Source: Solicoccozyma terricola
Lineage: Eukaryota; Basidiomycota; Tremellomycetes; Filobasidiales; Piskurozymaceae
Direction of reading: 5' to 3'
NCBI GenBank assembly: GCA_001600875.1
Contig: BCLD01000003.1
Span: 100,152 to 164,151 of the forward strand
Length of the DNA: 64,000 bases
In this document: positions 1 to 64,000 of the stretch, piece by piece
How the letters are laid out: each line of letters starts with the position of its first letter
Position numbering within the stretch: the first letter of the stretch is position 1
Translations under genes and position numbers: made by a program
Notes under the pieces: generated by a model
Databases searched by the model: none
The model's input: only the letters and a program-made list of their open reading frames with translations
Told to the model about the DNA's origin: nothing

Positions 1-2501
1 GAATGGAGGAACCGATCTGCAGAAAGTAGGTAGTTCTGCAGTGCATCATGATTCCACTTCTCGCTCTTGGGGTGTTGGAATATACCTAAAATGAAATGTC
101 AGACATGGTGGCATTTAACGGGAACACGTCTGATTTAACAGGAACACGTCTGAAAAACTCACTTCGGAGCTTTGGATCCTCCAAGATATGCCGCATGACA
201 GCCCACTCATGCTTCTCCAGTGCATTTGTCTCCTCGGCAATGAAGGAGTAGCCCAAATGTTTGTTACCAGGTACATCCCGAAGAGAGACATATGGCAGAT
301 CAAGAGATGATGGGTCGAAGCCCAATAGCAATTCCTCCTTCAAAGCAGACTCGGCTACATTGGTGTGGTTCAAAATGATTTTCCTGATGTCATCCAGATG
401 GAGAGTCACACCATGAACCATCAGTGATTCATGCGCGTTTCCCAGCCATAAAATGGATGCCATTGTGGGCTCCCCAAAAGCCAAAGCATTCGTGTATGCC
501 TTCATTTCAAGAAGTCCAGCAAATGGCGTGGACTGTGCTGCATGGATCCATTTCAGTTTACTGTCCACAACTCTGAGAAAATGAAAGTGTCAGAGATTGA
601 ACTCGATCGAGGTCATTGTAGGGAATAGAAAAGGAACTCACTTCTTGATATCTTCATCCTCTACAACAGACCCTGCCGCAGTAGCCGCTGTAATATCACG
701 GCATATCTCATGCCACACTACTCCTCGGAAACACCACTGAGCCTTGGCAAGTGACTTTGTGATTTCCTTCGGCTGACGCCAGTTGCCATCACTGTTCCAG
801 TGGACAATGCACAAAAACTGCATGAGTACGAACTGATAGCTATCCTTCAGTGTCTCAGCAGTTGTTGGTGTTGCGAGGATAGAGAAAGCCAGATCGTGGA
901 ATACCACATTGAAGTCATCCTGATTAGCCAGGGCGGGATCNTGCATATTGGNGGGAGGTTTTTTGTTGCCATTTTGGTCCTTTGCTTGCTCAATATTCAG
1001 GACCCTGATGAGTTCATCGATGTAGCCCAGTTGAGTGGCCGACAGGTGGAGTTTGTACTCCTTGACCCAGCCTTGCCTAGACCGGACCAGCATGAAAAAA
1101 AGCCGGGAGAACCAGAGACAGTATTCATCCATGGTNCGTTGATTTTGGTGACCTTTCCATGGTTGCGACTCNAGATCACTACATCACAGACTGTCAGAAG
1201 ATGAAAATCACAGGATTTGGAGAGAATTACTCACTCTGGTGCATCACTCTCTGAGTGTACCCTTCTCAGTATGCTGGTTGACCCAGATCGCGCTTCCTCT
1301 ACTACCAGCCGGAAGTACTCCAAAATGAACTCCCTCAGGCGGTCAAGGAGAATCTCATTGCCATGGGTGCCATATGCTGGGAGGTCAACCAGCCTAGTAA
1401 CCAGGGCTGCATCCAGTTCAGCCACATGGCGATGCCACTGAGTCTTTCGCAGAATCTGATTCAAGTCCTCCTCCATCGGGAGCAAGGTAGAAGCACGAAT
1501 AGCCTTTGGTGGTAGCCGTTTGAGGAAAGATGCAAATGGTGAATCTTTGTTGTGAGATACACCGCTCTTGTCAGGTGGATTGACCAACATCCATGACTGG
1601 GGTCGGTTCAGATAGATAGTTTGAAGAGGAATGTTAATTCGTATAGACGATGGTTTCACAGGTTTTTCGTGCAAGTCCCGAATATGGTTCTTGACCGAGC
1701 GATCAGCACCCCCATGTACGCAATGATTGCACCATGAACCGTATTTAATCTCAATCTTGGGGATCGCATCCATGGGTATAGATGAAGGTTGAATATTTGC
1801 TCGGTTTGAGGCTGGGTCNTGGTGAGGGAATTCACAGATAACAGCCTTGAGATGGTCCATGTCGAAAGCAGTTCTATGAGATTTGAGGTGAACAGCAATG
1901 CCATGTTTAATATTGACCTCCTGCTGAATTGGGTGTACAGCCAGTTCACATTCGAGGCAGAAATAGAACTGGTAGACTGGGTGATATAATAACTGCATCG
2001 CTTTCATAGCAGAATTTCGTACATAAGGGAAGTGCTCTAAGCACAGTGGAACAACGCATTAGCATGACCCCATTGTGTGGAAAAGCACCAGCACATACCA
2101 GCCATCTCGCCATCATCTGCATGCCCTTGATTACTCTGGACCCTACGATCCCGGTCAGAGCCTTCGACATCTCCTATGGCCAAAAAGCAACAAGCAGGGC
2201 TTAGCATGACACTGACGGGAACCATCCAAACACTGGCGGGAACCATCCAAACACTGACGGGAACCATCCAAACACTGGCGGGAACCATCCAACACTGACG
2301 GGAACCATCCAAGAACAGAAAAGACACACAACAAGACGTACCAGTTATATTCTTGGAGTTCCCAAAATCACTGCAAATACCACTCTTACTTCCTCCAGAA
2401 CCTTCCACGAGTGGTTGAAGGTGAGTCGAGGTGTTGACCACAGACACACCCCAATCACTCGCCGGCTCTGGTTCTTTTCGCACCCCATCATCTGATAACA
2501 T
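1..2501 (-). CDS. OrsD / telomere-linked-helicase-type protein, 5' part, runs off left edge
   Basis: Multi-exon gene on the minus strand, ATG at 2501. Main exons lie near 2501-2340, 2174-1232, 1132-638, about 567-163 and 76-1; the last is still open at the window edge. Exon 1231-2007 encodes a Cys/His-rich stretch (YFCLECELAVHP, then WCNHC and HIRDLH) resembling the zinc-finger-like N-terminus of fungal OrsD-domain proteins, which is often followed by a RecQ-like helicase in large telomere-linked fungal genes. The exon at 1-76 reads HPKSEKWNHDAL, continuing the conserved region. Donors GTGAGT near 162 and 1231 and GTACGT near 2338 support the exon structure. The helicase part, if present, lies outside the window. 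Single Ns (942, 952, 1136, 1172, 1819) blur two junctions, so I could not close every phase. Function is unknown; such genes are often subtelomeric and repetitive. The family assignment is recalled, not searched. Confidence 0.6.
2207..2312. repeat. 21-bp minisatellite inside an intron
   Basis: Four near-perfect copies of a 21-bp unit (gggaaccatccaaacactg plus two bases), starting at 2217, 2238, 2259 and 2280, with partial units on both sides. The fourth copy lacks one A. The array lies between a GTACGT donor near 2338 and a CATAG acceptor near 2175 of the OrsD-like gene, so it should be intronic. Confidence 0.85.
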
Positions 2502-2867
2502 ATCGCTTTACGTGACGATAGTGGGAGTGTCTATGGTATAGTGAATGGGGAAAGATTAAAGAAAATTGGGGGTACACCGGAAGAGAAGGGAGAACAGAAA
2601 AAAACAAAAGGAAATCCGAGAATGAAAGCCTATACTATAAACAATAACTCACAGCACAGTCAAGACAGTGGTGGATTGGCGGTAATGGTGGTGGTGGTGT
2701 GGTGGTGTATGTTTGCTTGGGGCAGAGGGGAATTGTGGGCAGACAGATCAACGCGTGCATTGTGTGCATCAGCGCGTACTTTAGAGATTATGTGACATGG
2801 GCATCTTAGGCCGCTATCTCCCAGGGAGAGAAAACGCAAACGCGGACATGCCTACTGTCACCCCACC

Positions 2868-3985
2868 CAATTTGCATCTGGTCTGGAGAACTCAGATAGG
2901 AGCATTCGCTATGAAACCCTTAATAGCCCATGGGGAGAGCATGTCCACCCTCATAATACACTTTGTGGCAAAACTGTGGCTGTAATAGTGATGCTTGGCG
3001 AACTTAATAGCTGGAAAATCGCGCGAACCGACATGTTAAAGAATCAATATATACCCCAGATTGGAGCACTTGGTAGCAAACACATAATACACATGTGGCA
3101 GCATATCAGGGCTATGTCTGGGAGTGGCTGGTAAGTGGACTAGTGCTACACTGACTGTACCGAAGAAGAATTAACCACTAACCCTAAGGCTGGTCAGCTG
3201 TGTTTTTAGATTGGAATTTTGCTGCGCTGGCTTTTGTAAATGATAGGGGACCTCTGGAGCTCCCCATACCAGTGGGTGGAACTGTGAAATATCACCTGCA
3301 GTCCATGCGATCATGATTCTAAGTGAGGTCAGTTTCCACATCAATGACATGTAATCTTTAGGGTGGCAAAACTTTCGACCACTTGATGGTAACCCGCCCC
3401 AATTTGCATCTGCTCTGGAGAACTCAGATAGGAGCATTCGTTATGAAACCCTTAATAGGCCATGGGAGAGCATGTCCACACTCATATTGTATTTTGTGGC
3501 AAAACCGTGGCTGTAATAGTGATGCTTGGCAAGCTTAATAGCTGGAAAGAAGTCGTGAACTGATGCCTTAAGCAGTGGATATATCCACCAGATTGGAGCA
3601 CTTGGTGTGGAACACATAATACACATGTGGAGGCATACCAGGGCTATGGCTGAAAGCCTGTGGGGAGTTTACCAGCACAATACTGGGTGTACCAGAGAGG
3701 GATTAAGCACTAACCCTAACGCTGGTCAGCCATGTTTTCACTTTGGAATTTCGGCACACTTGCTTCTAGAAATTGAAGGACACCTTCCGGGCTCTCCAAA
3801 ACAGTGCAAAAGAGTGTGATATACACCCTACAAGCATGATAATCGGTCTTCTAGGTGAGCCTGTTCTGTGACATAATGACATGTATTTANGGCTTGTGGC
3901 AAATCTGACCATCAACCGTGCAAATTTGCATCTGTTCTGGAGCACTCAGGACAGAGCATCTGGTACAAAAGCCTTAACAGCCTGT
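2868..3985. repeat. Diverged ~530-bp tandem repeat, 3 copies
   Basis: Copies begin near 2869, 3400 and 3918, each opening with AATTTGCATCTG, then a TCTGGAG segment and a GAGCAT word. Long blocks align between copies 1 and 2 (for example 2900-3015 with 3431-3545, and 3062-3120 with 3594-3655) at a constant offset of about 531. The third copy is truncated. I see no coding potential in this block; frames are broken by frequent stops. Confidence 0.75.
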
Positions 3986-4339
3986 ATGTAGGTGGCCTGT
4001 ATCTGTCATCTAGACTTTGTTTCAAAGCCGTGAGGGCATCCCTCATCCCTGGAGGGACCCAGTGCTGATCCAGCAAATTTTCTTAATAGTCGGAATTTGA
4101 TGTTCCCAGCTTAACGACGAATGTAGAGTGGGTTGACAGCTCTCCAGAACACACCGTACCCTAGCCATAGATGCACTGTCCGCTGTGTAGTTGAAGATTT
4201 TGTTCTCGCTTTCTTGACGCGTTTCGATAATTTTCTGAACATGTTGCATCAGCTCTGACCAGCACAGGAATGAGCATCTGCTATGAAAGCCATAACAACA
4301 CATTAGTGCCGTGATCATGCCAATGTAGGCGCGATGGCG

Positions 4340-6330
4340 CTGAAAGGCTACACTCAATATCCAGGTAGCATGGGCTATGACAGTGTCATTCCAACCCCCA
4401 TTGGGGGATGGCCATGGCGGATATGGGGTATGTCAAATCACCATCTCTTTTGTACTGGCGGCATGGACCACTCTCAGGGCTATAAGAATATATCCCCCAA
4501 AGCCATTTATGTTACATATTGGCTGCTCACAAGCTGTTCCAAGGTACACATATTATCGGCGAAAAAGCCATGTGTTAATTGGTTCGGGTTGCCGTGCAGA
4601 ATATGGCTCAAGTAAAAGTCGCTGAGAATTGCGATAGCCAGGCTGGAATTTTGATACGACATCCAACAGCCATGAACACACATGCCAGGCAACATGGCTA
4701 GGTGGTGGAAGCACCCAAATCAAGCGGCGAACGATTCTAGTGATTGAAAAGTGGGACTTGGTGAATTTTTTACCCGACTTCTCGAGAGGGAAACCTTGAT
4801 ATCTCCATGGTGCCCAGGGGCATTCGACTTTTGTCTTAACACAGGATGTGCAACTAGGACATGGGCACCTGCACATAATCCTTACATGGTTGTGGGATGC
4901 CTAGGAGGCTGGGCATTCGTGATCCTAGTGGTGTTGAGACCATTGGCCAACCCTGGCCTCTCCTCCTACANGTCNAAAAGAATTCAAATCCTCACGGAGG
5001 TAAAATTCTGGCTGATATCGACCATTTCTGAGCATTCAAACACCTAGCACACCCCCTAGACATGAGCATTCGGCCATGAGTTGTCAATGGGGGATGTAGC
5101 CCTGATTCGCAGCTTTCCGGGGATATCGGAGCATTCGGGGGTTGCATAGGATGGTGTTGGCGTGAGACCACCTTTTGAGGTGCTTTTGGCCATTTTGCCA
5201 TTTTTGAGCCTTGAAACCTCTCGCAGCCCCCAGAGGAGTGAGCATTTGCCTATGAGCCAATAATGACGGATGTAGTGCCCAGTTGCGGCTATCCGATAGT
5301 GGTCAAACATGAGGCCCTCACTTAGGATGCCCTTGATGCTATCCAGCTTGGCATCCTTTTCTCGCGTCGATTCCATCCGGGTGGGCGGGTGGCAAAAGTG
5401 AACCCCTCCGATTTGGGCCCGTGGGCAAGGCGTGGGAGCAGAGGCGAGCATTCGGGGTCGAATGCTCGGACGATAGAGATAGACGCGTCATGAAAATTTT
5501 CAAAAACATTTGCATCAGCTCTGACCAGTCCAGATGAGAGCATTAGCTACAAAGCCATTAACAACATATGGGTAGCACAGATGCACCGATGCNTCCGCGG
5601 TATTCCTGAAGGGCTAGCATCAATATTCATGTAGCAGGACCCGAGGGAGTGTCATTTTCACCCCCCATTTGGGATGGTGATGGCGGATGTGGGGTCTCTC
5701 TGATTGTCATGCTTTTTGTACTGGCTGGATGGTAGAGAGCAGGGGCGATGTAAATATCTATCCCAAAGCCATTTATGTTGTATATTGCCTGCTGGGCAGC
5801 TGTCGCAAGGTACACATATTATCAGCCAAAAAACCACGTGTGAATTGGTTGANGCAGCCGTGCAGAATATGTCCCATGTAAAAGTCATCCAGAAGTGGGA
5901 TAATCAGCCTGAAAATTTGAGAGAATGTGGCCCTGATAGGGGTACATATGTGAGATATCATGAGTGGGTGGGGGAAGAGCTCGTTGTGAGCAGGGAATAA
6001 TTCTAGTGATTGAAAAGCAGGACTTGGAGCATTTTTCACGCGATTTTCTGANAGGAAAACCTTGATATCTCCATGGTTCCCCGGGGCATTTCAGTGCCGT
6101 CTTAATACCGGATGTTCACAATCACCATGTGCACCTGTACATATCACCTGCATGGCTGTGGGATGCCTAGGAGCCTGGGCATCTGTGATCCAAGTGCTGT
6201 CAAGACCATCAGCCAACCCTGGCCTCTCCTCCTACGCGTTGAAAAAAATTCAAATCTCGACGGGGGTAAATTTGGAGGTGAGAATGTCGATTTTTCAGCA
6301 TTCAAACAGCTAGGAGACCCCCTAGACATG
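4340..6330. repeat. Diverged ~1.27-kb tandem duplication
   Basis: About 700 bp at 4350-5050 reappears at 5615-6330 with an offset of about 1265. Shared landmarks include AAAGCCATTTATGTT, AAGGTACACATATTATC, GTGCAGAATATG and CCTTGATATCTCCATGG. Divergence is roughly 15-25 percent by eye, with small indels. A further copy of a GCATCAGCTCTGACCAG segment sits at 4246 and 5513. The block is non-coding and continues the satellite-like composition of the preceding repeats. Confidence 0.75.
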
Positions 6331-6790
6331 AGCATAATGAACATAGCTGTTAATGGCGAAGGTAGCCCTGAGTTCTAGCTATCTGGGGATACCCGAGCAT
6401 AAGAGGGTCGCATAGGGTGGTGTTGGCATGAACGTGTCTGGGGAGGTGTTTTGGCTGCATTTGGACCTTTTTGGCCGTTTTCACCCTTTCAAATGGCTGG
6501 CAGACCCCCTAGACATGAGCATAGTGAACAGAGCTGTTAATGACGAAGGTAGTCCTGAGTCGTAGCTATCTAGGGGTACCCGAGCATAAGAGGGTCGCAT
6601 AGGGTCGTGTTGGCATGAATCCATCTCCCGACGTTTTTTGGGCCGTTTTCGTGTTTTTCCACTTGGAAACGGCCGGCAGACCCCCTAGACGTGAGCATAA
6701 TGAACAGAGCCGTTATGGGAAAACGTAGCCCTGCCTCCTGGCTACCTGCCGGTGCTTCAGCATAAGACCCTTCCATAGGATGCCTCGCTC
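6316..6790. repeat. ~176-187-bp tandem repeats (CCCCCTAGACATGAGCAT type)
   Basis: The landmark GACCCCCTAGAC-TGAGCAT begins at 6316, 6503 and 6679, giving periods of 187 and 176 bp; a fourth occurrence lies at 5050 inside the 1.27-kb repeat. Each unit continues with a GAACAGAGC-type segment and an AGGGTCGCATAGG segment. It is satellite-like and non-coding. Confidence 0.7.
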
Positions 6791-6940
6791 GCCATCGGGC
6801 TTGGCGTGTTTTCCATCGCGTCTTTGCCTCCTGACGGGCCGGTGGCGAAGGTGAGACCTGGGATTTGGGCCCGGGTGGCAAGGTGTGGGGCCTGCAAACG
6901 AGCATAACGCGCGTTATGCTCGGAGGATAGAGTAAGTCTC

Positions 6941-7505
6941 ATCTACCTCCCTGGTATGGGGTTCTTCCTTACCTATAGTCTCATCTACCTCCCTGGTATG
7001 GGGCTCGTTCTTACCTGTTGGACTACCTCCCCGGTGTGGGGCCTGTACTTACCTATAGTCTCGAATGGACTACCTCCCCTGTGTGGGGCTCTTCCTTACC
7101 TGTTGGGCTACCTCCCAGGTGTGGGGCCCATCCTTCCCTATAGTCTCATCTACCTCCCTGGTATGGGGCTCTTCCTTACCCATAGTCTCATCTACCTCCC
7201 CTGTGTGGGGCTCTTCCTTACCTGTTGGACTACCTCCCTGGTATGGGGCTCGTTCTTACCTGTTGGACTACCTCCCTGGTGTGGGGCCCATCCTTACCGA
7301 TAGTCTCATCTACCTCCCTGGTATGGGGCTCGTTCTTACCTGTTGGACTACCTCCCCAGTGTGGGGCCCATCCTTACCTATAGTCTCATCTACCTCCCTG
7401 GTATGGGGCTCGTTCTTACCTGTTGGACTATCTCCCCAGTGTGGGGCCCATCCTTACCTATAGTCTCATCTACCTCCCTGGTATGGGGCTCGTTCTTACC
7501 TGTTG
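6941..7505. repeat. ~80-bp higher-order minisatellite (14 half-units of 38-42 bp)
   Basis: Fourteen copies of a CTACCTCCCTGGTATGGGG-like core alternate between a 38-bp form ending CTTACCTGTTGGAC and a 42-bp form ending CTTACCTATAGTCTCATC, giving a composite period of about 80 bp. Cores begin near 6941, 6979, 7022, 7070, 7108, 7150, 7191, 7229, 7267, 7309, 7347, 7389, 7427 and 7469. Long open frames across the array are a by-product of the repeat and should not be called genes. Confidence 0.9.
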
Positions 7506-7506
7506 G

Positions 7507-8580
7507 TGTCAGGTGCTGGTCTTTCTTCGTAGACTTAGCGGCTTTCGGAATCCTCGTTTCACGAAATAGGTCTAAAAGGGTTAATCCAATGAGGACTGCT
7601 ATGACTGTATTTGGGAACTCATGCAAGTTAGTTTCAGATTTATCCCTATACTCACTATGTAATGCTGGGATCCGATGATCTAATGTAGTATGAGTATTTA
7701 GGTAGCGAGCCTAAGTCGATATACGATTAGTCGAGATGCGAGGGGCAAATGTAGTGTCGTGGAATGCGATGCATTAACAGGGTGAATTACAATAGAGAGA
7801 AGAGGTCCGTAAGGGAGCGCTCTTTATAGTAAAACGATAGTAAAGAACAATGAAGAGAGATATCGGATAGTGGCGATATCTCGAGGCGTGAAAGGAGAAT
7901 AAGAATGTCTTAACTGTCCTAGAGCAACCCATCGATATCTAGAGAGATCCGTCGGTTTCTAGAGATGTCCATCGATTGTAAGAGAGATCCGTCGTTTGCA
8001 ATCGAGGGGCATCGGTTGTAATCGAGGAAGCCCGATTAGTCCAAGAGGCGTAAGAGGAGAGCGAAAGAAATAGAGTTAAGTCGAGTAAGGATTCGTATCC
8101 CAATCCGGATGTAGACGCGTAGGGGCTGAGGCCATACGAGAGATGACGTGTCCAGTGTCGAGTGGATTGGTCGTATCCTTACAACGGAGGCGAAAATATG
8201 GTGAGGTCCATCCATCTTTGGCGAGAGGTTGCAACATTTGGGAGTGCCTCTGAACGACGGAGGTGCAGACAGGTGAGTAGTTGCGTCGCGAGGACTTCGG
8301 CAAGCGTCTAATACTGGTCCTCCGTTCCATCCAACGACGGCGAATGGCCCAATTGAAATGCTGACCTTAATGTTACGAAAAAAGTAGTGGCAAAACTGGG
8401 AATGATATTCGGTGAAGTAGTCTTCTACATCTCTAGCTCGATAACCTAGGTATTATGTAGTCCCAGACGAGTTCTACTCTGCCAAACCTGCATTCTACTT
8501 TATACTGATGCATCCTAGACTGATCCAGACTTGCTGACAGTGTTACGGACACACGTGTCCTTAACAGCCCTATCTTAACA
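7507..8580 (-). mobile_element. Possible degenerate LTR-like element
   Basis: On the minus strand this interval would start TGTTAAGATAG (8580) and end CACCTGACA (7507), i.e. TG...CA, and it contains a TATAAAG-like box near 7825 followed by a TCACCCTGTTA segment. That order resembles the LTR identified at 28852-29417 (TATATAAAG, then TCACCCTGT). No matching target duplication is visible at these ends, so the boundaries are uncertain. The 8380-8485 portion recurs in inverted orientation at 59397-59505. No gag or pol similarity is recognisable in the flanks. Confidence 0.3.
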
Positions 8581-10080
8581 CTTAACCTTCATCACAACTC
8601 CGCCTACGCCGAGAATGATAGTCCGGCATGAGGTGATTCCGTCCTGCGAGCCGTTTCCCAGCTGAGCGCGAAGAGGAAGTGAACTCCATGATGAATCGGG
8701 TGGTGCTACTGACAATCGCTTCGCTTCAATGTCCGCGGCGAGGACCGAGGCCGATGGACCGAGGCCGATCCTTCTGCCGAATGTGCAGCCAACAACATAT
8801 GTGGGTAGTTTTCATGCCAGGCATGGTCAACGTTGGTTTTCATGTTGACGGCGGCGATGGAGGTATTGGTTACCCTTTAAAAGACTAGAACCCTTTTTTC
8901 GGTCCATATCGAATCATCATATTTGGTGAAGGCTGACACCATCAAACAGGGCATCCATCCTACATTCCACAACCTAATTATGGCGAATCCAGTTATCCTT
9001 TAGTTACGCCAGAGAGCTTGGAAGCAGCCATCGAGGTTGCTTCTTTCTGCTAACCAGCCCATTAGTCGGGGTGAGTCAGCTTGATTGTCTGCTCTCGATG
9101 TCACTGGTGGCTAACTATCTCTGCAAAATTTGGCTCTTAAGATGCCGAAACATCGAAGCCATGAAGCATCAAGAAATGCTAATCATACACGAAGCCAGTG
9201 TGAGGGGGGTGAACCGCTGCACAACGCCAACCGAGGACTTGCATCTTTGGAACCAGCTTCATCCGCGTCGGTGGATACTCGTCACGCCTGCTTCTCGCTG
9301 CTCGCAGAGCGACCGTTCATCGTAGCCGTCCTGAAGATACTCGGGACGTGCATCCTGCACCCGCCTGGAGAGGTAGCTTTCGTCATTTGGAGAGGGACCA
9401 TGCAGGTTTGGATCAAATCAGTCTCTTTTGAGACGATTTCTAAACCAGGCTCCCCGTGAGCGAACCGCCGGATCAAAGACCGCAGCTCAACAACAGAGTG
9501 TACACTGGGGTCAGCTGAGACGTTTGCTGTAGTTTGGTCCTATACACAGTCTGAAACAAGTCTTTACAAACTGGTTGGTGTGGGACGGAGACAGTGGAAC
9601 AGGCAACTGGACTTGCCGGCGTGCGTGGGACCCGACGAGTCCACGGCAATCGAGGGTATCGGTACAGGGGGAAACGGGATCTCGCAGTTGCAGGAAAAAG
9701 GTGTATCTTTCCGGCTTGGCATCTGGGGAGGTTGCGGGATTTCCTCTATGACGATGCCTTCTAATCGCGGTGTTTCCCCGCGATACAGTCCCTTCCCTTA
9801 CTGTAATCAATTTGGTTCCTAAAAGCAATATAGGCCTGGGCAATGCAATGCAATAATCCGGGGTGGCGCATTCCCTATGCCGTTCCTAATCGCACTGCTT
9901 CAGCATGATCCAGGCCCTTATCAATTTGGTTCCTTGAATCTGTGGGTTGGGGTTAGGCCTGGGCAATCCTCGTGGGACCCCTATGTGGGACAGTCGAGAA
10001 CAGAAGAGGTCCCTCAGTGCTGCGTAGGTCGTCGACACACATACAACATACAACTACATGGCAATATAAGTTCAGACGAA
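8581..10080. other. Non-coding interval, no gene recognised
   Basis: Open frames here are short and show no family similarity. A small direct repeat (ATCAATTTGGTTCCT followed by AGGCCTGGGCAAT) occurs at 9806-9845 and 9922-9967. The right end is presumably the promoter of the trehalose phosphorylase gene. Nothing else is supported. Confidence 0.5.
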
Positions 10081-10135
10081 AGACGTATCAGCATGCCCGC
10101 CGTAGACACTGCCATCCTTGTCTTGTCAATCCTGA

Positions 10136-13100
10136 GTGGTGCGAGATCGCAACAGCGCACGACTCGATCGAAAGAGCACAAGGCTACCCAATTACATCGC
10201 TGGCCAACATGTCCTGGCGCAAAACTTGGCCGCTCAAAATCATCGTCATCGTCACCAAGGCACCCAAGGCCTGCAATCACACTCCGCCAAACATACGCTC
10301 GCACCCACCGAGGTCTACGTTGGGATTTCTTTCCGCGTGCTAGGGAAGGACGAGCCGTTCCCAGTTGCGGCCGACGAGTACGCTCATCGCGATCTGAAGG
10401 AGGACACAGCAAGCGAGGACATCGATCTCGAGACGGATCAGAGGGTGTTGCTGTGGGGTGTCGTGATTAGCGATGGTGTCGGTATCATTGACTCGGGAAG
10501 AGATTATGAGATTATCAACACGACCGTGTGGAAGGGGGATTGGATCGAGGTCAAGAGGATCGCTACAAAGGTGGTGAGCACCACGCTGGAGGCTTCGAGG
10601 GGTCAAAGTGAGTGTCCAACGCTTCACGACTGACCGGCGGCATACCTCCTCCAATCTCATGGTAACATTTTCTCTCGCTTTCTCAAGGTTTCGTGGCACA
10701 ACTCATCGCCGTCTCCGAGCCGCTTCCTCCCCTCCTCGCTGATTCTCCACCGTTCCTCCCAACTCTGTGGGGTCACCTCGACGCCATCCCGTTCATCGTC
10801 CGCCCTCCGACTCTCCTGTTTGACAACCTCCCGGACCCTTCGCCAGAGTACTACGCCATCACCGCTGTTAACACCGCCATCAAGCACCTCCATCCGACCA
10901 TCCACAGCGCGGTCGCGGTTGGAAGTGACCCGAACACGCACGTCGTCTTGGTCGATGCAGCTGGTCAAATCAGGATCGCGGGTCTGTCTGGGTACGAGCA
11001 GACGACCAGTCCAAAGCTCTGGAGGAGGTTCATGGCCCTCGTAAGGCATGTCAAGTCGAGGAAAATCAAGGTCTTGTTCGCGTCTGCTACGAGTGCCGGT
11101 GGAGGTGTCGCTTTGATGCGGTGGGTATCCAGGAAACAAAATCGGTGCGATTGCTTGATGATACATTCGTCTTGACTGACCTCTCTCTCTCAACCACGCC
11201 CAGCCATGCACTTATCCGCCTCATGCGACTCGTCGGCATCGACGTGCGTTGGATCGTACCGGAAGGCCACCCAGCTGTCTTCAACATCACCAAAAGGCAA
11301 CTGGGAAGCCTTCTGGCGCGATTCCGGTCTATTCCAGGATGATCGTATCGTCATCATCGACGATCCGCAGTTGACTGCTTTGATCCCCCTCATCAAGAAG
11401 AAGAACCCCAACACCAAAATCATCTTCCGATCGCACATTCAGATCCAATCCGACCTGACAGACGACCCAAGCACGACTCAGCATGAGGTGTTCAGCTATC
11501 TGTGGGACTTTATCAAGCAGACGGATCTGTTCCTCGCGCATCCGGTCAGGTTCTTTGTGCCCAAGTGTGTAAGAGAGACCGAGTTGCCTGTGCTGTACAT
11601 GTGAGTCGTTCGCCATAGAAGGAGGTGGGACGGGAATCAGCTGACATCCACCGCGACGTTGACACCTAAAGGCCACCTTCCACAGATCCTCTGGACGGTC
11701 TCAACAAGGCGCTCGGCTTCGAGTCCGTACTGGCGCTACGCGAGGCCTACAACAACCTCTCGAGGGCGCAGTGCGGTGTTGAGATGGACTGGGATCGAGG
11801 TTACATTCTCCAGGTAGCGCGATTCGATCCGTCAAAGGGTCTACCGGTTCTCTTGGAGGCCTACCTCAAGTTCAGGAAGGCTGTCCGTGCTGTACTGGGC
11901 GAAAACGACGGCGTCGTGGAGAGTCCAGAGAGCTCGCCCAAGTTGACGTTTGGACGTCGTAACAGTATGTCCGGCCGAAGACAGAGCAGCGGAAGTGGAT
12001 TTGGAGGTGATCTCCCGTCGTTCCCTCCGCCGTTCCCGCCGCCGCCGCCATGGGCCCGCTCCCGTGGCAGGCAGCAGTCTTACGACTTTGGTCAGGCCAT
12101 CAACGGGTTCCTCGAGGGTTTCACGCCGTTTGGACCGGCGCCCAAGCACGCAAAAGGCCGCAAGCCGCCGATGTTGATAGTAGTTGGTCACGGTTCAGTG
12201 GACGATCCCGATGGATCGGCCGTTTACGAGCAGCTGCAGCGGGTGGGTTTGGACAAGTGAATGATGCCGACTAAGGCCACATGCTGACAGCACACTGTTT
12301 CTCTCCGCAATCAGATCGTACACAGCCCCGAATACTCCATGGTCGTCGACGACATCTCCATGGTCCGCGCTCCTCCGTCTGACACGCTCCTTGGCATGCT
12401 CATGCAGGGTGCTTGGGTCGCGTGCCAGCTCTCCACTCGTGAAGGATTCGAGGTCAAGGTATCCGAGGCGGTGAACAAGAGGATTCCGATCATTGTCAGC
12501 CGAGCCGGAGGATTGCCTCTTCAGATCAAGGAGGGAGTCAACGGTTGGCTCGTCGAGCCTGGACAGAGTCAACCTGTCGCAAACATCTTGATGGAGCTGT
12601 GGGAAGGAAAGCGCAAGTTGAAGAGGCAGCCAGGAAAGCCTGGTATCAAGACGTTGAAGGACATGGAGGGAGCCGAGCAAGTCCCGCCACCGAGCACGCA
12701 GCCCACGCAGCCCAAGCACGCCGGTGGTCTCAGCCTGATCACTTCGGCGAAGCAATCACTGGTCGAGGCGCTGCAGAAGCACGAACCGGGTCGCCAAGTT
12801 GTCGAAGCACTGCAGAAGCACGAACCGGGCCGCCAAGTCGATGGCAAGCCTAAGCCCAACTTGAACACCGAGACCGACACAGAACCCAAGCTCAGCCACA
12901 TCAACGCCAACGAGGACAATCTGTCAGTCCTCGACCTCGATCCGAACAGCGTGGCCGATTTCTTTGTCCAGGACACCGGACGACCTTATCCTCCGGTTCG
13001 TGGCGACAACGCGAGCCCGTCCGAGGACTTTTTCACCGTCGGGAACGCAGCGCGATGGCTTCTGCTGTGGAGTCTGCTGGACGGACGAGGCGTCAAAGCA

Positions 13101-13286
13101 CGTAGCCACGAACTGATCGACGGCGACGTCGAGCTGTTGGTGGACATGGGGATTCCGGTCGACGAAGGCTCAGGCCAGTTCGTGGCTAAGGGTGGCAAGG
13201 CGGCGATGGCGAAGTGGAACGAGGACATCGTTTGGAAGATGCTAATGAGGGAGGATACGTTGGAAGATGAGGGAGTGTTGCTATGA
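10136..13286 (+). CDS. Retaining trehalose phosphorylase / trehalose synthase (CCG-9-like), frame-disrupted
   Basis: Encodes a GT-B glycosyltransferase of the fungal trehalose phosphorylase family, which reversibly converts trehalose and phosphate to glucose and glucose-1-phosphate in the cytosol. Exons end/start at 10607/10688, 11120/11204, 11600/11672 and 12242/12315, all with GT-AG borders and consistent phase. Diagnostic segments are GGGVALMR, VIIDDPQLTALIPLIKK, ARFDPSKG, VVGHGSVDDPDG and the REGFEVKVSEA glycosyltransferase block. Between the HPAVFNITK segment (about 11292) and the NWEAFWRDSG segment (about 11310), roughly 35 residues usual in the family are absent and the frame shifts, with no splice signal to explain it; this is a deletion or an assembly error. 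Two additions are present: a Ser/Pro-rich insert of about 90 residues (11900-12170) between GT motifs, and a 39-bp tandem duplication (12763-12840). The first ATG is unresolved and probably lies in an upstream exon; 10136 is only the start of the open frame. Confidence 0.75.
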
Positions 13287-14529
13287 TTGCTATGAACAGT
13301 CATCAAGAACGAAAGCGAAGGTTCCTGAAACTAAGTTGTGCCTACTCTACTACCTCTGTTGAATTTGAAATGAACTGTTTCCATCCATGTCTCGGATCGA
13401 GGGCCAACGGGTGCTCCTCAGCCTCATCTGCTTGCGCCATATCACCAGATGAAGGACACATATGCAATATCAAAGACGACATCGATAGTATCTCAGGATG
13501 GCGGTATCCTCGACCTCAGCTCAGAATGTGTGCAGGATCTCTGCATCCACTTTGCCTGGGCCCACCGTTTGCCCAAACATGATAGCGCTCGACAGTCGTA
13601 CAGCAAAGACCTCGCAATGGAGACGACGAGTCGTCCCAGGTCGGCTTCCTCACGAGCCAGAACTTGCTGACAAGACGAATGGCCAAGAAGGCCGTAGCGA
13701 GGCGTAGTATCGTAAACGTTACTGTGGGATCGTGGCGAAGGGATTCGTTGGGTCAGCACGCGAGGCCGCGAGTGCGTGAGGCGATCGACATGCGCCTCAC
13801 CGTTGAAGACCAAACTAGACCTTGATCCTGTCGCCAGTGCCTGCACCATCTTGTAAAAGCTCCGAGACTACGTCGGGCAATTGGAAAGGATAAAGGCCTT
13901 TTCAGGTGTGGGGTGCGAGCATGGAATTAAGGTAGCTCGTAGACGTTGCGGTGAAGTGGCAGGCCAACCCTCAGAATTGTCCCCGACTGCCGATGACACA
14001 GACCAGCCGAGAGTGTAGACTCGTTGCTTAGTCCAAAAGGCGTAGACCTAAACCCAGCCTCCTTGTCCGATGCCGAGAAAGCATCTTTATTGGAACGCAG
14101 CGTATGGATTCAAGATGGTTTACCGAGAGGGTCTCGATGACTCCTCCGGTTGTGTAGGTGTGTCACAGCAGACCGTGCGGTCTGAACCCTCGTACGTTGC
14201 GAAACAAGCAGGAGAATGGATTGTGTGTGCGAATTCCAGGCAAAAGGTCGTCGAGCCAACACGAGGTATGAATACTTTCAAGGGCATTGATGGAATAAAG
14301 GAACCAGGTTTCGTGGACAGCGTGGAATAGGAACGTCGACTGCATCCCATTGCAGTAGACAGCGTAGCTATGAAGCGCCACAAATACCATATATTGCGAC
14401 TGAAATTCTCACTCATTTACAAATCACAGACCGACGGATTTTCGAATCAACGACCGTCTTCTGCTACTCCGCTTGGCCTTGGCACATCAAGCATGGGCAG
14501 TAAGCGTTCCGTTCTGCTTGGGCAGCCTT
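13287..14529. other. Intergenic, no gene recognised
   Basis: About 1.2 kb downstream of the trehalose phosphorylase gene. Several short overlapping open frames exist on both strands, but none shows domain-like composition or plausible splice continuity. Confidence 0.5.
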
Positions 14530-14916
14530 CTAAACAGAGGTTCCAGTGGAGTTGAATCGCCAGGGCTTGACTTTGGCTTCGAATAGCTCGTCCAGTTCGG
14601 CAGGCGACCGTCTGAAATTCGGAGCGAGAGTCTGAGGCATCAGCGACTGCACCCTTCCCTCCTGGCTTCCACTAGGAAGTGCATCTCATCTCACTCACCC
14701 TGCAGTCTCCGGCATCAAGAACCAAACTGCAATCGTGGCCGGAATACCGAGACCGACGTAGAACCAGGCGGCCTTCAGTCCCCAGTTGAGTGCAGTCGTA
14801 TTCAGCATGTAAGGGAAACCGGTTCCGATGGCGGTCCCGATGGCGGTCCCGATGGTGTTGGTGAGAGCCACTCCCGTCCATAGGTTCCGGAAGCTACAGC
14901 TGTTTTCGCTTAGCAA
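14530..14916 (-). pseudogene. C-terminal relic of an MFS sugar transporter
   Basis: Minus-strand frame from about 14889 gives RNLWTGVALTN, GTGFPYMLN and AAWFYVGLGIP, ending at PETAG. A GTGAGT donor near 14700 and a TTTCAG acceptor near 14594 join this to RSPAELDELFEAKVKPWRF and a stop at 14530. This matches the last two helices and the PETxGRxxxELDELFE tail of fungal sugar or alpha-glucoside MFS permeases. No upstream ten-helix portion is present before 14916; the frame there is broken. A 12-bp tandem repeat (GATGGCGGTCCC) at 14828-14852 has duplicated an IGTA unit. Confidence 0.65.
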
Positions 14917-15312
14917 GAAATGACAGCTGGGGGTGTAGTGGGCTGCGGAAATATTCCCTTCGTCCAGGATTGAGGACGTCCCCGAGCCCCGAGGGGCTAC
15001 GTGGATGCTCGCGACGGCGATTGCTTCGGGCGGATCTCGGGGAACCCGAATACGATACCCTGTAGGAATTCCTCATTACATGAAGGGGAGATTGTCGACA
15101 AGACACCGCATAGGATGGAGGTACTTAATATCACGAAGCCTCTATTACAAAGCGTCGTAGCTCAAAATCCTTATATATCCGCCTTTGGCCAATGCTTTCA
15201 GTTTCTTTTGCCTTGACCTTCCGTTCTCGAGTTAGTCGCACATTGGCATCCCCCTTATCCCTCCAAGTCTTCCCCAAACTCTCTAAGTCTGAACTCTCTC
15301 CATCTCCCAGCG

Positions 15313-16705
15313 ATGGTCGCCTCAAACGATTCCAATGTTCCTAGCGTGACTATCATCGGCATCACCGGCAATCAAGGTGGCAGCGTTGCCAATGCCCTAA
15401 TTGCTTCGTCCAAGCCATACCGTCTCATCGGTCTCACACGGAACCTCACCAAACCATCCTCGAAGGAATGGGAGAGCAGAGGGGTCGAAATGAAAGAGGT
15501 CACAATTGCTGTGGGCAATGAGGACCAAGTTCGAGCAGCGTTGCAAGGGACTGACATCGTCTTTGTGAGTCTGTTTGTTGCATATTGCGCTCGGCTCGCG
15601 CCACGTTTCCTAGCCACTCTGCTTATCCTTCCGTTTGTTCTAAATCGCAGTCGACAACAGACTTCTGGGCACATCTGGACAAAGAACGTGAGATCGCGGA
15701 AGGCAAGCTGGGTGAGTCACGATATTCCTGTTGATTCGGCCCCTTTTCTTAGCAGCTGCAGAGAGTTGCCCACCGACGCCCTGACTCCCGACTCTTGCTC
15801 TACAGTTGTTGATCAGGCCAAAGCGGTTGGCGTGAAACTTTTTGTCTGGTCTACTCTCGAATCGCTGAGCGACCTCACGCATGGCAAATATCCAGTTCCA
15901 TTCTTTGACACCAAGGCCATTATCAAGGAACACGTCAAGTCTAGCGGTATGCGTTTTGCGCTGGTCCAGTGTGGATTTTACTTTTCAAACCTCGTTGTGA
16001 GCAGTGCACCCTCGTCCCAAAGTCTCTCTCTGTGGGTGCCTGGAGACTGACCCCCGAACCTATTAATATGACTCTGCAGTCTGGCTTCTCTGCACCTAAG
16101 AAACAGGCCGACGGCACTTACGTCATATCGCTGCCTGTTTCTCCCGACCTCACGATGGCCGTGTTGGATGCTTCCATTGACTTCGGTCTATATGTGCAGG
16201 CACTCATTGAGGATCCCCGTGCTGGGTCCGAATTGTTGACTGGTAGCTTGACGTCAGTCAACCAGATGGCTGCAGGATTAAGCAAAGGTACGTGTAGACA
16301 CCTTTTTTCCCCGCAATGTTGTTCTTCGATCCCCGCATTTGTGGCATTTGTAGGCTGACAGAATCGCATCTACTTCCCCTCCCTCCCCTGGAAGCGTCCG
16401 GAAAGACCGTGGCATGCCGTCAAGTAAGCAAGGATGAGTTCCTTGAGGATGTTTCCCACTTCGGACCTGCCGCAGAGATGCTCTACAACATGTATATGGC
16501 CCTCACCGAGATAGGAGGTAAGTGCAGACGGAACGCTGCTTTGGATGGGCATACGATGACAGAACCATTTCTGATGATGTCGATTCACCCTGATTCAGTC
16601 CACGGTTCCACAGACATCGTGGAGAACCAGCGCCGCACTGGGATTAACCCCAGGACATTCGACGAGATTGTTCAAAGCTGGGCTGGACCTCTTCTGTCCG
16701 ATTAG
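15313..16705 (+). CDS. NmrA-like NAD(P)-binding family protein
   Basis: Six exons: 15313-15564, 15651-15711, 15806-15996, 16080-16287, 16395-16517 and 16599-16705. All introns are GT-AG and the phases close to 313 codons plus stop. The N-terminus has the Rossmann glycine motif GITGNQGGSVA (residues about 15-25), typical of the NmrA-like/HSCARG family of atypical short-chain dehydrogenases, which bind NAD(P) and often act as redox sensors or nitrogen regulators; the catalytic YxxxK is not evident. Other family features are FVWSTLESLSDLTHGKY mid-protein and a C-terminal helix ending WAGPLLSD. A TATA-like TTATATAT stretch lies at 15171. No operon-like relation to neighbours is visible. The specific ligand or partner cannot be read from the sequence. 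Confidence 0.88.
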
Positions 16706-16791
16706 TCTGGAACCTATACAAGAGCAATGGTAGCTCTCTTGCAGCTATGATAGCTTTGTGTCTCTGTGCCCGACTAAAACCATTCTGTCAA

Positions 16792-16809
16792 TCACGACGT
16801 ACGTCGTGA
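16792..16809. promoter_or_regulatory. 18-bp perfect palindrome downstream of NmrA-like gene
   Basis: TCACGACGTACGTCGTGA is perfectly self-complementary, sits 87 bp after the NmrA-like stop codon and is followed by CGTGCGCGCG. It could be a dimeric factor site or a chance structure; it contains two ACGT cores. Confidence 0.3.
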
Positions 16810-18203
16810 CGTGCGCGCGACCGCATCGTCCTCGACGGATTTTCCCGAGGCGCGTATGAAGTGCACACTATTGCAGCTATGATCCACAAAGTCAGGCTAA
16901 TACAGGCAGGAAACGAGGAGCAGATACTTTTTGCGTTCGATCTCTAGGCCGATCGGGCAAGCGAACAACCTGGCAGCAGTTCAAGTGCAGGTGCAATACC
17001 CATTACACAATATTGCTTATTACAGAATATGAAACTGCGTCGAACTCTCAACGGGACGATACATTTCGACAGCCATGCCCGGTATGACACAGACCCTGCC
17101 CATTATCGACATGAGAATTACTATCAACCTCAGCAGGTCCCCTCCTATCGAGAGCTTGGATAAAGGAGATTGGGGAATGGGCAGTCAACGGCTTACCCGT
17201 AGACTGAGGGAGGCCTGGTTCCCAATGCCGTTAACTTCAACATCGGTGTGGCCTGTCATTGAGACGCCTAGCAGAGAGGCGGCCAGAGTGTTTGCTCACC
17301 AAGGCCCAATAATCACAGCCGTCTCGTGCCTGGTGGGGAAGCAAGGTACAGCGGCAATGCCCAGAGGAAGGGCCCGCCGAAACAGATGGATACATGGCGT
17401 ATACCCGAGCCGAGGCGCTGAGGTCAAGCGAAACATTAGACTATCAGTTCCTATTGAACAGTGTCATTCCAGCCAACTCCTTCGGCACAGGAGCGGAGTT
17501 GGGAGCGTTACCGGGCGATGTGGGTCCGGTTTGCGTTCCTCATGGTTCTAAGAGCATTTCTTTGCGCCGTGGGATTCCGCCTCGTGTTCCTCGACGCGAG
17601 AAGCGGAGTCTGCTGCGTTTTTCCAATACATGTGACGCTCATGCCAAGCCAAAGGACGGTACTACGAAGGTCGTATCCTTACACTTGGAGACCTGCTGCG
17701 GTTATGAGTATGACCAAGCGAGAGAGTGGCACCGGACACAACACGAGGTGCTGTGCTCTGCCCGCCACTGAACCTTAGCTCCGGATAATCCGAATTCAAG
17801 GTTATAGACGGTCAAGGAGAAACGAGGACTCTTCCCAGGGTCCTGTCCTGCCCCTAGGGATACTCATAACCTGTTAACTGCATCAGAGCCAGAGAGGATC
17901 TTAGCGCTGACCTCTTGGGCAAAGATACGGTCTTGACACCATCATGCAAATTACAACTGCTCTACACTTGGTCTACTAGTATCAGTTAGCTCATTTTGCA
18001 GAGCAGGTTTACAAAGCACACGTTTAGAGTCAACAGAATTCGTGCTTCTGCTTGTCTTGCCAGCTCCTTATCTTTTCTGCACCAGGCTGCGTCTCTTTTT
18101 GTACATTTTCACCCGAGACGTTGTCGTTAGAGGAAAATAAGAAAGTATCAGAAGAGTACGGGCTCTCGTTGCCGAAAATCCCGCCAATATCCTATCCATC
18201 CAT
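16810..18203. other. Intergenic, no confident gene
   Basis: Open frames at 17075-17551 and 17394-17778 (plus strand) overlap in different frames. One short hydrophobic stretch (YRAMWVRFAFLMVLRAF, near 17510) could be a membrane-protein relic, but no start, splice set or family could be supported. Confidence 0.4.
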
Positions 18204-19812
18204 TCACCGCCTCCTCTCTGGACCCTTCTCGCCTTCATTGTGCGTCGTTCTCAACCATTTATGCAGCATATCATCCATCGTCTTGGTCGTGACTGGCTTG
18301 ACGAAGAAGTCGTTCATACCCACTGCGATACACCTATTCTTGGCGGAATTGGTGCTATCGGCTGTGAGGGCGATGATGATGACTGTGTTGTTTTTCATCT
18401 TTGTGCGAATATGTATGGTTGCGTCGTAGCCGTTACAGAGGGGCATGTCGCAGTCCTGTGAGAGATTGATCGATATATTGTTAAATGACATCAGTCACGG
18501 GAGGTGTCTTTTCATGGTGAACTGACGCACATCGGCGACGAGATGAAACGACTGGAACATACCATAAGAATGATATCAAAGTCGATCTGATGCAATTTGC
18601 TAACCGCCTCCAAACCATTCTCCGCCGTCTCTGCCTCGAAGCCGAGCCTCTTCAACATGGCCTTTGCGATCCTCATGTTGACCAAGTTGTCCTCCACCAA
18701 CAGGACCTTGACTGTTTCTGGGCTTCTGACAAAGTTTCCATAATTGCTCTGATTATCCAGACCTTTCTCCCCAGTTTCACTCTTCGTCGAGATGAGTTTC
18801 AAATCGAATGTAAACCTCAATGTCCCACCTTCTTCTACCCACGTAGTATCCAATCTACTCCCTAACAGCTTCAAATATTCCCTACTTATCACCAAACCTT
18901 GGTAAATGTTGGAGGTTTCCGATGTTCTCAAGATACTTTCGGCAGTGAACTCTAGGCCGATCCCATCGAGAAGAGGTGTTGGGATTTTGTTGTCGAAACT
19001 ATCAATGAGGATTCGGATAAGGACGACAGGACCATCTTCGATCAGATCGACTTTTAGCCGAGCTCGTTCTTGTGCGCTGGAGGCGATCGCTGTTGTGACT
19101 AGGTTGGTCATGATTTGTTGTATCTGATATCAAAAACAACAAGTATGTCAGTTCAGAGGAGAACCGACACCAGGGTCAGGAAGGCTCGGCTCCCTCCCCC
19201 CGGCGGCTTCATACACACCTTTGTTAAATCCCCTTCCACCGACAATGGCAACCTTGGATCTAACTCCAGTGTGACCTGAGTCCCATTGCAATCCGAGCCC
19301 TTACTCTCTTGCCTGGACTCCCCCACACCCGTGATCACCGCAATAATATCAAATGGCATGGGTTGCAATCCTCCTGCGTCATGAAATAAGGCCGCTAGAT
19401 CCTGCAGACGATTCATGACCGCTTGAAGGTTGTTGGATCCTTGCTCAAGTGACTGTATGCATAATCTTTGATCGGTGGATGTACTGTCTGCTTGCATTAG
19501 GTCGATGGTTCCTACGATGCAGTTGAGTGGGGTCCGCAGTTCCTATGCGATAGAATCACGATATCAGAAGACGAATCCAATGGCCACCGGACTCGAGGAA
19601 CCTTCTTCACTGATGCCCACATGTGAAACGAGGCTTAATAGCTTGGTTATCGTCACGGCCTTGATACACTCCTTCATCCTCCTTATGTTCTCCTCGTGCA
19701 GTCGATCTTTTGCCTCATCGATGAGTATCAGTTGATCCTGATGCGAGTACGTATCGAAATATCGGTAGTCCCGTACAGACATGGCCGATTTGTACTGGTT
19801 TTTCAGATCCAT
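18204..19812 (-). CDS. Sensor-less hybrid histidine kinase with C-terminal receiver domain
   Basis: Four exons (19812-19621, 19542-19219, 19123-18563, 18455-18204) close in frame to 442 residues. The H-box is split by the first intron: VSH (His64) joins ELRTPLN. The second exon is the dimerisation helix region. Exon three carries an HATPase-like region starting IMTNLV (N-box Asn), but the usual glycine-rich lid is eroded: the DxGxG position reads DSFDNKIP and the GLGL position reads YQGLVISREYL. The receiver domain begins VLLVEDN, with phospho-acceptor Asp360 as the first codon of exon four (ILM then DCDMP), a conserved ALTA segment and FFVKP lysine. No transmembrane, PAS or HAMP region precedes residue 1, so it would be a short cytosolic protein. 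ATP binding may be weakened or lost; it may act as a phosphotransfer scaffold. Start chosen at the MDLKNQ methionine; an upstream ATG at 19968 in the same frame is possible. Confidence 0.8.
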
Positions 19813-20136
19813 GAGGAGATGGAGGGGGTTAGGGTGGGTATGCGGAAAGAGGAGGTGGTAAAATAGGTATTGGTGGTGATGTTGAGTAATAGGGATGATG
19901 CTGAAGAGGATGTTTGTTGATGTGCAAAAGGATTGCTCTCGGATGACAGGCCCCAGACAAAACGCCAAAAGGAAGGCAGATACTTCCGGCTTCCGATATC
20001 CGATATGATCGTCAGATCTGGCGAGGATTCATGCAACCGAATCGAAGGTTTGCAGTGGTGTTGATGGATGTGAATGAGCAGCAGGGGTTGTCACCTTGGC
20101 CTGGCTGGGTGGGAGTGGCCCATCTCGAGCAAATGA

Positions 20137-20167
20137 TGACGTCATATTCCTGAAGATGATGACGTCA
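20137..20167. promoter_or_regulatory. Paired TGACGTCA (CRE/ATF-type) sites
   Basis: Two perfect TGACGTCA octamers at 20137-20144 and 20160-20167, 23 bp apart start to start, lie about 330-355 bp upstream of the hybrid kinase start (19812, minus strand). The octamer is the known binding site of bZIP ATF/CREB factors, including fungal stress regulators of the Atf1/Sko1 type. Whether they act here is inference. Confidence 0.5.
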
Positions 20168-21240
20168 TCGTGTCTCACCCGCCCGCCGCACTTCGCAGCT
20201 AGGCCGGCCCACTGTCTCCCTCAACCTCATTTCCTACCCCGTCAAGTGAGCGTTCAAGGCCTCTCGGGAGAGGTATCTGGTGCAGAAGTAGGTAGGCGCA
20301 CCAAATGGTGAGGCACGGGGACCTCTGACCGCTCTGGGTGCGTGACCATGGGTCACAGTCACACAATAATATGATGCGTCACGTCGTCGAGGATTACCCC
20401 AACAATCCCCCCAAGATATACCAGTAATGGCGAGGATAAAGCAGGGAGCAAGCTTGCGATGACTGCAGGATTGTGGATTTTTCAGTCGGTCGGAACTCCG
20501 GGGGGAGGGAGGAGGGGGCAGTGCGCTCCTACTCAGCTCTACGTCACTCACCGCTCGTACTGTCTGATCTCGACGGCAACCTCGAAGCCGTGCTTGAGGG
20601 GTGACGGTGGCACGCTGTTCGCTCCGGGTTCCCATCACGGTTTCCCCAACATGTCATTGGGGTTTTTGCCCGGCCCACTCGCAGCTCGTGCTGTCGTGCC
20701 TGGTTCCATGCCTATGTCATGGAATCACATGTACCGTCGGAGACGAAGAGGAAGAGCAACCAACGAGGAGCATCTTGGGCCGTTATGCTCGGAGGATAGG
20801 TAGGGCAAGCAAGACCTCAAAAGACCGGCACGTGACACTTAGCGACGGCCGCTTGGGTGAAGATTCACGCCTTGACAGATATTTTCCGAGTAAAGGCTGG
20901 CAGGATGGGAAATTCTGGCTGATTCTCCTTCCACCAAGCAAGAGGATGTGATTTTTGGATTGACCCCTGAGCCATCACCAGACAGATAGCAATCAAGCTC
21001 GGTTTGGTTCTCAGCGAAACTACTGTCTCCATTCCCAAACAGCTAACCAGCAGAGGCTAACAGTCCTGGCCAGCTCAGACGTTGTAATCGTTGCGATAAA
21101 TCTAAATCGCAGCCCTTCATCTGTAACCGCAATGTATTTGATTTGCGGTTTAATGTAATTGTCATATAACTTACATGACAAAATCACTACATTACATTAC
21201 AATTCCGGAAGTCCGTGTAAAGTGTGGAATCGTAGGATTC
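20168..21240. other. Intergenic, no gene recognised
   Basis: About 1.07 kb between the CRE-type sites and the next gene. Open frames overlap on both strands (20234-20638, 20459-20951) without family resemblance. An AT-rich segment near 21130-21215 contains imperfect inverted TAATGTAATTGT-like repeats. Confidence 0.4.
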
Positions 21241-21369
21241 TCACTCATCAACCGGCCACACCCTTTTCAAGGCCGGGAGAGTTGATAACGGCGACGTATT
21301 GAACGCAAATTTCGCTCCGGGTGGTGCGTGCTCGTGAGCTGTGTTGATTATGGTCTCGAAGAATGGACT

Positions 21370-21425
<56 letters not shown>

Positions 21426-22114
21426 AGGTGAGGCGGAGACGGAGACGGAGGGTTGGGGGAGACGGGAAAGATGGGAGTGGAGAGCGAGAGAGTGGGTGTG
21501 TAGGAGGATTTGCGGGAGGTTGGACAATGGTCAAAGGGTAAACGTTGAAGCAATAACAAGGCGCGGGCAGAATGTGAGTACCAGGGTCGACAGCGTAGAG
21601 AGGGGGTATGAACGTACGTCAGGTCAGGATGACTTCGAACACCATCCCCAACCACGATGACTACGACCCGTTTCGATAAATCAGCGTCAATGGGTCGTTA
21701 ATCACACAGGACAGGTGTCCAGTCTTGTCGTGCACGCACGCACCTTTCCAATCCTTTTCTTTAAGCTTTGAGACCAATGAGTCAATCGGATCCTCAGGTG
21801 CAACGAAGAACATCTCGATGGCATAAGCTGGTGTAACTTTTGAATTAGTGGCCGCCTTTCGAACAGGAGAACGGAGATTACGTCGACTACTAACGAGACT
21901 GAGCGAGTCCAGCTTGCATTTCCTTCAGTTGAGCGCCAAGGGTAGCCGGGTCAAACTTTCCTGATTTCGTTGAAGGGTGCGTGTCTCCTGCCGGATGACC
22001 TGTGGCGGATACGGAATGACATCAGGACTCCCATCTCTCATTCACGTAGGAAACTTGGATCGCTTCCATCTTACCTGGGGTTAAGCCGACTCCGAGTACG
22101 GGCACTTTGGACAT
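21241..22114 (-). CDS. Small conserved fungal protein of unknown function (132 aa)
   Basis: Assembled from five exons: 22114-22075, 21999-21895, 21827-21744, 21660-21618 and 21367-21241. All borders are GT-AG and phases sum to 399 nt (132 aa plus stop). Start MSKVPVLGVGLTPG; then a helical segment ending LKEMQAGLAQS; AIEMFFVAPEDP; VIVVGDGVRSHPDLT; and a C-terminus with KFAFNTSP. The alternating hydrophobic strands and glycine turn (VVGDGVR) suggest a small alpha/beta fold. I recall similar short proteins annotated only as hypothetical in many fungi, so function is unknown. Intron 4 contains the 55-nt poly(C) tract described separately; because of it, simple frame-based gene calling would miss the last exon. 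Confidence 0.8.
21370..21424. repeat. 55-nt poly(G) on plus / poly(C) on minus, at a 3' splice site
   Basis: An uninterrupted run of 55 G on the plus strand. On the coding (minus) strand it is a C tract whose last C is followed directly by AG, the acceptor of intron 4 of the 132-aa gene, so the homopolymer replaces the polypyrimidine tract. Read length or polymerase slippage may make the exact length unreliable. Confidence 0.85.
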
Positions 22115-22899
22115 GATGAGTGAATGGATGTCTGGGCGGGTCGTACGTGATATATCGCTGTGAACGAAGCGAAGGATGAATATCTTTTGCTTTTGGGTTT
22201 GTTGATGTAGTAGTGACTTGAACATCGCATCGTAGCGATGGGACGGTCAACAGGACATCGGCTTTGTATCTCACCCACGAACAATATTATTAGGAATCAC
22301 CCCGGACCGCGCTGACTAAATATCCCCCCCCCGGCACGGTCATCGGCAAAGTCTGTAACTTGGCAAGTGTGCGGATGCTGACATGCCGAAACACAAGTCC
22401 AGGGTTGAGGTTCATTGGTCAGTGACTAGGGAGGACTACAGGGTGGGACTGAGAGCGTTGACGCCGGGAGTATGACTATGACGCGCCGACGATGGGTGCG
22501 CTGATCATCCAACATCTGCCGGCCTCATCTACCCAACCACCATCCCGTTTATACGCCAAGATTCAGCACGGGAGCGGCGGATAAGTGGGTGGGCATGCAG
22601 TGGTGATGCCCAAGAGTTGACACTGTTCTTTTTTTCCTACTCGTATGGAGGCCTTAGGGCTGAAATGCAAGGCCGAGAGCGCACCGCATGGCGCGACCGA
22701 AGAGAACCGATTAGGAATCGTGCCGTCGTCTTTGAGATTTCTGTTATCTATCTCTCTCCACCCCAGGTTTCCCGGGGGCTTTGATTGGCCCCAGTCAATC
22801 TCGCCCAGAAGTGTTTTCCTTCCGGCGCAGGTTTGAACCTCGGGAGAAACGGGAGCTTTGTAATCCCAGTTTCCCCCCGCTCGGCTCGAACAGGAGGGG

Positions 22900-23626
22900 G
22901 CCCGATGAGCTCGATTGTATCATGTTATAGGTGTGGATGCTGACGCTTGGGCTCTCGCCCAATTGGACGTATAATCGAGCGGACAGTGTGCCTGTGGCTC
23001 GTAGCAAACTATCTCTCATGGGGAACGACCGTAACATCCACGGCTGCACAAATCCCATCGGAGCCACTCCGAGAACAGACGTGATCCATCTCGTTCTTTG
23101 CGAGTTCACTCGTCGGTCTCATTGAATTTTGTCGTCCCGTACATGCGAAACCCTGGCTATGGTAACCGGGGGGCGCGGGGGGGGCGGGGGGGATTACGTT
23201 TATCTGTGAAGGGCGACATGGAATCGATGAATTCATCTCCTCACGTCCGCTGACGTTACTTCGCAGGGGCAGGTTTTTCTGTTTGCACAACCGTCTTTGT
23301 CCTGTTCTTTGTTCCCGAACGTTCCGGCAAGACTCTTGAAGAAATCGATCGGCTTTTAGTGAACAAGATACCTGTGAGGTAACTCGCGTTGTGTCTATGA
23401 ACTGCCAGTCGCTGATACTCTGCTTTCGACCTGTTCCTCTCTTCCTTTTTTGCGGGGGGGTTTTTTTTCTTTTCTTCTTTTTGTTTTTGGGAATCCCATC
23501 CAGTTACTAGGAATGGGGCCTTATGACATCCCGAAGGCCGACGAAAGAATCGAGCCCCACGTTCAAGAGCTCGTCGACGGTCCTGAGGGCGAGAAGGGAG
23601 AGCAAGAGTTCAGGGAGGACTTCTGA
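22900..23626 (+). pseudogene. Degraded MFS sugar transporter, C-terminal portion
   Basis: Fragments in different plus-strand frames resemble the second half of fungal MFS sugar permeases: TSTAAQIPSEPLREQ (about 23028-23075), then NFVVPYMRNPGYGN (23125-23167, another frame), then after a TTCGCAG acceptor AGFSVCTTVFVLFFVPERSGKT (from about 23270) and TLEEIDRLLVNK, which matches the PERSGKTLEEID signature. A final exon after ACTAG may encode YDIPKADERIEPHVQELVDG to the stop at 23626. Frames do not join: an in-frame stop and a G-rich tract (23168-23190) interrupt them. It is a relic unrelated in position to the 14.5-kb transporter relic on the opposite strand. Confidence 0.55.
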
Positions 23627-24099
23627 GCCGTTTTCGCAAGCGGTTCGGCGGTATGATTACGGTCCGAAGAGATGAAGACGGATCATGGCATTTTATCTGT
23701 TGACTGCCGGATGTTGTTCAACCTAGCTGGGCGTCTCATTTATCTTTCATCGATTATGCAAGCCATATAAGCATTAGCATCCTTTGACTCCTTGGGATTT
23801 TCAATCATGGGTTTATCGCTGGGAGTGTTGAAATTGCCCATAACTTCGGCGACGGACGGACTTGATCAGCTGGTCGGTTCATAAGCCTTCACGCGGTGAC
23901 CAACCTCGGCGACGATGTGGGCAGCTGGAAGGGTGATCACCACCGGCCCAAATGTCAAGATCTGGGGAGGCGCCAGCATCTCTCTCACCATACCTCCAGC
24001 AATCGATAACTATAAGATCGTTTCCGATGTCATCGTCTTTGGTTTGAGATGTTGTGTTAATGATGATGGCTTGACAGAACCCCCCACAATATAGCTATG
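23627..24099. other. Intergenic, no gene recognised
   Basis: Nothing coding is visible. The right part may belong to the LTR of the Copia relic. Confidence 0.4.
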
Positions 24100-24355
24100 G
24101 TTACTGAGTTCCCTTGTTTCCTGTCACACTTTCTTATGGCTTACACTAGTTCTTGAGACATTCGTGCTTCCAACCTGCGTTTTTATCTTGAGTCATGTTG
24201 CCTATTGTTCTATGACCGGATGTGTCTATATTCAACACTCCCTTTCAATCTGGAGGTGGTCGTATCTTGAGCTGTATTGAGTTTGATTCATGTCGGGGAC
24301 CAGGTAGCGCCTTGGTGAAGATATCTGCTTGCTGCTGCTCCATGTGACGTAACGT
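24100..24355 (-). mobile_element. Tail of a Ty1/Copia retrotransposon (pol end, PPT, start of 3' LTR)
   Basis: Minus strand: a short open segment (24355-24245) includes QQQADIFTKALPGPRH, the highly conserved end of Copia polyproteins (ADIFTKxLP, just after RNase H). A purine tract GAAAGGGAG follows at 24247-24238, and then TGTTGAATATAGAC from 24237, a typical Copia LTR start. The far end of the LTR is not identifiable; 24100 is approximate. Upstream of 24355 the Copia frame is lost, so only the tail survives. Confidence 0.65.
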
Positions 24356-25145
24356 AGATCGATCACTTGCCCAGCGATGAGCTCCCATATAAGGAGGTCT
24401 CGCTGGTCCTACGTATCTCTTCGGCCCGGTTCCTCTTTTCTCTCTTTTCCTCTTCTTCTCCCTCTTTGCTATCTCGCTAGGTGAGATATGCTCTTGTATA
24501 AAGGGAGCCGGCCTGCCCTTCGGTAGACAGCTTTTCCCCTCTTCTTCACATTGCATTCGACACAGTCTTGCTGAGTATACATCGTCTGCCCACATCAGCG
24601 TCGTCACTGACCGGCTCCAGGACTAGCTACCGTCTTCGGCGCTCGATTCCCTTCACACTGTTTGGTCCTTTGACACTTTCTCTCATTCTCCAGTCCCCAA
24701 TTCACCTTCCTCTTCATCGGCTCCCGAATACCTTCTCTCCCTTTCGGCACCCTCTCTGTCGACTTCATTGGTTCGCTCATCTTAGCGGCTAGATATGAAT
24801 CCAACAGCGACGGATGCCGAAATCCGCTGCTGTTTCTCTTTCTTCGCCCCGTTTATTCGAGACTCTGAAAGACAGGCACTTCACATTTTCCCCCTGAGGG
24901 GCAAGAGGTATCGCGAAGTACGGGATTATTACAGCTTATCAGATGATCTTTCAAGGTTCAATCAGATAGCGATATTCGTCAGCCAGGTTAACTCGTGCGC
25001 CCTTTCGTACGTGGATATCTTCAAAATAGATGCATTGAATGATGAACGTTTCACGGTTAACTGTCAACTGATATACGGAAAGCCGCCGAAAATGGTCGCT
25101 CTTGTTCAAGTCAATTCGGCATATTCAGGATGACCATCACGCATG
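24356..25145. other. No confident gene; possible LTR or promoter debris
   Basis: Contains a pyrimidine-rich tract (24430-24475), a TATAAAG-like element near 24496 and a plus-strand open frame at 24795-25133 (112 codons, start ATG) without recognised similarity. Confidence 0.35.
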
Positions 25146-25560
25146 CTAGGAGAGAGATGTAATTTCGCTGGATTGAAGACATAAGTCTGGAGGCGGAATA
25201 GTGTCTTCAGCTTGCTTTCTCAACTCTTTTTCGCGCAAGACTCTAACCTGGGCGTCCCCCTGTCCCGAAACCTGACCTCCAATTGCTGAACCACCCAGGG
25301 TAAAACCTCCCGAAGTTAATAATCGGCCGGGCCGACCACTAGTACTCATTTGCATCCCCAAGTGATTGATGAGAGAATGATTGAAGATGAAGATGTTGCC
25401 GCCAAATCCAAAGGGTTTCTTGGCTGCCTCGGAATCCTGACCTCGAAGCTCTTCGTACCTCTTGGCAAAGGGACCAAGCTGACGGGCGAATTTCCGCCTT
25501 TCTATATTCCAGAACTGGATGGAGACAAGCCTGCGCCTGTGGCCCTGGTGGCAGGTGCGC
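25146..25560 (-). pseudogene. Unassigned coding-like fragment
   Basis: A minus-strand frame open from about 25560 to the stop at 25146 has protein-like composition (FWNIERRKFARQLGPF, then FGFGGNIFIFNHSLINHLG, then a Gly/Ser-rich stretch and a charged end). No start methionine or splice acceptor could be fixed. It lies 190 bp beyond the stop of the SIR2-like gene on the same strand and may be debris of a neighbouring gene of that locus. Function unknown. Confidence 0.3.
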
Positions 25561-25747
25561 TAGCTGGTGCCGTTTGGTCGACAGGTCCGTCCTCGATAAC
25601 TTTGTGTTTGGCCTGCCGTCCCACAGCAAGAGGGAGTCACAGGGTTAGCGAGTCCCTGTCAGGTGTGACAGCTGATGGAGTTTGACCTGTGGGGGGGTTT
25701 TCATGCCAGGTATAGAAGTAGTTGCCCCATGTAAAGAACGGAAGCTT

Positions 25748-28700
25748 CTAAAGGCTCGGCACGGGTTCCGACTTCGGGAAATCGATCTCTTTCAAGATGC
25801 TTTGCGCGATTTCTTCAACCTTCTTCCTTTCGTTATTTCCTTCTTCTCCTTCGCTACTGAAATTTTGCAGATAGGACTGGGTTGACATGTCCCTTGTGAC
25901 ATCGGAAGGCTTGTTGGGCAAGTATTTCAGCCGTTTGATCTCAAAATCGGATAGATCCCCGAGCGATTCCGGGCCTCTTCCACTCCTTTTAGCCATTTTT
26001 AACATGTTCAAGCGAGCGTCGTCAAAATCGCTGCCAGAGATAGCGCGGAGTGCAGCAAAGCTGGTCAAGGACTTATTCTCGTTAGGAGATGACATAACTG
26101 CTTCGCGATATTCCCCGCATTTGGAGGCCAGTGAAGCCAGTTCCAAGAGATGTTTGCTAGATTTTGATGCCAGTGCCGGTATTTTGTAATAAATTGGCAA
26201 GTTCAGCATGTATGGAGCATCCACGAGCGATTTCAAAGCAACGTTGACAAGTAATGGCTCTTCGGATGCACCTGCAGTAACCATGATCAGCGGTCTCAAA
26301 AGTTACGCTGGAAGGATATACTCACTATCTGACGGCGTCGACGGGGCATCATTCATGGAGACTTTGGCGCGCAACGGTGCCACCTTCAATTGTGCATACG
26401 CCTTAGATCTAGCAGCGCTTGGTCGATCTTCAACAGTCTTGTTCTTCATAAAATTGAGAAGCTTCTCTGATGTGCTGTGGAACTCGTGCTTAGCTTCCTC
26501 TCTAAAGTGTTGGAAAGTATGAGTGATTGAGCGGAAGAAGGGCTATACTCCAATTACCCACCGATCCAACCAAGAAAATTGTGCTTTCTGCAATATGTCG
26601 ATCACCTCCTTCTGCTTTTGATGTTGCTCAATCCCCAAAAGGTCCTCCAGCTTATCAACGTAAGTCTTGCTGGTAGTGGGAGCGGCTTCCATTGTAAATG
26701 GACGCCGTTGGTTGGAATTATTAAAGTATCTCAGTAACGGGTCCAGGGCCTCGGGCGGAATTTCCTCAAAGAAGAAATCCTCTTCTTGAGTGAAAGAGCA
26801 TCGGAGTTTTGTTGCCCAATCTCCTTCCTCACCCTTTCTGGCGGCTTCATTGGCGGCTTCATCTTCCGCCTCTGTAACCCAAACGTCCATGCACTGGACG
26901 AAGTCTTCATTGAGTTTGCGCTGTAGTTTGCCTTCCTTGTCCTTTTCAACAGGACACAGGACTTCCGTGACAAGTGTTCTTGAATTGAAGATGTTCTTGG
27001 TCACGATGATTCGGCGTCTCAACATGAGAGCGTATGTTAGCAGACCTCGTAGGAAGTCACCGTATGGGATGTCTTCCATGAAGTGAGTGGGCGCTCTAGG
27101 GTCCAAGTCCACTATGAATACATGGGTCGCGGAAAGCCTAGGGAGATGAAAAATGAGAACGGTAAGGTCCATACGAGCTTATGGGTGGTCAGCACCGTCC
27201 AGCAACTTACAATTCACCCTCATTCACTTCTGGAGGCTGCTTAGAGAATGCTTCGAGTTTCTCAAAGTCCTCCACGTTTTCTTGTCGGAGAACTTTCCAC
27301 CATTCGTCTAGTATTTTGGTGGCTTCAGTATTCCCATTGATGGAAGCTGACATCCGAGCGGACCTTAACAATCGTAATCGCGAAGCTAGTAGAGGGTGAC
27401 CACCTTGTATACGCTCGACGAGAGAGCGAGCTGCCCACAACGCCCACATGTCAGAGTGATTGCCGTAGAAGTCACCGTTGCCGACCGTGTCCTCCAAACT
27501 CTGGAGCCGCAAACGGACTTCTAAGAGACCAGCGCCGAGGATTTTCAGGTAATGGTCGTGGCTCCTGGACAGTTTTGACAGCCCTAAGAGGATTTCCATG
27601 GCAGTTTTGAGGTCCTCGAACCTGCGAATTCTTGGGGGTTGCAGGTCGTACTTCGCGGATTGGTGGATGGATAACAGATGCGATACGTCGTAGTGGGTGT
27701 ATTCTGCCCGAAAGACCCCCAGGTCACTTTGATGTCTGTTCAGAATCTCAATTAAGCCACCGACCCCGTGCTCGACCTGTAAGACGTCGCCATAAAGAAC
27801 GCTACCGCCGGCAATTTGAGGTGCAGCTGTGAACATCCTTTTTCGTTCCATCTCATACGCTCCACCAAGTATAGCCCATAGCTTTCTCTGCATTTTGTTG
27901 CTCTCGTCTTTTAACTTTTGCTTCATAGCAGTATCTTTCTCTTCCGGCTTAAAGTCGACGAGCAGATCCAGTAGAGCCGCACAGCACCAGGGCTGTGTCA
28001 TTTCCTGGGCCCACTCTAGGACGTGCTGGCTGAAGTTTCCTTTCTTGGTGCCGTCTCTGGTAAACTTCAGAGTGACTTGCCTATGTTTGAACTTGCAATC
28101 ATTTTCCGCAGCGGTGCTCCCAGGGCCACTTGCCTTAGGTTTGCCCCGTTCTTTGCCCAAATCGAGGATACGATCCTCCAAATCTTTGACAGCTTGGTCC
28201 ACTTTCGACCCCTCCATCGTAAGCCAACGAATACTGACAGGCCTAAAGCTTGCGCAAGTGACCGCTTGAAAATAGTCGGGGTGATTCACGAGCTCCGCAC
28301 CACTATGGCCCAGTACGGTGACCCTTGTGTTGGCCCATATTGAACAAAGGGCTGTCTGAACCGGCGCTGGCAAACCCTGACTTCGCTGCAGGTGACTATC
28401 GACACATGATTCGGGCTCGGAGGCGGAACCGTGGACCTTCAAGAGGAATCGAAAAGGCAGCTTCGTGTGCGCAAATGTTGGAAACAATTTGACGAGGAAT
28501 CTGAAGTTCTCCCAGCTCGGGACGACAACTACAACGCTTCGACCGACCCGCTCGCGGATCCAATCGCGCCCCTTAGCGAGCGATTCGGCGGCGTCCTTGA
28601 TGTCGCCGCCCAGAGTGAGGCTGTGGTATTTATCACTGTGGCTTTCAATTAGGTGCGCCAAAGCGTTTTCCAGCCGCAGGTCGAAGTTGGTAGTGATAAT

Positions 28701-29718
28701 GACTTGAAGATCGCCATCAAGGAGGTTTCGCATTAATTTCTGATGAATATCGGATGATGGCCTTGGTCCGGAATCAGTCAGCAGTTCGCTGGCGAAGGCC
28801 TTCTCTACGATATCAAGATACGACTTGCCGAGTCGGCGAATAAGCATGTCGTGTCGTGTGCTGATCCTATCCGATGGGTAGTACCCCTGGTCGACAATGT
28901 CGACCTAAGTAACTCTCGTCGGATCGGCTCTGACTAATATGCGTGGTCCTGCGAATGTTGGTTTCAGACCTTGCCTTGATACGCCGGCGATATAATAGAC
29001 TAGTGTTGGAGTGGAGCGACTTGGATAGCTAGTCCGATGGAGTCGACTGTAATGGTCGAACGCGAGAATAGAGGTATAGGTATAGATAGCTATGTCTCGC
29101 TGATTACAGGGTGAAAAGAGAAAGAGAGGGAACAAACAGCCTCAAGAACGGTCGCTTTATATATGGCTTTGGAGACAAGGGAAAGTGGCAAAAAGGGAGT
29201 CGATATGGTCGGGCGACGCCAGGGCGTTATTGACGATGTGGGAATCACTAGGTGGGGTTGCAGGTCCGGCATCCCCGCGTCGTCAATGCCGCGTCGGCAT
29301 TGCGGGTCTGGCGTTGACGGTCTGGCATTGCCGGGTCGGTAATGCCAAACGAGGTTCGAGCTGGCAACTAGGTTCGAGCTGCGTCGACTCGGTCGGGAAT
29401 CCCCTTGATTCGTTACATGTCGGTTATTATGTATGGAGGCTTTTTGGCATCTACTAGGCTGTCTATCACCCGCTTCTGAGCGTTGGTGAGTGGACGAGGA
29501 ACACCAAAGCTAGAAAAGGCGACTGTCAGGAGTGCCTGTAGTGTCCCTTTCACGAAGTCAGTCCAAGTGGGCAGGGGATCCGGTCCCGCCAGCGAGATTC
29601 CGCTGCCGGCAAACAGGCTTTCATGACGACCGGAAGCCAAGTCTCCATCTCGATCCAGCAGCATGATTTCGCCGCCGGCGAACTCTACGTTCAATTTGGG
29701 GACAGCTCGCTTGCTCAT
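25748..29718 (-). pseudogene. SIR2-like-domain protein gene, split by a solo LTR
   Basis: Exon blocks: 29718-29418, then (after the LTR) 28846-27211, 27137-26558, 26497-26326 and 26271-25748. Removing the LTR and one target-site copy leaves 3213 coding bases, exactly 1071 codons, so the frame was intact before insertion. The N-terminal half carries SIR2-like motifs: FAGSGISLAG with PLPTW (nucleotide-binding loop), IITTNFDLRLENAL, KVHG (candidate catalytic His) and VTVLGHSGAEL. The remaining about 650 residues are largely helical and charged, with no domain I recognise. SIR2-like domains of this type act as NAD-consuming effectors in prokaryotic defence proteins (DSR, Thoeris ThsA); an immune or incompatibility role in a fungus is inference. 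As it stands, translation would stop inside the LTR just after residue 100. Start chosen at the MSKRAV methionine; an in-frame upstream ATG at 29925 exists. Confidence 0.75.
28852..29417 (-). mobile_element. 566-bp solo LTR with 5-bp target-site duplication
   Basis: On the minus strand the element starts TGTAACGAATC (29417) and ends GCACACGACA (28852), i.e. TG...CA. It is flanked on both sides by CGACA (plus strand TGTCG at 28847-28851 and 29418-29422), a perfect 5-bp duplication typical of LTR-retrotransposon integration. A TATATAAAG promoter-like box lies at 29155-29167 on the minus strand. There is no internal coding region, primer site or second LTR, so recombination between LTRs has removed the element body. 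Short CGGCAATGCC-like repeats occur in its first third. Confidence 0.9.
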
Positions 29719-31061
29719 TTTTCTGACAAACAACCCAAAGTATGTGTATGATGTTGGAAGGTTCTTGAACTTCATTTGTGGACGAAGACGCCGCCGCCAG
29801 CTAAGGATGCATTTCCGAGCAAACCAGGTTAGCCCTTTGGCAGATCTCCCCGCCTCATATAGACATCCTGGCTGAAGTGGAAACAAATTCAAAGCGGTAT
29901 CAGCGTAGAAATCCCTCTGTAGCATGCCCTGTTCGGAATCTGGACCTTCGTCGTGATGGTTATGGAGCCTGATGTGTCGTCGCGGAATCAGCTACTCTGC
30001 CGCATGAAACCAGATTTCCTCTTCAATTCACCGAGGCTTCTCTCTCGGAAGAGTAGAAAATAGCTTGCGAAGGGCACGAGTTATGCCTCAGTGGCTGTCA
30101 GTGGCTGTCTGCCACCGCCACCATATGGGCCATTTGTACAAGTTCTACTGTCAGCATCCAGCCAGCTGATCATGACTTCGCCGCGAGACGGGGATGGAAA
30201 CAACTCCTCACCTTGTGAACAACGCAGCGCTGTTCAGCACCGCGCGGTTTCTCGCGAGAACCTCGGCCTCACCCTCTTTCTGCTGTTAGATGACGGTGTC
30301 TATGTGGACTAGACAGCCGACACGCATCACAGAGCCTTCATTGTGCATGTTCAAAATGGCCTGGCTAGTAGAGTAGCATCTGCGGCGGGAAAAATGGCTC
30401 CCATGATCTCTGTAATTGCCAAACACTGCCACTGTCATTTTGCGCTATATTCGTGGCTTGCATCCGCCTGAGTTATTGGAAACGGCAATCGACTCAAGAG
30501 GTGGCATCTGGGATCCTGAATTCTCCTACATGCTGACGCATGAGGATACGGCAGTCTAGAACATTCCAAGCCGTCAGGTGAATGGCAATGCTCCGTTGGG
30601 CTATTTGAAGTTTGTTAGTGAGAAGGCCAGTTCTGTAAGGAAACGACGTATCTATCTTGTTGCAATTAATGAGGTTCTCGATGTAGTCCTTTCTTTTCAA
30701 ATGAAGCAGGAGATCGTGGAGAGGGATGTTGAGTATTGCTGACGTTTACAGTTTTGGCATGGTGTTGTGATCCAGTTGTCACTCATAGTGCACACGATGG
30801 GTATGTCGGAACCACAGTCAAATGACTGTATTTGACTGTGGAAGCGCCCCAACCCTTCTCCATCTCAACTCCTCGGAACCCTCTATCCTCTCTTTTCTCA
30901 TCCCTGCATCATTAAATCCATTGTGCTGAGATAGAGAAGGATAGTTCTATACCTATATCATAATACAACAGGGTAGTACCCTCCTTTATCTGTCCTGAGG
31001 CATATCGGATCTGAATTAAACGGTCAATACCGCAGTACAACGACGCAAAACCCAGAGCCTA
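29719..31061. other. Intergenic, no confident gene
   Basis: One minus-strand frame (30700-30494) with the segment LLTNKLQIAQRSIAIHL could be a helical-repeat relic, but it is short and isolated. The rest, including an AT-rich 3' region at 30900-31020 next to the DUF6603 gene, shows no coding signal. Confidence 0.45.
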
Positions 31062-34000
31062 CTACAAAAGATCCACCCTAACCGTCATCAACGGTGCCGC
31101 CATGATATACGCATAGAAGCCCTGAATCAACTTTGGCGGCGCCTGGCCGTTTAACGCCACCTTCTTGTCTGCGGAAGTGTTCACCCCCCAGCCCATAGCG
31201 GACACCCACGTATCTACTGTGGTCTGCTGAGCTCCCATACTATCTGGAGCTGCCCACAGCTTTGGAACCTGAGTCCACTCGTCCGGAGCCGTAGGAACGA
31301 CAGGGTACCAACTCGCGTTCACCGTATCCATCGGGCCAAATGTTGGCTCTTCCGTGAAGACGTCCTCGGACGAGGCGTCAACCACGTTGAACTTGGTGAT
31401 GGGTTCCGTTGTACCGTCAGGATAGTAAGGCTTTGGTGCAATCACCGTGAGGCCGAGCATGTGAGGGATGGTGGTGTCTTTGAGGTCGGTGTTGCTGAGC
31501 AAAGGCCCAGCAAAGTTGCCGGATTTCATGGGGTCTTCACCGTCGTTGTCTGGACGTGGGAAAAAAATTCGAGTCAATAGATTACCCTCGACGAACGGAA
31601 CTCTCACGCCATTCTTGCAATGAGATATATGGTGCCTTGGGGGACGAACGGGAGGAATGGGAAACTTACATTGTCCCCAAATGGCACTCGGAGCATTGCT
31701 GATGGATCTCTCAGCCCTGAATCCAGCGACCGTGATATCTGTCCCCTCTTCGTGTCTGACCACCTCAATTGTCATGACACTAGTCAATTCTCCTGTCAAC
31801 TCCATAGGTCGGCTGTAGATCAACTGTCCACTACCATCCACTGAAGCACCTTGCTCGATGTCGGCGTGCCCGATGACGAACGGCGATGTGAGAGCGAACT
31901 CGAACGGGCCAGCACGCACATTCCAGGATTGCGTCGTAGGCTGTGATGTTTGACTTTGACTGGCGGACGTAATGAGGCCTCCCGTACAGCTGATCTGGTG
32001 CGCATGGTCTCTCACGTCGTCGCCGGGTGTCGGGACGATGGGATCGACCGGCGGTGCCGCAAGTAAACCAGCTGCAGCCGAGGGTGCGCCAGCACCCAGC
32101 GCCTTCTGAGAAGCAGCTTGCTGGACGAGAAGGTTGTAGAATCCGATCAGATCGACAGGGTCGCTTCCTGAATGCTGGTCGCCAAAGTATATGTCGAATC
32201 CAAACACCCAGAAATCGACGTGGACGTATCCATGCACCGGCGGGCCTTGTATGTACAGCTCGGCGCCAATATCGATGTTGATATGGATGGTAACAATCCA
32301 CAAATCGAGCGTGAAGCGGACACCGACATCAATGCCGACGTCACCTATGAAATAGAATGGCTGGAACTTTACGAGGAAATCGGCGTAGGCGTCAAAATAG
32401 GCGTAGAGCGGGTCCAGGTCGAGCGATGCCATCAGCTTGCCGCCACCCATGCAAACTTTGGGTGTAAGTGCAAAGTAGGCCTCGCCGGTAATCTTGAGGC
32501 TGTCGTCCAGTGACCAGGAGATTGCAAGGCGCGGAACGGAGGGATAGTAGGAAGGAGCGTGGAACTGAGGGTGATATCCGCCAATGGTGAAGACCCAGTC
32601 CCCGGCATGCTGGTTGTTCCCGAACCAGTATCCTAACGCAAAACCGCCCGAAAGATGACAGGCTGGATTGAGCACGAAAGATGTCGGTGCAAGTTGGCCT
32701 TGAATGAGCATCGAACCCGCCCCAAAGTCGACAGTGGCAACCAAACCAAGTTCTACGTAGATGAATTTGAAGGCCTCCGGATCTGGTGGGAAAACGGCGA
32801 CGACGTCGGCGAATATACCAAGCTTGATGTCAGATGAAGCAAATTCCACCACAATGACTGCATCGACATTTAGCAACTTGAAGGCGTCGACATTAAGACC
32901 GGCTGCAAGCCAGATGCTGCCTTTCTGCGCGGTGATACAACCCGTGGAAGGGTCCAAAAGATTGTTGATTGTATCGAGTGGCGTCGCGCCGATACCTGTC
33001 TTGGCAATGAACGGGAATGAGGTGACGGTGTCGATGGTGGGAAATCGCACGTCAGAGTTGTAACCAAATCCACCGCAGATTCCATTGATGTCTGCAAATT
33101 CGAGCTCTATGAGTGGTCCTTCCAGGAGACAGTAAAGGGCGACTGTCTTGTATCTGTCGTTGCCCACGACGATGAGACCGTAGCACCCGGCAGCCATGAA
33201 GAGATACGGTGTGAATGAGACAACCACTCCTCCGAGGAATAATTCGGAGCCATCCGGTGCCTTCGTGTGCTCAAAGAGACCGGCGATTGTCAATGGCGGC
33301 TGTGAGAAACCAAAGCCAAGGCCGCTAATGGCCGGCTGAGGAATGGGGAGATTGCTCAGACTCGTTCCTGGCTGGCTAAAGTCGAGATCGAGCCCGAAGC
33401 CCATCAAGTCGAGGGAGATAGGTCCAAGGGCAAATGTAGCATCCAGCAGGATTAGCAAGTGTCCGCTCTTGAACTGGAGTCCAATGTTGGAAATTGTCAG
33501 CGGACCAAACGTCTTTTTCATGCTCGCCATCGAGACGTCGTTCCCTGGAGCAGAATCAGCTTTAGGCAGAGCGCCGCGAAGCGCAACATTCGGCGTTTTA
33601 GACGATTCAGATTGGAACAAGTGGTCGAGAACAACCACGAGCTGGTCTTTCTGAAGAGCCACAACATTGAAATGGAGACCCACGGCGTAGATGGGGTCGA
33701 GACCAACCTGTTTTGCGGGTCGGACAGTTTCCTTCCACAAAAACGGTGGCGTGATAGGTTGCTTTGGATCCCGCTTGAGGATGTCTTGCTCCTGTCGCAG
33801 GATACCTGCATTTGAGTCGTCCTGGACGTACAGGAAGAATAGCTCGTCGTAAGGCTGCCTCAGCTGATCTACGACAGGCACGCGCGGTATGTCGTCGGAG
33901 AGCCCGCTCACGAGGGCACGGAAGATGCGCTTCGGCTGTTTCCATCCTACAGCCGTGTACTGCAGGAACAGCATATCAAAGTCACCCAGCTTGATGTCGA

Positions 34001-37000
34001 CTTGCACGACGGTATAAGTCGTGGATTCCTCGCTGTCTTTCGCTTTGATCGTGGTTTTCCACACCGCCAAGTGAAGACCTGACCCTTCGGAGAGCAGTTT
34101 GATGCTACCGATGAAGTTGGGCAGCACGACATCCTGCGAAAAGTAGCCTAGCACGCTGTTGATGGTCTCTGTCACGTCCGGGGCGATCAAGTCGGCAGTG
34201 AAAACCCAATGATCGGGCCAATGCTCGAACGTGAGAGTCAGCTGCATCTTTCCCAGCAACAGTATGCCATCGAAAAGGAAATGTTTGCCACCACCCTTGG
34301 CGTCATAGTCGTAGAGGAGATCGAGCTCCTGTATCTCGATGTGCTCGATAAGGTCCATGACACCATTCTGAGACTCGGCTTCAAAAAAGCTCAGCAGGTT
34401 GCCGACCACGAGGTCGCGCACGCACGCTTCCATCTGCCAACATGCACTGCTTGCGCCATCGATTCCAGAGCCATAGTACTTGACTGCACCACTGAGCACA
34501 ACCGGTTCAAAGTCTGTGGAATCACGGCCATACAGATCGATACCAAAGTTGAGTGCGAGCCGGAAATCTTTCGAGGAGAGGGTGTATTGCAGATCAAGTC
34601 CCAGTTGGTCGAGGGAAACCGTCGGAACGCTTGCGGTTCCCGGATCACCGGCGGTCAAAACAGCGCAGAACTCGACCTGAGTTTGTTTGTTCGCTCCAGA
34701 AATGGTTTGCTTTAGATCGAAGCTCAAAGTTGTCACCATAGGTAGAATGCCGTTGGGGACAACCGACCCAAGGACGTCGGGAAGAAGATCGGCTAAAGCT
34801 ACCTGACTCTGAGCCGTTGAGCTGACGGGATGGAAGAGCTGGTAGTCTTCGAAGTCCGGCATCATAGATGGTGTCAATGGAGGCGGAAGGATACCGGTCG
34901 ACATCGGACCTTTGTTGGCGGTCAGCTTTTCAGCTGGTGGCAATGAGAAACTTGGAAACTTACTTGGCCAGAGGGATGCAGACAGTTCTTTTGAGGTTTG
35001 GGAATAGGAGAATGTGAACAAGAATTTGACGTCCTTCCCAAACGGATCTTGGACCTCGAAGTCCAATACCATCGACTGAATGGCAAACGACGATTCTAGC
35101 TTCAGCCGGACGCGCCGCGGTAGCGGTACCCAGCTATTGTCAGAGGGCAGCAGATCCGTGATGCCTGTTGGAATGTGCAACTTCTCTTCAATCCAGCTCA
35201 GGTAGCGCTCCCACTGATTGCGATCGGCATTGCATTGCACAATGACCTGAATGCTGCTGTCTTTGAAGTTGTAGATTAGGGTGGCGCCAAACGCAGTCGC
35301 CTGCTTTGGATCTTCGCTTGCCAGCATGATTTGTGTTGTGAAGATCAACTCCGACGTCTCTTCTAAGGAGAACGCGTTGTTGCCTATCCCAAACGTTCCC
35401 GATTTTCGTGTAATAACCTGCGCACTTTGCACCGCCAGTCCGACGTGTGAGAAGACGGCGGAATTGAGCGCAGTGACATCTGTTACGTCAAATGCTAGGC
35501 GAAGCGTGGCACAATACTGCTGGTTAGGCGTGAACCACACCGCATTTCTGTAGCCAGGCTTGCTGGTATCGGACAGCTCCAACGGCAGGTCAATGCTTGA
35601 CCCTCCGAAGACTGGAACCTTGATTTTTAAGAAATCGCAGATGTCGCTCAGCTTGATGCCACTGACGGCGGCAACTTCTCCCAACCCCAGGATAAGCATG
35701 TTGCTGGTGTACAAGAACGGTGGCGGAGGGTCAGTTGGTGGGTTAACAGGCAATGTAGCGCCTTGCATGTTGAAGGCCCAAGGTACGTTCGTGGTGGCGA
35801 AAGGGAGGGTATGGCCCGCGAACGGGAGAGCACACGTCATGCTAGTGATATTTGAGCTGTCACCGGTGATGCTGAGGCCCGACACACTGAAATTGACCGC
35901 CAGCCACTGGGAGAACTCGTCATTGGATAGGATTGCAGCCACCGGGGTGCCAATGGATGGGAAGGCCTCGACTCCCATCCAACCACAGTGAAGGGCCGAG
36001 AGGAAGTCGCCGAGGACGCCAGTCACTGCGGTAGCATGTGGAAAACCAGGTTGGAATGTACGTGCGCTGCAGTAAAAGCTGCCTGTGGTGGGAATTGGTG
36101 GTTGAGTGATGAGGACGGCGTGTGGAATAGACGCCAGGGGTCGAGAAGGTGGCGGAGAGGTGATGAAACGAGACGGCGGCGACACCGCCAAGGAATCCAT
36201 ATCCGCATCATCATCACCCTCGTCCTCGTCGCTATCGCTCTCAGCAAAGTCGAGGAGCGTGTCAATCCTGACATCGTCCGACGACATGAGACTCAAAGGC
36301 CAGTCACACGGTGCGAAGGTCGCCCAGCCGGTCGAGAGCGACGAGGAGCTGCTGCTACTGCTGCTGCTGCTACTGCTGCTTGATGTGTCGACGACGGGGG
36401 TGGCCACATCTGGGACATACTCAATTTCGCCGTCGGCATCACCGAGGGTGCTACGCACTCGGACGTACTTGATGCGTTGTCGCGGAGTAAGCGCAACTGC
36501 GCTGTGGCCGTAGTATGTAGCGGACTCGGCGTGGGACCCAACTGGGTAGTACTGGCCGCGGAGCGGGGAAACAAAGTTCCACATGGAGTGAGCGACTGAG
36601 AAGATAAACTGAAGCTTTTCGCGCCACTGATCGTCGGAGAATTTCTTTCCGGTATACTGCAGGTATGGGTTCATGTAGCAATTGGCGTCGATGGACGACC
36701 AGACACCAGTGAAGTCATTGAGGAAGGCCGTGCCCGTCGCATCGAATGCGGCTGTCGCTATCACGGACATCTGGCCGGCCTTCTTCGGCCTTTTCTTGAC
36801 CGGGATAATGTAACTCCCGTCGAGGCGGCGGGCGAACCAGTACGGGTAGCAGGTGGGGTACATTTGCACCAGCGGCGATTTCGTTGGGAGCGAGTTGCGG
36901 TACATCCGGTACGCAGCGAAAAAGAAAAGCAGCTCCCATCCTGTGTCGTTTGCGTGAAAGCGAAGACGTCAGTCTCTACATGCATCACCGTAAGAGCCTG

Positions 37001-38131
37001 CCCAGGGTCCTCAAGATCGGGAATTGTGGGGCTACAAGACTCACTTGGATGTCCATTCGACCCCCCAGCGGACACGACGACGTTGTCAGGAGAGAACTTC
37101 ATGAACATTAGCGTCGGGAACGAGTACGACGAGCCATGATGGCTCGCCTTGACCGTCTTGACGGTACGACCGAACAAGGGATTCGCACGGGACCAGTTGA
37201 CGACGCCCTCTTCCGTCTGATACTCGGCGTCACCAGCGAAATAATGCGACATTTGGACGGCAGGATTGGTAGCGGTAGGTGGCCACAGGATCATACACGA
37301 GATCGAGCTCGCATTGGTGGCGCTGTCGTGATGGTTGACGACACCGAGGGTGCGGGCTGCGGGAGTGAGGAATACTGCTGCGGCAGCTACGCAGTACATG
37401 CCTGGCTCGCCGACCGGGATGGCATGGTGGGCCACGAGTAATTCGGGGGTGTTGAGGCCCGGCACTACGCCAGCCGGAACCTTGAGATTTCGGAAGAACT
37501 CGGTACCCAACAAGTCTGTGTAGTCGAGCTTTGCGATGCGTGCCAGCTGCGTGATGCCCGGAATATTCTTCAACACAAGCTTGAGGAACAATTTACTCGC
37601 GTCGGCGGCATCCTCTGTCTTCTGGAAGTCTGACCCGTGAATTTTGACGACGTTCCTCTTGCCCTTGCCAGGACCCCTCTCCCAGTTGGGACAATAGAAC
37701 GTTGTCTGCGGGTCAGCGCGTCCTGTACCATTGTACTTGAAGAAGCTGATCTGGATATCATCGGGTACTACAGGTGTGCCTGCATCCTTCTTGCCTTTGA
37801 TCGTCTTCTCTACATCCAATGTTAACAGCTTGGACAAGCCAGTCCAGTGATCCTCATCCCAATGGGTGACGATCACGGTATCAAACGCTGTTACTCCACC
37901 TGCAAATTCATATGTGTCTTTCAACCCCGTGACGGTACTCTGCAAGTACACTGGCGAGCCATGTTCGTTATCACCGCCGTCGATGAGCACTGCTTTGCGT
38001 ACGAACGGCTTTGCGGCGTTGACGGCGGAGCCATCGGGTTTCGTGCCTGCGGTCTGGATCCACAGATGGACGGCCGCGTCTCCTACGCCGACATTGATAT
38101 GGAGCGATTCGACGTGGTAGACGTTAGACAT
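31062..38131 (-). CDS. Giant fusion: metallo-beta-lactamase fold (ComEC-type) plus DUF6603-like region
   Basis: Exon 1 (38131-37045) encodes an MBL hydrolase related to the ComEC/Rec2 type: INVGVGDA near residue 12, HWDEDH (His90, Asp92, Asp94, His95) as metal ligands, FAGDAEY, SHHGSSY and NGHP. A GTGAGT donor after GHP, a CTGAC branch-like site and a CACAG acceptor remove 104 nt and bring exon 2 (36940-31062) into frame, giving 2321 residues; without splicing the MBL frame and the long frame merely overlap. Residues about 364-540 continue the MBL region (WELLFFFAAYRMY), a polyserine linker follows (about 549-565), then about 1750 residues with many beta-strand repeats. Residues about 1540-1950 resemble DUF6603, a large uncharacterised domain of fungi and bacteria. 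An extra in-frame intron near 31600-31668 is possible. No signal peptide or membrane helix is seen. Substrate and function are unknown; phosphodiester or nucleotide hydrolysis by the MBL part is inference. Confidence 0.75.
36348..36381. repeat. AGC-type trinucleotide run encoding the polyserine linker
   Basis: GCTGCTGCTACTGCTGCT-like run on the plus strand. On the minus coding strand it gives about 15 consecutive serines (AGC/AGT) between the MBL and beta-rich parts of the giant fusion. A slippage-prone flexible linker. Confidence 0.85.
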
Positions 38132-38198
38132 GGTGGGTGAAGGCGATAGAAGGCATGGGTAAAGATGGAGAGCAAGAGCGGATCTGGGGATGGATGGA

Positions 38199-38216
38199 TG
38201 CATGCATGCATGCATG
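38199..38216. promoter_or_regulatory. (ATGC)n palindrome in the shared promoter of the MBL-DUF6603 and membrane-protein genes
   Basis: ATGCATGCATGCATGCAT, self-complementary over 18 bp, 68 bp upstream of the MBL-DUF6603 start and about 137-200 bp upstream of the divergent membrane-protein start. The only notable feature in this 222-285 bp divergent promoter. Confidence 0.35.
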
Positions 38217-38352
38217 GGATCGCTGCTCATTCAAGGCACGCCGCCCTGCGGATCCAACGGAAGATCCTTCCTGGGAAACGCCACCGTGACAAATAGGTAC
38301 CCGCGCCACGTGGCAGGAACATGATTAGAATATTTGGCACCACTCTCGAGGA

Positions 38353-39234
38353 ATGGGACAGCCAGCATCCAACACGGATCAGCAACATCCATCACCTACC
38401 AACCCACAACCAGCAATGCTCCGCACGTCGCCGCTCCCCGTGCTGCACGCCCTCCTCCTCTTCGCTCTCACTCTCACCTCCTTCGTCTGCATCCTCGTCG
38501 CACTTACAAGCACGCACTGGGCCTCACAAGCAGTCTACTCTGCACCAGTACCACAGACGCTCGCCAATCGTCTCTACCAATGCACCTCGTATCGCGGTCC
38601 ATTCAGAGACTACCCCTGCCTGCTCAGTGGCACGACGTATGCCAACCACTACTACTCTGGCGCATGCTTCGATGCTGATCGGCGGTATGGTGGGTGGTGG
38701 TGTCAGCAGATCGGTGTAGGGCAACATCTCCTCATCGCCGGAACGGTCTTCACGGGAGTCGCATTTTTGAGCTGCATTGCCGCAGTCGTTGGTGTCCTCG
38801 TTAGGGCCACAGGGACTCACTGGACGAGGAAAACAAGGAGGCATAAGTCAAGAGAAGCAGAGGTTGACGGTCAGAACGGTGTTGTAAACGACGACAACCT
38901 CGCTTCTCATCATAGTAATCGCTCTCACACCGCGAATCAATCCGTCATTAACCTCTGGCGCTGGTTCACCCGGCTTATGATGGTCCTCGCAATCGTCATG
39001 ACTGCATCAGGCTGCCTCATCATCACGCAGACTCTCGTCAACCAACAATCATACGACGGCAATTATACAACAACGCTACCAGTACCAGTTCTCACCGATC
39101 ACTGGGTGATGAGTAGGGCTGTGGTCATTGGGAACATGGGCTGGTTACCGACTTTGATTGCAGTGTTGTGTTTGCCAGCGTCGGGGACGATAGTCTTCCC
39201 AGGACACCGTGGCGATAGGGAAAGTAGACTTTAA
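38353..39234 (+). CDS. Four-helix (claudin/SUR7-like) membrane protein
   Basis: An intron-free frame of 293 codons; a second ATG at 38416 starts MLRTSPLPV immediately before the first membrane helix (272 aa) and may be the true start. Predicted helices: LLLFALTLTSFVCILVAL; IAGTVFTGVAFLSCIAAVVG; MMVLAIVMTASGCLII; and MGWLPTLIAVLCL. The first extracellular loop has STHW, several tyrosines and cysteine pairs (YQC...YPC and GAC...WWC), as in the claudin/SUR7/PalI superfamily of four-helix proteins. A basic, Ser/His/Asn-rich loop separates helices two and three, and the tail is short. It is divergently transcribed from the MBL-DUF6603 gene with which it shares a promoter, suggesting co-regulation. 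Cellular role unknown; a membrane anchor or scaffold for the island is inference. Confidence 0.7.
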   Translation: MGQPASNTDQQHPSPTNPQPAMLRTSPLPVLHALLLFALTLTSFVCILVALTSTHWASQAVYSAPVPQTLANRLYQCTSYRGPFRDYPCLLSGTTYANHYYSGACFDADRRYGGWWCQQIGVGQHLLIAGTVFTGVAFLSCIAAVVGVLVRATGTHWTRKTRRHKSREAEVDGQNGVVNDDNLASHHSNRSHTANQSVINLWRWFTRLMMVLAIVMTASGCLIITQTLVNQQSYDGNYTTTLPVPVLTDHWVMSRAVVIGNMGWLPTLIAVLCLPASGTIVFPGHRGDRESRL

Positions 39235-39818
39235 CGGGAGGGTCTCGGAAGCGCTCGGTTGTTTGATGTGAGATTAGGCGGGATCAGGGACAAGGTAACA
39301 TCGTATGACATTTATTGGCGTTATAGGTTTCCACTAGTCCGATTGTGATTTAACGGCCCAAGACACATGACCCAGGTAACTGTTGCAATACAGATGCATC
39401 CCACCTATGGCATTCGACTGTTCCAAGCAGGGCCTCCTCCAGGTGCTCAGTAGAACGATCCGTTCGGGATCATATGGCGGATGGTTTCAATAAATACAGA
39501 CCCGGTCCTTGCGAGAAAGAGAAATGCAAACATCCCGGGACCATTATTGAAGCGATGCCGATATGAAGTGATGAGAACGTGCCGAGTTGTATATGACTCC
39601 AAGCCAAATAGAAGATGGACCACAAAAGAACCAACAAGTAGGATGATACCCGCAGCTAAAGAAAGCGATCACATTCTGTTACAAGCCGAATCCAATCCCC
39701 TGAAGAAGACTGTAGGAAAGCCAAATAAGAAAACGGAGAAAGCCAAATTACTCCTCCCATACTCCACCCCCCCCCCCCCCCCCAAAAACAAAAGCGGTCT
39801 CCAAACTCTCACTCACCA
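39235..39818. other. Convergent 3' region with a poly(C) run
   Basis: Sits between the 3' ends of the four-helix gene (plus) and the 1176-residue gene (minus). Contains an uninterrupted run of about 15 C at 39768-39783. No gene; presumably holds both polyadenylation regions. Confidence 0.5.
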
Positions 39819-42800
39819 TCAAACCGGTCCCATATTCACAGTCAGGGTCGAGTTCTCCGCAGTCACCGTAAATCCATCCACGATGTACACCTCTTCGACT
39901 GGGACAGGCACCAGTGTCTGCTCCTCGAAAAACCCGGCAATGGTCACTTCGCTCAGTAGGAATCCCATCCCGGCATCCGGCTCGAGTACCAGATCGACCC
40001 CACCACTCGTTGTTCGTGGTAGCAAGCTGATAACAACGGTGGATCCGTCGTCGCTCAACGAAACCAGTGGATTCCAGCGCAAGTTCGACAGCATCCGCGA
40101 TGTGCCGGTGCGTTGGGTAGCGAGCACCGAGCCGGGAGTCGGAGTCGCGTGGAGCGAAGGAGTGCTGTGCAGTGCAGAACCCGAGACAGGCAAGTAGATA
40201 TTCAGCGCTTGCATACGGAAACCCTGTGTGGCACCCGTCACAAGAACGGAGAACACGAGGTCGACCGTGTAGCCTGCGTTCGTCGGGAGTTTGGAAGGGT
40301 CGTGTCCGAGGGCACGGCAGGATAGCTGGCAGGCTGGGCTAGGAGCGACAGGAGGCGGACCGCCGGTGAGGAGGTGGCCTGGGTGCGAGGATGAAGAGGT
40401 GATTGGTGGTCGAATGTGCGGTGGGCCTAAACGCCGGGTGTGAGGTGCCGGCAGGGGTTTGCAGGGTGCTGGAGGAGTTGCGAGTTGGAACGTGGAATGC
40501 AAAGTTGCGTGAGAAGCAAGGTCATAACGAACCTCTTCGTCTTTCAACAGTTCCGTCGATAGTTTCAGTCTGTGCGAGTGTAGGGCCCGTGCCCGTTGTG
40601 TGGTCGAGTTCCGATCCTGCCTCTTGAGCATCCCGAGTCCACCTTGTGTCGCCACCAATGGGCTGGTGCTTACAGGTCCCACGCTGCCAGCGATAGGAGA
40701 CTCACCAAGGCTTGCCATCTTGACTTCCGGTTTCGAAAGATCGAAAGTCATTTCGTACATCGGATCGTTCAACTGAATCCCCATCAGGGCTGAAGACTCG
40801 ACCTTGTCGATGAACGTTCCAGGTGGCATGAATGTCCCGAGTATTGTCAAAATTTTCGTGGCGTAGTTGGGCAGGATGATCATGCGAGACTCCCAGTCGA
40901 ACACGGGGCATACTGGATTGTCCTCAAGTGTCCACATACCCTGTTCTGGCAGACGAAGATGGCGCTCCTCGCCGGTAGGCTGGACCACCGTGGTGTAGAT
41001 CTTTTGATAGGCGACCTCGAACTCCGTCTTCGGGACAGGTTTGGATGAATCGGGTCCTATGCTCGCAGCCGCTGCAAAACACTGCTGGTGTGGTGGCTGA
41101 CTGATGGTGAGGGAAGTCAACAACCCATCGCCCGGTTCCCGATCCAGTAACACGAGCAGAACCTCTTCGTCAATGTTCACCTGCCGCAGAACAGAGGCCA
41201 TCTTTTGCTGGATCGGTGGTGTGGACGGTCGTGGAGCTTTGACGATAAGGTCTGGGAACTGCTTGACGATGACGGACCGCAGCAGGAAGCCGAACTTGGG
41301 TGCCTGTGGAGCCCAGCCGATTTCTGGGTCTACCGTCGTCAAGTAGTCGTGCAATGTGGTCTTGATGGCGGTGCGAATCTGATCGTCGTCCTGCTCGAGG
41401 TGCACGCAGATGCTAAGAGCGCCATCGATCAGCGCATCTACCCAGTTGGGATCGATTGAGAAGAAACGCAGGGTTTCGTGTGGAAGATGCGATGGATCCG
41501 TGATCAAGTAATGTGCTGGGACACCGACGAGAGCCATACGGTCGAGCACCCACTTCAGCATCAGAGCCCAGTCTGTCGAGTACGGGTGATTGTGTTCGTT
41601 GTAAAAGCGGTACTCTCCTACCGGGTGATCAAGACTTGATGCCAGCGTACGTGCCACATCTGTTGCCTTGTCAAGGAAGCCATCGCGAATGTCGGGGCTG
41701 AAGAAGGATAAGTCCCGCTTAGGCGGTGGTTGACGCTTCCACATGCGCAATGGATCCATCCCTTCCGAGTCCTCGCCCGTATGCAGAGTCGCCAAGAGGT
41801 GCACATTCTGCTTCAGGTTGGCAAATACCTCACCTGGCGTATTATGAACACTCGCCAATGCATTCGCCTTGGCTACCTGCAATCCTTGCGCATGGATAGC
41901 GCCACGAATGCGAGCAAGAGCAGCAGTGAAAGCCTGGTCGGCAATAGCCATCGTCTTGCCGAGCTGCCACGCAAGGCTATAGGAAACATCCATCAGACCC
42001 GTGGTGCGGTCGAGGATATGCAAATCGGTGTCGAACGTGGACTGGAATTCCAGCTTGCGATCGATCTTGGTGGGCACGAAAGGGCCACGGACGAGTGCGA
42101 CGGTCTGTTCGCCTGTTCGTACGCGGTACCGGGATAGAGTATACCCGTCCTCAAGTCTTTGACCGACGCGTTTGGAGAGCTGATCCTTGGATTGTAGCGG
42201 CTGGTAGACGTCGGGAGAGACGCGCAATGGCTGATATGATGTGCCCAGGTTCGACATGGCGTCGAAGAAGTTGAGCGAGACGGGAGGAAGACATTGGTAC
42301 GTCCAGCTGTACAAAGAACACAACGCGACGAGAGGTAGGGTGGAATCCATGCTAAAGTGGCCCTCGACGCCTTCGATCGAGACCAGGTGAACGACAACTG
42401 GGGTGGGCTGTTTGATTGTCCACGGTCCGACGCGATGGGCCACTACCACACTGAATAGCTGGTCCACCTCCTCTTCGTAGCTAGCGCCCATTCCCTCGGT
42501 GTTGATATTCCGAACATGAGCCAAGTATTTGTACCGCTGGACATCCGCCTGTGTCTGCGTCGTGTCTTTCGCGCCATCCGAGTTGTACTTTTGAACCATC
42601 GACTTGAAGAGCGTATTCGGAATAAAGATGAAGTCGGCGTTGGAGGAAGCAGTGTCGGGAGGAATAGGGTCAGACGGGTCCGCGATTGGTGCGAGGATGG
42701 AACCATTCTTCTCCATCGTCTGTACGTCGCTGATAGCCATGTTGACAGCCAGCGTCGGAGTCTGAACAACAACCGTTGGGAAGATCTTGCTGGGTCCCGC

Positions 42801-43349
42801 TAGTTGAGATGGAAGTAGACGAAGTTCGTCTTGCGTGAAGACCAGCAGCGCGAGCCATGGTACCCGATTGCGTTCCGGCTTCGGCTCGACGATGAGACTG
42901 GCTGCTCTCTCCCACGGGAGATGCTCGTCGTTGAATACGACGTGCGGGACGATATTGAGATGGTCTCCATGGCCTTGTGGAGGGTAGACAGTGTGGATGT
43001 CACCAGCAGGCAAAGAAAATCTAGGTGCGACGACCTCAAAGCCCTGGGTTGAAGTGAGGTCCAGTGGAGCTGATTTAGACCCGGCTGGCGGTGTGATATG
43101 TTGCCGCACGCTGACCGTATGAGATCCCGCGATGAGACTCGGTGCATACAGGGAGAATATCTGCTCCTCTCCGGAATTGAGCTTGGGTGGACCGTCGTCG
43201 GTGGTTGGATCATCGCGCAAGGAACTGTCCAAGTGAGCCTCGGCGTGCACTTGGATGTGCGTGCTGTCGGTCCATTGAGCATGCGACTTCCGGAGGACGA
43301 GATGGCGAGGCGAGTCGAATCTGACTGCCGACCGCCGTGCACGTCCCAT
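39819..43349 (-). CDS. Giant uncharacterised soluble protein (1176 aa)
   Basis: A single open exon of 1176 codons from the ATG at 43349 (MGRARRSAVRF); an upstream in-frame ATG at 43577 is less likely because it would add a low-complexity Pro/Ser leader and a 12-base C run. The N-terminal about 250 residues look beta-rich with motifs FSLYAPSLIAGSHTVSVRQH, VYPPQGHGDH, HVVFNDEHLPWER and PWLALLVFTQDELRL. The middle part has VALVRGPFVPTKID and DVSYSLAWQLGKTMAIADQAF (helical), then LRFFSIDPNWVDALIDGAL. The C-terminal third is beta-rich, with a Pro/Ser/His linker before it. No signal peptide, membrane helix or nuclease, protease or ATPase motif is visible. I recall similar LPWER and RGPxVP-containing proteins, all uncharacterised, in bacteria. 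It is transcribed divergently from the 1457-codon gene, 655 bp apart at most, and is part of the same island. Function unknown. Confidence 0.75.
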   Translation of the reverse strand: MGRARRSAVRFDSPRHLVLRKSHAQWTDSTHIQVHAEAHLDSSLRDDPTTDDGPPKLNSGEEQIFSLYAPSLIAGSHTVSVRQHITPPAGSKSAPLDLTSTQGFEVVAPRFSLPAGDIHTVYPPQGHGDHLNIVPHVVFNDEHLPWERAASLIVEPKPERNRVPWLALLVFTQDELRLLPSQLAGPSKIFPTVVVQTPTLAVNMAISDVQTMEKNGSILAPIADPSDPIPPDTASSNADFIFIPNTLFKSMVQKYNSDGAKDTTQTQADVQRYKYLAHVRNINTEGMGASYEEEVDQLFSVVVAHRVGPWTIKQPTPVVVHLVSIEGVEGHFSMDSTLPLVALCSLYSWTYQCLPPVSLNFFDAMSNLGTSYQPLRVSPDVYQPLQSKDQLSKRVGQRLEDGYTLSRYRVRTGEQTVALVRGPFVPTKIDRKLEFQSTFDTDLHILDRTTGLMDVSYSLAWQLGKTMAIADQAFTAALARIRGAIHAQGLQVAKANALASVHNTPGEVFANLKQNVHLLATLHTGEDSEGMDPLRMWKRQPPPKRDLSFFSPDIRDGFLDKATDVARTLASSLDHPVGEYRFYNEHNHPYSTDWALMLKWVLDRMALVGVPAHYLITDPSHLPHETLRFFSIDPNWVDALIDGALSICVHLEQDDDQIRTAIKTTLHDYLTTVDPEIGWAPQAPKFGFLLRSVIVKQFPDLIVKAPRPSTPPIQQKMASVLRQVNIDEEVLLVLLDREPGDGLLTSLTISQPPHQQCFAAAASIGPDSSKPVPKTEFEVAYQKIYTTVVQPTGEERHLRLPEQGMWTLEDNPVCPVFDWESRMIILPNYATKILTILGTFMPPGTFIDKVESSALMGIQLNDPMYEMTFDLSKPEVKMASLGESPIAGSVGPVSTSPLVATQGGLGMLKRQDRNSTTQRARALHSHRLKLSTELLKDEEVRYDLASHATLHSTFQLATPPAPCKPLPAPHTRRLGPPHIRPPITSSSSHPGHLLTGGPPPVAPSPACQLSCRALGHDPSKLPTNAGYTVDLVFSVLVTGATQGFRMQALNIYLPVSGSALHSTPSLHATPTPGSVLATQRTGTSRMLSNLRWNPLVSLSDDGSTVVISLLPRTTSGGVDLVLEPDAGMGFLLSEVTIAGFFEEQTLVPVPVEEVYIVDGFTVTAENSTLTVNMGPV

Positions 43350-44004
43350 GGTGCTGTAGCAGAAAGGGGGGGGGGGGGTTGAGAGAGAAAGGCTGTATGG
43401 ATGGTATGGACCGACGATGGAAGCGCCGAACTTGGGTGGTGGTCGAAGGGATGCTGCGCAGGAACACTCCGGGCCACGTGACTCGGGGCCGATAACATTC
43501 CCAGGGCGGAGGCAGATTGGTAACGCTACGGCGCCACATGGCTTTGTCTCGGAAACATTGTCACGGGCCACTGTCACTCCGTGCCTGGGCTGGCAATTCC
43601 TTCAGCTTCCATCCGTCATGCAGTATTTCCAGATGTCGACGTGCTGCAGTTGCACTTGGCCATCATCGTCACCATCAACATCACCATCAACATCACCATC
43701 ACCATCAGCCAGTCACATCTAGGCACGTAGGTCGGATTGATATACTGCTGCGTCCGCCCGTCCGCATGCAAGCGCTGATGAGGAAACAGGCGGTTATTAG
43801 CAGCACATCAACCATCGGAGCAGTTCCCTCCTCGCTGCTCCATCGACTGCCCACATCGTCCTCCTCCACTTCATAGCCCTCCTACTCTCTTTGACGACCA
43901 AGCCAAGTCCCAATACATGACCTGCACGAGGTTCATTTGGGTAAGTACGTCAATGTACACACCAAGTTGAACGCGCGAGGAAAGCTCACCTGTGAAAAAC
44001 CTTT
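43350..44004. promoter_or_regulatory. Bidirectional promoter between the two giant genes
   Basis: Only upstream sequence for the 1176-aa gene (minus) and the 1457-codon gene (plus). Contains a 12-base G run at 43366-43377, a CCACGTGACTC segment (E-box CACGTG at 43475-43480) and a CATCAC/CATCAA microsatellite at 43667-43713. No clear TATA box. The shared arrangement suggests co-expression of the two proteins. Confidence 0.5.
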
Positions 44005-47000
44005 ATGGCGCACCTGAACCCTCACCCTCACTTCAGTTGGTGTAGAACTTCACGGATTCGACGCCGTCGAGGCCTACGTGAAAGCATCATGGCGGCTTCT
44101 TCACCTACGAATGTCTGTTTGCCTATGCAAGTTCACGCCTTTGTGCTCAACGAAGCCGTCGCAGACGACCCTCAGGCAAAGATAGCTCCAATCACTCAGC
44201 CCAACTACACTTTCCTCCGCCTGAGCCAACAAATAATCCAGAGTGATATCCACGACCATGTTGATCTCCACTACACCAGTCCGCATCAGAACAATAGTCG
44301 TGTTACGGATCTAGGGACCGGTCTTACGCTGAATCAGCGTTTAGGCGTTTACATCTCGTGGGTCATACCACGTGCTTATCGATCTGGAACGGCGGCGACA
44401 ACCTCCAGCGGTGCAGAGTCTCGTAAACAGCAGCAAGGGTTCCCGACCGGTACAGCAGGTACACCAGACTACTCTGCCCCTGATTTCCGTCCGGTCCCGA
44501 CGAGATGGCTCGTGGTGCGACATATCGATATGGACAGCATTGTCCCCGCGGTCACGCAGACGGTCGCCCAGCAAGTACAGTGTCGTGCGTGGGTGATTGA
44601 GAGTGATCGCCAGTGGAGTCTGGATGACGATGCGTTACGGGGGAAGGATCTACAGGTCGATTACTCCCCGTTCGTGGCTCCTTCTCGAAATAACGATATG
44701 AGCTCCGTAGAGCAGCAGGCTGAGGTGTTTATCGGGAATAAGACGGATGCGGTGTCATGGACAGAGGATACCGGGACGAACCCACCGAAGCGGATCGCCC
44801 CTCTTTCACTTCTCAGCTCCTCGAACCACCTCTTTGCGGACTACCAGCCGCATAACACGAATGTGTTTAGCATGCTGGATGACTTCAAATACACGGACGA
44901 CGCGGGTAAGGATCAGATAATGCAATATGCCAAGGCGAGCTACTACGTCATTGGATGGCATAGTGGCCCGACCGACGACCCGTTTTATATCAAGTCGCAG
45001 GTGACGACACAGCGATTGCGTCTCGATGCCCTCAATATGGTCGTGCAAGGATCCGGCGACGGGAATGGACCCGTGAATAGTTGGCTTGGAAGTGGGGACC
45101 CCTCGCGATCCCTCTGCCACGGAACTGTCTATGACGTTTTGTGGGACGCCGCGCATGCGCCTACAGTGGTGGCTGCACGTGAAGCTGCGCAGCAACTCGC
45201 ACAAAACAAGCCCAAGATCCCCGTTGCCGTTGGCGCCACTGCCATGGACGCACTTGTAACCTACGTTTCTGCACACAAGGACTCCGACACTGGAATCGTC
45301 GGGCAGCTCGAAAAGGACCTTTGGAACATTCGTACTTTGCTGCTGGCGCAAGAGGATGGCGCCGATCCCCGTCTTGAAGCGAAAGATGTCCTTTTCAACT
45401 TGGGTTTCGAGCGGAGCGATGGCGGTATCGCATGGCATCGCAGTGGAGGTGGAGCCGGCGGAGGAGGTGACGGTGTGCTACCATCCGCAGCCCAGATCCC
45501 CAATCTGGCTCTCCTAGACCAAACTCAGGCGGCCCTCGATATCGCCAAACGAACAGCACAGGCTTTACAGTGGGAACTGTTCGCTCTGTGGTGGAAGTTC
45601 GTCAGCGGAGCGTTCGGTGACCCGACAGACCCTAAGAAGACAGCCCGCGTGAAGAATGAGCTCGTGCTGCCGCTAGTCAAACGGATCAATACTCTCCTCG
45701 GGCTCAAAAGCGGGGCCAGTGCTCCACCGGTCAATTCAATCCCGTGGTTGCAGAGCGAGGTCACACGACTCACCAATCCAAGTGGGGTCAACCTACCTGT
45801 AGAGGCGGGATCCGCCCCGCCCTTCTTCACGCCCAAGGATCCAACGCTGATGGTAGGCGGCGTCGCTCCAGGTTGGACGAGCGATTACCTCGACAAGCTG
45901 GCTGTACGGCTCGACTTTCAAGTGCCGAGCTACCAAGACAATCCTGATGCCTTGTGGAGCGAGTTTGATACGCCTAACGGAGCGAATGGACTGGTTCAAA
46001 AGGTGGTGAAGAAGCTTCCATCGGGACTGCAAGTAACGGCTATTTCATTGCTGCGCGAATTCAAATCGCTGCGGACTTCTGTGGTCGCGAAACCGCCTTC
46101 GACGGGCTGCTACCTGCCCCTGTACCACGATCAAGGACCGGTGAATCCGGATCCTAACGCTTCTCCACCCCCAGCCACGGATCCTTGGCGAGATCGATGG
46201 AATGGGCAGCCGTGGTTCCCTCTGTTTGTGGAGTGGGAGGCAGAATACTTCCACATTCCGTTCGGAGACTTTGAACCGATCGAAACGCAGGAAGAAGACT
46301 CGGTATCTATCTATCCGGTGCTACGGTATCAGATCCGAAAGGGCGTGGAGCTCATGGGCAACGTTCCTGATAGACGAACCGTCTCCGGCCGTATCCTCCT
46401 GCTCCCGCAGCCCAATTTCTCCCTCAAGGCCGCCATTCAACAGTTAAAGCGTAACATGGGCCCGCTTCTGGCGGAATACATCCCGGCGAGCGAGCTGGCA
46501 GTTCTTCTGAGAGACATCGCGGAGCTCCCGTATCTTTCACATCCTCTGACAGGGTTGCGAGACCATCTGGTAACTCGTGTTCAGGGCACGCACATCAAGA
46601 CCACGCAACGTCCTCCAGGAGAGGTCCTCACGGTCATGAAAGCAGCTAGCGCTGCCAGCGCAGCCATCAACATCGGTGATGACGAGATCATGCTGCAAGG
46701 CAGTCAATCGGACCTGACACCATATGGTCACAGTGTCGGAGCGGTCGCTTATCCGGAATCCAAAGCCTTCCCGCCACTCAAACCGGTCACACATGGCCAA
46801 ATGCGATTAACCGCACTCAACATCATCGACAAGTTTGGCCAGGCCATCTGTGCGCTGGACCCAACTCCGGTGACGGCTGCGAACCTACCCCATGTCGCCC
46901 CTGCTCTTGCTGACCGATACGCATGCCAAGAGCTCTCTCCAGGCGTGCCGAACGTAGTGGATGGTGGACTCACACCTCCCTTTTGCGAATTCACACAGCT

Positions 47001-48378
47001 TCCTCCGGGCATCAATCAAGCTGCTCGATTGAACGCCGCCTTCGTGACTCTCGATGCACAAGACAGTACCTGGCGTCCAGTCAAGGTATGGGAGAATCCG
47101 CTATGGGGTTGGATCGTGGTCAACTATGTCGAGTCTTCACTACAACTGTTCCTTCCGGACGGCACCTTCTACCGAGAGGTCGTGCACGGGGGTTTCCAGA
47201 GAGATACTGTATCACCGGCATGGGCGCCATTCCAGCGTCCTGATATCAAGCCAACTGACGCTCAGCATCAGTTGGACTTCCTCGTACACCAGCTCGCCAA
47301 CGAGGCCTACCTTGTGGCCTTCTTCGACATGCTCAACGGTGCCTTTGCTTGTCTCCCTGCTGCTCCGGACTCTTACGCTCAGTATATGAGCAGCATCATT
47401 GGTCGGCCGCTGGCACTGACAAACGTCGGCTGGGGCATCGAGCTCGCGGTGCCCCCGATGCAGAACGAGTCGACGATCAACAAAACGCCCGAAGACTGTT
47501 TTTTACTCTCCCCGAGCACACCAGTCCTTCCTACCGGCAACGACCCTCCGTCCCCTCTGCCACCGTCCACAACACCACAATACCCGTTCCGGCTGAAGAT
47601 GGGTGACGGTGAGCGTGCGTACGATGGGATGATCGGGTACTTTGAAACGGGCTCTTCCTCGACGTCGTTACCGACATCCATTCCTGGTAGCGGTTTCGAT
47701 TACTCCATCATTTACACCTACTTCCCAAGCGACAAGTCTCCATCCGCAACGACCATGATCTCCACCGCAAATTACCCACATCTGAGCGCCACATACGTTT
47801 CTCCAGACAGCCTGACCAACCCAAAGGATACGAACGGAGGCACGCAGTTGAAATCGCCGGCTGCGATATCAGCGGAGCGCAATGCTGCGCTGAACCTCTG
47901 CTCATGCATCGTCGATCCCTTCACGCCCATCCACTTCTACACGGGGATACTTCCCATCCAAACGCTGAAGGTTCCACCGTGGGCAATGGAGAGCGCAATG
48001 AACAAGATGACGGCTTTTTTCAAGGTCGGACCAGTAATGCTGCCAACGGATGTTCCCGTCTGGGATCCGAAGCAGGTGCTCACGGCGAGTGATGCACCAG
48101 ACAAGGTGTTCGTCGACGGTGTGACAGGTATCAAGCCGATGGTTGGGGTGCCGAGCGTTGGCAAGGCTGGCTGGGCGTGGTTGCAGCCGTATGATGAGGT
48201 GGTGGGCCGGCAGGGCAACGCGGCAGATAACGTTACGGTGCCTCCGCCGCCTTATATGGCAGTAGGCGTTGGGACGGTAGATTCGCGACCGCGGTTCGAG
48301 GATGCTCCTTATACGGTCGTAGAGGGGTATCTCCGGCAGACGGGTCCGTTGATGAACCCCGGGAAGGGGAAGGCATGA
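44005..48378 (+). CDS. Giant uncharacterised soluble protein (up to 1457 aa)
   Basis: One uninterrupted frame of 1457 codons. The ATG at 44005 starts a leader rich in His and Arg; the ATG at 44089 (MAASSPTNVCLP, giving 1429 aa) is equally possible. Conserved-looking blocks: VHAFVLNEAV, NQRLGVYISWVIPRAYRSG, RWLVVRHIDMDS and WVIESDRQW near the N-terminus; a helical middle with ALQWELFALWWKFVSGAFGD; WNGQPWFPLFVEWEAEY around residue 735; LTALNIIDKFGQ near 945; WENPLWGWIVVNYVESSLQL near 1030; and LDFLVHQLANEAYLVAFFDM near 1100. Its order of blocks (N-terminal strand region, FPLFVEWE, LNIIDKFGQ, WGWIVVN) matches, as I remember it, very long hypothetical bacterial proteins. No enzymatic motif, signal peptide or membrane helix is visible. 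Together with the 1176-aa protein it probably forms a functional pair. Function unknown. Confidence 0.78.
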   Translation: MAHLNPHPHFSWCRTSRIRRRRGLRESIMAASSPTNVCLPMQVHAFVLNEAVADDPQAKIAPITQPNYTFLRLSQQIIQSDIHDHVDLHYTSPHQNNSRVTDLGTGLTLNQRLGVYISWVIPRAYRSGTAATTSSGAESRKQQQGFPTGTAGTPDYSAPDFRPVPTRWLVVRHIDMDSIVPAVTQTVAQQVQCRAWVIESDRQWSLDDDALRGKDLQVDYSPFVAPSRNNDMSSVEQQAEVFIGNKTDAVSWTEDTGTNPPKRIAPLSLLSSSNHLFADYQPHNTNVFSMLDDFKYTDDAGKDQIMQYAKASYYVIGWHSGPTDDPFYIKSQVTTQRLRLDALNMVVQGSGDGNGPVNSWLGSGDPSRSLCHGTVYDVLWDAAHAPTVVAAREAAQQLAQNKPKIPVAVGATAMDALVTYVSAHKDSDTGIVGQLEKDLWNIRTLLLAQEDGADPRLEAKDVLFNLGFERSDGGIAWHRSGGGAGGGGDGVLPSAAQIPNLALLDQTQAALDIAKRTAQALQWELFALWWKFVSGAFGDPTDPKKTARVKNELVLPLVKRINTLLGLKSGASAPPVNSIPWLQSEVTRLTNPSGVNLPVEAGSAPPFFTPKDPTLMVGGVAPGWTSDYLDKLAVRLDFQVPSYQDNPDALWSEFDTPNGANGLVQKVVKKLPSGLQVTAISLLREFKSLRTSVVAKPPSTGCYLPLYHDQGPVNPDPNASPPPATDPWRDRWNGQPWFPLFVEWEAEYFHIPFGDFEPIETQEEDSVSIYPVLRYQIRKGVELMGNVPDRRTVSGRILLLPQPNFSLKAAIQQLKRNMGPLLAEYIPASELAVLLRDIAELPYLSHPLTGLRDHLVTRVQGTHIKTTQRPPGEVLTVMKAASAASAAINIGDDEIMLQGSQSDLTPYGHSVGAVAYPESKAFPPLKPVTHGQMRLTALNIIDKFGQAICALDPTPVTAANLPHVAPALADRYACQELSPGVPNVVDGGLTPPFCEFTQLPPGINQAARLNAAFVTLDAQDSTWRPVKVWENPLWGWIVVNYVESSLQLFLPDGTFYREVVHGGFQRDTVSPAWAPFQRPDIKPTDAQHQLDFLVHQLANEAYLVAFFDMLNGAFACLPAAPDSYAQYMSSIIGRPLALTNVGWGIELAVPPMQNESTINKTPEDCFLLSPSTPVLPTGNDPPSPLPPSTTPQYPFRLKMGDGERAYDGMIGYFETGSSSTSLPTSIPGSGFDYSIIYTYFPSDKSPSATTMISTANYPHLSATYVSPDSLTNPKDTNGGTQLKSPAAISAERNAALNLCSCIVDPFTPIHFYTGILPIQTLKVPPWAMESAMNKMTAFFKVGPVMLPTDVPVWDPKQVLTASDAPDKVFVDGVTGIKPMVGVPSVGKAGWAWLQPYDEVVGRQGNAADNVTVPPPPYMAVGVGTVDSRPRFEDAPYTVVEGYLRQTGPLMNPGKGKA

Positions 48379-48878
48379 CAGGGCAATGTTGGGTTATATT
48401 CCATGAATAGAGTCGAGTCCACTTGTAAGGAAGACCCTGCAGCTCGGCCTGAGACGATACGTGAAGCGGGCTGAGTGGGAGGAGGCCGCAATATTGATCC
48501 AAGTCGAGGTGTATTTGATTTCGCCTTCGACTATCATTCACCCCACATTCACGAACGGGTGGTCGGGTGGTCCAAGTTGAGAATCGACCAAAGTTCGGTC
48601 GGATGGACGTCTCGGGTGGCTGGCTGGAATTGGTGGTCAGGCACCGGGACGGCGGCTCCCGGCTCCCGGCTCCCGGTTCCCGGGTGACTTTGGCCATATC
48701 GCCGAGAGCCCGGGTCTGATGCGTATCCGATGCCGCCGATTGCCGATCTTGCACGTGACTGAATTAGTCCGGCACCCGTGAGAAAAAAAGTTTCACGTTG
48801 GAGCTCCAATCGTCAACATCCTGCCGTCGACGGTGACTACCACGGCGAACCACCCATGGTGCATTCGATAACACAATC
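48379..48878. other. Intergenic region
   Basis: Region between the 1457-codon gene and the next plus-strand gene. A CCCGGCTCCCGGCTCCCGG-type short tandem repeat lies at 48658-48682. No gene seen. Confidence 0.4.
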
Positions 48879-51048
48879 ATGGCGGACCCTCACTCGCCGC
48901 CAACCACTTCTCCATCCGTCTCCGTGCATCCTGCCTCTAATCCTCCTCCATCGACCAGTTCATCCCAATCTCATAATCACTCCTCCACTTCAGGCTCATC
49001 CACCACCACCAGCTCAGACAAGAGCGTCACTGCTCCGCAACGATTAGCAGAGTTGAAGGCGCTCCATCTCGTTGAAGTGCAGCTTCTGCCGATGTTGCAT
49101 GACAGAGTCATCCACGACCAACTGATGAATACGGATATGTTGATTGCTTTTGATTATGCGGTGAGTGGACTGGAGAAAACCCCGTCGACCCTACATCTTA
49201 ACTCACTCTTCCTCTTTAGAACCACGGAATGCAACAAGAACTACAAGACGTTTACACCTCCAAACACGTTTATGACATTCTTCATCACCGACACCCTACC
49301 CTTGTCTCCCACTCAACACGACCACAAATAAACCTCCTAGCGTGTGCAATGTTCTACGTTAGGCAGATTGTCGATCTGGTGACCAACCAATCGAGCAAAT
49401 CAAGTTGGTCCGATGTGATAACTATTTTAGCAAATCATTTGGTTAGGATTGTTGATAATGCTTTCCTTGGCGAGAATTGGGTTGTAAATAATCCGGATTC
49501 AGCCTTCAGGGGACATCCGATACCATTATGTGTCGAGTGAGTGGGGGGAAGGAATATGTTTGGGAGACGTGCTTTGGAAGGCGGGGTTTTCTTTCGGCGG
49601 AAGGGTTGTGGAACTGACGACGACCCCTTGAAACCTCTTGCCTTTCCATTTCCCAAATCAGAAAAGAATACCACGCACTACATTATCAAACAAACATTCT
49701 CGGTCTCGCCGTAACTCACGGTACCAAAGCCGATTTCTCATTTGGGATATCGAAATATGGGTTTCAAGTCTTTGATCAATCATCGATGGAATTTATGAAG
49801 GTGGAGAGGTTGTTTGGAAGACAGGGTGATGGAATTTATCTTCGGTTAGATAGCAGTGCGTATTGGTCTTTTCTTGTCCTTGTGGGCGGCGGCCATCGGG
49901 GCGGTTCACCGACCCCAATTCGCAGAAATATTGAAAATCCCACCCAGCTAACGATTTCCTCCCGTACCGCAGATCCTTTTGAAATGATATTCCCGTTCTT
50001 CTTCGTAGAAATAAAGGGATACAGCAAACCTCGTGCAAATGGGTCACATCAAGTTCATGAAGATGGGAGAACGTACCAAGCAATGATGTCCGGACTCGTG
50101 TTGTACGAACACATGCAAAATCTCGCCAGTATTCAATCACCTGTTGAATACCAACAATGGGAAGATGAAACGTCAATCGAGGATAGGGAGATGATAAAAC
50201 GAAGTTATCGAGTTGTGACTCATCAGTCTACCTGGCACTTTTTTGTGATGGTATTGTGTACGGATACGAACGTGGAGAACGGGAATATAAGGCAATACGT
50301 GAGTTTGGGTCTCGAGTTCTGGAGCAAGTTTGATTGCTGATGGGTTTGCGCTTTCGTGCCTCACGCCAGCAATATACTCAAATCGCCCAGATGAACGTTT
50401 CCAATATGGAGCAACTTCACCGATTCCTAGAGATCATGCGAATTGCTCTCTCGGAGGTATTTCAAAGGAAGAGGATGTTACAGCGTCCTCTCAATGCTCA
50501 CGGTCCCTACACCTACTTTCGGCGGTCAACAATCGGATACACCATCCGGTCAGACGACTGTACCAACGTCATCATTCTCAGTTTCTCCATATCCACAAGC
50601 AGGCATCCAGCACTCGCTTGCTACTACCTCGGCAAACACGAACCCGTCGGCGGTATTGGGAGGAACTACAGGTTCAACGTTTACCGGACATGCCCCCATG
50701 CCTTGGCTGAATGTCGACGATCCGAAAAGGAGGAAAAAGTTGCTTATCGGTTGGTGGGAGAATGGCGGTCGTGAATGGAGCTTGCAGGGTAAGTGGTTGT
50801 GGATTCGGCAACCCGTTTGCCGTAATCTGTCGACGCAATGCTGACAAAGTGTTGGTGGTCGATCAGGACCAACAGCCCAAAAGCCTCCCACACTTATACA
50901 CCCAATCCCATCACCACCGATCTCGCCTGTTTCTTGCAATGGAATGCGATCATCAACCAACATTGCCCCAAAACCTCGAGCCACTTACGACCTCACTCAG
51001 CACGATGACGACAGTCGTGAAAATCCCGCGACCACCGTCACCTACTAA
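48879..51048 (+). CDS. Unknown fungal protein with a PD-(D/E)XK-like core
   Basis: Spliced gene: exons 48879-49160, 49220-49536, 49662-49855, 49973-50298 and from 50370; all junctions are GT-AG with matching phase. The start is MADPHSPPTT followed by a Ser/Pro-rich N-terminus, then helices (LKALHLVEVQLLPMLHDRVIHD). The central part has KADFSFGISKYGF followed about 70 residues later by FFFVEIKGYSKP, the D...(E/D)xK spacing and strand context of PD-(D/E)XK nuclease-like folds. A further helix (MEQLHRFLEIMRIAL) precedes a Ser/Thr/Gly-rich tail that continues in another frame from about 50475 to 50790 and then, after a GTAAGT donor, to a stop at 51048; I could not place the splice junction near 50460. 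It directly follows the giant-gene island on the plus strand, but a link to it is unproven. The nuclease reading is inference from motif pattern only. Confidence 0.55.
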
Positions 51049-51568
51049 TAGACGGACGAAAACGAATGAACAACCTTTCCTCTCGCCTGTTTCTCCAGCT
51101 TCTAGTGGGTTAGTCTACTTATAACGACCGGGGTTTAGAAGTTCTACTAGAACCCTACTTTAACGACGAGCTATCTCTGAATCTGATCTGGCAGCTCCGG
51201 CTCTCTTCCCTTCTGATATGTCCCCTCACTTTTCATCACGACTTCGCAATGACCAAACGCCATCCGTTATACTAAGACTATCTATCATCATGATCAGTAT
51301 ATGGCCTTGCCTACATGCTTGATCGCATCCTTCCTCATCTCTTGATAGCAGAAAATGAACCGTTAACCAAAGCGATAACACTACTTCATCACATCCCAAA
51401 GGCCTTGTGGTCAGGGCAAGCCAGCGTTCTGTCCTCTGAGTCTGCATCTCGAAATTGATCTCATCGCATCTCTCTAGAATGATAATCCAAGATCCACCCG
51501 GATAAATGGGGGGTCATTCAGTTTTGCAGTGTGAAATGTGATTGAAAGACGCATTTGTAATCTAGTTA

Positions 51569-53194
51569 TTACATCTGTATATCGCGGCCCAAGGCTGCCT
51601 CAATCATGCGCAGCGCAGTAAACACCTTCTCGTCGTCCCACGGACGTGCGACCAGCTGGAGCCCGATGGGAGCATCGCGGAACTCTTCAGGCTCATAGGT
51701 GCTCTGGATGTAAGCGTCGAACTCGTTGTCGCGCGGCACGTAAATCGGGTCCTTGATGTCAACCGCCGGATCGACTGACAAACCGGATGGGAAGGTCATG
51801 CTCGGATAGTCAAGCAGGTTCCAGATGGCGGTGTAGCCCCAGTAGCGTGATGTGTCGTGTCGGAATGCGACGCCCGACCCCCATGGGCATAATAGCACGT
51901 CGGGGTTCCCGTTGGCAAGCCAATACTCGGCGTAGGCCTTGCGATACAGGTCGCGCTGGTTACGCATGTCCCACGCTTCATGGATTGTGCGCAGCTTGGT
52001 GTGCGACTCCTTCAGAATCCAGGCCGAGTTCGGCAGGACAGGCTCGCCCGTCTCGGTCATGGGGTCAAAGTTCTTGGCTCCACCGTCCATAAAGTAGAGT
52101 TTCCGAATGAGGTCATATCCATACGCATGTTCGTAAGGTTTCCATGGTACGACATCGAAGCGCGGGTCCGCCTTGAGTTGCTCGATAACGGTGTCCATGG
52201 CACGATGGACAGGGGGGTGTGGGCGCACGACGCCATCGTCGGCGTAGTAGGCCACCTTTATGACCGTCGGGCTCTCGATCGTACGCCACGGCATGGGAAC
52301 GACGGAGGGATCCTTGAGCCAGGGCTGCGCATCCAGCACTACCTTGAAAAAGAGCTCGTTGTCGCGGGCACTGCGGCAGATGGGTCCCGCGACGACTGGG
52401 GTGGAGTCGCCGCCAACATTGGGAAGCGTCAAGCCCGTGATCGGTATGCGCTGTGCCGTCGAACGCAGCCCGTAGGCTCCAACACACGCGGCTGGGCAGC
52501 GAATGCTGCCACCACCATCGGCACCCAGGCCGATGGGGCTACCGTAGAAGCCGACGAGTGCACCTTCGCCACCGCTGCTTCCACCTGGCGTCAAACCGCG
52601 GTTGAACGGGTTGAGCGTGCGACCGTAGATGTTGGAGACCGTCTCCAGGTGCATGAGAGTCTGAGGGTTTGTTGTCTTGCAGTAGAAGACTGCTCCAGCC
52701 TCACGCAAGATGCGCACCACGGTTGCGTCCTCAGTCTTGGGACGGCCGATCCAGGCGACGAAGCCAGCGGCCGAGTCCTTGCCCTTGATGTTGAACTGGT
52801 CCTTGATGCTGAAAGGCAGGCCATGTAGCGGACCAACAGGCTTACCCGTGCGCTGGAGATGCTCGTCCAGCTCTTTGGCCCGAGCTAACCCCTCGTCGAA
52901 GAAAACCTCGGCTAGGCAGTTCGTAAGCTGCTGCGCGACGGCCGCGCGCTTGCAGAAAGCCAGCGTCACTTCATATGACGATATGACCCCCGATGCCAGT
53001 AGTCCAACCAGTTCCGTCGCATCCTTTGCGGTTAGCTCCAGCTCGCGCTCGTTCAGCAGCCCGCAGCCTTGCGCCACGTCCATCACATTCTTGACCGAGG
53101 TGTCCACTGGCGTCGTTAGCAGCCATTCCTTTGGGATCTTGGAGTCCCGTTCTCCGCGTTTGGCTGCGGCTTTTGCCTCCCAGGTTTTGTCCAT
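51569..53194 (-). CDS. Amidase-signature family hydrolase (541 aa)
   Basis: An intron-free frame. Start chosen at the MDKTWEAK methionine (53194); the frame is open further upstream to 53341 but that leader looks like 5' UTR. The amidase signature is complete: PFSIKD (Lys131), TPGGSSGGEG (Ser206) and GADGGGSIRCPA (Ser230). The spacing K131-S206-S230 (75 and 24 residues) equals that of fatty acid amide hydrolase (K142-S217-S241), so a Ser-Ser-Lys catalytic triad is expected. Length and C-terminus (YGYTAIWNLLDYPSMTFP, QLVARPWDDE) fit fungal acetamidase-like enzymes that release ammonia from amides in the cytosol. It is divergently transcribed from an UNC-93-like transporter, with GATA-type sites between them; a joint role in amide or nitrogen use is inference. 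The substrate cannot be read from the sequence. Confidence 0.92.
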   Translation of the reverse strand: MDKTWEAKAAAKRGERDSKIPKEWLLTTPVDTSVKNVMDVAQGCGLLNERELELTAKDATELVGLLASGVISSYEVTLAFCKRAAVAQQLTNCLAEVFFDEGLARAKELDEHLQRTGKPVGPLHGLPFSIKDQFNIKGKDSAAGFVAWIGRPKTEDATVVRILREAGAVFYCKTTNPQTLMHLETVSNIYGRTLNPFNRGLTPGGSSGGEGALVGFYGSPIGLGADGGGSIRCPAACVGAYGLRSTAQRIPITGLTLPNVGGDSTPVVAGPICRSARDNELFFKVVLDAQPWLKDPSVVPMPWRTIESPTVIKVAYYADDGVVRPHPPVHRAMDTVIEQLKADPRFDVVPWKPYEHAYGYDLIRKLYFMDGGAKNFDPMTETGEPVLPNSAWILKESHTKLRTIHEAWDMRNQRDLYRKAYAEYWLANGNPDVLLCPWGSGVAFRHDTSRYWGYTAIWNLLDYPSMTFPSGLSVDPAVDIKDPIYVPRDNEFDAYIQSTYEPEEFRDAPIGLQLVARPWDDEKVFTALRMIEAALGRDIQM

Positions 53195-54015
53195 CTTGTC
53201 GTCGTTTACAATTAGTCTGGAAATGAGTGTGAAGTGGAATGGGTGTGTAGAGAGAAGGCGGGGGATGAGTGGCGATGAAGAATAATGTCCATCTCCCCTG
53301 CCTAAGTAAAAAAGCGGCGTTGTGGCTAAAAGGGTCTGCAATAGTCAGCCAGCTCGTTTCACTGCCCTTGATTTCCCTTCGACAGAAGCACGGTGGAGAT
53401 GAGCAGCTTGTTCCATCCAATGGAAGCCCATATTGATAAGTTGGTGGCTATTTCAGGTGCGTAATGGTAAATCGGCGCGATTTCCGCATGGTGGAGGCTT
53501 ATCGGTGTGTGGAGGCCTGTCCAGCTTCTACGGAGTTGAAGGTGGTGACGTTACCGACTATCCCAGCAAATCCAGGCTTATAGCATGGTGGAGGCTTCCC
53601 AAAGTGGAGGGTATCTAGCTTGCTTGGGGGGTGTTAGAAACCTCCGAAGCGATCCGACTGTGGCAAAACCTGATCTGTGTGGTTGAATGCAGTGGGCGAT
53701 CTGGCAGTGGAGTTTCGAGTGTTATCGAACAGTGGAGTTTCGAGTTTTTGTTAGCACACTGTGGAGGGTGAGATAGCATTGAGGCGGGCCGGACGGAATA
53801 TGCCAGCACTGACCTACCTACACAAGTGATGCTGGGAGAAGTGCGTGGCGACTACTTAATAGTCGTCGGACTGGATCCCGGAGCAACCTACTTCCCACAT
53901 TGCCTCTACTTCCAAAGTGCCTCTCCCCCCTTGTTAAAGCACTTCGCCAACTGCCATCACAACTTTTCCCCCCAGTCACCGATCCAATACGAATATCAAA
54001 ATCGCAATCGGCAGG
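53195..54015. promoter_or_regulatory. Divergent promoter amidase / UNC-93-like transporter with GATAAG sites
   Basis: Contains GATAAG at 53435-53440 and its complement CTTATC at 53498-53503, the consensus for fungal nitrogen regulators of the AreA/NIT2 GATA type. Also holds a 16-bp direct repeat CAGTGGAGTTTCGAGT at 53705-53720 and 53730-53745, and several GTGGAGG words (53491, 53510, 53588, 53606). No gene is recognised inside. Nitrogen regulation is inference. Confidence 0.5.
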
Positions 54016-55479
54016 ATGGCCTTCAAGAATGAGCTGCAGAACTTCATGCGCCTGGGTAACCCTTATACCCAGAACATCTTCGGCGGCTCAGTGCTGTTCT
54101 GCACTGTTGGCATCTACCTGGCACTCACGGGCCTAGGTGCTGGTGGGGGCAAGCCGGATGCACAGCAGGTTGCGTCCATCACAAACTGTCTTCTCTATGC
54201 GTTGTTTCTGCTTGCTGGATTCTTTGGAGGCTCTATCATGAACACCATCGGGCCCAAGCTTACCTTGGCTTTGGGTGCATTCGGTTACCCTGTCTACATC
54301 GCGGGGCTGTGGTACTACGACTCGCTCGACCAGAAGTGGTTTCCGCTGCTCGCCGGTGCGGTCCTTGGTGTCTCGGCAGGCTGGCTCTGGACTACTGTCG
54401 GCTTCATTCAATTTGCTTACTCTGAGGAAGGCGACAAGGGTTTCTACATAGCAACTCAGCTTTGCATGCTCGCCTGCGGTAGCACCGTCGGTGCTCTCAT
54501 CGCCTTCGGCATCAACTTTAACACCACTACGGCTTCGGGCGTACCTATGTCCGTGGAAATCATCTTCATTGTCATCCAGCTGTGCGCCGTTGCACTAGCG
54601 CTCATCGCCATCATCGACCCGCGCCGTGTTACTCGCCGTGACGGTCGTCACCTAGCGCTCTTCAAGCCGCCAAACTTCAAGGAGGAGTTTATGAGCTGCG
54701 TCAACCTCCTGAAAGATCCCAAGATCCTCATGCTGCTCATCCCCATGTTTGGCACTGAGATTGCGCTGTCGTTCGTACCCACCATCAACGCTTACGCTTT
54801 CAACTTGCGAACACGGTCTCTCAACAATGTGCTATACCAAGTCATCCAGATACCGACATGCTTTCTCTATGCCAAGGTACTCGACAATGCCCGTTTCCGA
54901 CGCCGCATGCGTGGCTACATGGGACTCTTGCTATCGTCAGCTCTTATCCTCACCGGTTGGGTCGTCGTGCTGGTCATGCTCAAGCAACACAACCTGGTTC
55001 GCGAGCTTCCGAGTCCGAACTATGACTGGACCGACCCTGAGTTCGCTGGCATCATGATCATGTACCTCATCTTCGGTTGCCTCTACGCACTTCACCACAT
55101 GCTTGTCCAGTGGGTCATCTCCTCCTGGACCAACGACCCGGTAATGCTGGCTCGATACGCCGGCCTCTTCAAGGGTGTTCTCTCGGCTGGGCTTTGCGTC
55201 GGCTTTGGTCTCGAAGCCGCTAACGTCTCATACTGGAACCAAGCGCTCTTCCAGATGATCGTTATGTACGTCTCGCTCCCTATCATTTTTTACCTGATCT
55301 ACACCTACACCACCGACACCAACTATTTCATCGAGGACATGGTCATTCCGCCGCAGCACATCGAGAACGCCATGCTTGCGGCCGGTCTGGTCACCGAGAA
55401 GGAGGTCCATGCCATCCTGGAGAAGGAGCTCGAGGCAGAGAAACCCATCGATGTTTCCGTCTCTGTCGTCCCGATTTAG
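54016..55479 (+). CDS. UNC-93-like MFS transporter (487 aa)
   Basis: A single intron-free frame from ATG 54016 with about 12 predicted membrane helices. The N-terminus (NPYTQNIFGGSVLF, GIYLALTGLGAGGG) is the typical opening of fungal UNC-93-like members of the major facilitator superfamily; further conserved helices are FFGGSIMNTIGPKLTLALGA, GVSAGWLWTTVGFIQFAY and LGNPYTQN-linked loops. The central loop is basic (DPRRVTRRDGRH) and the C-terminus is acidic and cytosolic (EKELEAEKPIDVS). Length is normal for the family. Fungal members are plasma-membrane transporters of unassigned substrate. It lies head-to-head with the amidase, 821 bp apart, so uptake or export linked to amide metabolism is a reasonable guess, no more. 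Confidence 0.9.
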   Translation: MAFKNELQNFMRLGNPYTQNIFGGSVLFCTVGIYLALTGLGAGGGKPDAQQVASITNCLLYALFLLAGFFGGSIMNTIGPKLTLALGAFGYPVYIAGLWYYDSLDQKWFPLLAGAVLGVSAGWLWTTVGFIQFAYSEEGDKGFYIATQLCMLACGSTVGALIAFGINFNTTTASGVPMSVEIIFIVIQLCAVALALIAIIDPRRVTRRDGRHLALFKPPNFKEEFMSCVNLLKDPKILMLLIPMFGTEIALSFVPTINAYAFNLRTRSLNNVLYQVIQIPTCFLYAKVLDNARFRRRMRGYMGLLLSSALILTGWVVVLVMLKQHNLVRELPSPNYDWTDPEFAGIMIMYLIFGCLYALHHMLVQWVISSWTNDPVMLARYAGLFKGVLSAGLCVGFGLEAANVSYWNQALFQMIVMYVSLPIIFYLIYTYTTDTNYFIEDMVIPPQHIENAMLAAGLVTEKEVHAILEKELEAEKPIDVSVSVVPI

Positions 55480-56406
55480 ATTGTGCTGCTGATTGTCTGT
55501 TAGAGCGAGTTATACCTAAATGGATTTGGTCTTGATTTGGGCAAGCTTTGTAAACAGGTAGTTGAGCGACGTTGTAGACGCATAGAGGACTAGGACTACT
55601 TAATATTGCTCTAAGTGGTTCATATGACACCGGTACCAGTGTTACTGAGATTGCGCCAATCTCCACACTCCGAGACTCCGACCTCACTCCGACAACCAGT
55701 GTCTGCCATCCGCCATTCTGAACCCTATTCAACTAGGCTACTCTTAAAAGAGCGATCCGCGAGTGCATGACAGCCGTCATGGATGAGTAATATGGAGGCC
55801 ATCAGTTCACCGACTCTTCCGGCGGAGTCCCTTCTGTATTATCCCTCCTGAGGTTAGTTTCTATCGCCGACATGGCCAAGACCTATGTGATGTTCATTTT
55901 TTAAGAAAAAATACAGATTGGAATTCAAACAAACACCGGCCAACCCAGCCCTCCTCCTTTGCCCAAATCTACCTAACCATTAGAACCCCCCTGTCCGGGG
56001 AATGTCGTCTAAGTTGACTGCCAGGCATTATTGTCATTCAATCTGGTCACTTCCCAGAAACTTCCCGAACGAACGGCCGACCCGAGTCCGCCCCTGACGA
56101 TCACCTGACACCTGATCTACTTTACCCGACAAAAGATTGCCCCGCTCAATTTAGCGCCCAGAGTCCCGGCCGGGCAACCCCCAGCGGAGCTCCGAGGAGC
56201 TCCCATTCATTCAATAGCATCTCATCAACGACATACGCCAACTAAATCGCCTGAAAGGGCAGTGACCATATCGCCATGACAATCTCCCCGCTAAATAGGC
56301 CATTGATGCCGACCTGATAGACGACTGACAATTACACGGAACTCAGCGTCTCCGGCTGAGATCGTTCATTAACAATTTAGATCACGGTGGTCTGGACGCA
56401 TCCGAG
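55480..56406. other. Intergenic, no gene recognised
   Basis: 3' region of the transporter and promoter of the receptor-MFS fusion gene. CCCGGCCGGG-like GC blocks near 56165 and several CTTCCCG words; no coding frame longer than about 60 codons with protein-like composition. Confidence 0.45.
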
Positions 56407-59380
56407 ATGGTGCAGGCGATTGCTTCAGGAGACAGGTCGAGCACAGTATTCATTGGTGAGTGCCGTACATCTGCAGAGTGTGTTCGATAGGCCGTCAACT
56501 CAACACCGTGGCTCTTCACAGTCACCTGTGCCCTGCTATGTCTTGCGACGTTGTTCCTGGGGATGCGGCTGATCAGCAAGCTTTGGTTGTTGCATCGGCC
56601 AACCTGGGACGACCTCGTCGTCTGTATCGCTTGGCTATTCGCCGTTGGCCTGTCAATTTCGATCATGTACGGATCGACGGTCGGCCTCGGCAAACGGGAT
56701 GTCGATATCTTGGAGCAATGGAAAACACCTCTGTGAGCAAAATAGTGCGAGGGGCTTCGTGACGGTAATACATGCTAATAGGTCTGACATCAGTAAACGA
56801 GCGGAATACGCTTCTACCGTGCTCTACAACCCCGCACTGACAGCAACAAAGCTGTCCATTCTCATGCTCTACTACCGAATGGCCAAGGCTCGACCTTTCT
56901 TTCGTTACGCCACGTTGGCTGTTGGAGCGGTAGTCATCGTCAACGGTATCGTGCTGACGTTTCTCAACATCTTCCAATGTCGACCTATCTCGGCCGCGTT
57001 CACCGATAACCCTGAGGACCCTGGCAAGTGTATCGACCTATTCTCTCTGTATCTCTGCTCGGCACCCATCAACGTCATCACCGACATAGCAATCCTGCTC
57101 CTGCCGCTTCCAATGTTGACAGCCATGCGCTTGGATAGACGGCAGAAGGTAGGCCTTGTTGCCACTTTCATGCTTGGAGTTTTCGTCACCGTCGTGGACG
57201 TGGTCCGAATCGCATATCTGCAAGAAGCCCTGATTCAGGAGATCGACCTCAAATCGATAAGCGGTGGCGGGGTTGGCAAATTGACCGGCACGACACCTGA
57301 TTTTTCCTGGCATGCCAGCTACATGCTCATGTGGTCTGCCGTAGAGGTAAATGTGGGGATTATCTGTGTTTGCGCCCTGGTCATCAAGCCACTTCTCATT
57401 AGAATCGTGCCAGGCAAGTCGCGCAGAAAGTCGCAAGTTAGCCAACCTGGCCAACGACCGAAAATCAACACAACCGGGATGGCTCCTGCTTCATCCGAAC
57501 AGATCGATGGCGGCTTGGATCACAATCGTTCTTGGTATAGCAGCGGAGAAGACGACAACAGCCAAGGCACGCCTATGGCACACAGCCCTCCTCCGGCATA
57601 TCCCAGTCTCGAACAGGTCTTGAGCTACAGCACAAACGAACAAGGGTTGTGTACTGTCGACGAGGACCGAGGGATGGATATAAGGGAAAATCTCGCCACA
57701 GCCGATGCCGTCGTTGAGCCTGATCGTCCACCGGTGGAGGTGCCTCCTCGTCGACAGCGGCGACTAAGTGCTGCCTCCATAATGGATCGGCTTGGGCGGA
57801 AATGGTCCTCAGGAGCCCGTTCTGCCTCCCAGGAACCGACGACCTTTATGGACTTTGTCAACCTGGTCGATCGGAAGCCGTTAACGGAATTGACAAAGAA
57901 AGAGGCTTGGTGGCCGGTTGCAGTCGGTGAGGCAGCCGGTCGTACTCTGTTCATCTGCGGTACTTACATGCCTGACCACAGTCTCGCTTTTGTTCTGGAC
58001 GTGGGGATTCGCCTACGGTAAGTATGGTCTACTGGTCTCACCTCAAGAAAGTATGTTTTCTGATCGATCATCGTTACTGTAGGACTTATGAGCTCCCTCA
58101 CGGGCCAGATCCAATCGCTGGCGGGCTTCACCCCATCCCAGGCAATTGCTTTGCAAGACGCTTATTGGCTCGGCTATTTACTGGGTCCCCTCCTGGGTGG
58201 ATACTGGGTCTTGACTCGACGAGGCTTCAAGGCCACATTCATCACCGGGTTAGGCGTCTTCACAGTTGCCAGTCTCACATTTTGGCCTTCGTCGTCACTG
58301 GTCTCGTACCCTGGCTTTGTCGTTTCGAACATCCTCATAGGAAGCGGACTCTCCATCTTGGAGGTCGCGGCAAATCCGTTCATAGCGCTTGCGGGACCGG
58401 AAGATCTCATGGAATCAAGACTCAACTTTTCCCAAAGTGTGTGGGGTTTGGCTGCAGTCATCTCCCCGCTGCTTGCCCTCAAGGTCCTCTTCATCAACGT
58501 CACCAGGGTGGCGTTGTTCAACACGCAGTGGATGTACCTTGCCATTGCCCTCTGGTCCAGCTTCCTTGGGGTCGTCTTCTACTACCTGCCCCTCAGCGAA
58601 GCCAGCGACGAGGACCTGGAACGTGTCGCACGGCGCCGAGAAAGAAAGCAACGGATGGACTTGAGGTTGTGCCAAATCAACGTCATCATTTACATCTCGG
58701 TCTTTGGCGTCTTCTTCATTTTCCTCTGCTCTGGTGTTCAACAGCAAGTCTCGTACCTTTGGGATTCCTGGATCGAGATCTTCAAGCCTCCGTAAGTGCG
58801 CCCATTCGCTCAAGAACAAGACGGGACTGATCCCTGCATTGACAACAGCCCGACCGGCTTGAGTCCTATCGATTACCATGCGATCGGACAGGCCATCTTT
58901 GCTGTGGGCCGTTTCTTGGCAGCGTTCGTCTGTTACATCGGTGTCCCGGGTCGTCTGGTTCTCTTGGTCTGCGCAGGAGGGTGCCTGCTGACTTCGGCAC
59001 TCACTATGGCGTTGCCTACCGGGGACGGCGCGCTGACCTGTCTGTACCTGCTAGTCTTCTTCCAAGGCCCCATCTTCCCTACGTTGTTCGCCATGACACT
59101 TCGTGGCATGGGAAGGCATACCAAGCTCGTCTCGACGGGACTGACGGTCGCCAACGTTGGCATCGCAGTTTGGCCGAGCATTGCCTGGGCAGTGGGCCAA
59201 GCTCACCCAGGGAACGAAAGGTACAGCATGAAGATCCTTGTGGTCATTTACTCCGTCGCATTTTTAGCGTTTGCGACTTTCAGCTTACATCCCACACTCC
59301 GGAACTGGGTGGATCCGGTTGGACGGCCAAAGGTCGACAAGGGCGACGAAGGCCTCAGGAGGCAGACTGCCACCGAATGA
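56407..59380 (+). CDS. Fusion of Pth11/rhodopsin-type 7TM domain and fucose-permease-type MFS transporter (889 aa)
   Basis: Six exons: 56407-56455, 56522-56732, 56794-57926, 57982-58017, 58083-58791 and 58849-59380. Every junction is GT-AG and the 2670 coding bases close exactly. Residues 1 to about 310 form a seven-helix integral membrane domain of the fungal Pth11-like/rhodopsin-domain family (PTWDDLVV, KLSILMLYYRM, LPLPMLTAMRLDRRQKVGL). A hydrophilic linker of roughly 145 residues follows, ending RKPLTELTKKEAWWPVAV. Splicing out 57927-57981 then gives SLLFWTWGFAYGL, the helix-1 signature of FucP-type sugar permeases, followed by about 430 residues with EVAANPFIALAG and about 11 more helices. 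No stop or start separates the halves, so one protein of about 19 helices is expected: a receptor-like domain joined to a sugar transporter, plausibly a nutrient-sensing transporter. I recall similar fusions in other fungi. Ligand unknown. Confidence 0.85.
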
Positions 59381-59396
59381 CGCCATGCTTCATGGT

Positions 59397-59505
59397 GGCA
59401 GAGGGGAACTCGTTGGGACTACATAATACCCAGGTTATCGGGCTAGAGATGTCGTAGAAGACTGCACCGAATATCATTCACAGTTTTGCCGCCATTTATT
59501 CACAA
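59397..59505 (+). repeat. Copy of a dispersed repeat also present at 8380-8485 (inverted)
   Basis: Starts 16 bp after the stop of the receptor-MFS gene. Shares GGGACTACATAATACC, AGGTTATCG, GCTAGAGATGT, CACCGAATATCATTC and AGTTTTGCC in the same order with the reverse complement of 8380-8485; roughly 80 percent identical by eye. Probably a fragment of a transposable element (the other copy lies in an LTR-like segment). Confidence 0.7.
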
Positions 59506-60149
59506 CAGACATGGTGTCCACCCAAACCCTCTTTCCAGAACTGATCATTCCTCTCTCCTCGGCACAATTAGCAAAATTTCATGTCCTTACAGCATTTATG
59601 ACATCACAGCGACAAATCCCATTGCAATCCCAATGATGTTGCACAATGATAAGGACGACCATGCAGAACACGCTGATTACGTCTTTCGAATCGTCCACCC
59701 TCGGCCCAAGGACATGCTTCTCTTTGAGCACGATTTTATTGACAAGCTGACCATCAGGTACATTATATTTCTCGATTTCGTTGGTGGTTGCTATTGCGAG
59801 GTCGTTCTTGGGCGCTTTGAGTGAGTGGAAGCGGCTGACGACTACAGCTCCACTGCTGGTCCAGAAGAACTTAGCCAAGGATGAACGGTGGTGATGGCAA
59901 TACGACTTATGATGTTGATAAAGACCGGTGGTCGTTTGAAGCCCAGACTAGGAGAATCATTCGACGCCAGGATTCCTGTAGTCTCAAGTCGAGTTGTCAC
60001 ATCAGGGCGAATCTAGAGGATGTCCGCCTGGTGCTGAAGGCCGGCGAGGCTTCCACTGCCACCTGTACTTGGGTATTCATTCAGTGGCGCGAACTGGCAG
60101 CGCAAGGTCAGTTCCAGAAGCGCTTGGCGGAGACTTTCAGAGAGTGATC
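59506..60149. other. Intergenic, no confident gene
   Basis: Overlapping open frames (plus 59486-59824 and 59881-60147; minus 59878-59579) of about 90-110 codons without family resemblance. The minus-strand frame starting MAKFFWTSSGAVVV has the most protein-like composition but no supporting splice continuation. Confidence 0.35.
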
Positions 60150-61270
60150 GTGGTGTGACGAAGTCTAGATTTGGCTCGGTGCTTCCATCTCAGCGAGGAG
60201 GGGCTCACTTCTTCCGAGTGCACGGATTCGTCCTCGAAAACATCTTCCGATCCGTTGCGCGAGCATTCTTCTGCGTTGTCAGGTTATTCGAGTCCACGAC
60301 TCGGCGTCCCTTTTCCTTTCCCTCCCTCCTTCTTCCCGCTCAAGGTTGCCAGGGCCAGAATATCAAGTGCATCCAACTCATTAAAGGATAAACATCTCGC
60401 CCTGCATCTACTGGAGCCGTGACGGAAAGGTCCGACGACATGGGGGTACCAGTTGCAATGGCTAATCCAAAGGGATAGTTTGAACCGTTGCCCGTCGTCG
60501 TGGCGGTATGTCCTTGATGATTTGTCGTTCCAGACCCGGTAGGTGTGTGGTGCTGGGCTATAGCGGACGACTGGTGATGGTCGTGGTAAGTATGACCCGA
60601 GGCGAATGGCGCGTGGCCAATGTCTGGATAGATGTCAGTCAGGTGATCCAAGCGGAGGAATCAGGTATGATAGCTGATTGCAGCACCGTCGGGTCTTGCT
60701 GCAAGAATAAAACTGGGTCGTTGGCAGGTAGCAAGCAATCGAGTGGCGACGTTGGGCGATTGGTCCAGTTGATCAGGTGTCCACTGTGTCGGATGGGAAG
60801 GCGGAGATGCGAGCGTGCTCGACTAGTCCAAGTCGAGACTCTGTACCGGCATCATCGACCCAGTCCGCGTGGGCTCGGCCATCCAGTCGGAGATATCTGG
60901 AAGACCGCTGATGATGTTAAGGGGCAGCATTGGATGACGTTACATAGGGAATAAGTGGTGGTGGGGTGTCTCCGACGCTCCGCCGTCCCCGCCGATGGAC
61001 CTCCCGCGTTTTCTGGGAGGGAAACACATTCCCTCTGGTCCCGCTTGCATCGCGAGCATGGTGGTGCCGAAGGAGCATTGACATTTCCGAAATCGCATCG
61101 CATCTTGCGATTGCGGCAGTGAAAGGCACGCCTTGTAACATCGCTTCGGTGCGACGGTGGGAGGCGGGACGGATCGATGCCGAGATAGCGGAGATGGCAG
61201 CGGTCGCTGTCGTGCGTGGTCCCCAGAGGAGGCGGAAGCTGCGGTATCTCCGGTCTTCATGGAGGGGGCG
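60150..61270 (-). pseudogene. Broken Zn2Cys6 (zinc binuclear cluster) transcription factor
   Basis: On the minus strand, PKRCYKACLS (about 61145-61118) should join CRNRKMRCDFGN (from about 61105), followed by APPCSRCKRDQRECV, giving the six-cysteine C-x2-C-x6-C...C-x2-C-x6-C DNA-binding cluster of fungal Gal4-type activators. Seven bases instead of six separate the first two cysteine codons (61107-61113), so the cluster is out of frame by one. Downstream, coding-like stretches appear in different frames (GLPDISDWMAEPTRTG near 60890, a His/Thr-rich stretch at 60640-60430, ELDALDILALATLSG near 60375), again not joinable. This is a decaying gene, or one hit by sequencing indels. It is divergently placed from the aldo-keto reductase gene and could once have regulated it (inference). 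Confidence 0.6.
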
Positions 61271-61445
61271 ACACCAGCTCAAGGGGGTGTCCGAGGGTAT
61301 CCGCCGCGGCTGGGATGCCGGCCCTTATTTCGTTTTTGATCAAACAACAGCGGGATTCAAATATCGTCCGCACTCGCATGGCGTTTCGAGGCGACTAAAT
61401 CCCAAGATAACACCGCGCGGCTGGATACCTATTCATAGAGCCTTG

Positions 61446-61480
61446 CTTATCTATACCGCCTCGGTACCAGACGGCTTATC
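61446..61480. promoter_or_regulatory. CCG-N3-CGG flanked by two GATAAG sites
   Basis: CCGCCTCGG (61456-61464), an inverted CCG triplet pair as bound by Zn2Cys6 dimers, lies between CTTATC at 61446-61451 and CTTATC at 61475-61480. It sits 270-300 bp upstream of the aldo-keto reductase start and about 180 bp upstream of the broken Zn2Cys6 gene, in their shared intergenic region. Confidence 0.35.
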
Positions 61481-61749
61481 TTTTTAAATGTTTTGTCCGT
61501 TGTCGGTCATAACAAGGACTGGCGGGCATCTTGAGGTTTGACTTCCCCTACAACCCTGTATGCCGCACCACGTACCTACAGGCGATCCGCAATGATCCTT
61601 CGATGGTAAAGTGCGGCCGGGGTCGGCCCAACATGGCATGTGGCGGCGATGGTGCCTGCCTCAGCATCAGATCAACACAAGGCGCGGCTCCGCAGATAAA
61701 GTCGGATCGAAAGGTCCTTCTGTATCGATTCAGGTTCCCAACCACAACG

Positions 61750-63000
61750 ATGTCCAATCAATCAGTTCCCACCCATTTCAGGCTGAACAATGGCACATCC
61801 ATCCCTGCTGTCGGTCTGGGTAGGTGATGTTCACTGCCGTATCCTGATTGTCACTGAGATATACCTTTGGCCGCAGGGACTTGGCAAGCCAAACCGGGAG
61901 AGGTTCGAGAGGCTGTTGCACACGCTTTGAAGAGTGGATACCGTCATCTGGATTGCGCCCTCATTTACCAGAATGAAAGCGAAGTTGGAGAGGGCATCAA
62001 AAATTCAGGAATCCCGCGCCCCGAGATCTTTATAACTGGCAAGGTCTGGAGTACAGATCATGCAAATGTTGCTCAGGGGCTGGAGAAAACTTTGAGAGCA
62101 TTAGATACCAGCTACTTAGATCTTTACGTGAGTACGGTGAAGTCAAGACTATGTCATCGAGTGCTGATGTAATTGTGCAGCTTATCCACTGGCCAGTCCG
62201 CCTCGTGCCTGTACGTCCAGCACTGCTCTGATTTGAGTTGACGATTGCCGATCAGAAATTATACTACAGAACGAAAGTCACCCTCTTCTACCAGTCAATC
62301 CGGATGGCTCTCGAGCCGTAGACCGAGACTGGAATCAACAGGACACATGGGCGCAGTTGGAGGAGGTTTACCGTTCGGGTGTGTGGTATTACGACTTTGT
62401 TCTGTTCTGAGCGCTCAACATCTGCCATCCTTCCTGATTTCCCGCAGGGAAGGTGAAGGCCATTGGCGTCTCTAATTGGTCGATCCCCTATCTTCAACAC
62501 CTGAAGAAGACCTGGAAGGTAGTCCCGGCCGTCAATCAGGTGGAGTTGCACCCATACTGCCCTCAGCATGCTCTCAAGGAATTCTGTGAAAAGGAGGGTA
62601 TTCTCCTGGAGGCCTACTGCCCTCTGGGATCCACAGGTAAGGGATCAATGGAACGGAACAGATGTCCTGTGCTGACTCTGCATATTGCGTTCTAATATCT
62701 TTCTCGACTACAGACTCTCCACTGCTCGGTGATCCTGAGCTCAGATTTATTGCGGCTAAACATGATTGCAGTCCTGCCACCATCCTCATATCTTACCAGG
62801 TCAACCGAGGATGCATTGTTCTACCCAAATCGGTAACCAAATCTCGGATTACGGACAATTCAAAGGTCATCCTGCTGGATGCCGACGACATGAAGACCTT
62901 GGAGGGCATGGCAGCAGCCGGCAAGCAACGTAGGGTGAGCACGCCAAACTGGGGCTGGAATCTTGGCTTTGATGACTGGTATGGGGCGATAGCCAATTAG
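61750..63000 (+). CDS. Aldo-keto reductase (311 aa)
   Basis: Six exons: 61750-61819, 61877-62127, 62181-62210, 62270-62378, 62448-62636 and 62714-63000. All are GT-AG, phases close to 311 residues. Members are cytosolic NAD(P)H-dependent reductases of aldehydes, ketones and sugars with a TIM-barrel fold. The catalytic tetrad is intact: Asp49 and Tyr54 in HLDCALIYQNE, Lys79 in ITGKVW and His110 in LIHWP. Other family motifs are GVSNWS, QVELHPYCPQ, EAYCPLGS and LPKSVTKSRI (the cofactor phosphate-binding loop, with Lys and Arg favouring NADPH). Exon three is only 30 nt, which makes the gene easy to mispredict. Length is standard. The nearest relatives would be glycerol or xylose/aldose reductase-type fungal enzymes; the substrate is not readable. 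Neighbours (sugar-permease fusion, broken regulator) make a carbohydrate role plausible. Confidence 0.92.
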
Positions 63001-64000
63001 AGAACAATATTGAATACGTAGATGCTCCATCTCATAACTCGTACATAATCTTTCAAAGAAAGGTGGTTGCGACAGCCATGGCTGTCACTGAGGTGTCAAT
63101 AGGGGCAACAATGTTCGGAGGCCATATAACGCAGCTGTCATTAACACTTAAATAATCTGAAGTACCTTCTGATCGTCGCCCTCGTCTCTCCCAGAACGTG
63201 GCCGAAAATGGTGCCAACAGTTCTTTTCGAGACAGCCCACTCGCACCATCGCAGGCGGGAAGTCGGGCCTGCTTGACGTTGTTGAGATCCTTGCTGAACA
63301 TATCTGTTGAAGGGTTAGGGGTTCCAATAAGGCGCCATTCGACCTGACCATCGTGACCATCTTCCACACGCTCGCGAATTCAGGGATGTCTGACCACGAT
63401 GAGCTTGCTCCTACTCTGCTTTCCCGGGTACCTGAACACAGAGATTTCCCCCCTCTCCCCAGTATCTGTGCAATGAGTGAGTGGTAGGTGTTTTTCTTAG
63501 TGCTTGAGAGACTACAACGCAGAGGAGTTGTTTTGGGTGTTGTTTTCCGCCATTCTTCATCAGATATAGGACGCGGAACTCGTTTGCCACATATTCCCCG
63601 TATCAGGGCACAAGTCCATTTCCCTGTTAAGTACCACCAGGGCAATGGCACCACCCATGGCCGATAGCCGATACATAGCAGCCGTTCAGCACATCTCTGC
63701 ACAACACTGGACACCTCGACAACCCGTACCAGCCCCCGCGTAACCCACCCTGGCGGAGGTTTGGAGGCTCACACTGATCACTCGCTCGCCAAGGACAAGG
63801 CGATTCCCCCACCAGGGAAGGATTCCTTATCACCGCCGCAACAAGGCATAGCTTCTTTATCCTCGGTTGTAATGAGTGACCATCCCCCGCCACCTCGACA
63901 CAACAGCCAGGAAGCACCTTCCACTTCATGCGAATCCTAGCATTTAGTGTGCTTTGGAATATCGTCATCATCTGTTCTTTACCTCAGCTTTCTTAAACAT
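63001..64000. other. Right edge, unassigned minus-strand frames
   Basis: Minus-strand frames at 63714-63148, 63367-63053 and 63971-63627 overlap. The segment VEWRLIGTPNP...MFSKDLNNVKQARLPACDGASG (63340-63240 region) has protein-like composition but I recognise no family and could not connect exons. They may be the end of a gene whose start is beyond the window, or a relic. Confidence 0.3.

What the first reader, a model, noticed from the sequence alone, without database searches (positions are those of the whole stretch)
31062..48378. Island of four giant or membrane genes in two divergent pairs: candidate undescribed multi-protein system
Seen: about 15.7 kb of coding sequence in four genes (MBL-DUF6603 fusion, four-helix membrane protein, 1176-aa and up to 1457-aa proteins) with essentially one intron, in a window where ordinary genes carry five introns per kilobase. 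The two giant soluble proteins share one promoter, and the MBL-DUF6603 and membrane genes share another. Known: DUF6603 is an uncharacterised large domain of fungi and bacteria. Inference: the block acts together and may have been acquired from bacteria; the giant proteins match my memory of equally large hypothetical bacterial proteins (blocks LPWER, RGPxVP, FPLFxEWE, LNIIDKFGQ). No published function is known to me.
Basis: partly seen in the sequence, partly recalled or inferred. Interest (0 to 1): 0.92.

Follow-up and report, generated by a model that had tools for sequence, protein, structure and literature searches.

The report
Undescribed three-protein system, bacteria and fungi
Three very large proteins of unknown function sit side by side in this fungus, and the same three-gene set recurs in soil bacteria next to a fast-changing binding fibre, so together they look like one machine, not yet described, that recognises outside targets.

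Summary
The island is real. One 104-bp intron joins a metallo-beta-lactamase (MBL) domain to DUF6603 (2321 aa); giant proteins A (1176 aa) and B (about 1429 aa) follow. A and B have no significant Pfam, NCBIfam, PADLOC or PDB-sequence match.

"Acts together" is supported. In 81 of 83 bacterial loci, 78 of them found by B alone, the order is DUF6603>A>B on one strand; one exception is cut by its contig end, the other shows no DUF6603. In 296 genomes of one class, every B genome has A (18 of 18), every A genome DUF6603 (20 of 20). Fusions tie in two accessory genes: MBL-DUF6603 (fungi, one bacterium), A-D, B-D. Sequences of the fungal side form one clade in three trees.

Bacterial gene D lies downstream of B in 60 of 83 loci. 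Its first 261 residues are conserved; its tip is swapped (19 tip families, one anchor family), with lectin-like or tail-fibre domains in a minority. B's model (pLDDT 85) has no significant structural match; DUF6603 is a long amphipathic beta-sheet, nearest to apolipoprotein B.

Best reading: a cytoplasmically assembled particle whose fibres bind varied targets; unproven. The membrane gene is not shown to belong.

The parts
37045..38131 (-). Exon 1 of the MBL-DUF6603 gene: ComEC-type metallo-beta-lactamase domain, motifs THWDEDH and SHHGS
   Evidence: NCBIfam Avs1a E 2e-8 (33 bits, cut-off 420), ComEC/Rec2 E 5e-4; bacterial MBL profile hits the window protein at E 5e-14, and hhalign of bacterial against fungal MBL (window included) gives Prob 99.1, E 9e-19
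36941..37044 (-). Intron (104 bp, GTGAGT...ACACAG), the only one found by comparison with homologues in these genes
31062..36940 (-). Exon 2 of the MBL-DUF6603 gene: N-terminal extension and DUF6603
   Evidence: PF20248 E 6e-150; one match in the whole genome
38353..39234 (+). Four-helix membrane protein (293 aa), in the island but not shown to belong to the system
   Evidence: only sub-threshold Pfam hits; no match in viral contigs; no such family among the recurring bacterial neighbours printed
39819..43349 (-). Giant protein A (1176 aa); its C-terminal part may be a D-type domain
   Evidence: no Pfam or PDB sequence match; hhalign of the C-terminal part to bacterial D: E 5e-4, Prob 31
44089..48378 (+). 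Giant protein B (about 1429 aa from the second Met; the open frame begins at 44005)
   Evidence: no Pfam over cut-off, no significant PDB relative

Best explanation
MBL-DUF6603, A and B are the core of one multi-protein assembly shared by bacteria and fungi. Shown: the three core genes travel together in mostly fixed order in bacteria, often lie close enough for coupled translation, and are tied to MBL and D by gene fusions; D has a conserved anchor and exchangeable tips. Inferred: A, B and DUF6603 assemble in the cytoplasm (almost none has a hydrophobic N-terminus like a signal peptide) into a large particle that is later released or displayed. D is its fibre: the constant N-terminal part docks on A and/or B, and the swapped tip (lectin-like in some loci) chooses the target surface. 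DUF6603 forms a long one-sidedly hydrophobic beta-sheet that meets the target membrane or holds a lipid or hydrophobic load. The MBL domain, with intact metal-ligand motifs, is an accessory hydrolase or the load itself. Fungi hold the core, with MBL fused to DUF6603 and perhaps a D-type domain fused to A.
For: 81 of 83 bacterial loci have DUF6603>A>B on one strand. In 296 genomes of one class B (18) lies within A (20) within DUF6603 (31), 17 of 18 with all three on one contig. Fusions: MBL-DUF6603 in fungi and in L082, A-D in L082 (E 9e-28), B-D in L077 (E 1e-61). D lies downstream of B in 60 of 83 loci; in one clade the anchor averages 73% identity while 69 of 78 pairs of tips show no similarity; over 64 D proteins, 102 pairs have anchors of 70% or more and 31 of these have similar tips; one anchor family, 19 tip families. 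D domains: F5/8 type C in 3, bactofilin-like 3, PLAT 1, fn3 1, Peptidase_S74 1, FapA 1 of 65; tail-fibre profiles for L073 D and a Collar protein between B and D in L083; LamG in 3 of 3 sub-type II loci, ricin lectin in 1. DUF6603 strands of the L080 model: alternation 2.72 against 1.45 +- 0.22 in shuffles, 0 of 2000 reaching it. Hydrophobic N-terminal stretch (19 residues, mean above 1.6, first 60 aa): A 0 of 83, D 0 of 70, B 2 of 83, DUF6603 4 of 81 (a proxy, with start codons guessed by script). Invariant columns that are Gly, Pro or aromatic: B 22 of 31, A 13 of 20, DUF6603 11 of 11, as in structural rather than catalytic proteins.
Against: No particle, secretion route, target or toxic activity has been seen; assembly is inferred from genetics. 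D is missing or not recognised in 23 of 83 bacterial loci (6 of these end within 1 kb of B) and no D gene was identified in fungi; the match of fungal A's C-terminus to D is weak (Prob 31), and it did not match the D domain of L082. Only a minority of D tips have a named domain. No cargo gene recurs apart from MBL: 11 separate copies and 1 fusion among 83 loci. 51 of 81 DUF6603 proteins have a hydrophobic 19-residue stretch somewhere, so some could be membrane proteins. In several fungi A and B lie on different contigs. Nothing was found in phage records or viral contigs, so it is no evident phage relic.
Confidence: 0.45

Rival explanations
1. A self-directed envelope or coat structure: the complex decorates the producer's own wall, spore or hypha, and D varies because the surface or the attached partners vary.
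For: Most loci come from Streptomyces and kin, which I recall as hyphal spore-formers, and from fungi; a minority of D proteins carry lectin-like domains.
Against: Hydrophobic N-termini are absent from A and D and rare in B and DUF6603; the system is patchy (DUF6603 in 31 of 296 genomes of one class), unlike a general coat component.
Confidence: 0.2
2. An internal lipid-handling complex: the DUF6603 sheet works as an apolipoprotein-B-like belt or lipid conduit, with A and B as scaffold.
Confidence: 0.17
3. An intracellular defence or conflict system in which the MBL is the effector and the large proteins are sensors.
For: The MBL resembles LmuA (E 3e-12), RT-associated MBL and Avs1a weakly; patchy spread, plasmid locations and rapid change of one gene.
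Against: The A, B, DUF6603 and D proteins scanned match nothing in PADLOC; no NTPase or nuclease domain in the window's A, B or DUF6603; MBL was not found in most loci; the named D domains are lectin-like or fibre-like, not nucleic-acid binding.
Confidence: 0.1
4. Genes that merely travel together without a joint function.
For: No biochemical link has been shown; in some fungi A and B are on different contigs.
Against: Fixed order in 81 of 83 loci across about six bacterial phyla, nested co-occurrence and several gene fusions.
Confidence: 0.03

Closest known systems
DUF6603 family (PF20248)
   Same: The largest window gene is a member over nearly the whole profile (E 6e-150)
   Different: The Pfam entry gives no function; here it is one part of a conserved three- to five-part system
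Tailocins and extracellular contractile injection systems
   Same: Operon with a receptor-binding-like fibre of constant anchor and swapped tip; hydrophobic N-termini absent or rare
   Different: No tube, sheath, baseplate or ATPase family among the recurring neighbours printed; the core proteins of L002 match no PHROG
Tc (ABC) toxins, including the Metarhizium complex of PMC13236867 (outline and section 8 read)
   Different: No TcA, TcB or Rhs domain in the window's A, B or DUF6603
Apolipoprotein B belt and bridge-like lipid carriers
   Same: Long amphipathic antiparallel beta-sheet
   Different: No sequence relation seen; porins match nearly as well; no lipid binding shown
Avs1a, LmuA and RT-associated MBL enzymes
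   Same: ComEC-type MBL with intact ligand motifs
   Different: Avs1a score far below the NCBIfam cut-off; no NTPase in A, B or DUF6603

Membership tests
DUF6603 (PF20248) | Pfam profile over its cut-off of 27 bits | tested here: met
   500.6 bits
Contractile injection system or tailocin | Recurring tube, sheath, baseplate or ATPase genes in the cluster | tested here: not met
   None among the neighbour families found in 4 or more of 83 loci (up to 8 called genes on each side, families named by my reading and by Pfam for some); L002's A, B and DUF6603 give no PHROG hit. One plasmid (L003) has baseplate-V genes some 9 kb away
Contractile injection system or tailocin | Receptor-binding fibre with conserved anchor and variable tip | tested here: met
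   Gene D by its pattern of conservation; S74 and tail-fibre profiles in L073; binding itself not tested
Tc toxin complex | TcA, TcB or Rhs domains | tested here: not met
   No such Pfam match in the window proteins at E up to 1
Tc toxin complex | TcA pore fold | tested here: inconclusive
Apolipoprotein B-like lipid carrier | Amphipathic beta-belt fold | tested here: inconclusive
AVAST type 1 (Avs1) | Avs1a MBL over cut-off (420) with STAND NTPase partner (partner recalled) | tested here: not met
   33.4 bits; no NTPase domain in A, B or DUF6603
Any of these | Particle formation, pore formation or target killing | not testable with these tools
   Needs protein work

The most novel reading that the evidence does not exclude
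A class of target-recognising particle built from DUF6603, A and B, neither phage-tail nor Tc in make-up, armed with exchangeable fibres, spread over about six bacterial phyla and taken up once by fungi, which then kept it in many lineages as their own weapon or adhesion organelle.
Probability: 0.33. Interest if true: 0.94.

Novelty: categorically new. Interest (0 to 1): 0.82.

Why it matters
It joins three protein families without known function, one of them (B) with no significant match among solved structures, into one testable system that crosses the bacteria-fungus border, and gives a handle on function: a fibre whose anchor is constant and whose tip changes. If it is a target-binding particle it would add a new kind beside tailocins, contractile injection systems and Tc toxins, and would mean that many fungi carry it.

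Tried and rejected
The fungal B profile on bacterial genomes found nothing (86 pattern matches, none confirmed), probably because its patterns came from fungi alone; tblastn on plasmids gave bacterial seeds, and the mixed profile then worked. Relation of A to B: none seen. Phage origin: no hit in 50,697 phage records with bacterial B or DUF6603 and none in viral contigs with A or B patterns. Solved structures by sequence: none significant; the ASC and Ikaros hits (E 0.14 to 0.61) and SUI1 (E 0.096) were set aside as chance. Structure of B: best Foldseek E 0.81 in PDB and 0.09 in BFVD. This is absence of a match, not proof of a new fold: domains were not folded singly. A and D were not modelled (both jobs used). 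Identity of the fungus: three marker families tried (HET, 3 matches; none, with no control ringing either), undecided; a Fung_rhodopsin gene (lineage link recalled) and the nearest named homologues (Halenospora) point to Pezizomycotina. The 18S search did not complete. Literature: no paper in the held library contains DUF6603, PF20248 or IPR046538 (the last number is recalled); three broader searches showed in their listings no description of the system; led to PMC13236867 (outline and section 8 read), a different toxin. Other papers were seen in search listings only.

Limits: the 78 GTDB loci come from the best 80 of 173 hits, mostly Streptomyces and kin, so they are not independent. My gene calls in scripts are crude (some ORFs were called on the wrong strand, so one search repeated the count on all frames). 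P values ignore relatedness. For L095 and L096 the D role is by position and LamG domain, not by the D profile. In one search the window's own MBL row was a wrong-frame stub of 19 residues; one search repeated profile, hhalign and scan with the right sequence and found the same 12 loci. The bacterial MBL profile was built from 10 of those 12 loci; the fungal-side profile finds 10 of the 12 on its own (all but L046 and L054), three only at domain E 0.003 to 0.008 (L041, L062, L068).
Full report
OBSERVATION. MBL and DUF6603 are exons of one gene: a 104-bp intron with GTGAGT/ACACAG ends at 36941-37044(-) restores one reading frame of 2321 aa from 38131, and the junction residues agree with the homologue P0242. 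A starts at 43349 (1176 aa), B probably at about 44089. Outside the island no open frame exceeds 591 aa; inside are 1968, 1460 and 1260 aa. DUF6603 matches PF20248 at E 6e-150; A matches nothing in Pfam, NCBIfam, PADLOC or PDB; B has only chance-level hits. The genome has one full B and two fragments of B elsewhere and one DUF6603.

FUNGI. Protein searches return 166 homologues for B, 231 for A and 211 for DUF6603 at E<=0.001 among about 8000 scored candidates each, the best 120 listed. Many listed rows are unnamed metagenome proteins; the named ones are mostly Pezizomycotina, plus the chytrid Spizellomyces, two Basidiomycota for DUF6603 (Amanita, Gautieria), one Carpinus assembly (B) and one bacterium, Nonomuraea (DUF6603); lineages by recall. 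Locus tags show all three genes close together in Icmadophila (MMC33_005352, 5353, 5355), Naviculisporaceae (V8F20_012449, 12448, 12446), Rhizina (RUND412_000427, 425, 426) and Glutinoglossum (FGG08_004951, 4953, 4950), and B next to or two tags from DUF6603 in Parachaetomium, Spizellomyces, Tolypocladium, Bacidia, Aspergillus wentii and Bathelium. Against this, the listed A and B of Peltigera, Sphaerosporella, Cladorrhinum and Trichoderma gamsii lie on contigs of different length, so co-localisation in fungi is frequent, not universal. In Icmadophila and Naviculisporaceae exactly one tag lies between A and DUF6603, where the window has its membrane gene; its identity is unknown.

BACTERIA. 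tblastn on plasmids found DUF6603, A and B at neighbouring places in Streptomyces and Embleya, DUF6603 and A in Paenibacillus polymyxa, A and B in P. sonchi; the annotated records of Streptomyces NBC_01276 and P. polymyxa show the order DUF6603, A, B (B of P. polymyxa recognised by alignment). A profile of 5 bacterial and 5 fungal-side B proteins then found 173 GTDB stretches encoding B; the best 80 were kept as 78 loci: mostly Actinomycetota, also Paenibacillus, Hyalangium, Azospirillum, and MAGs named Chlorobiaceae, Gammaproteobacteria and Acidobacteria (about six phyla, by recall from these names). With profiles for all three proteins, 81 of 83 loci (78 plus 5 plasmids) have DUF6603>A>B on one strand; of the two others, L007 begins inside A, and L004 shows no DUF6603 in the 40 kb seen and has a split B. 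An in-frame start codon for B lies within the last 31 bases of A in 52 of 83 loci, and for A within those of DUF6603 in 37 of 81. A survey of 296 genomes of the class of L032, drawn without regard to these genes, gave DUF6603 in 31, A in 20, B in 18, fully nested, with all three on one contig in 17 of 18. Of the 11 DUF6603 genomes without A or B at that threshold, 8 were fetched; 5 have a weak A-like gene beside DUF6603, followed by another very large protein (L101, L102, L105-L107); L100, L103 and L108 have none. Three further loci (L094-L096) have a second order: B, a lectin-domain gene, MBL, DUF6603, A.

ACCESSORY PARTS AND FUSIONS. An MBL gene precedes DUF6603 in 11 of 83 loci and is fused to it in L082 (weak in L054), and precedes it in 3 of 3 second-order loci. 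In the motif scan only long DUF6603 frames have it (10 true of 32 with 1300 aa or more, 0 of 49 shorter; an eleventh regex hit, L060, is judged false). The fungal fusion thus corresponds to two adjacent bacterial genes (bacterial against fungal-side MBL profile: Prob 99.1, E 9e-19; bacterial profile on the window protein: E 5e-14). Gene D lies downstream of B in 60 of 83 loci, 53 of 70 copies as the next called gene. It is fused to A in L082 (E 9e-28) and to B in L077 (E 1e-61). Fungal A's extra C-terminal part matches D's anchor only weakly (E 5e-4, Prob 31), and does not match L082's D domain.

D AS A FIBRE. In 13 close loci (78 pairs) B averages 81% identity, D's first 261 residues 73%, and D's remaining tip 4%, with 69 of 78 pairs undetectable. 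Tandem D copies in L002, L010 and L019 have anchors 80-88% alike and unrelated tips; in L005 the tips (88%) are more alike than the anchors (58%), and the tandem pairs of L029, L044 and L056 are mixed with anchors near 30%. Over 64 D proteins there is one anchor family and 19 tip families; of 102 pairs with anchors of 70% or more, 31 have similar tips; only 1 pair has like tips (60% or more) on anchors under 50% alike. Named domains: F5/8 type C 3, bactofilin-like 3, PLAT 1, fn3 1, Peptidase_S74 1, FapA 1 of 65; tail-fibre PHROGs on L073 D and a tail-collar protein between B and D in L083; LamG in 3 of 3 and a ricin lectin in 1 of the second-order loci. This is the make-up of a receptor-binding fibre.

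HISTORY. In trees of B, A and DUF6603 the fungal-side sequences (30, 30 and 21) form one clade without a bacterium inside (support 0.86, 1.0 and 0.82; midpoint rooted). In the DUF6603 tree all 20 besides the window have fungal names; in B 18 of 29 have fungal names, one is from a Carpinus assembly and 10 are unnamed; in A 17 of 29 are named and 12 unnamed. This fits one transfer of the whole set, most simply from bacteria; direction and date are not shown. Of the bacterial B proteins, the gammaproteobacterial MAG L082, which has the MBL-DUF6603 fusion, scores best with the window's B; but for A the best is L031 and for DUF6603 L083, so no single donor lineage is indicated.

MECHANISM. That the proteins work together is close to certain. 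That D recognises external targets is likely. That the core forms a released or displayed particle is my best inference: few signal-like N-termini, structural rather than catalytic conservation, a fibre with swapped tips, an amphipathic sheet suited to membranes or lipid. What it does to its target is open.

Noticed in passing
window 27210-28904(-) and 29413-29925(-): A SIR2_2-like protein (E 2e-4, below cut-off) lies just beside the island; the second frame carries a SIR2-like motif read by eye. It could be a fungal conflict gene.
   Followed up: no
G000:C5:99651-99926 and C2:571706-572242: Fragments of B elsewhere in the genome, one 89% identical over residues 475-566: possible relics of further copies.
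   Followed up: no
L065 2663-4648 and 10 other loci: A family whose representative has hemopexin and WD40-like repeats lies near the operon in 11 of 83 bacterial loci.
   Followed up: partly
L101, L102, L104-L107: Divergent DUF6603 loci with a weak A-like gene, in L101, L102 and L105-L107 followed by another protein of about 1400-1600 aa: a third, distant sub-type.
   Followed up: partly
L097-L099: DUF6603 in open frames of 3384-3625 aa beside A and B: what the extra 2000 residues are is unknown.
   Followed up: no
L003 612-5607: Baseplate-V-like and DUF4280 genes some 9 kb before the operon on a Paenibacillus plasmid; not among the recurring neighbours.
   Followed up: no
window 56573-58018(+): Fung_rhodopsin domain protein (E 2e-48), a family that I recall as typical of Pezizomycotina.
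   Followed up: no
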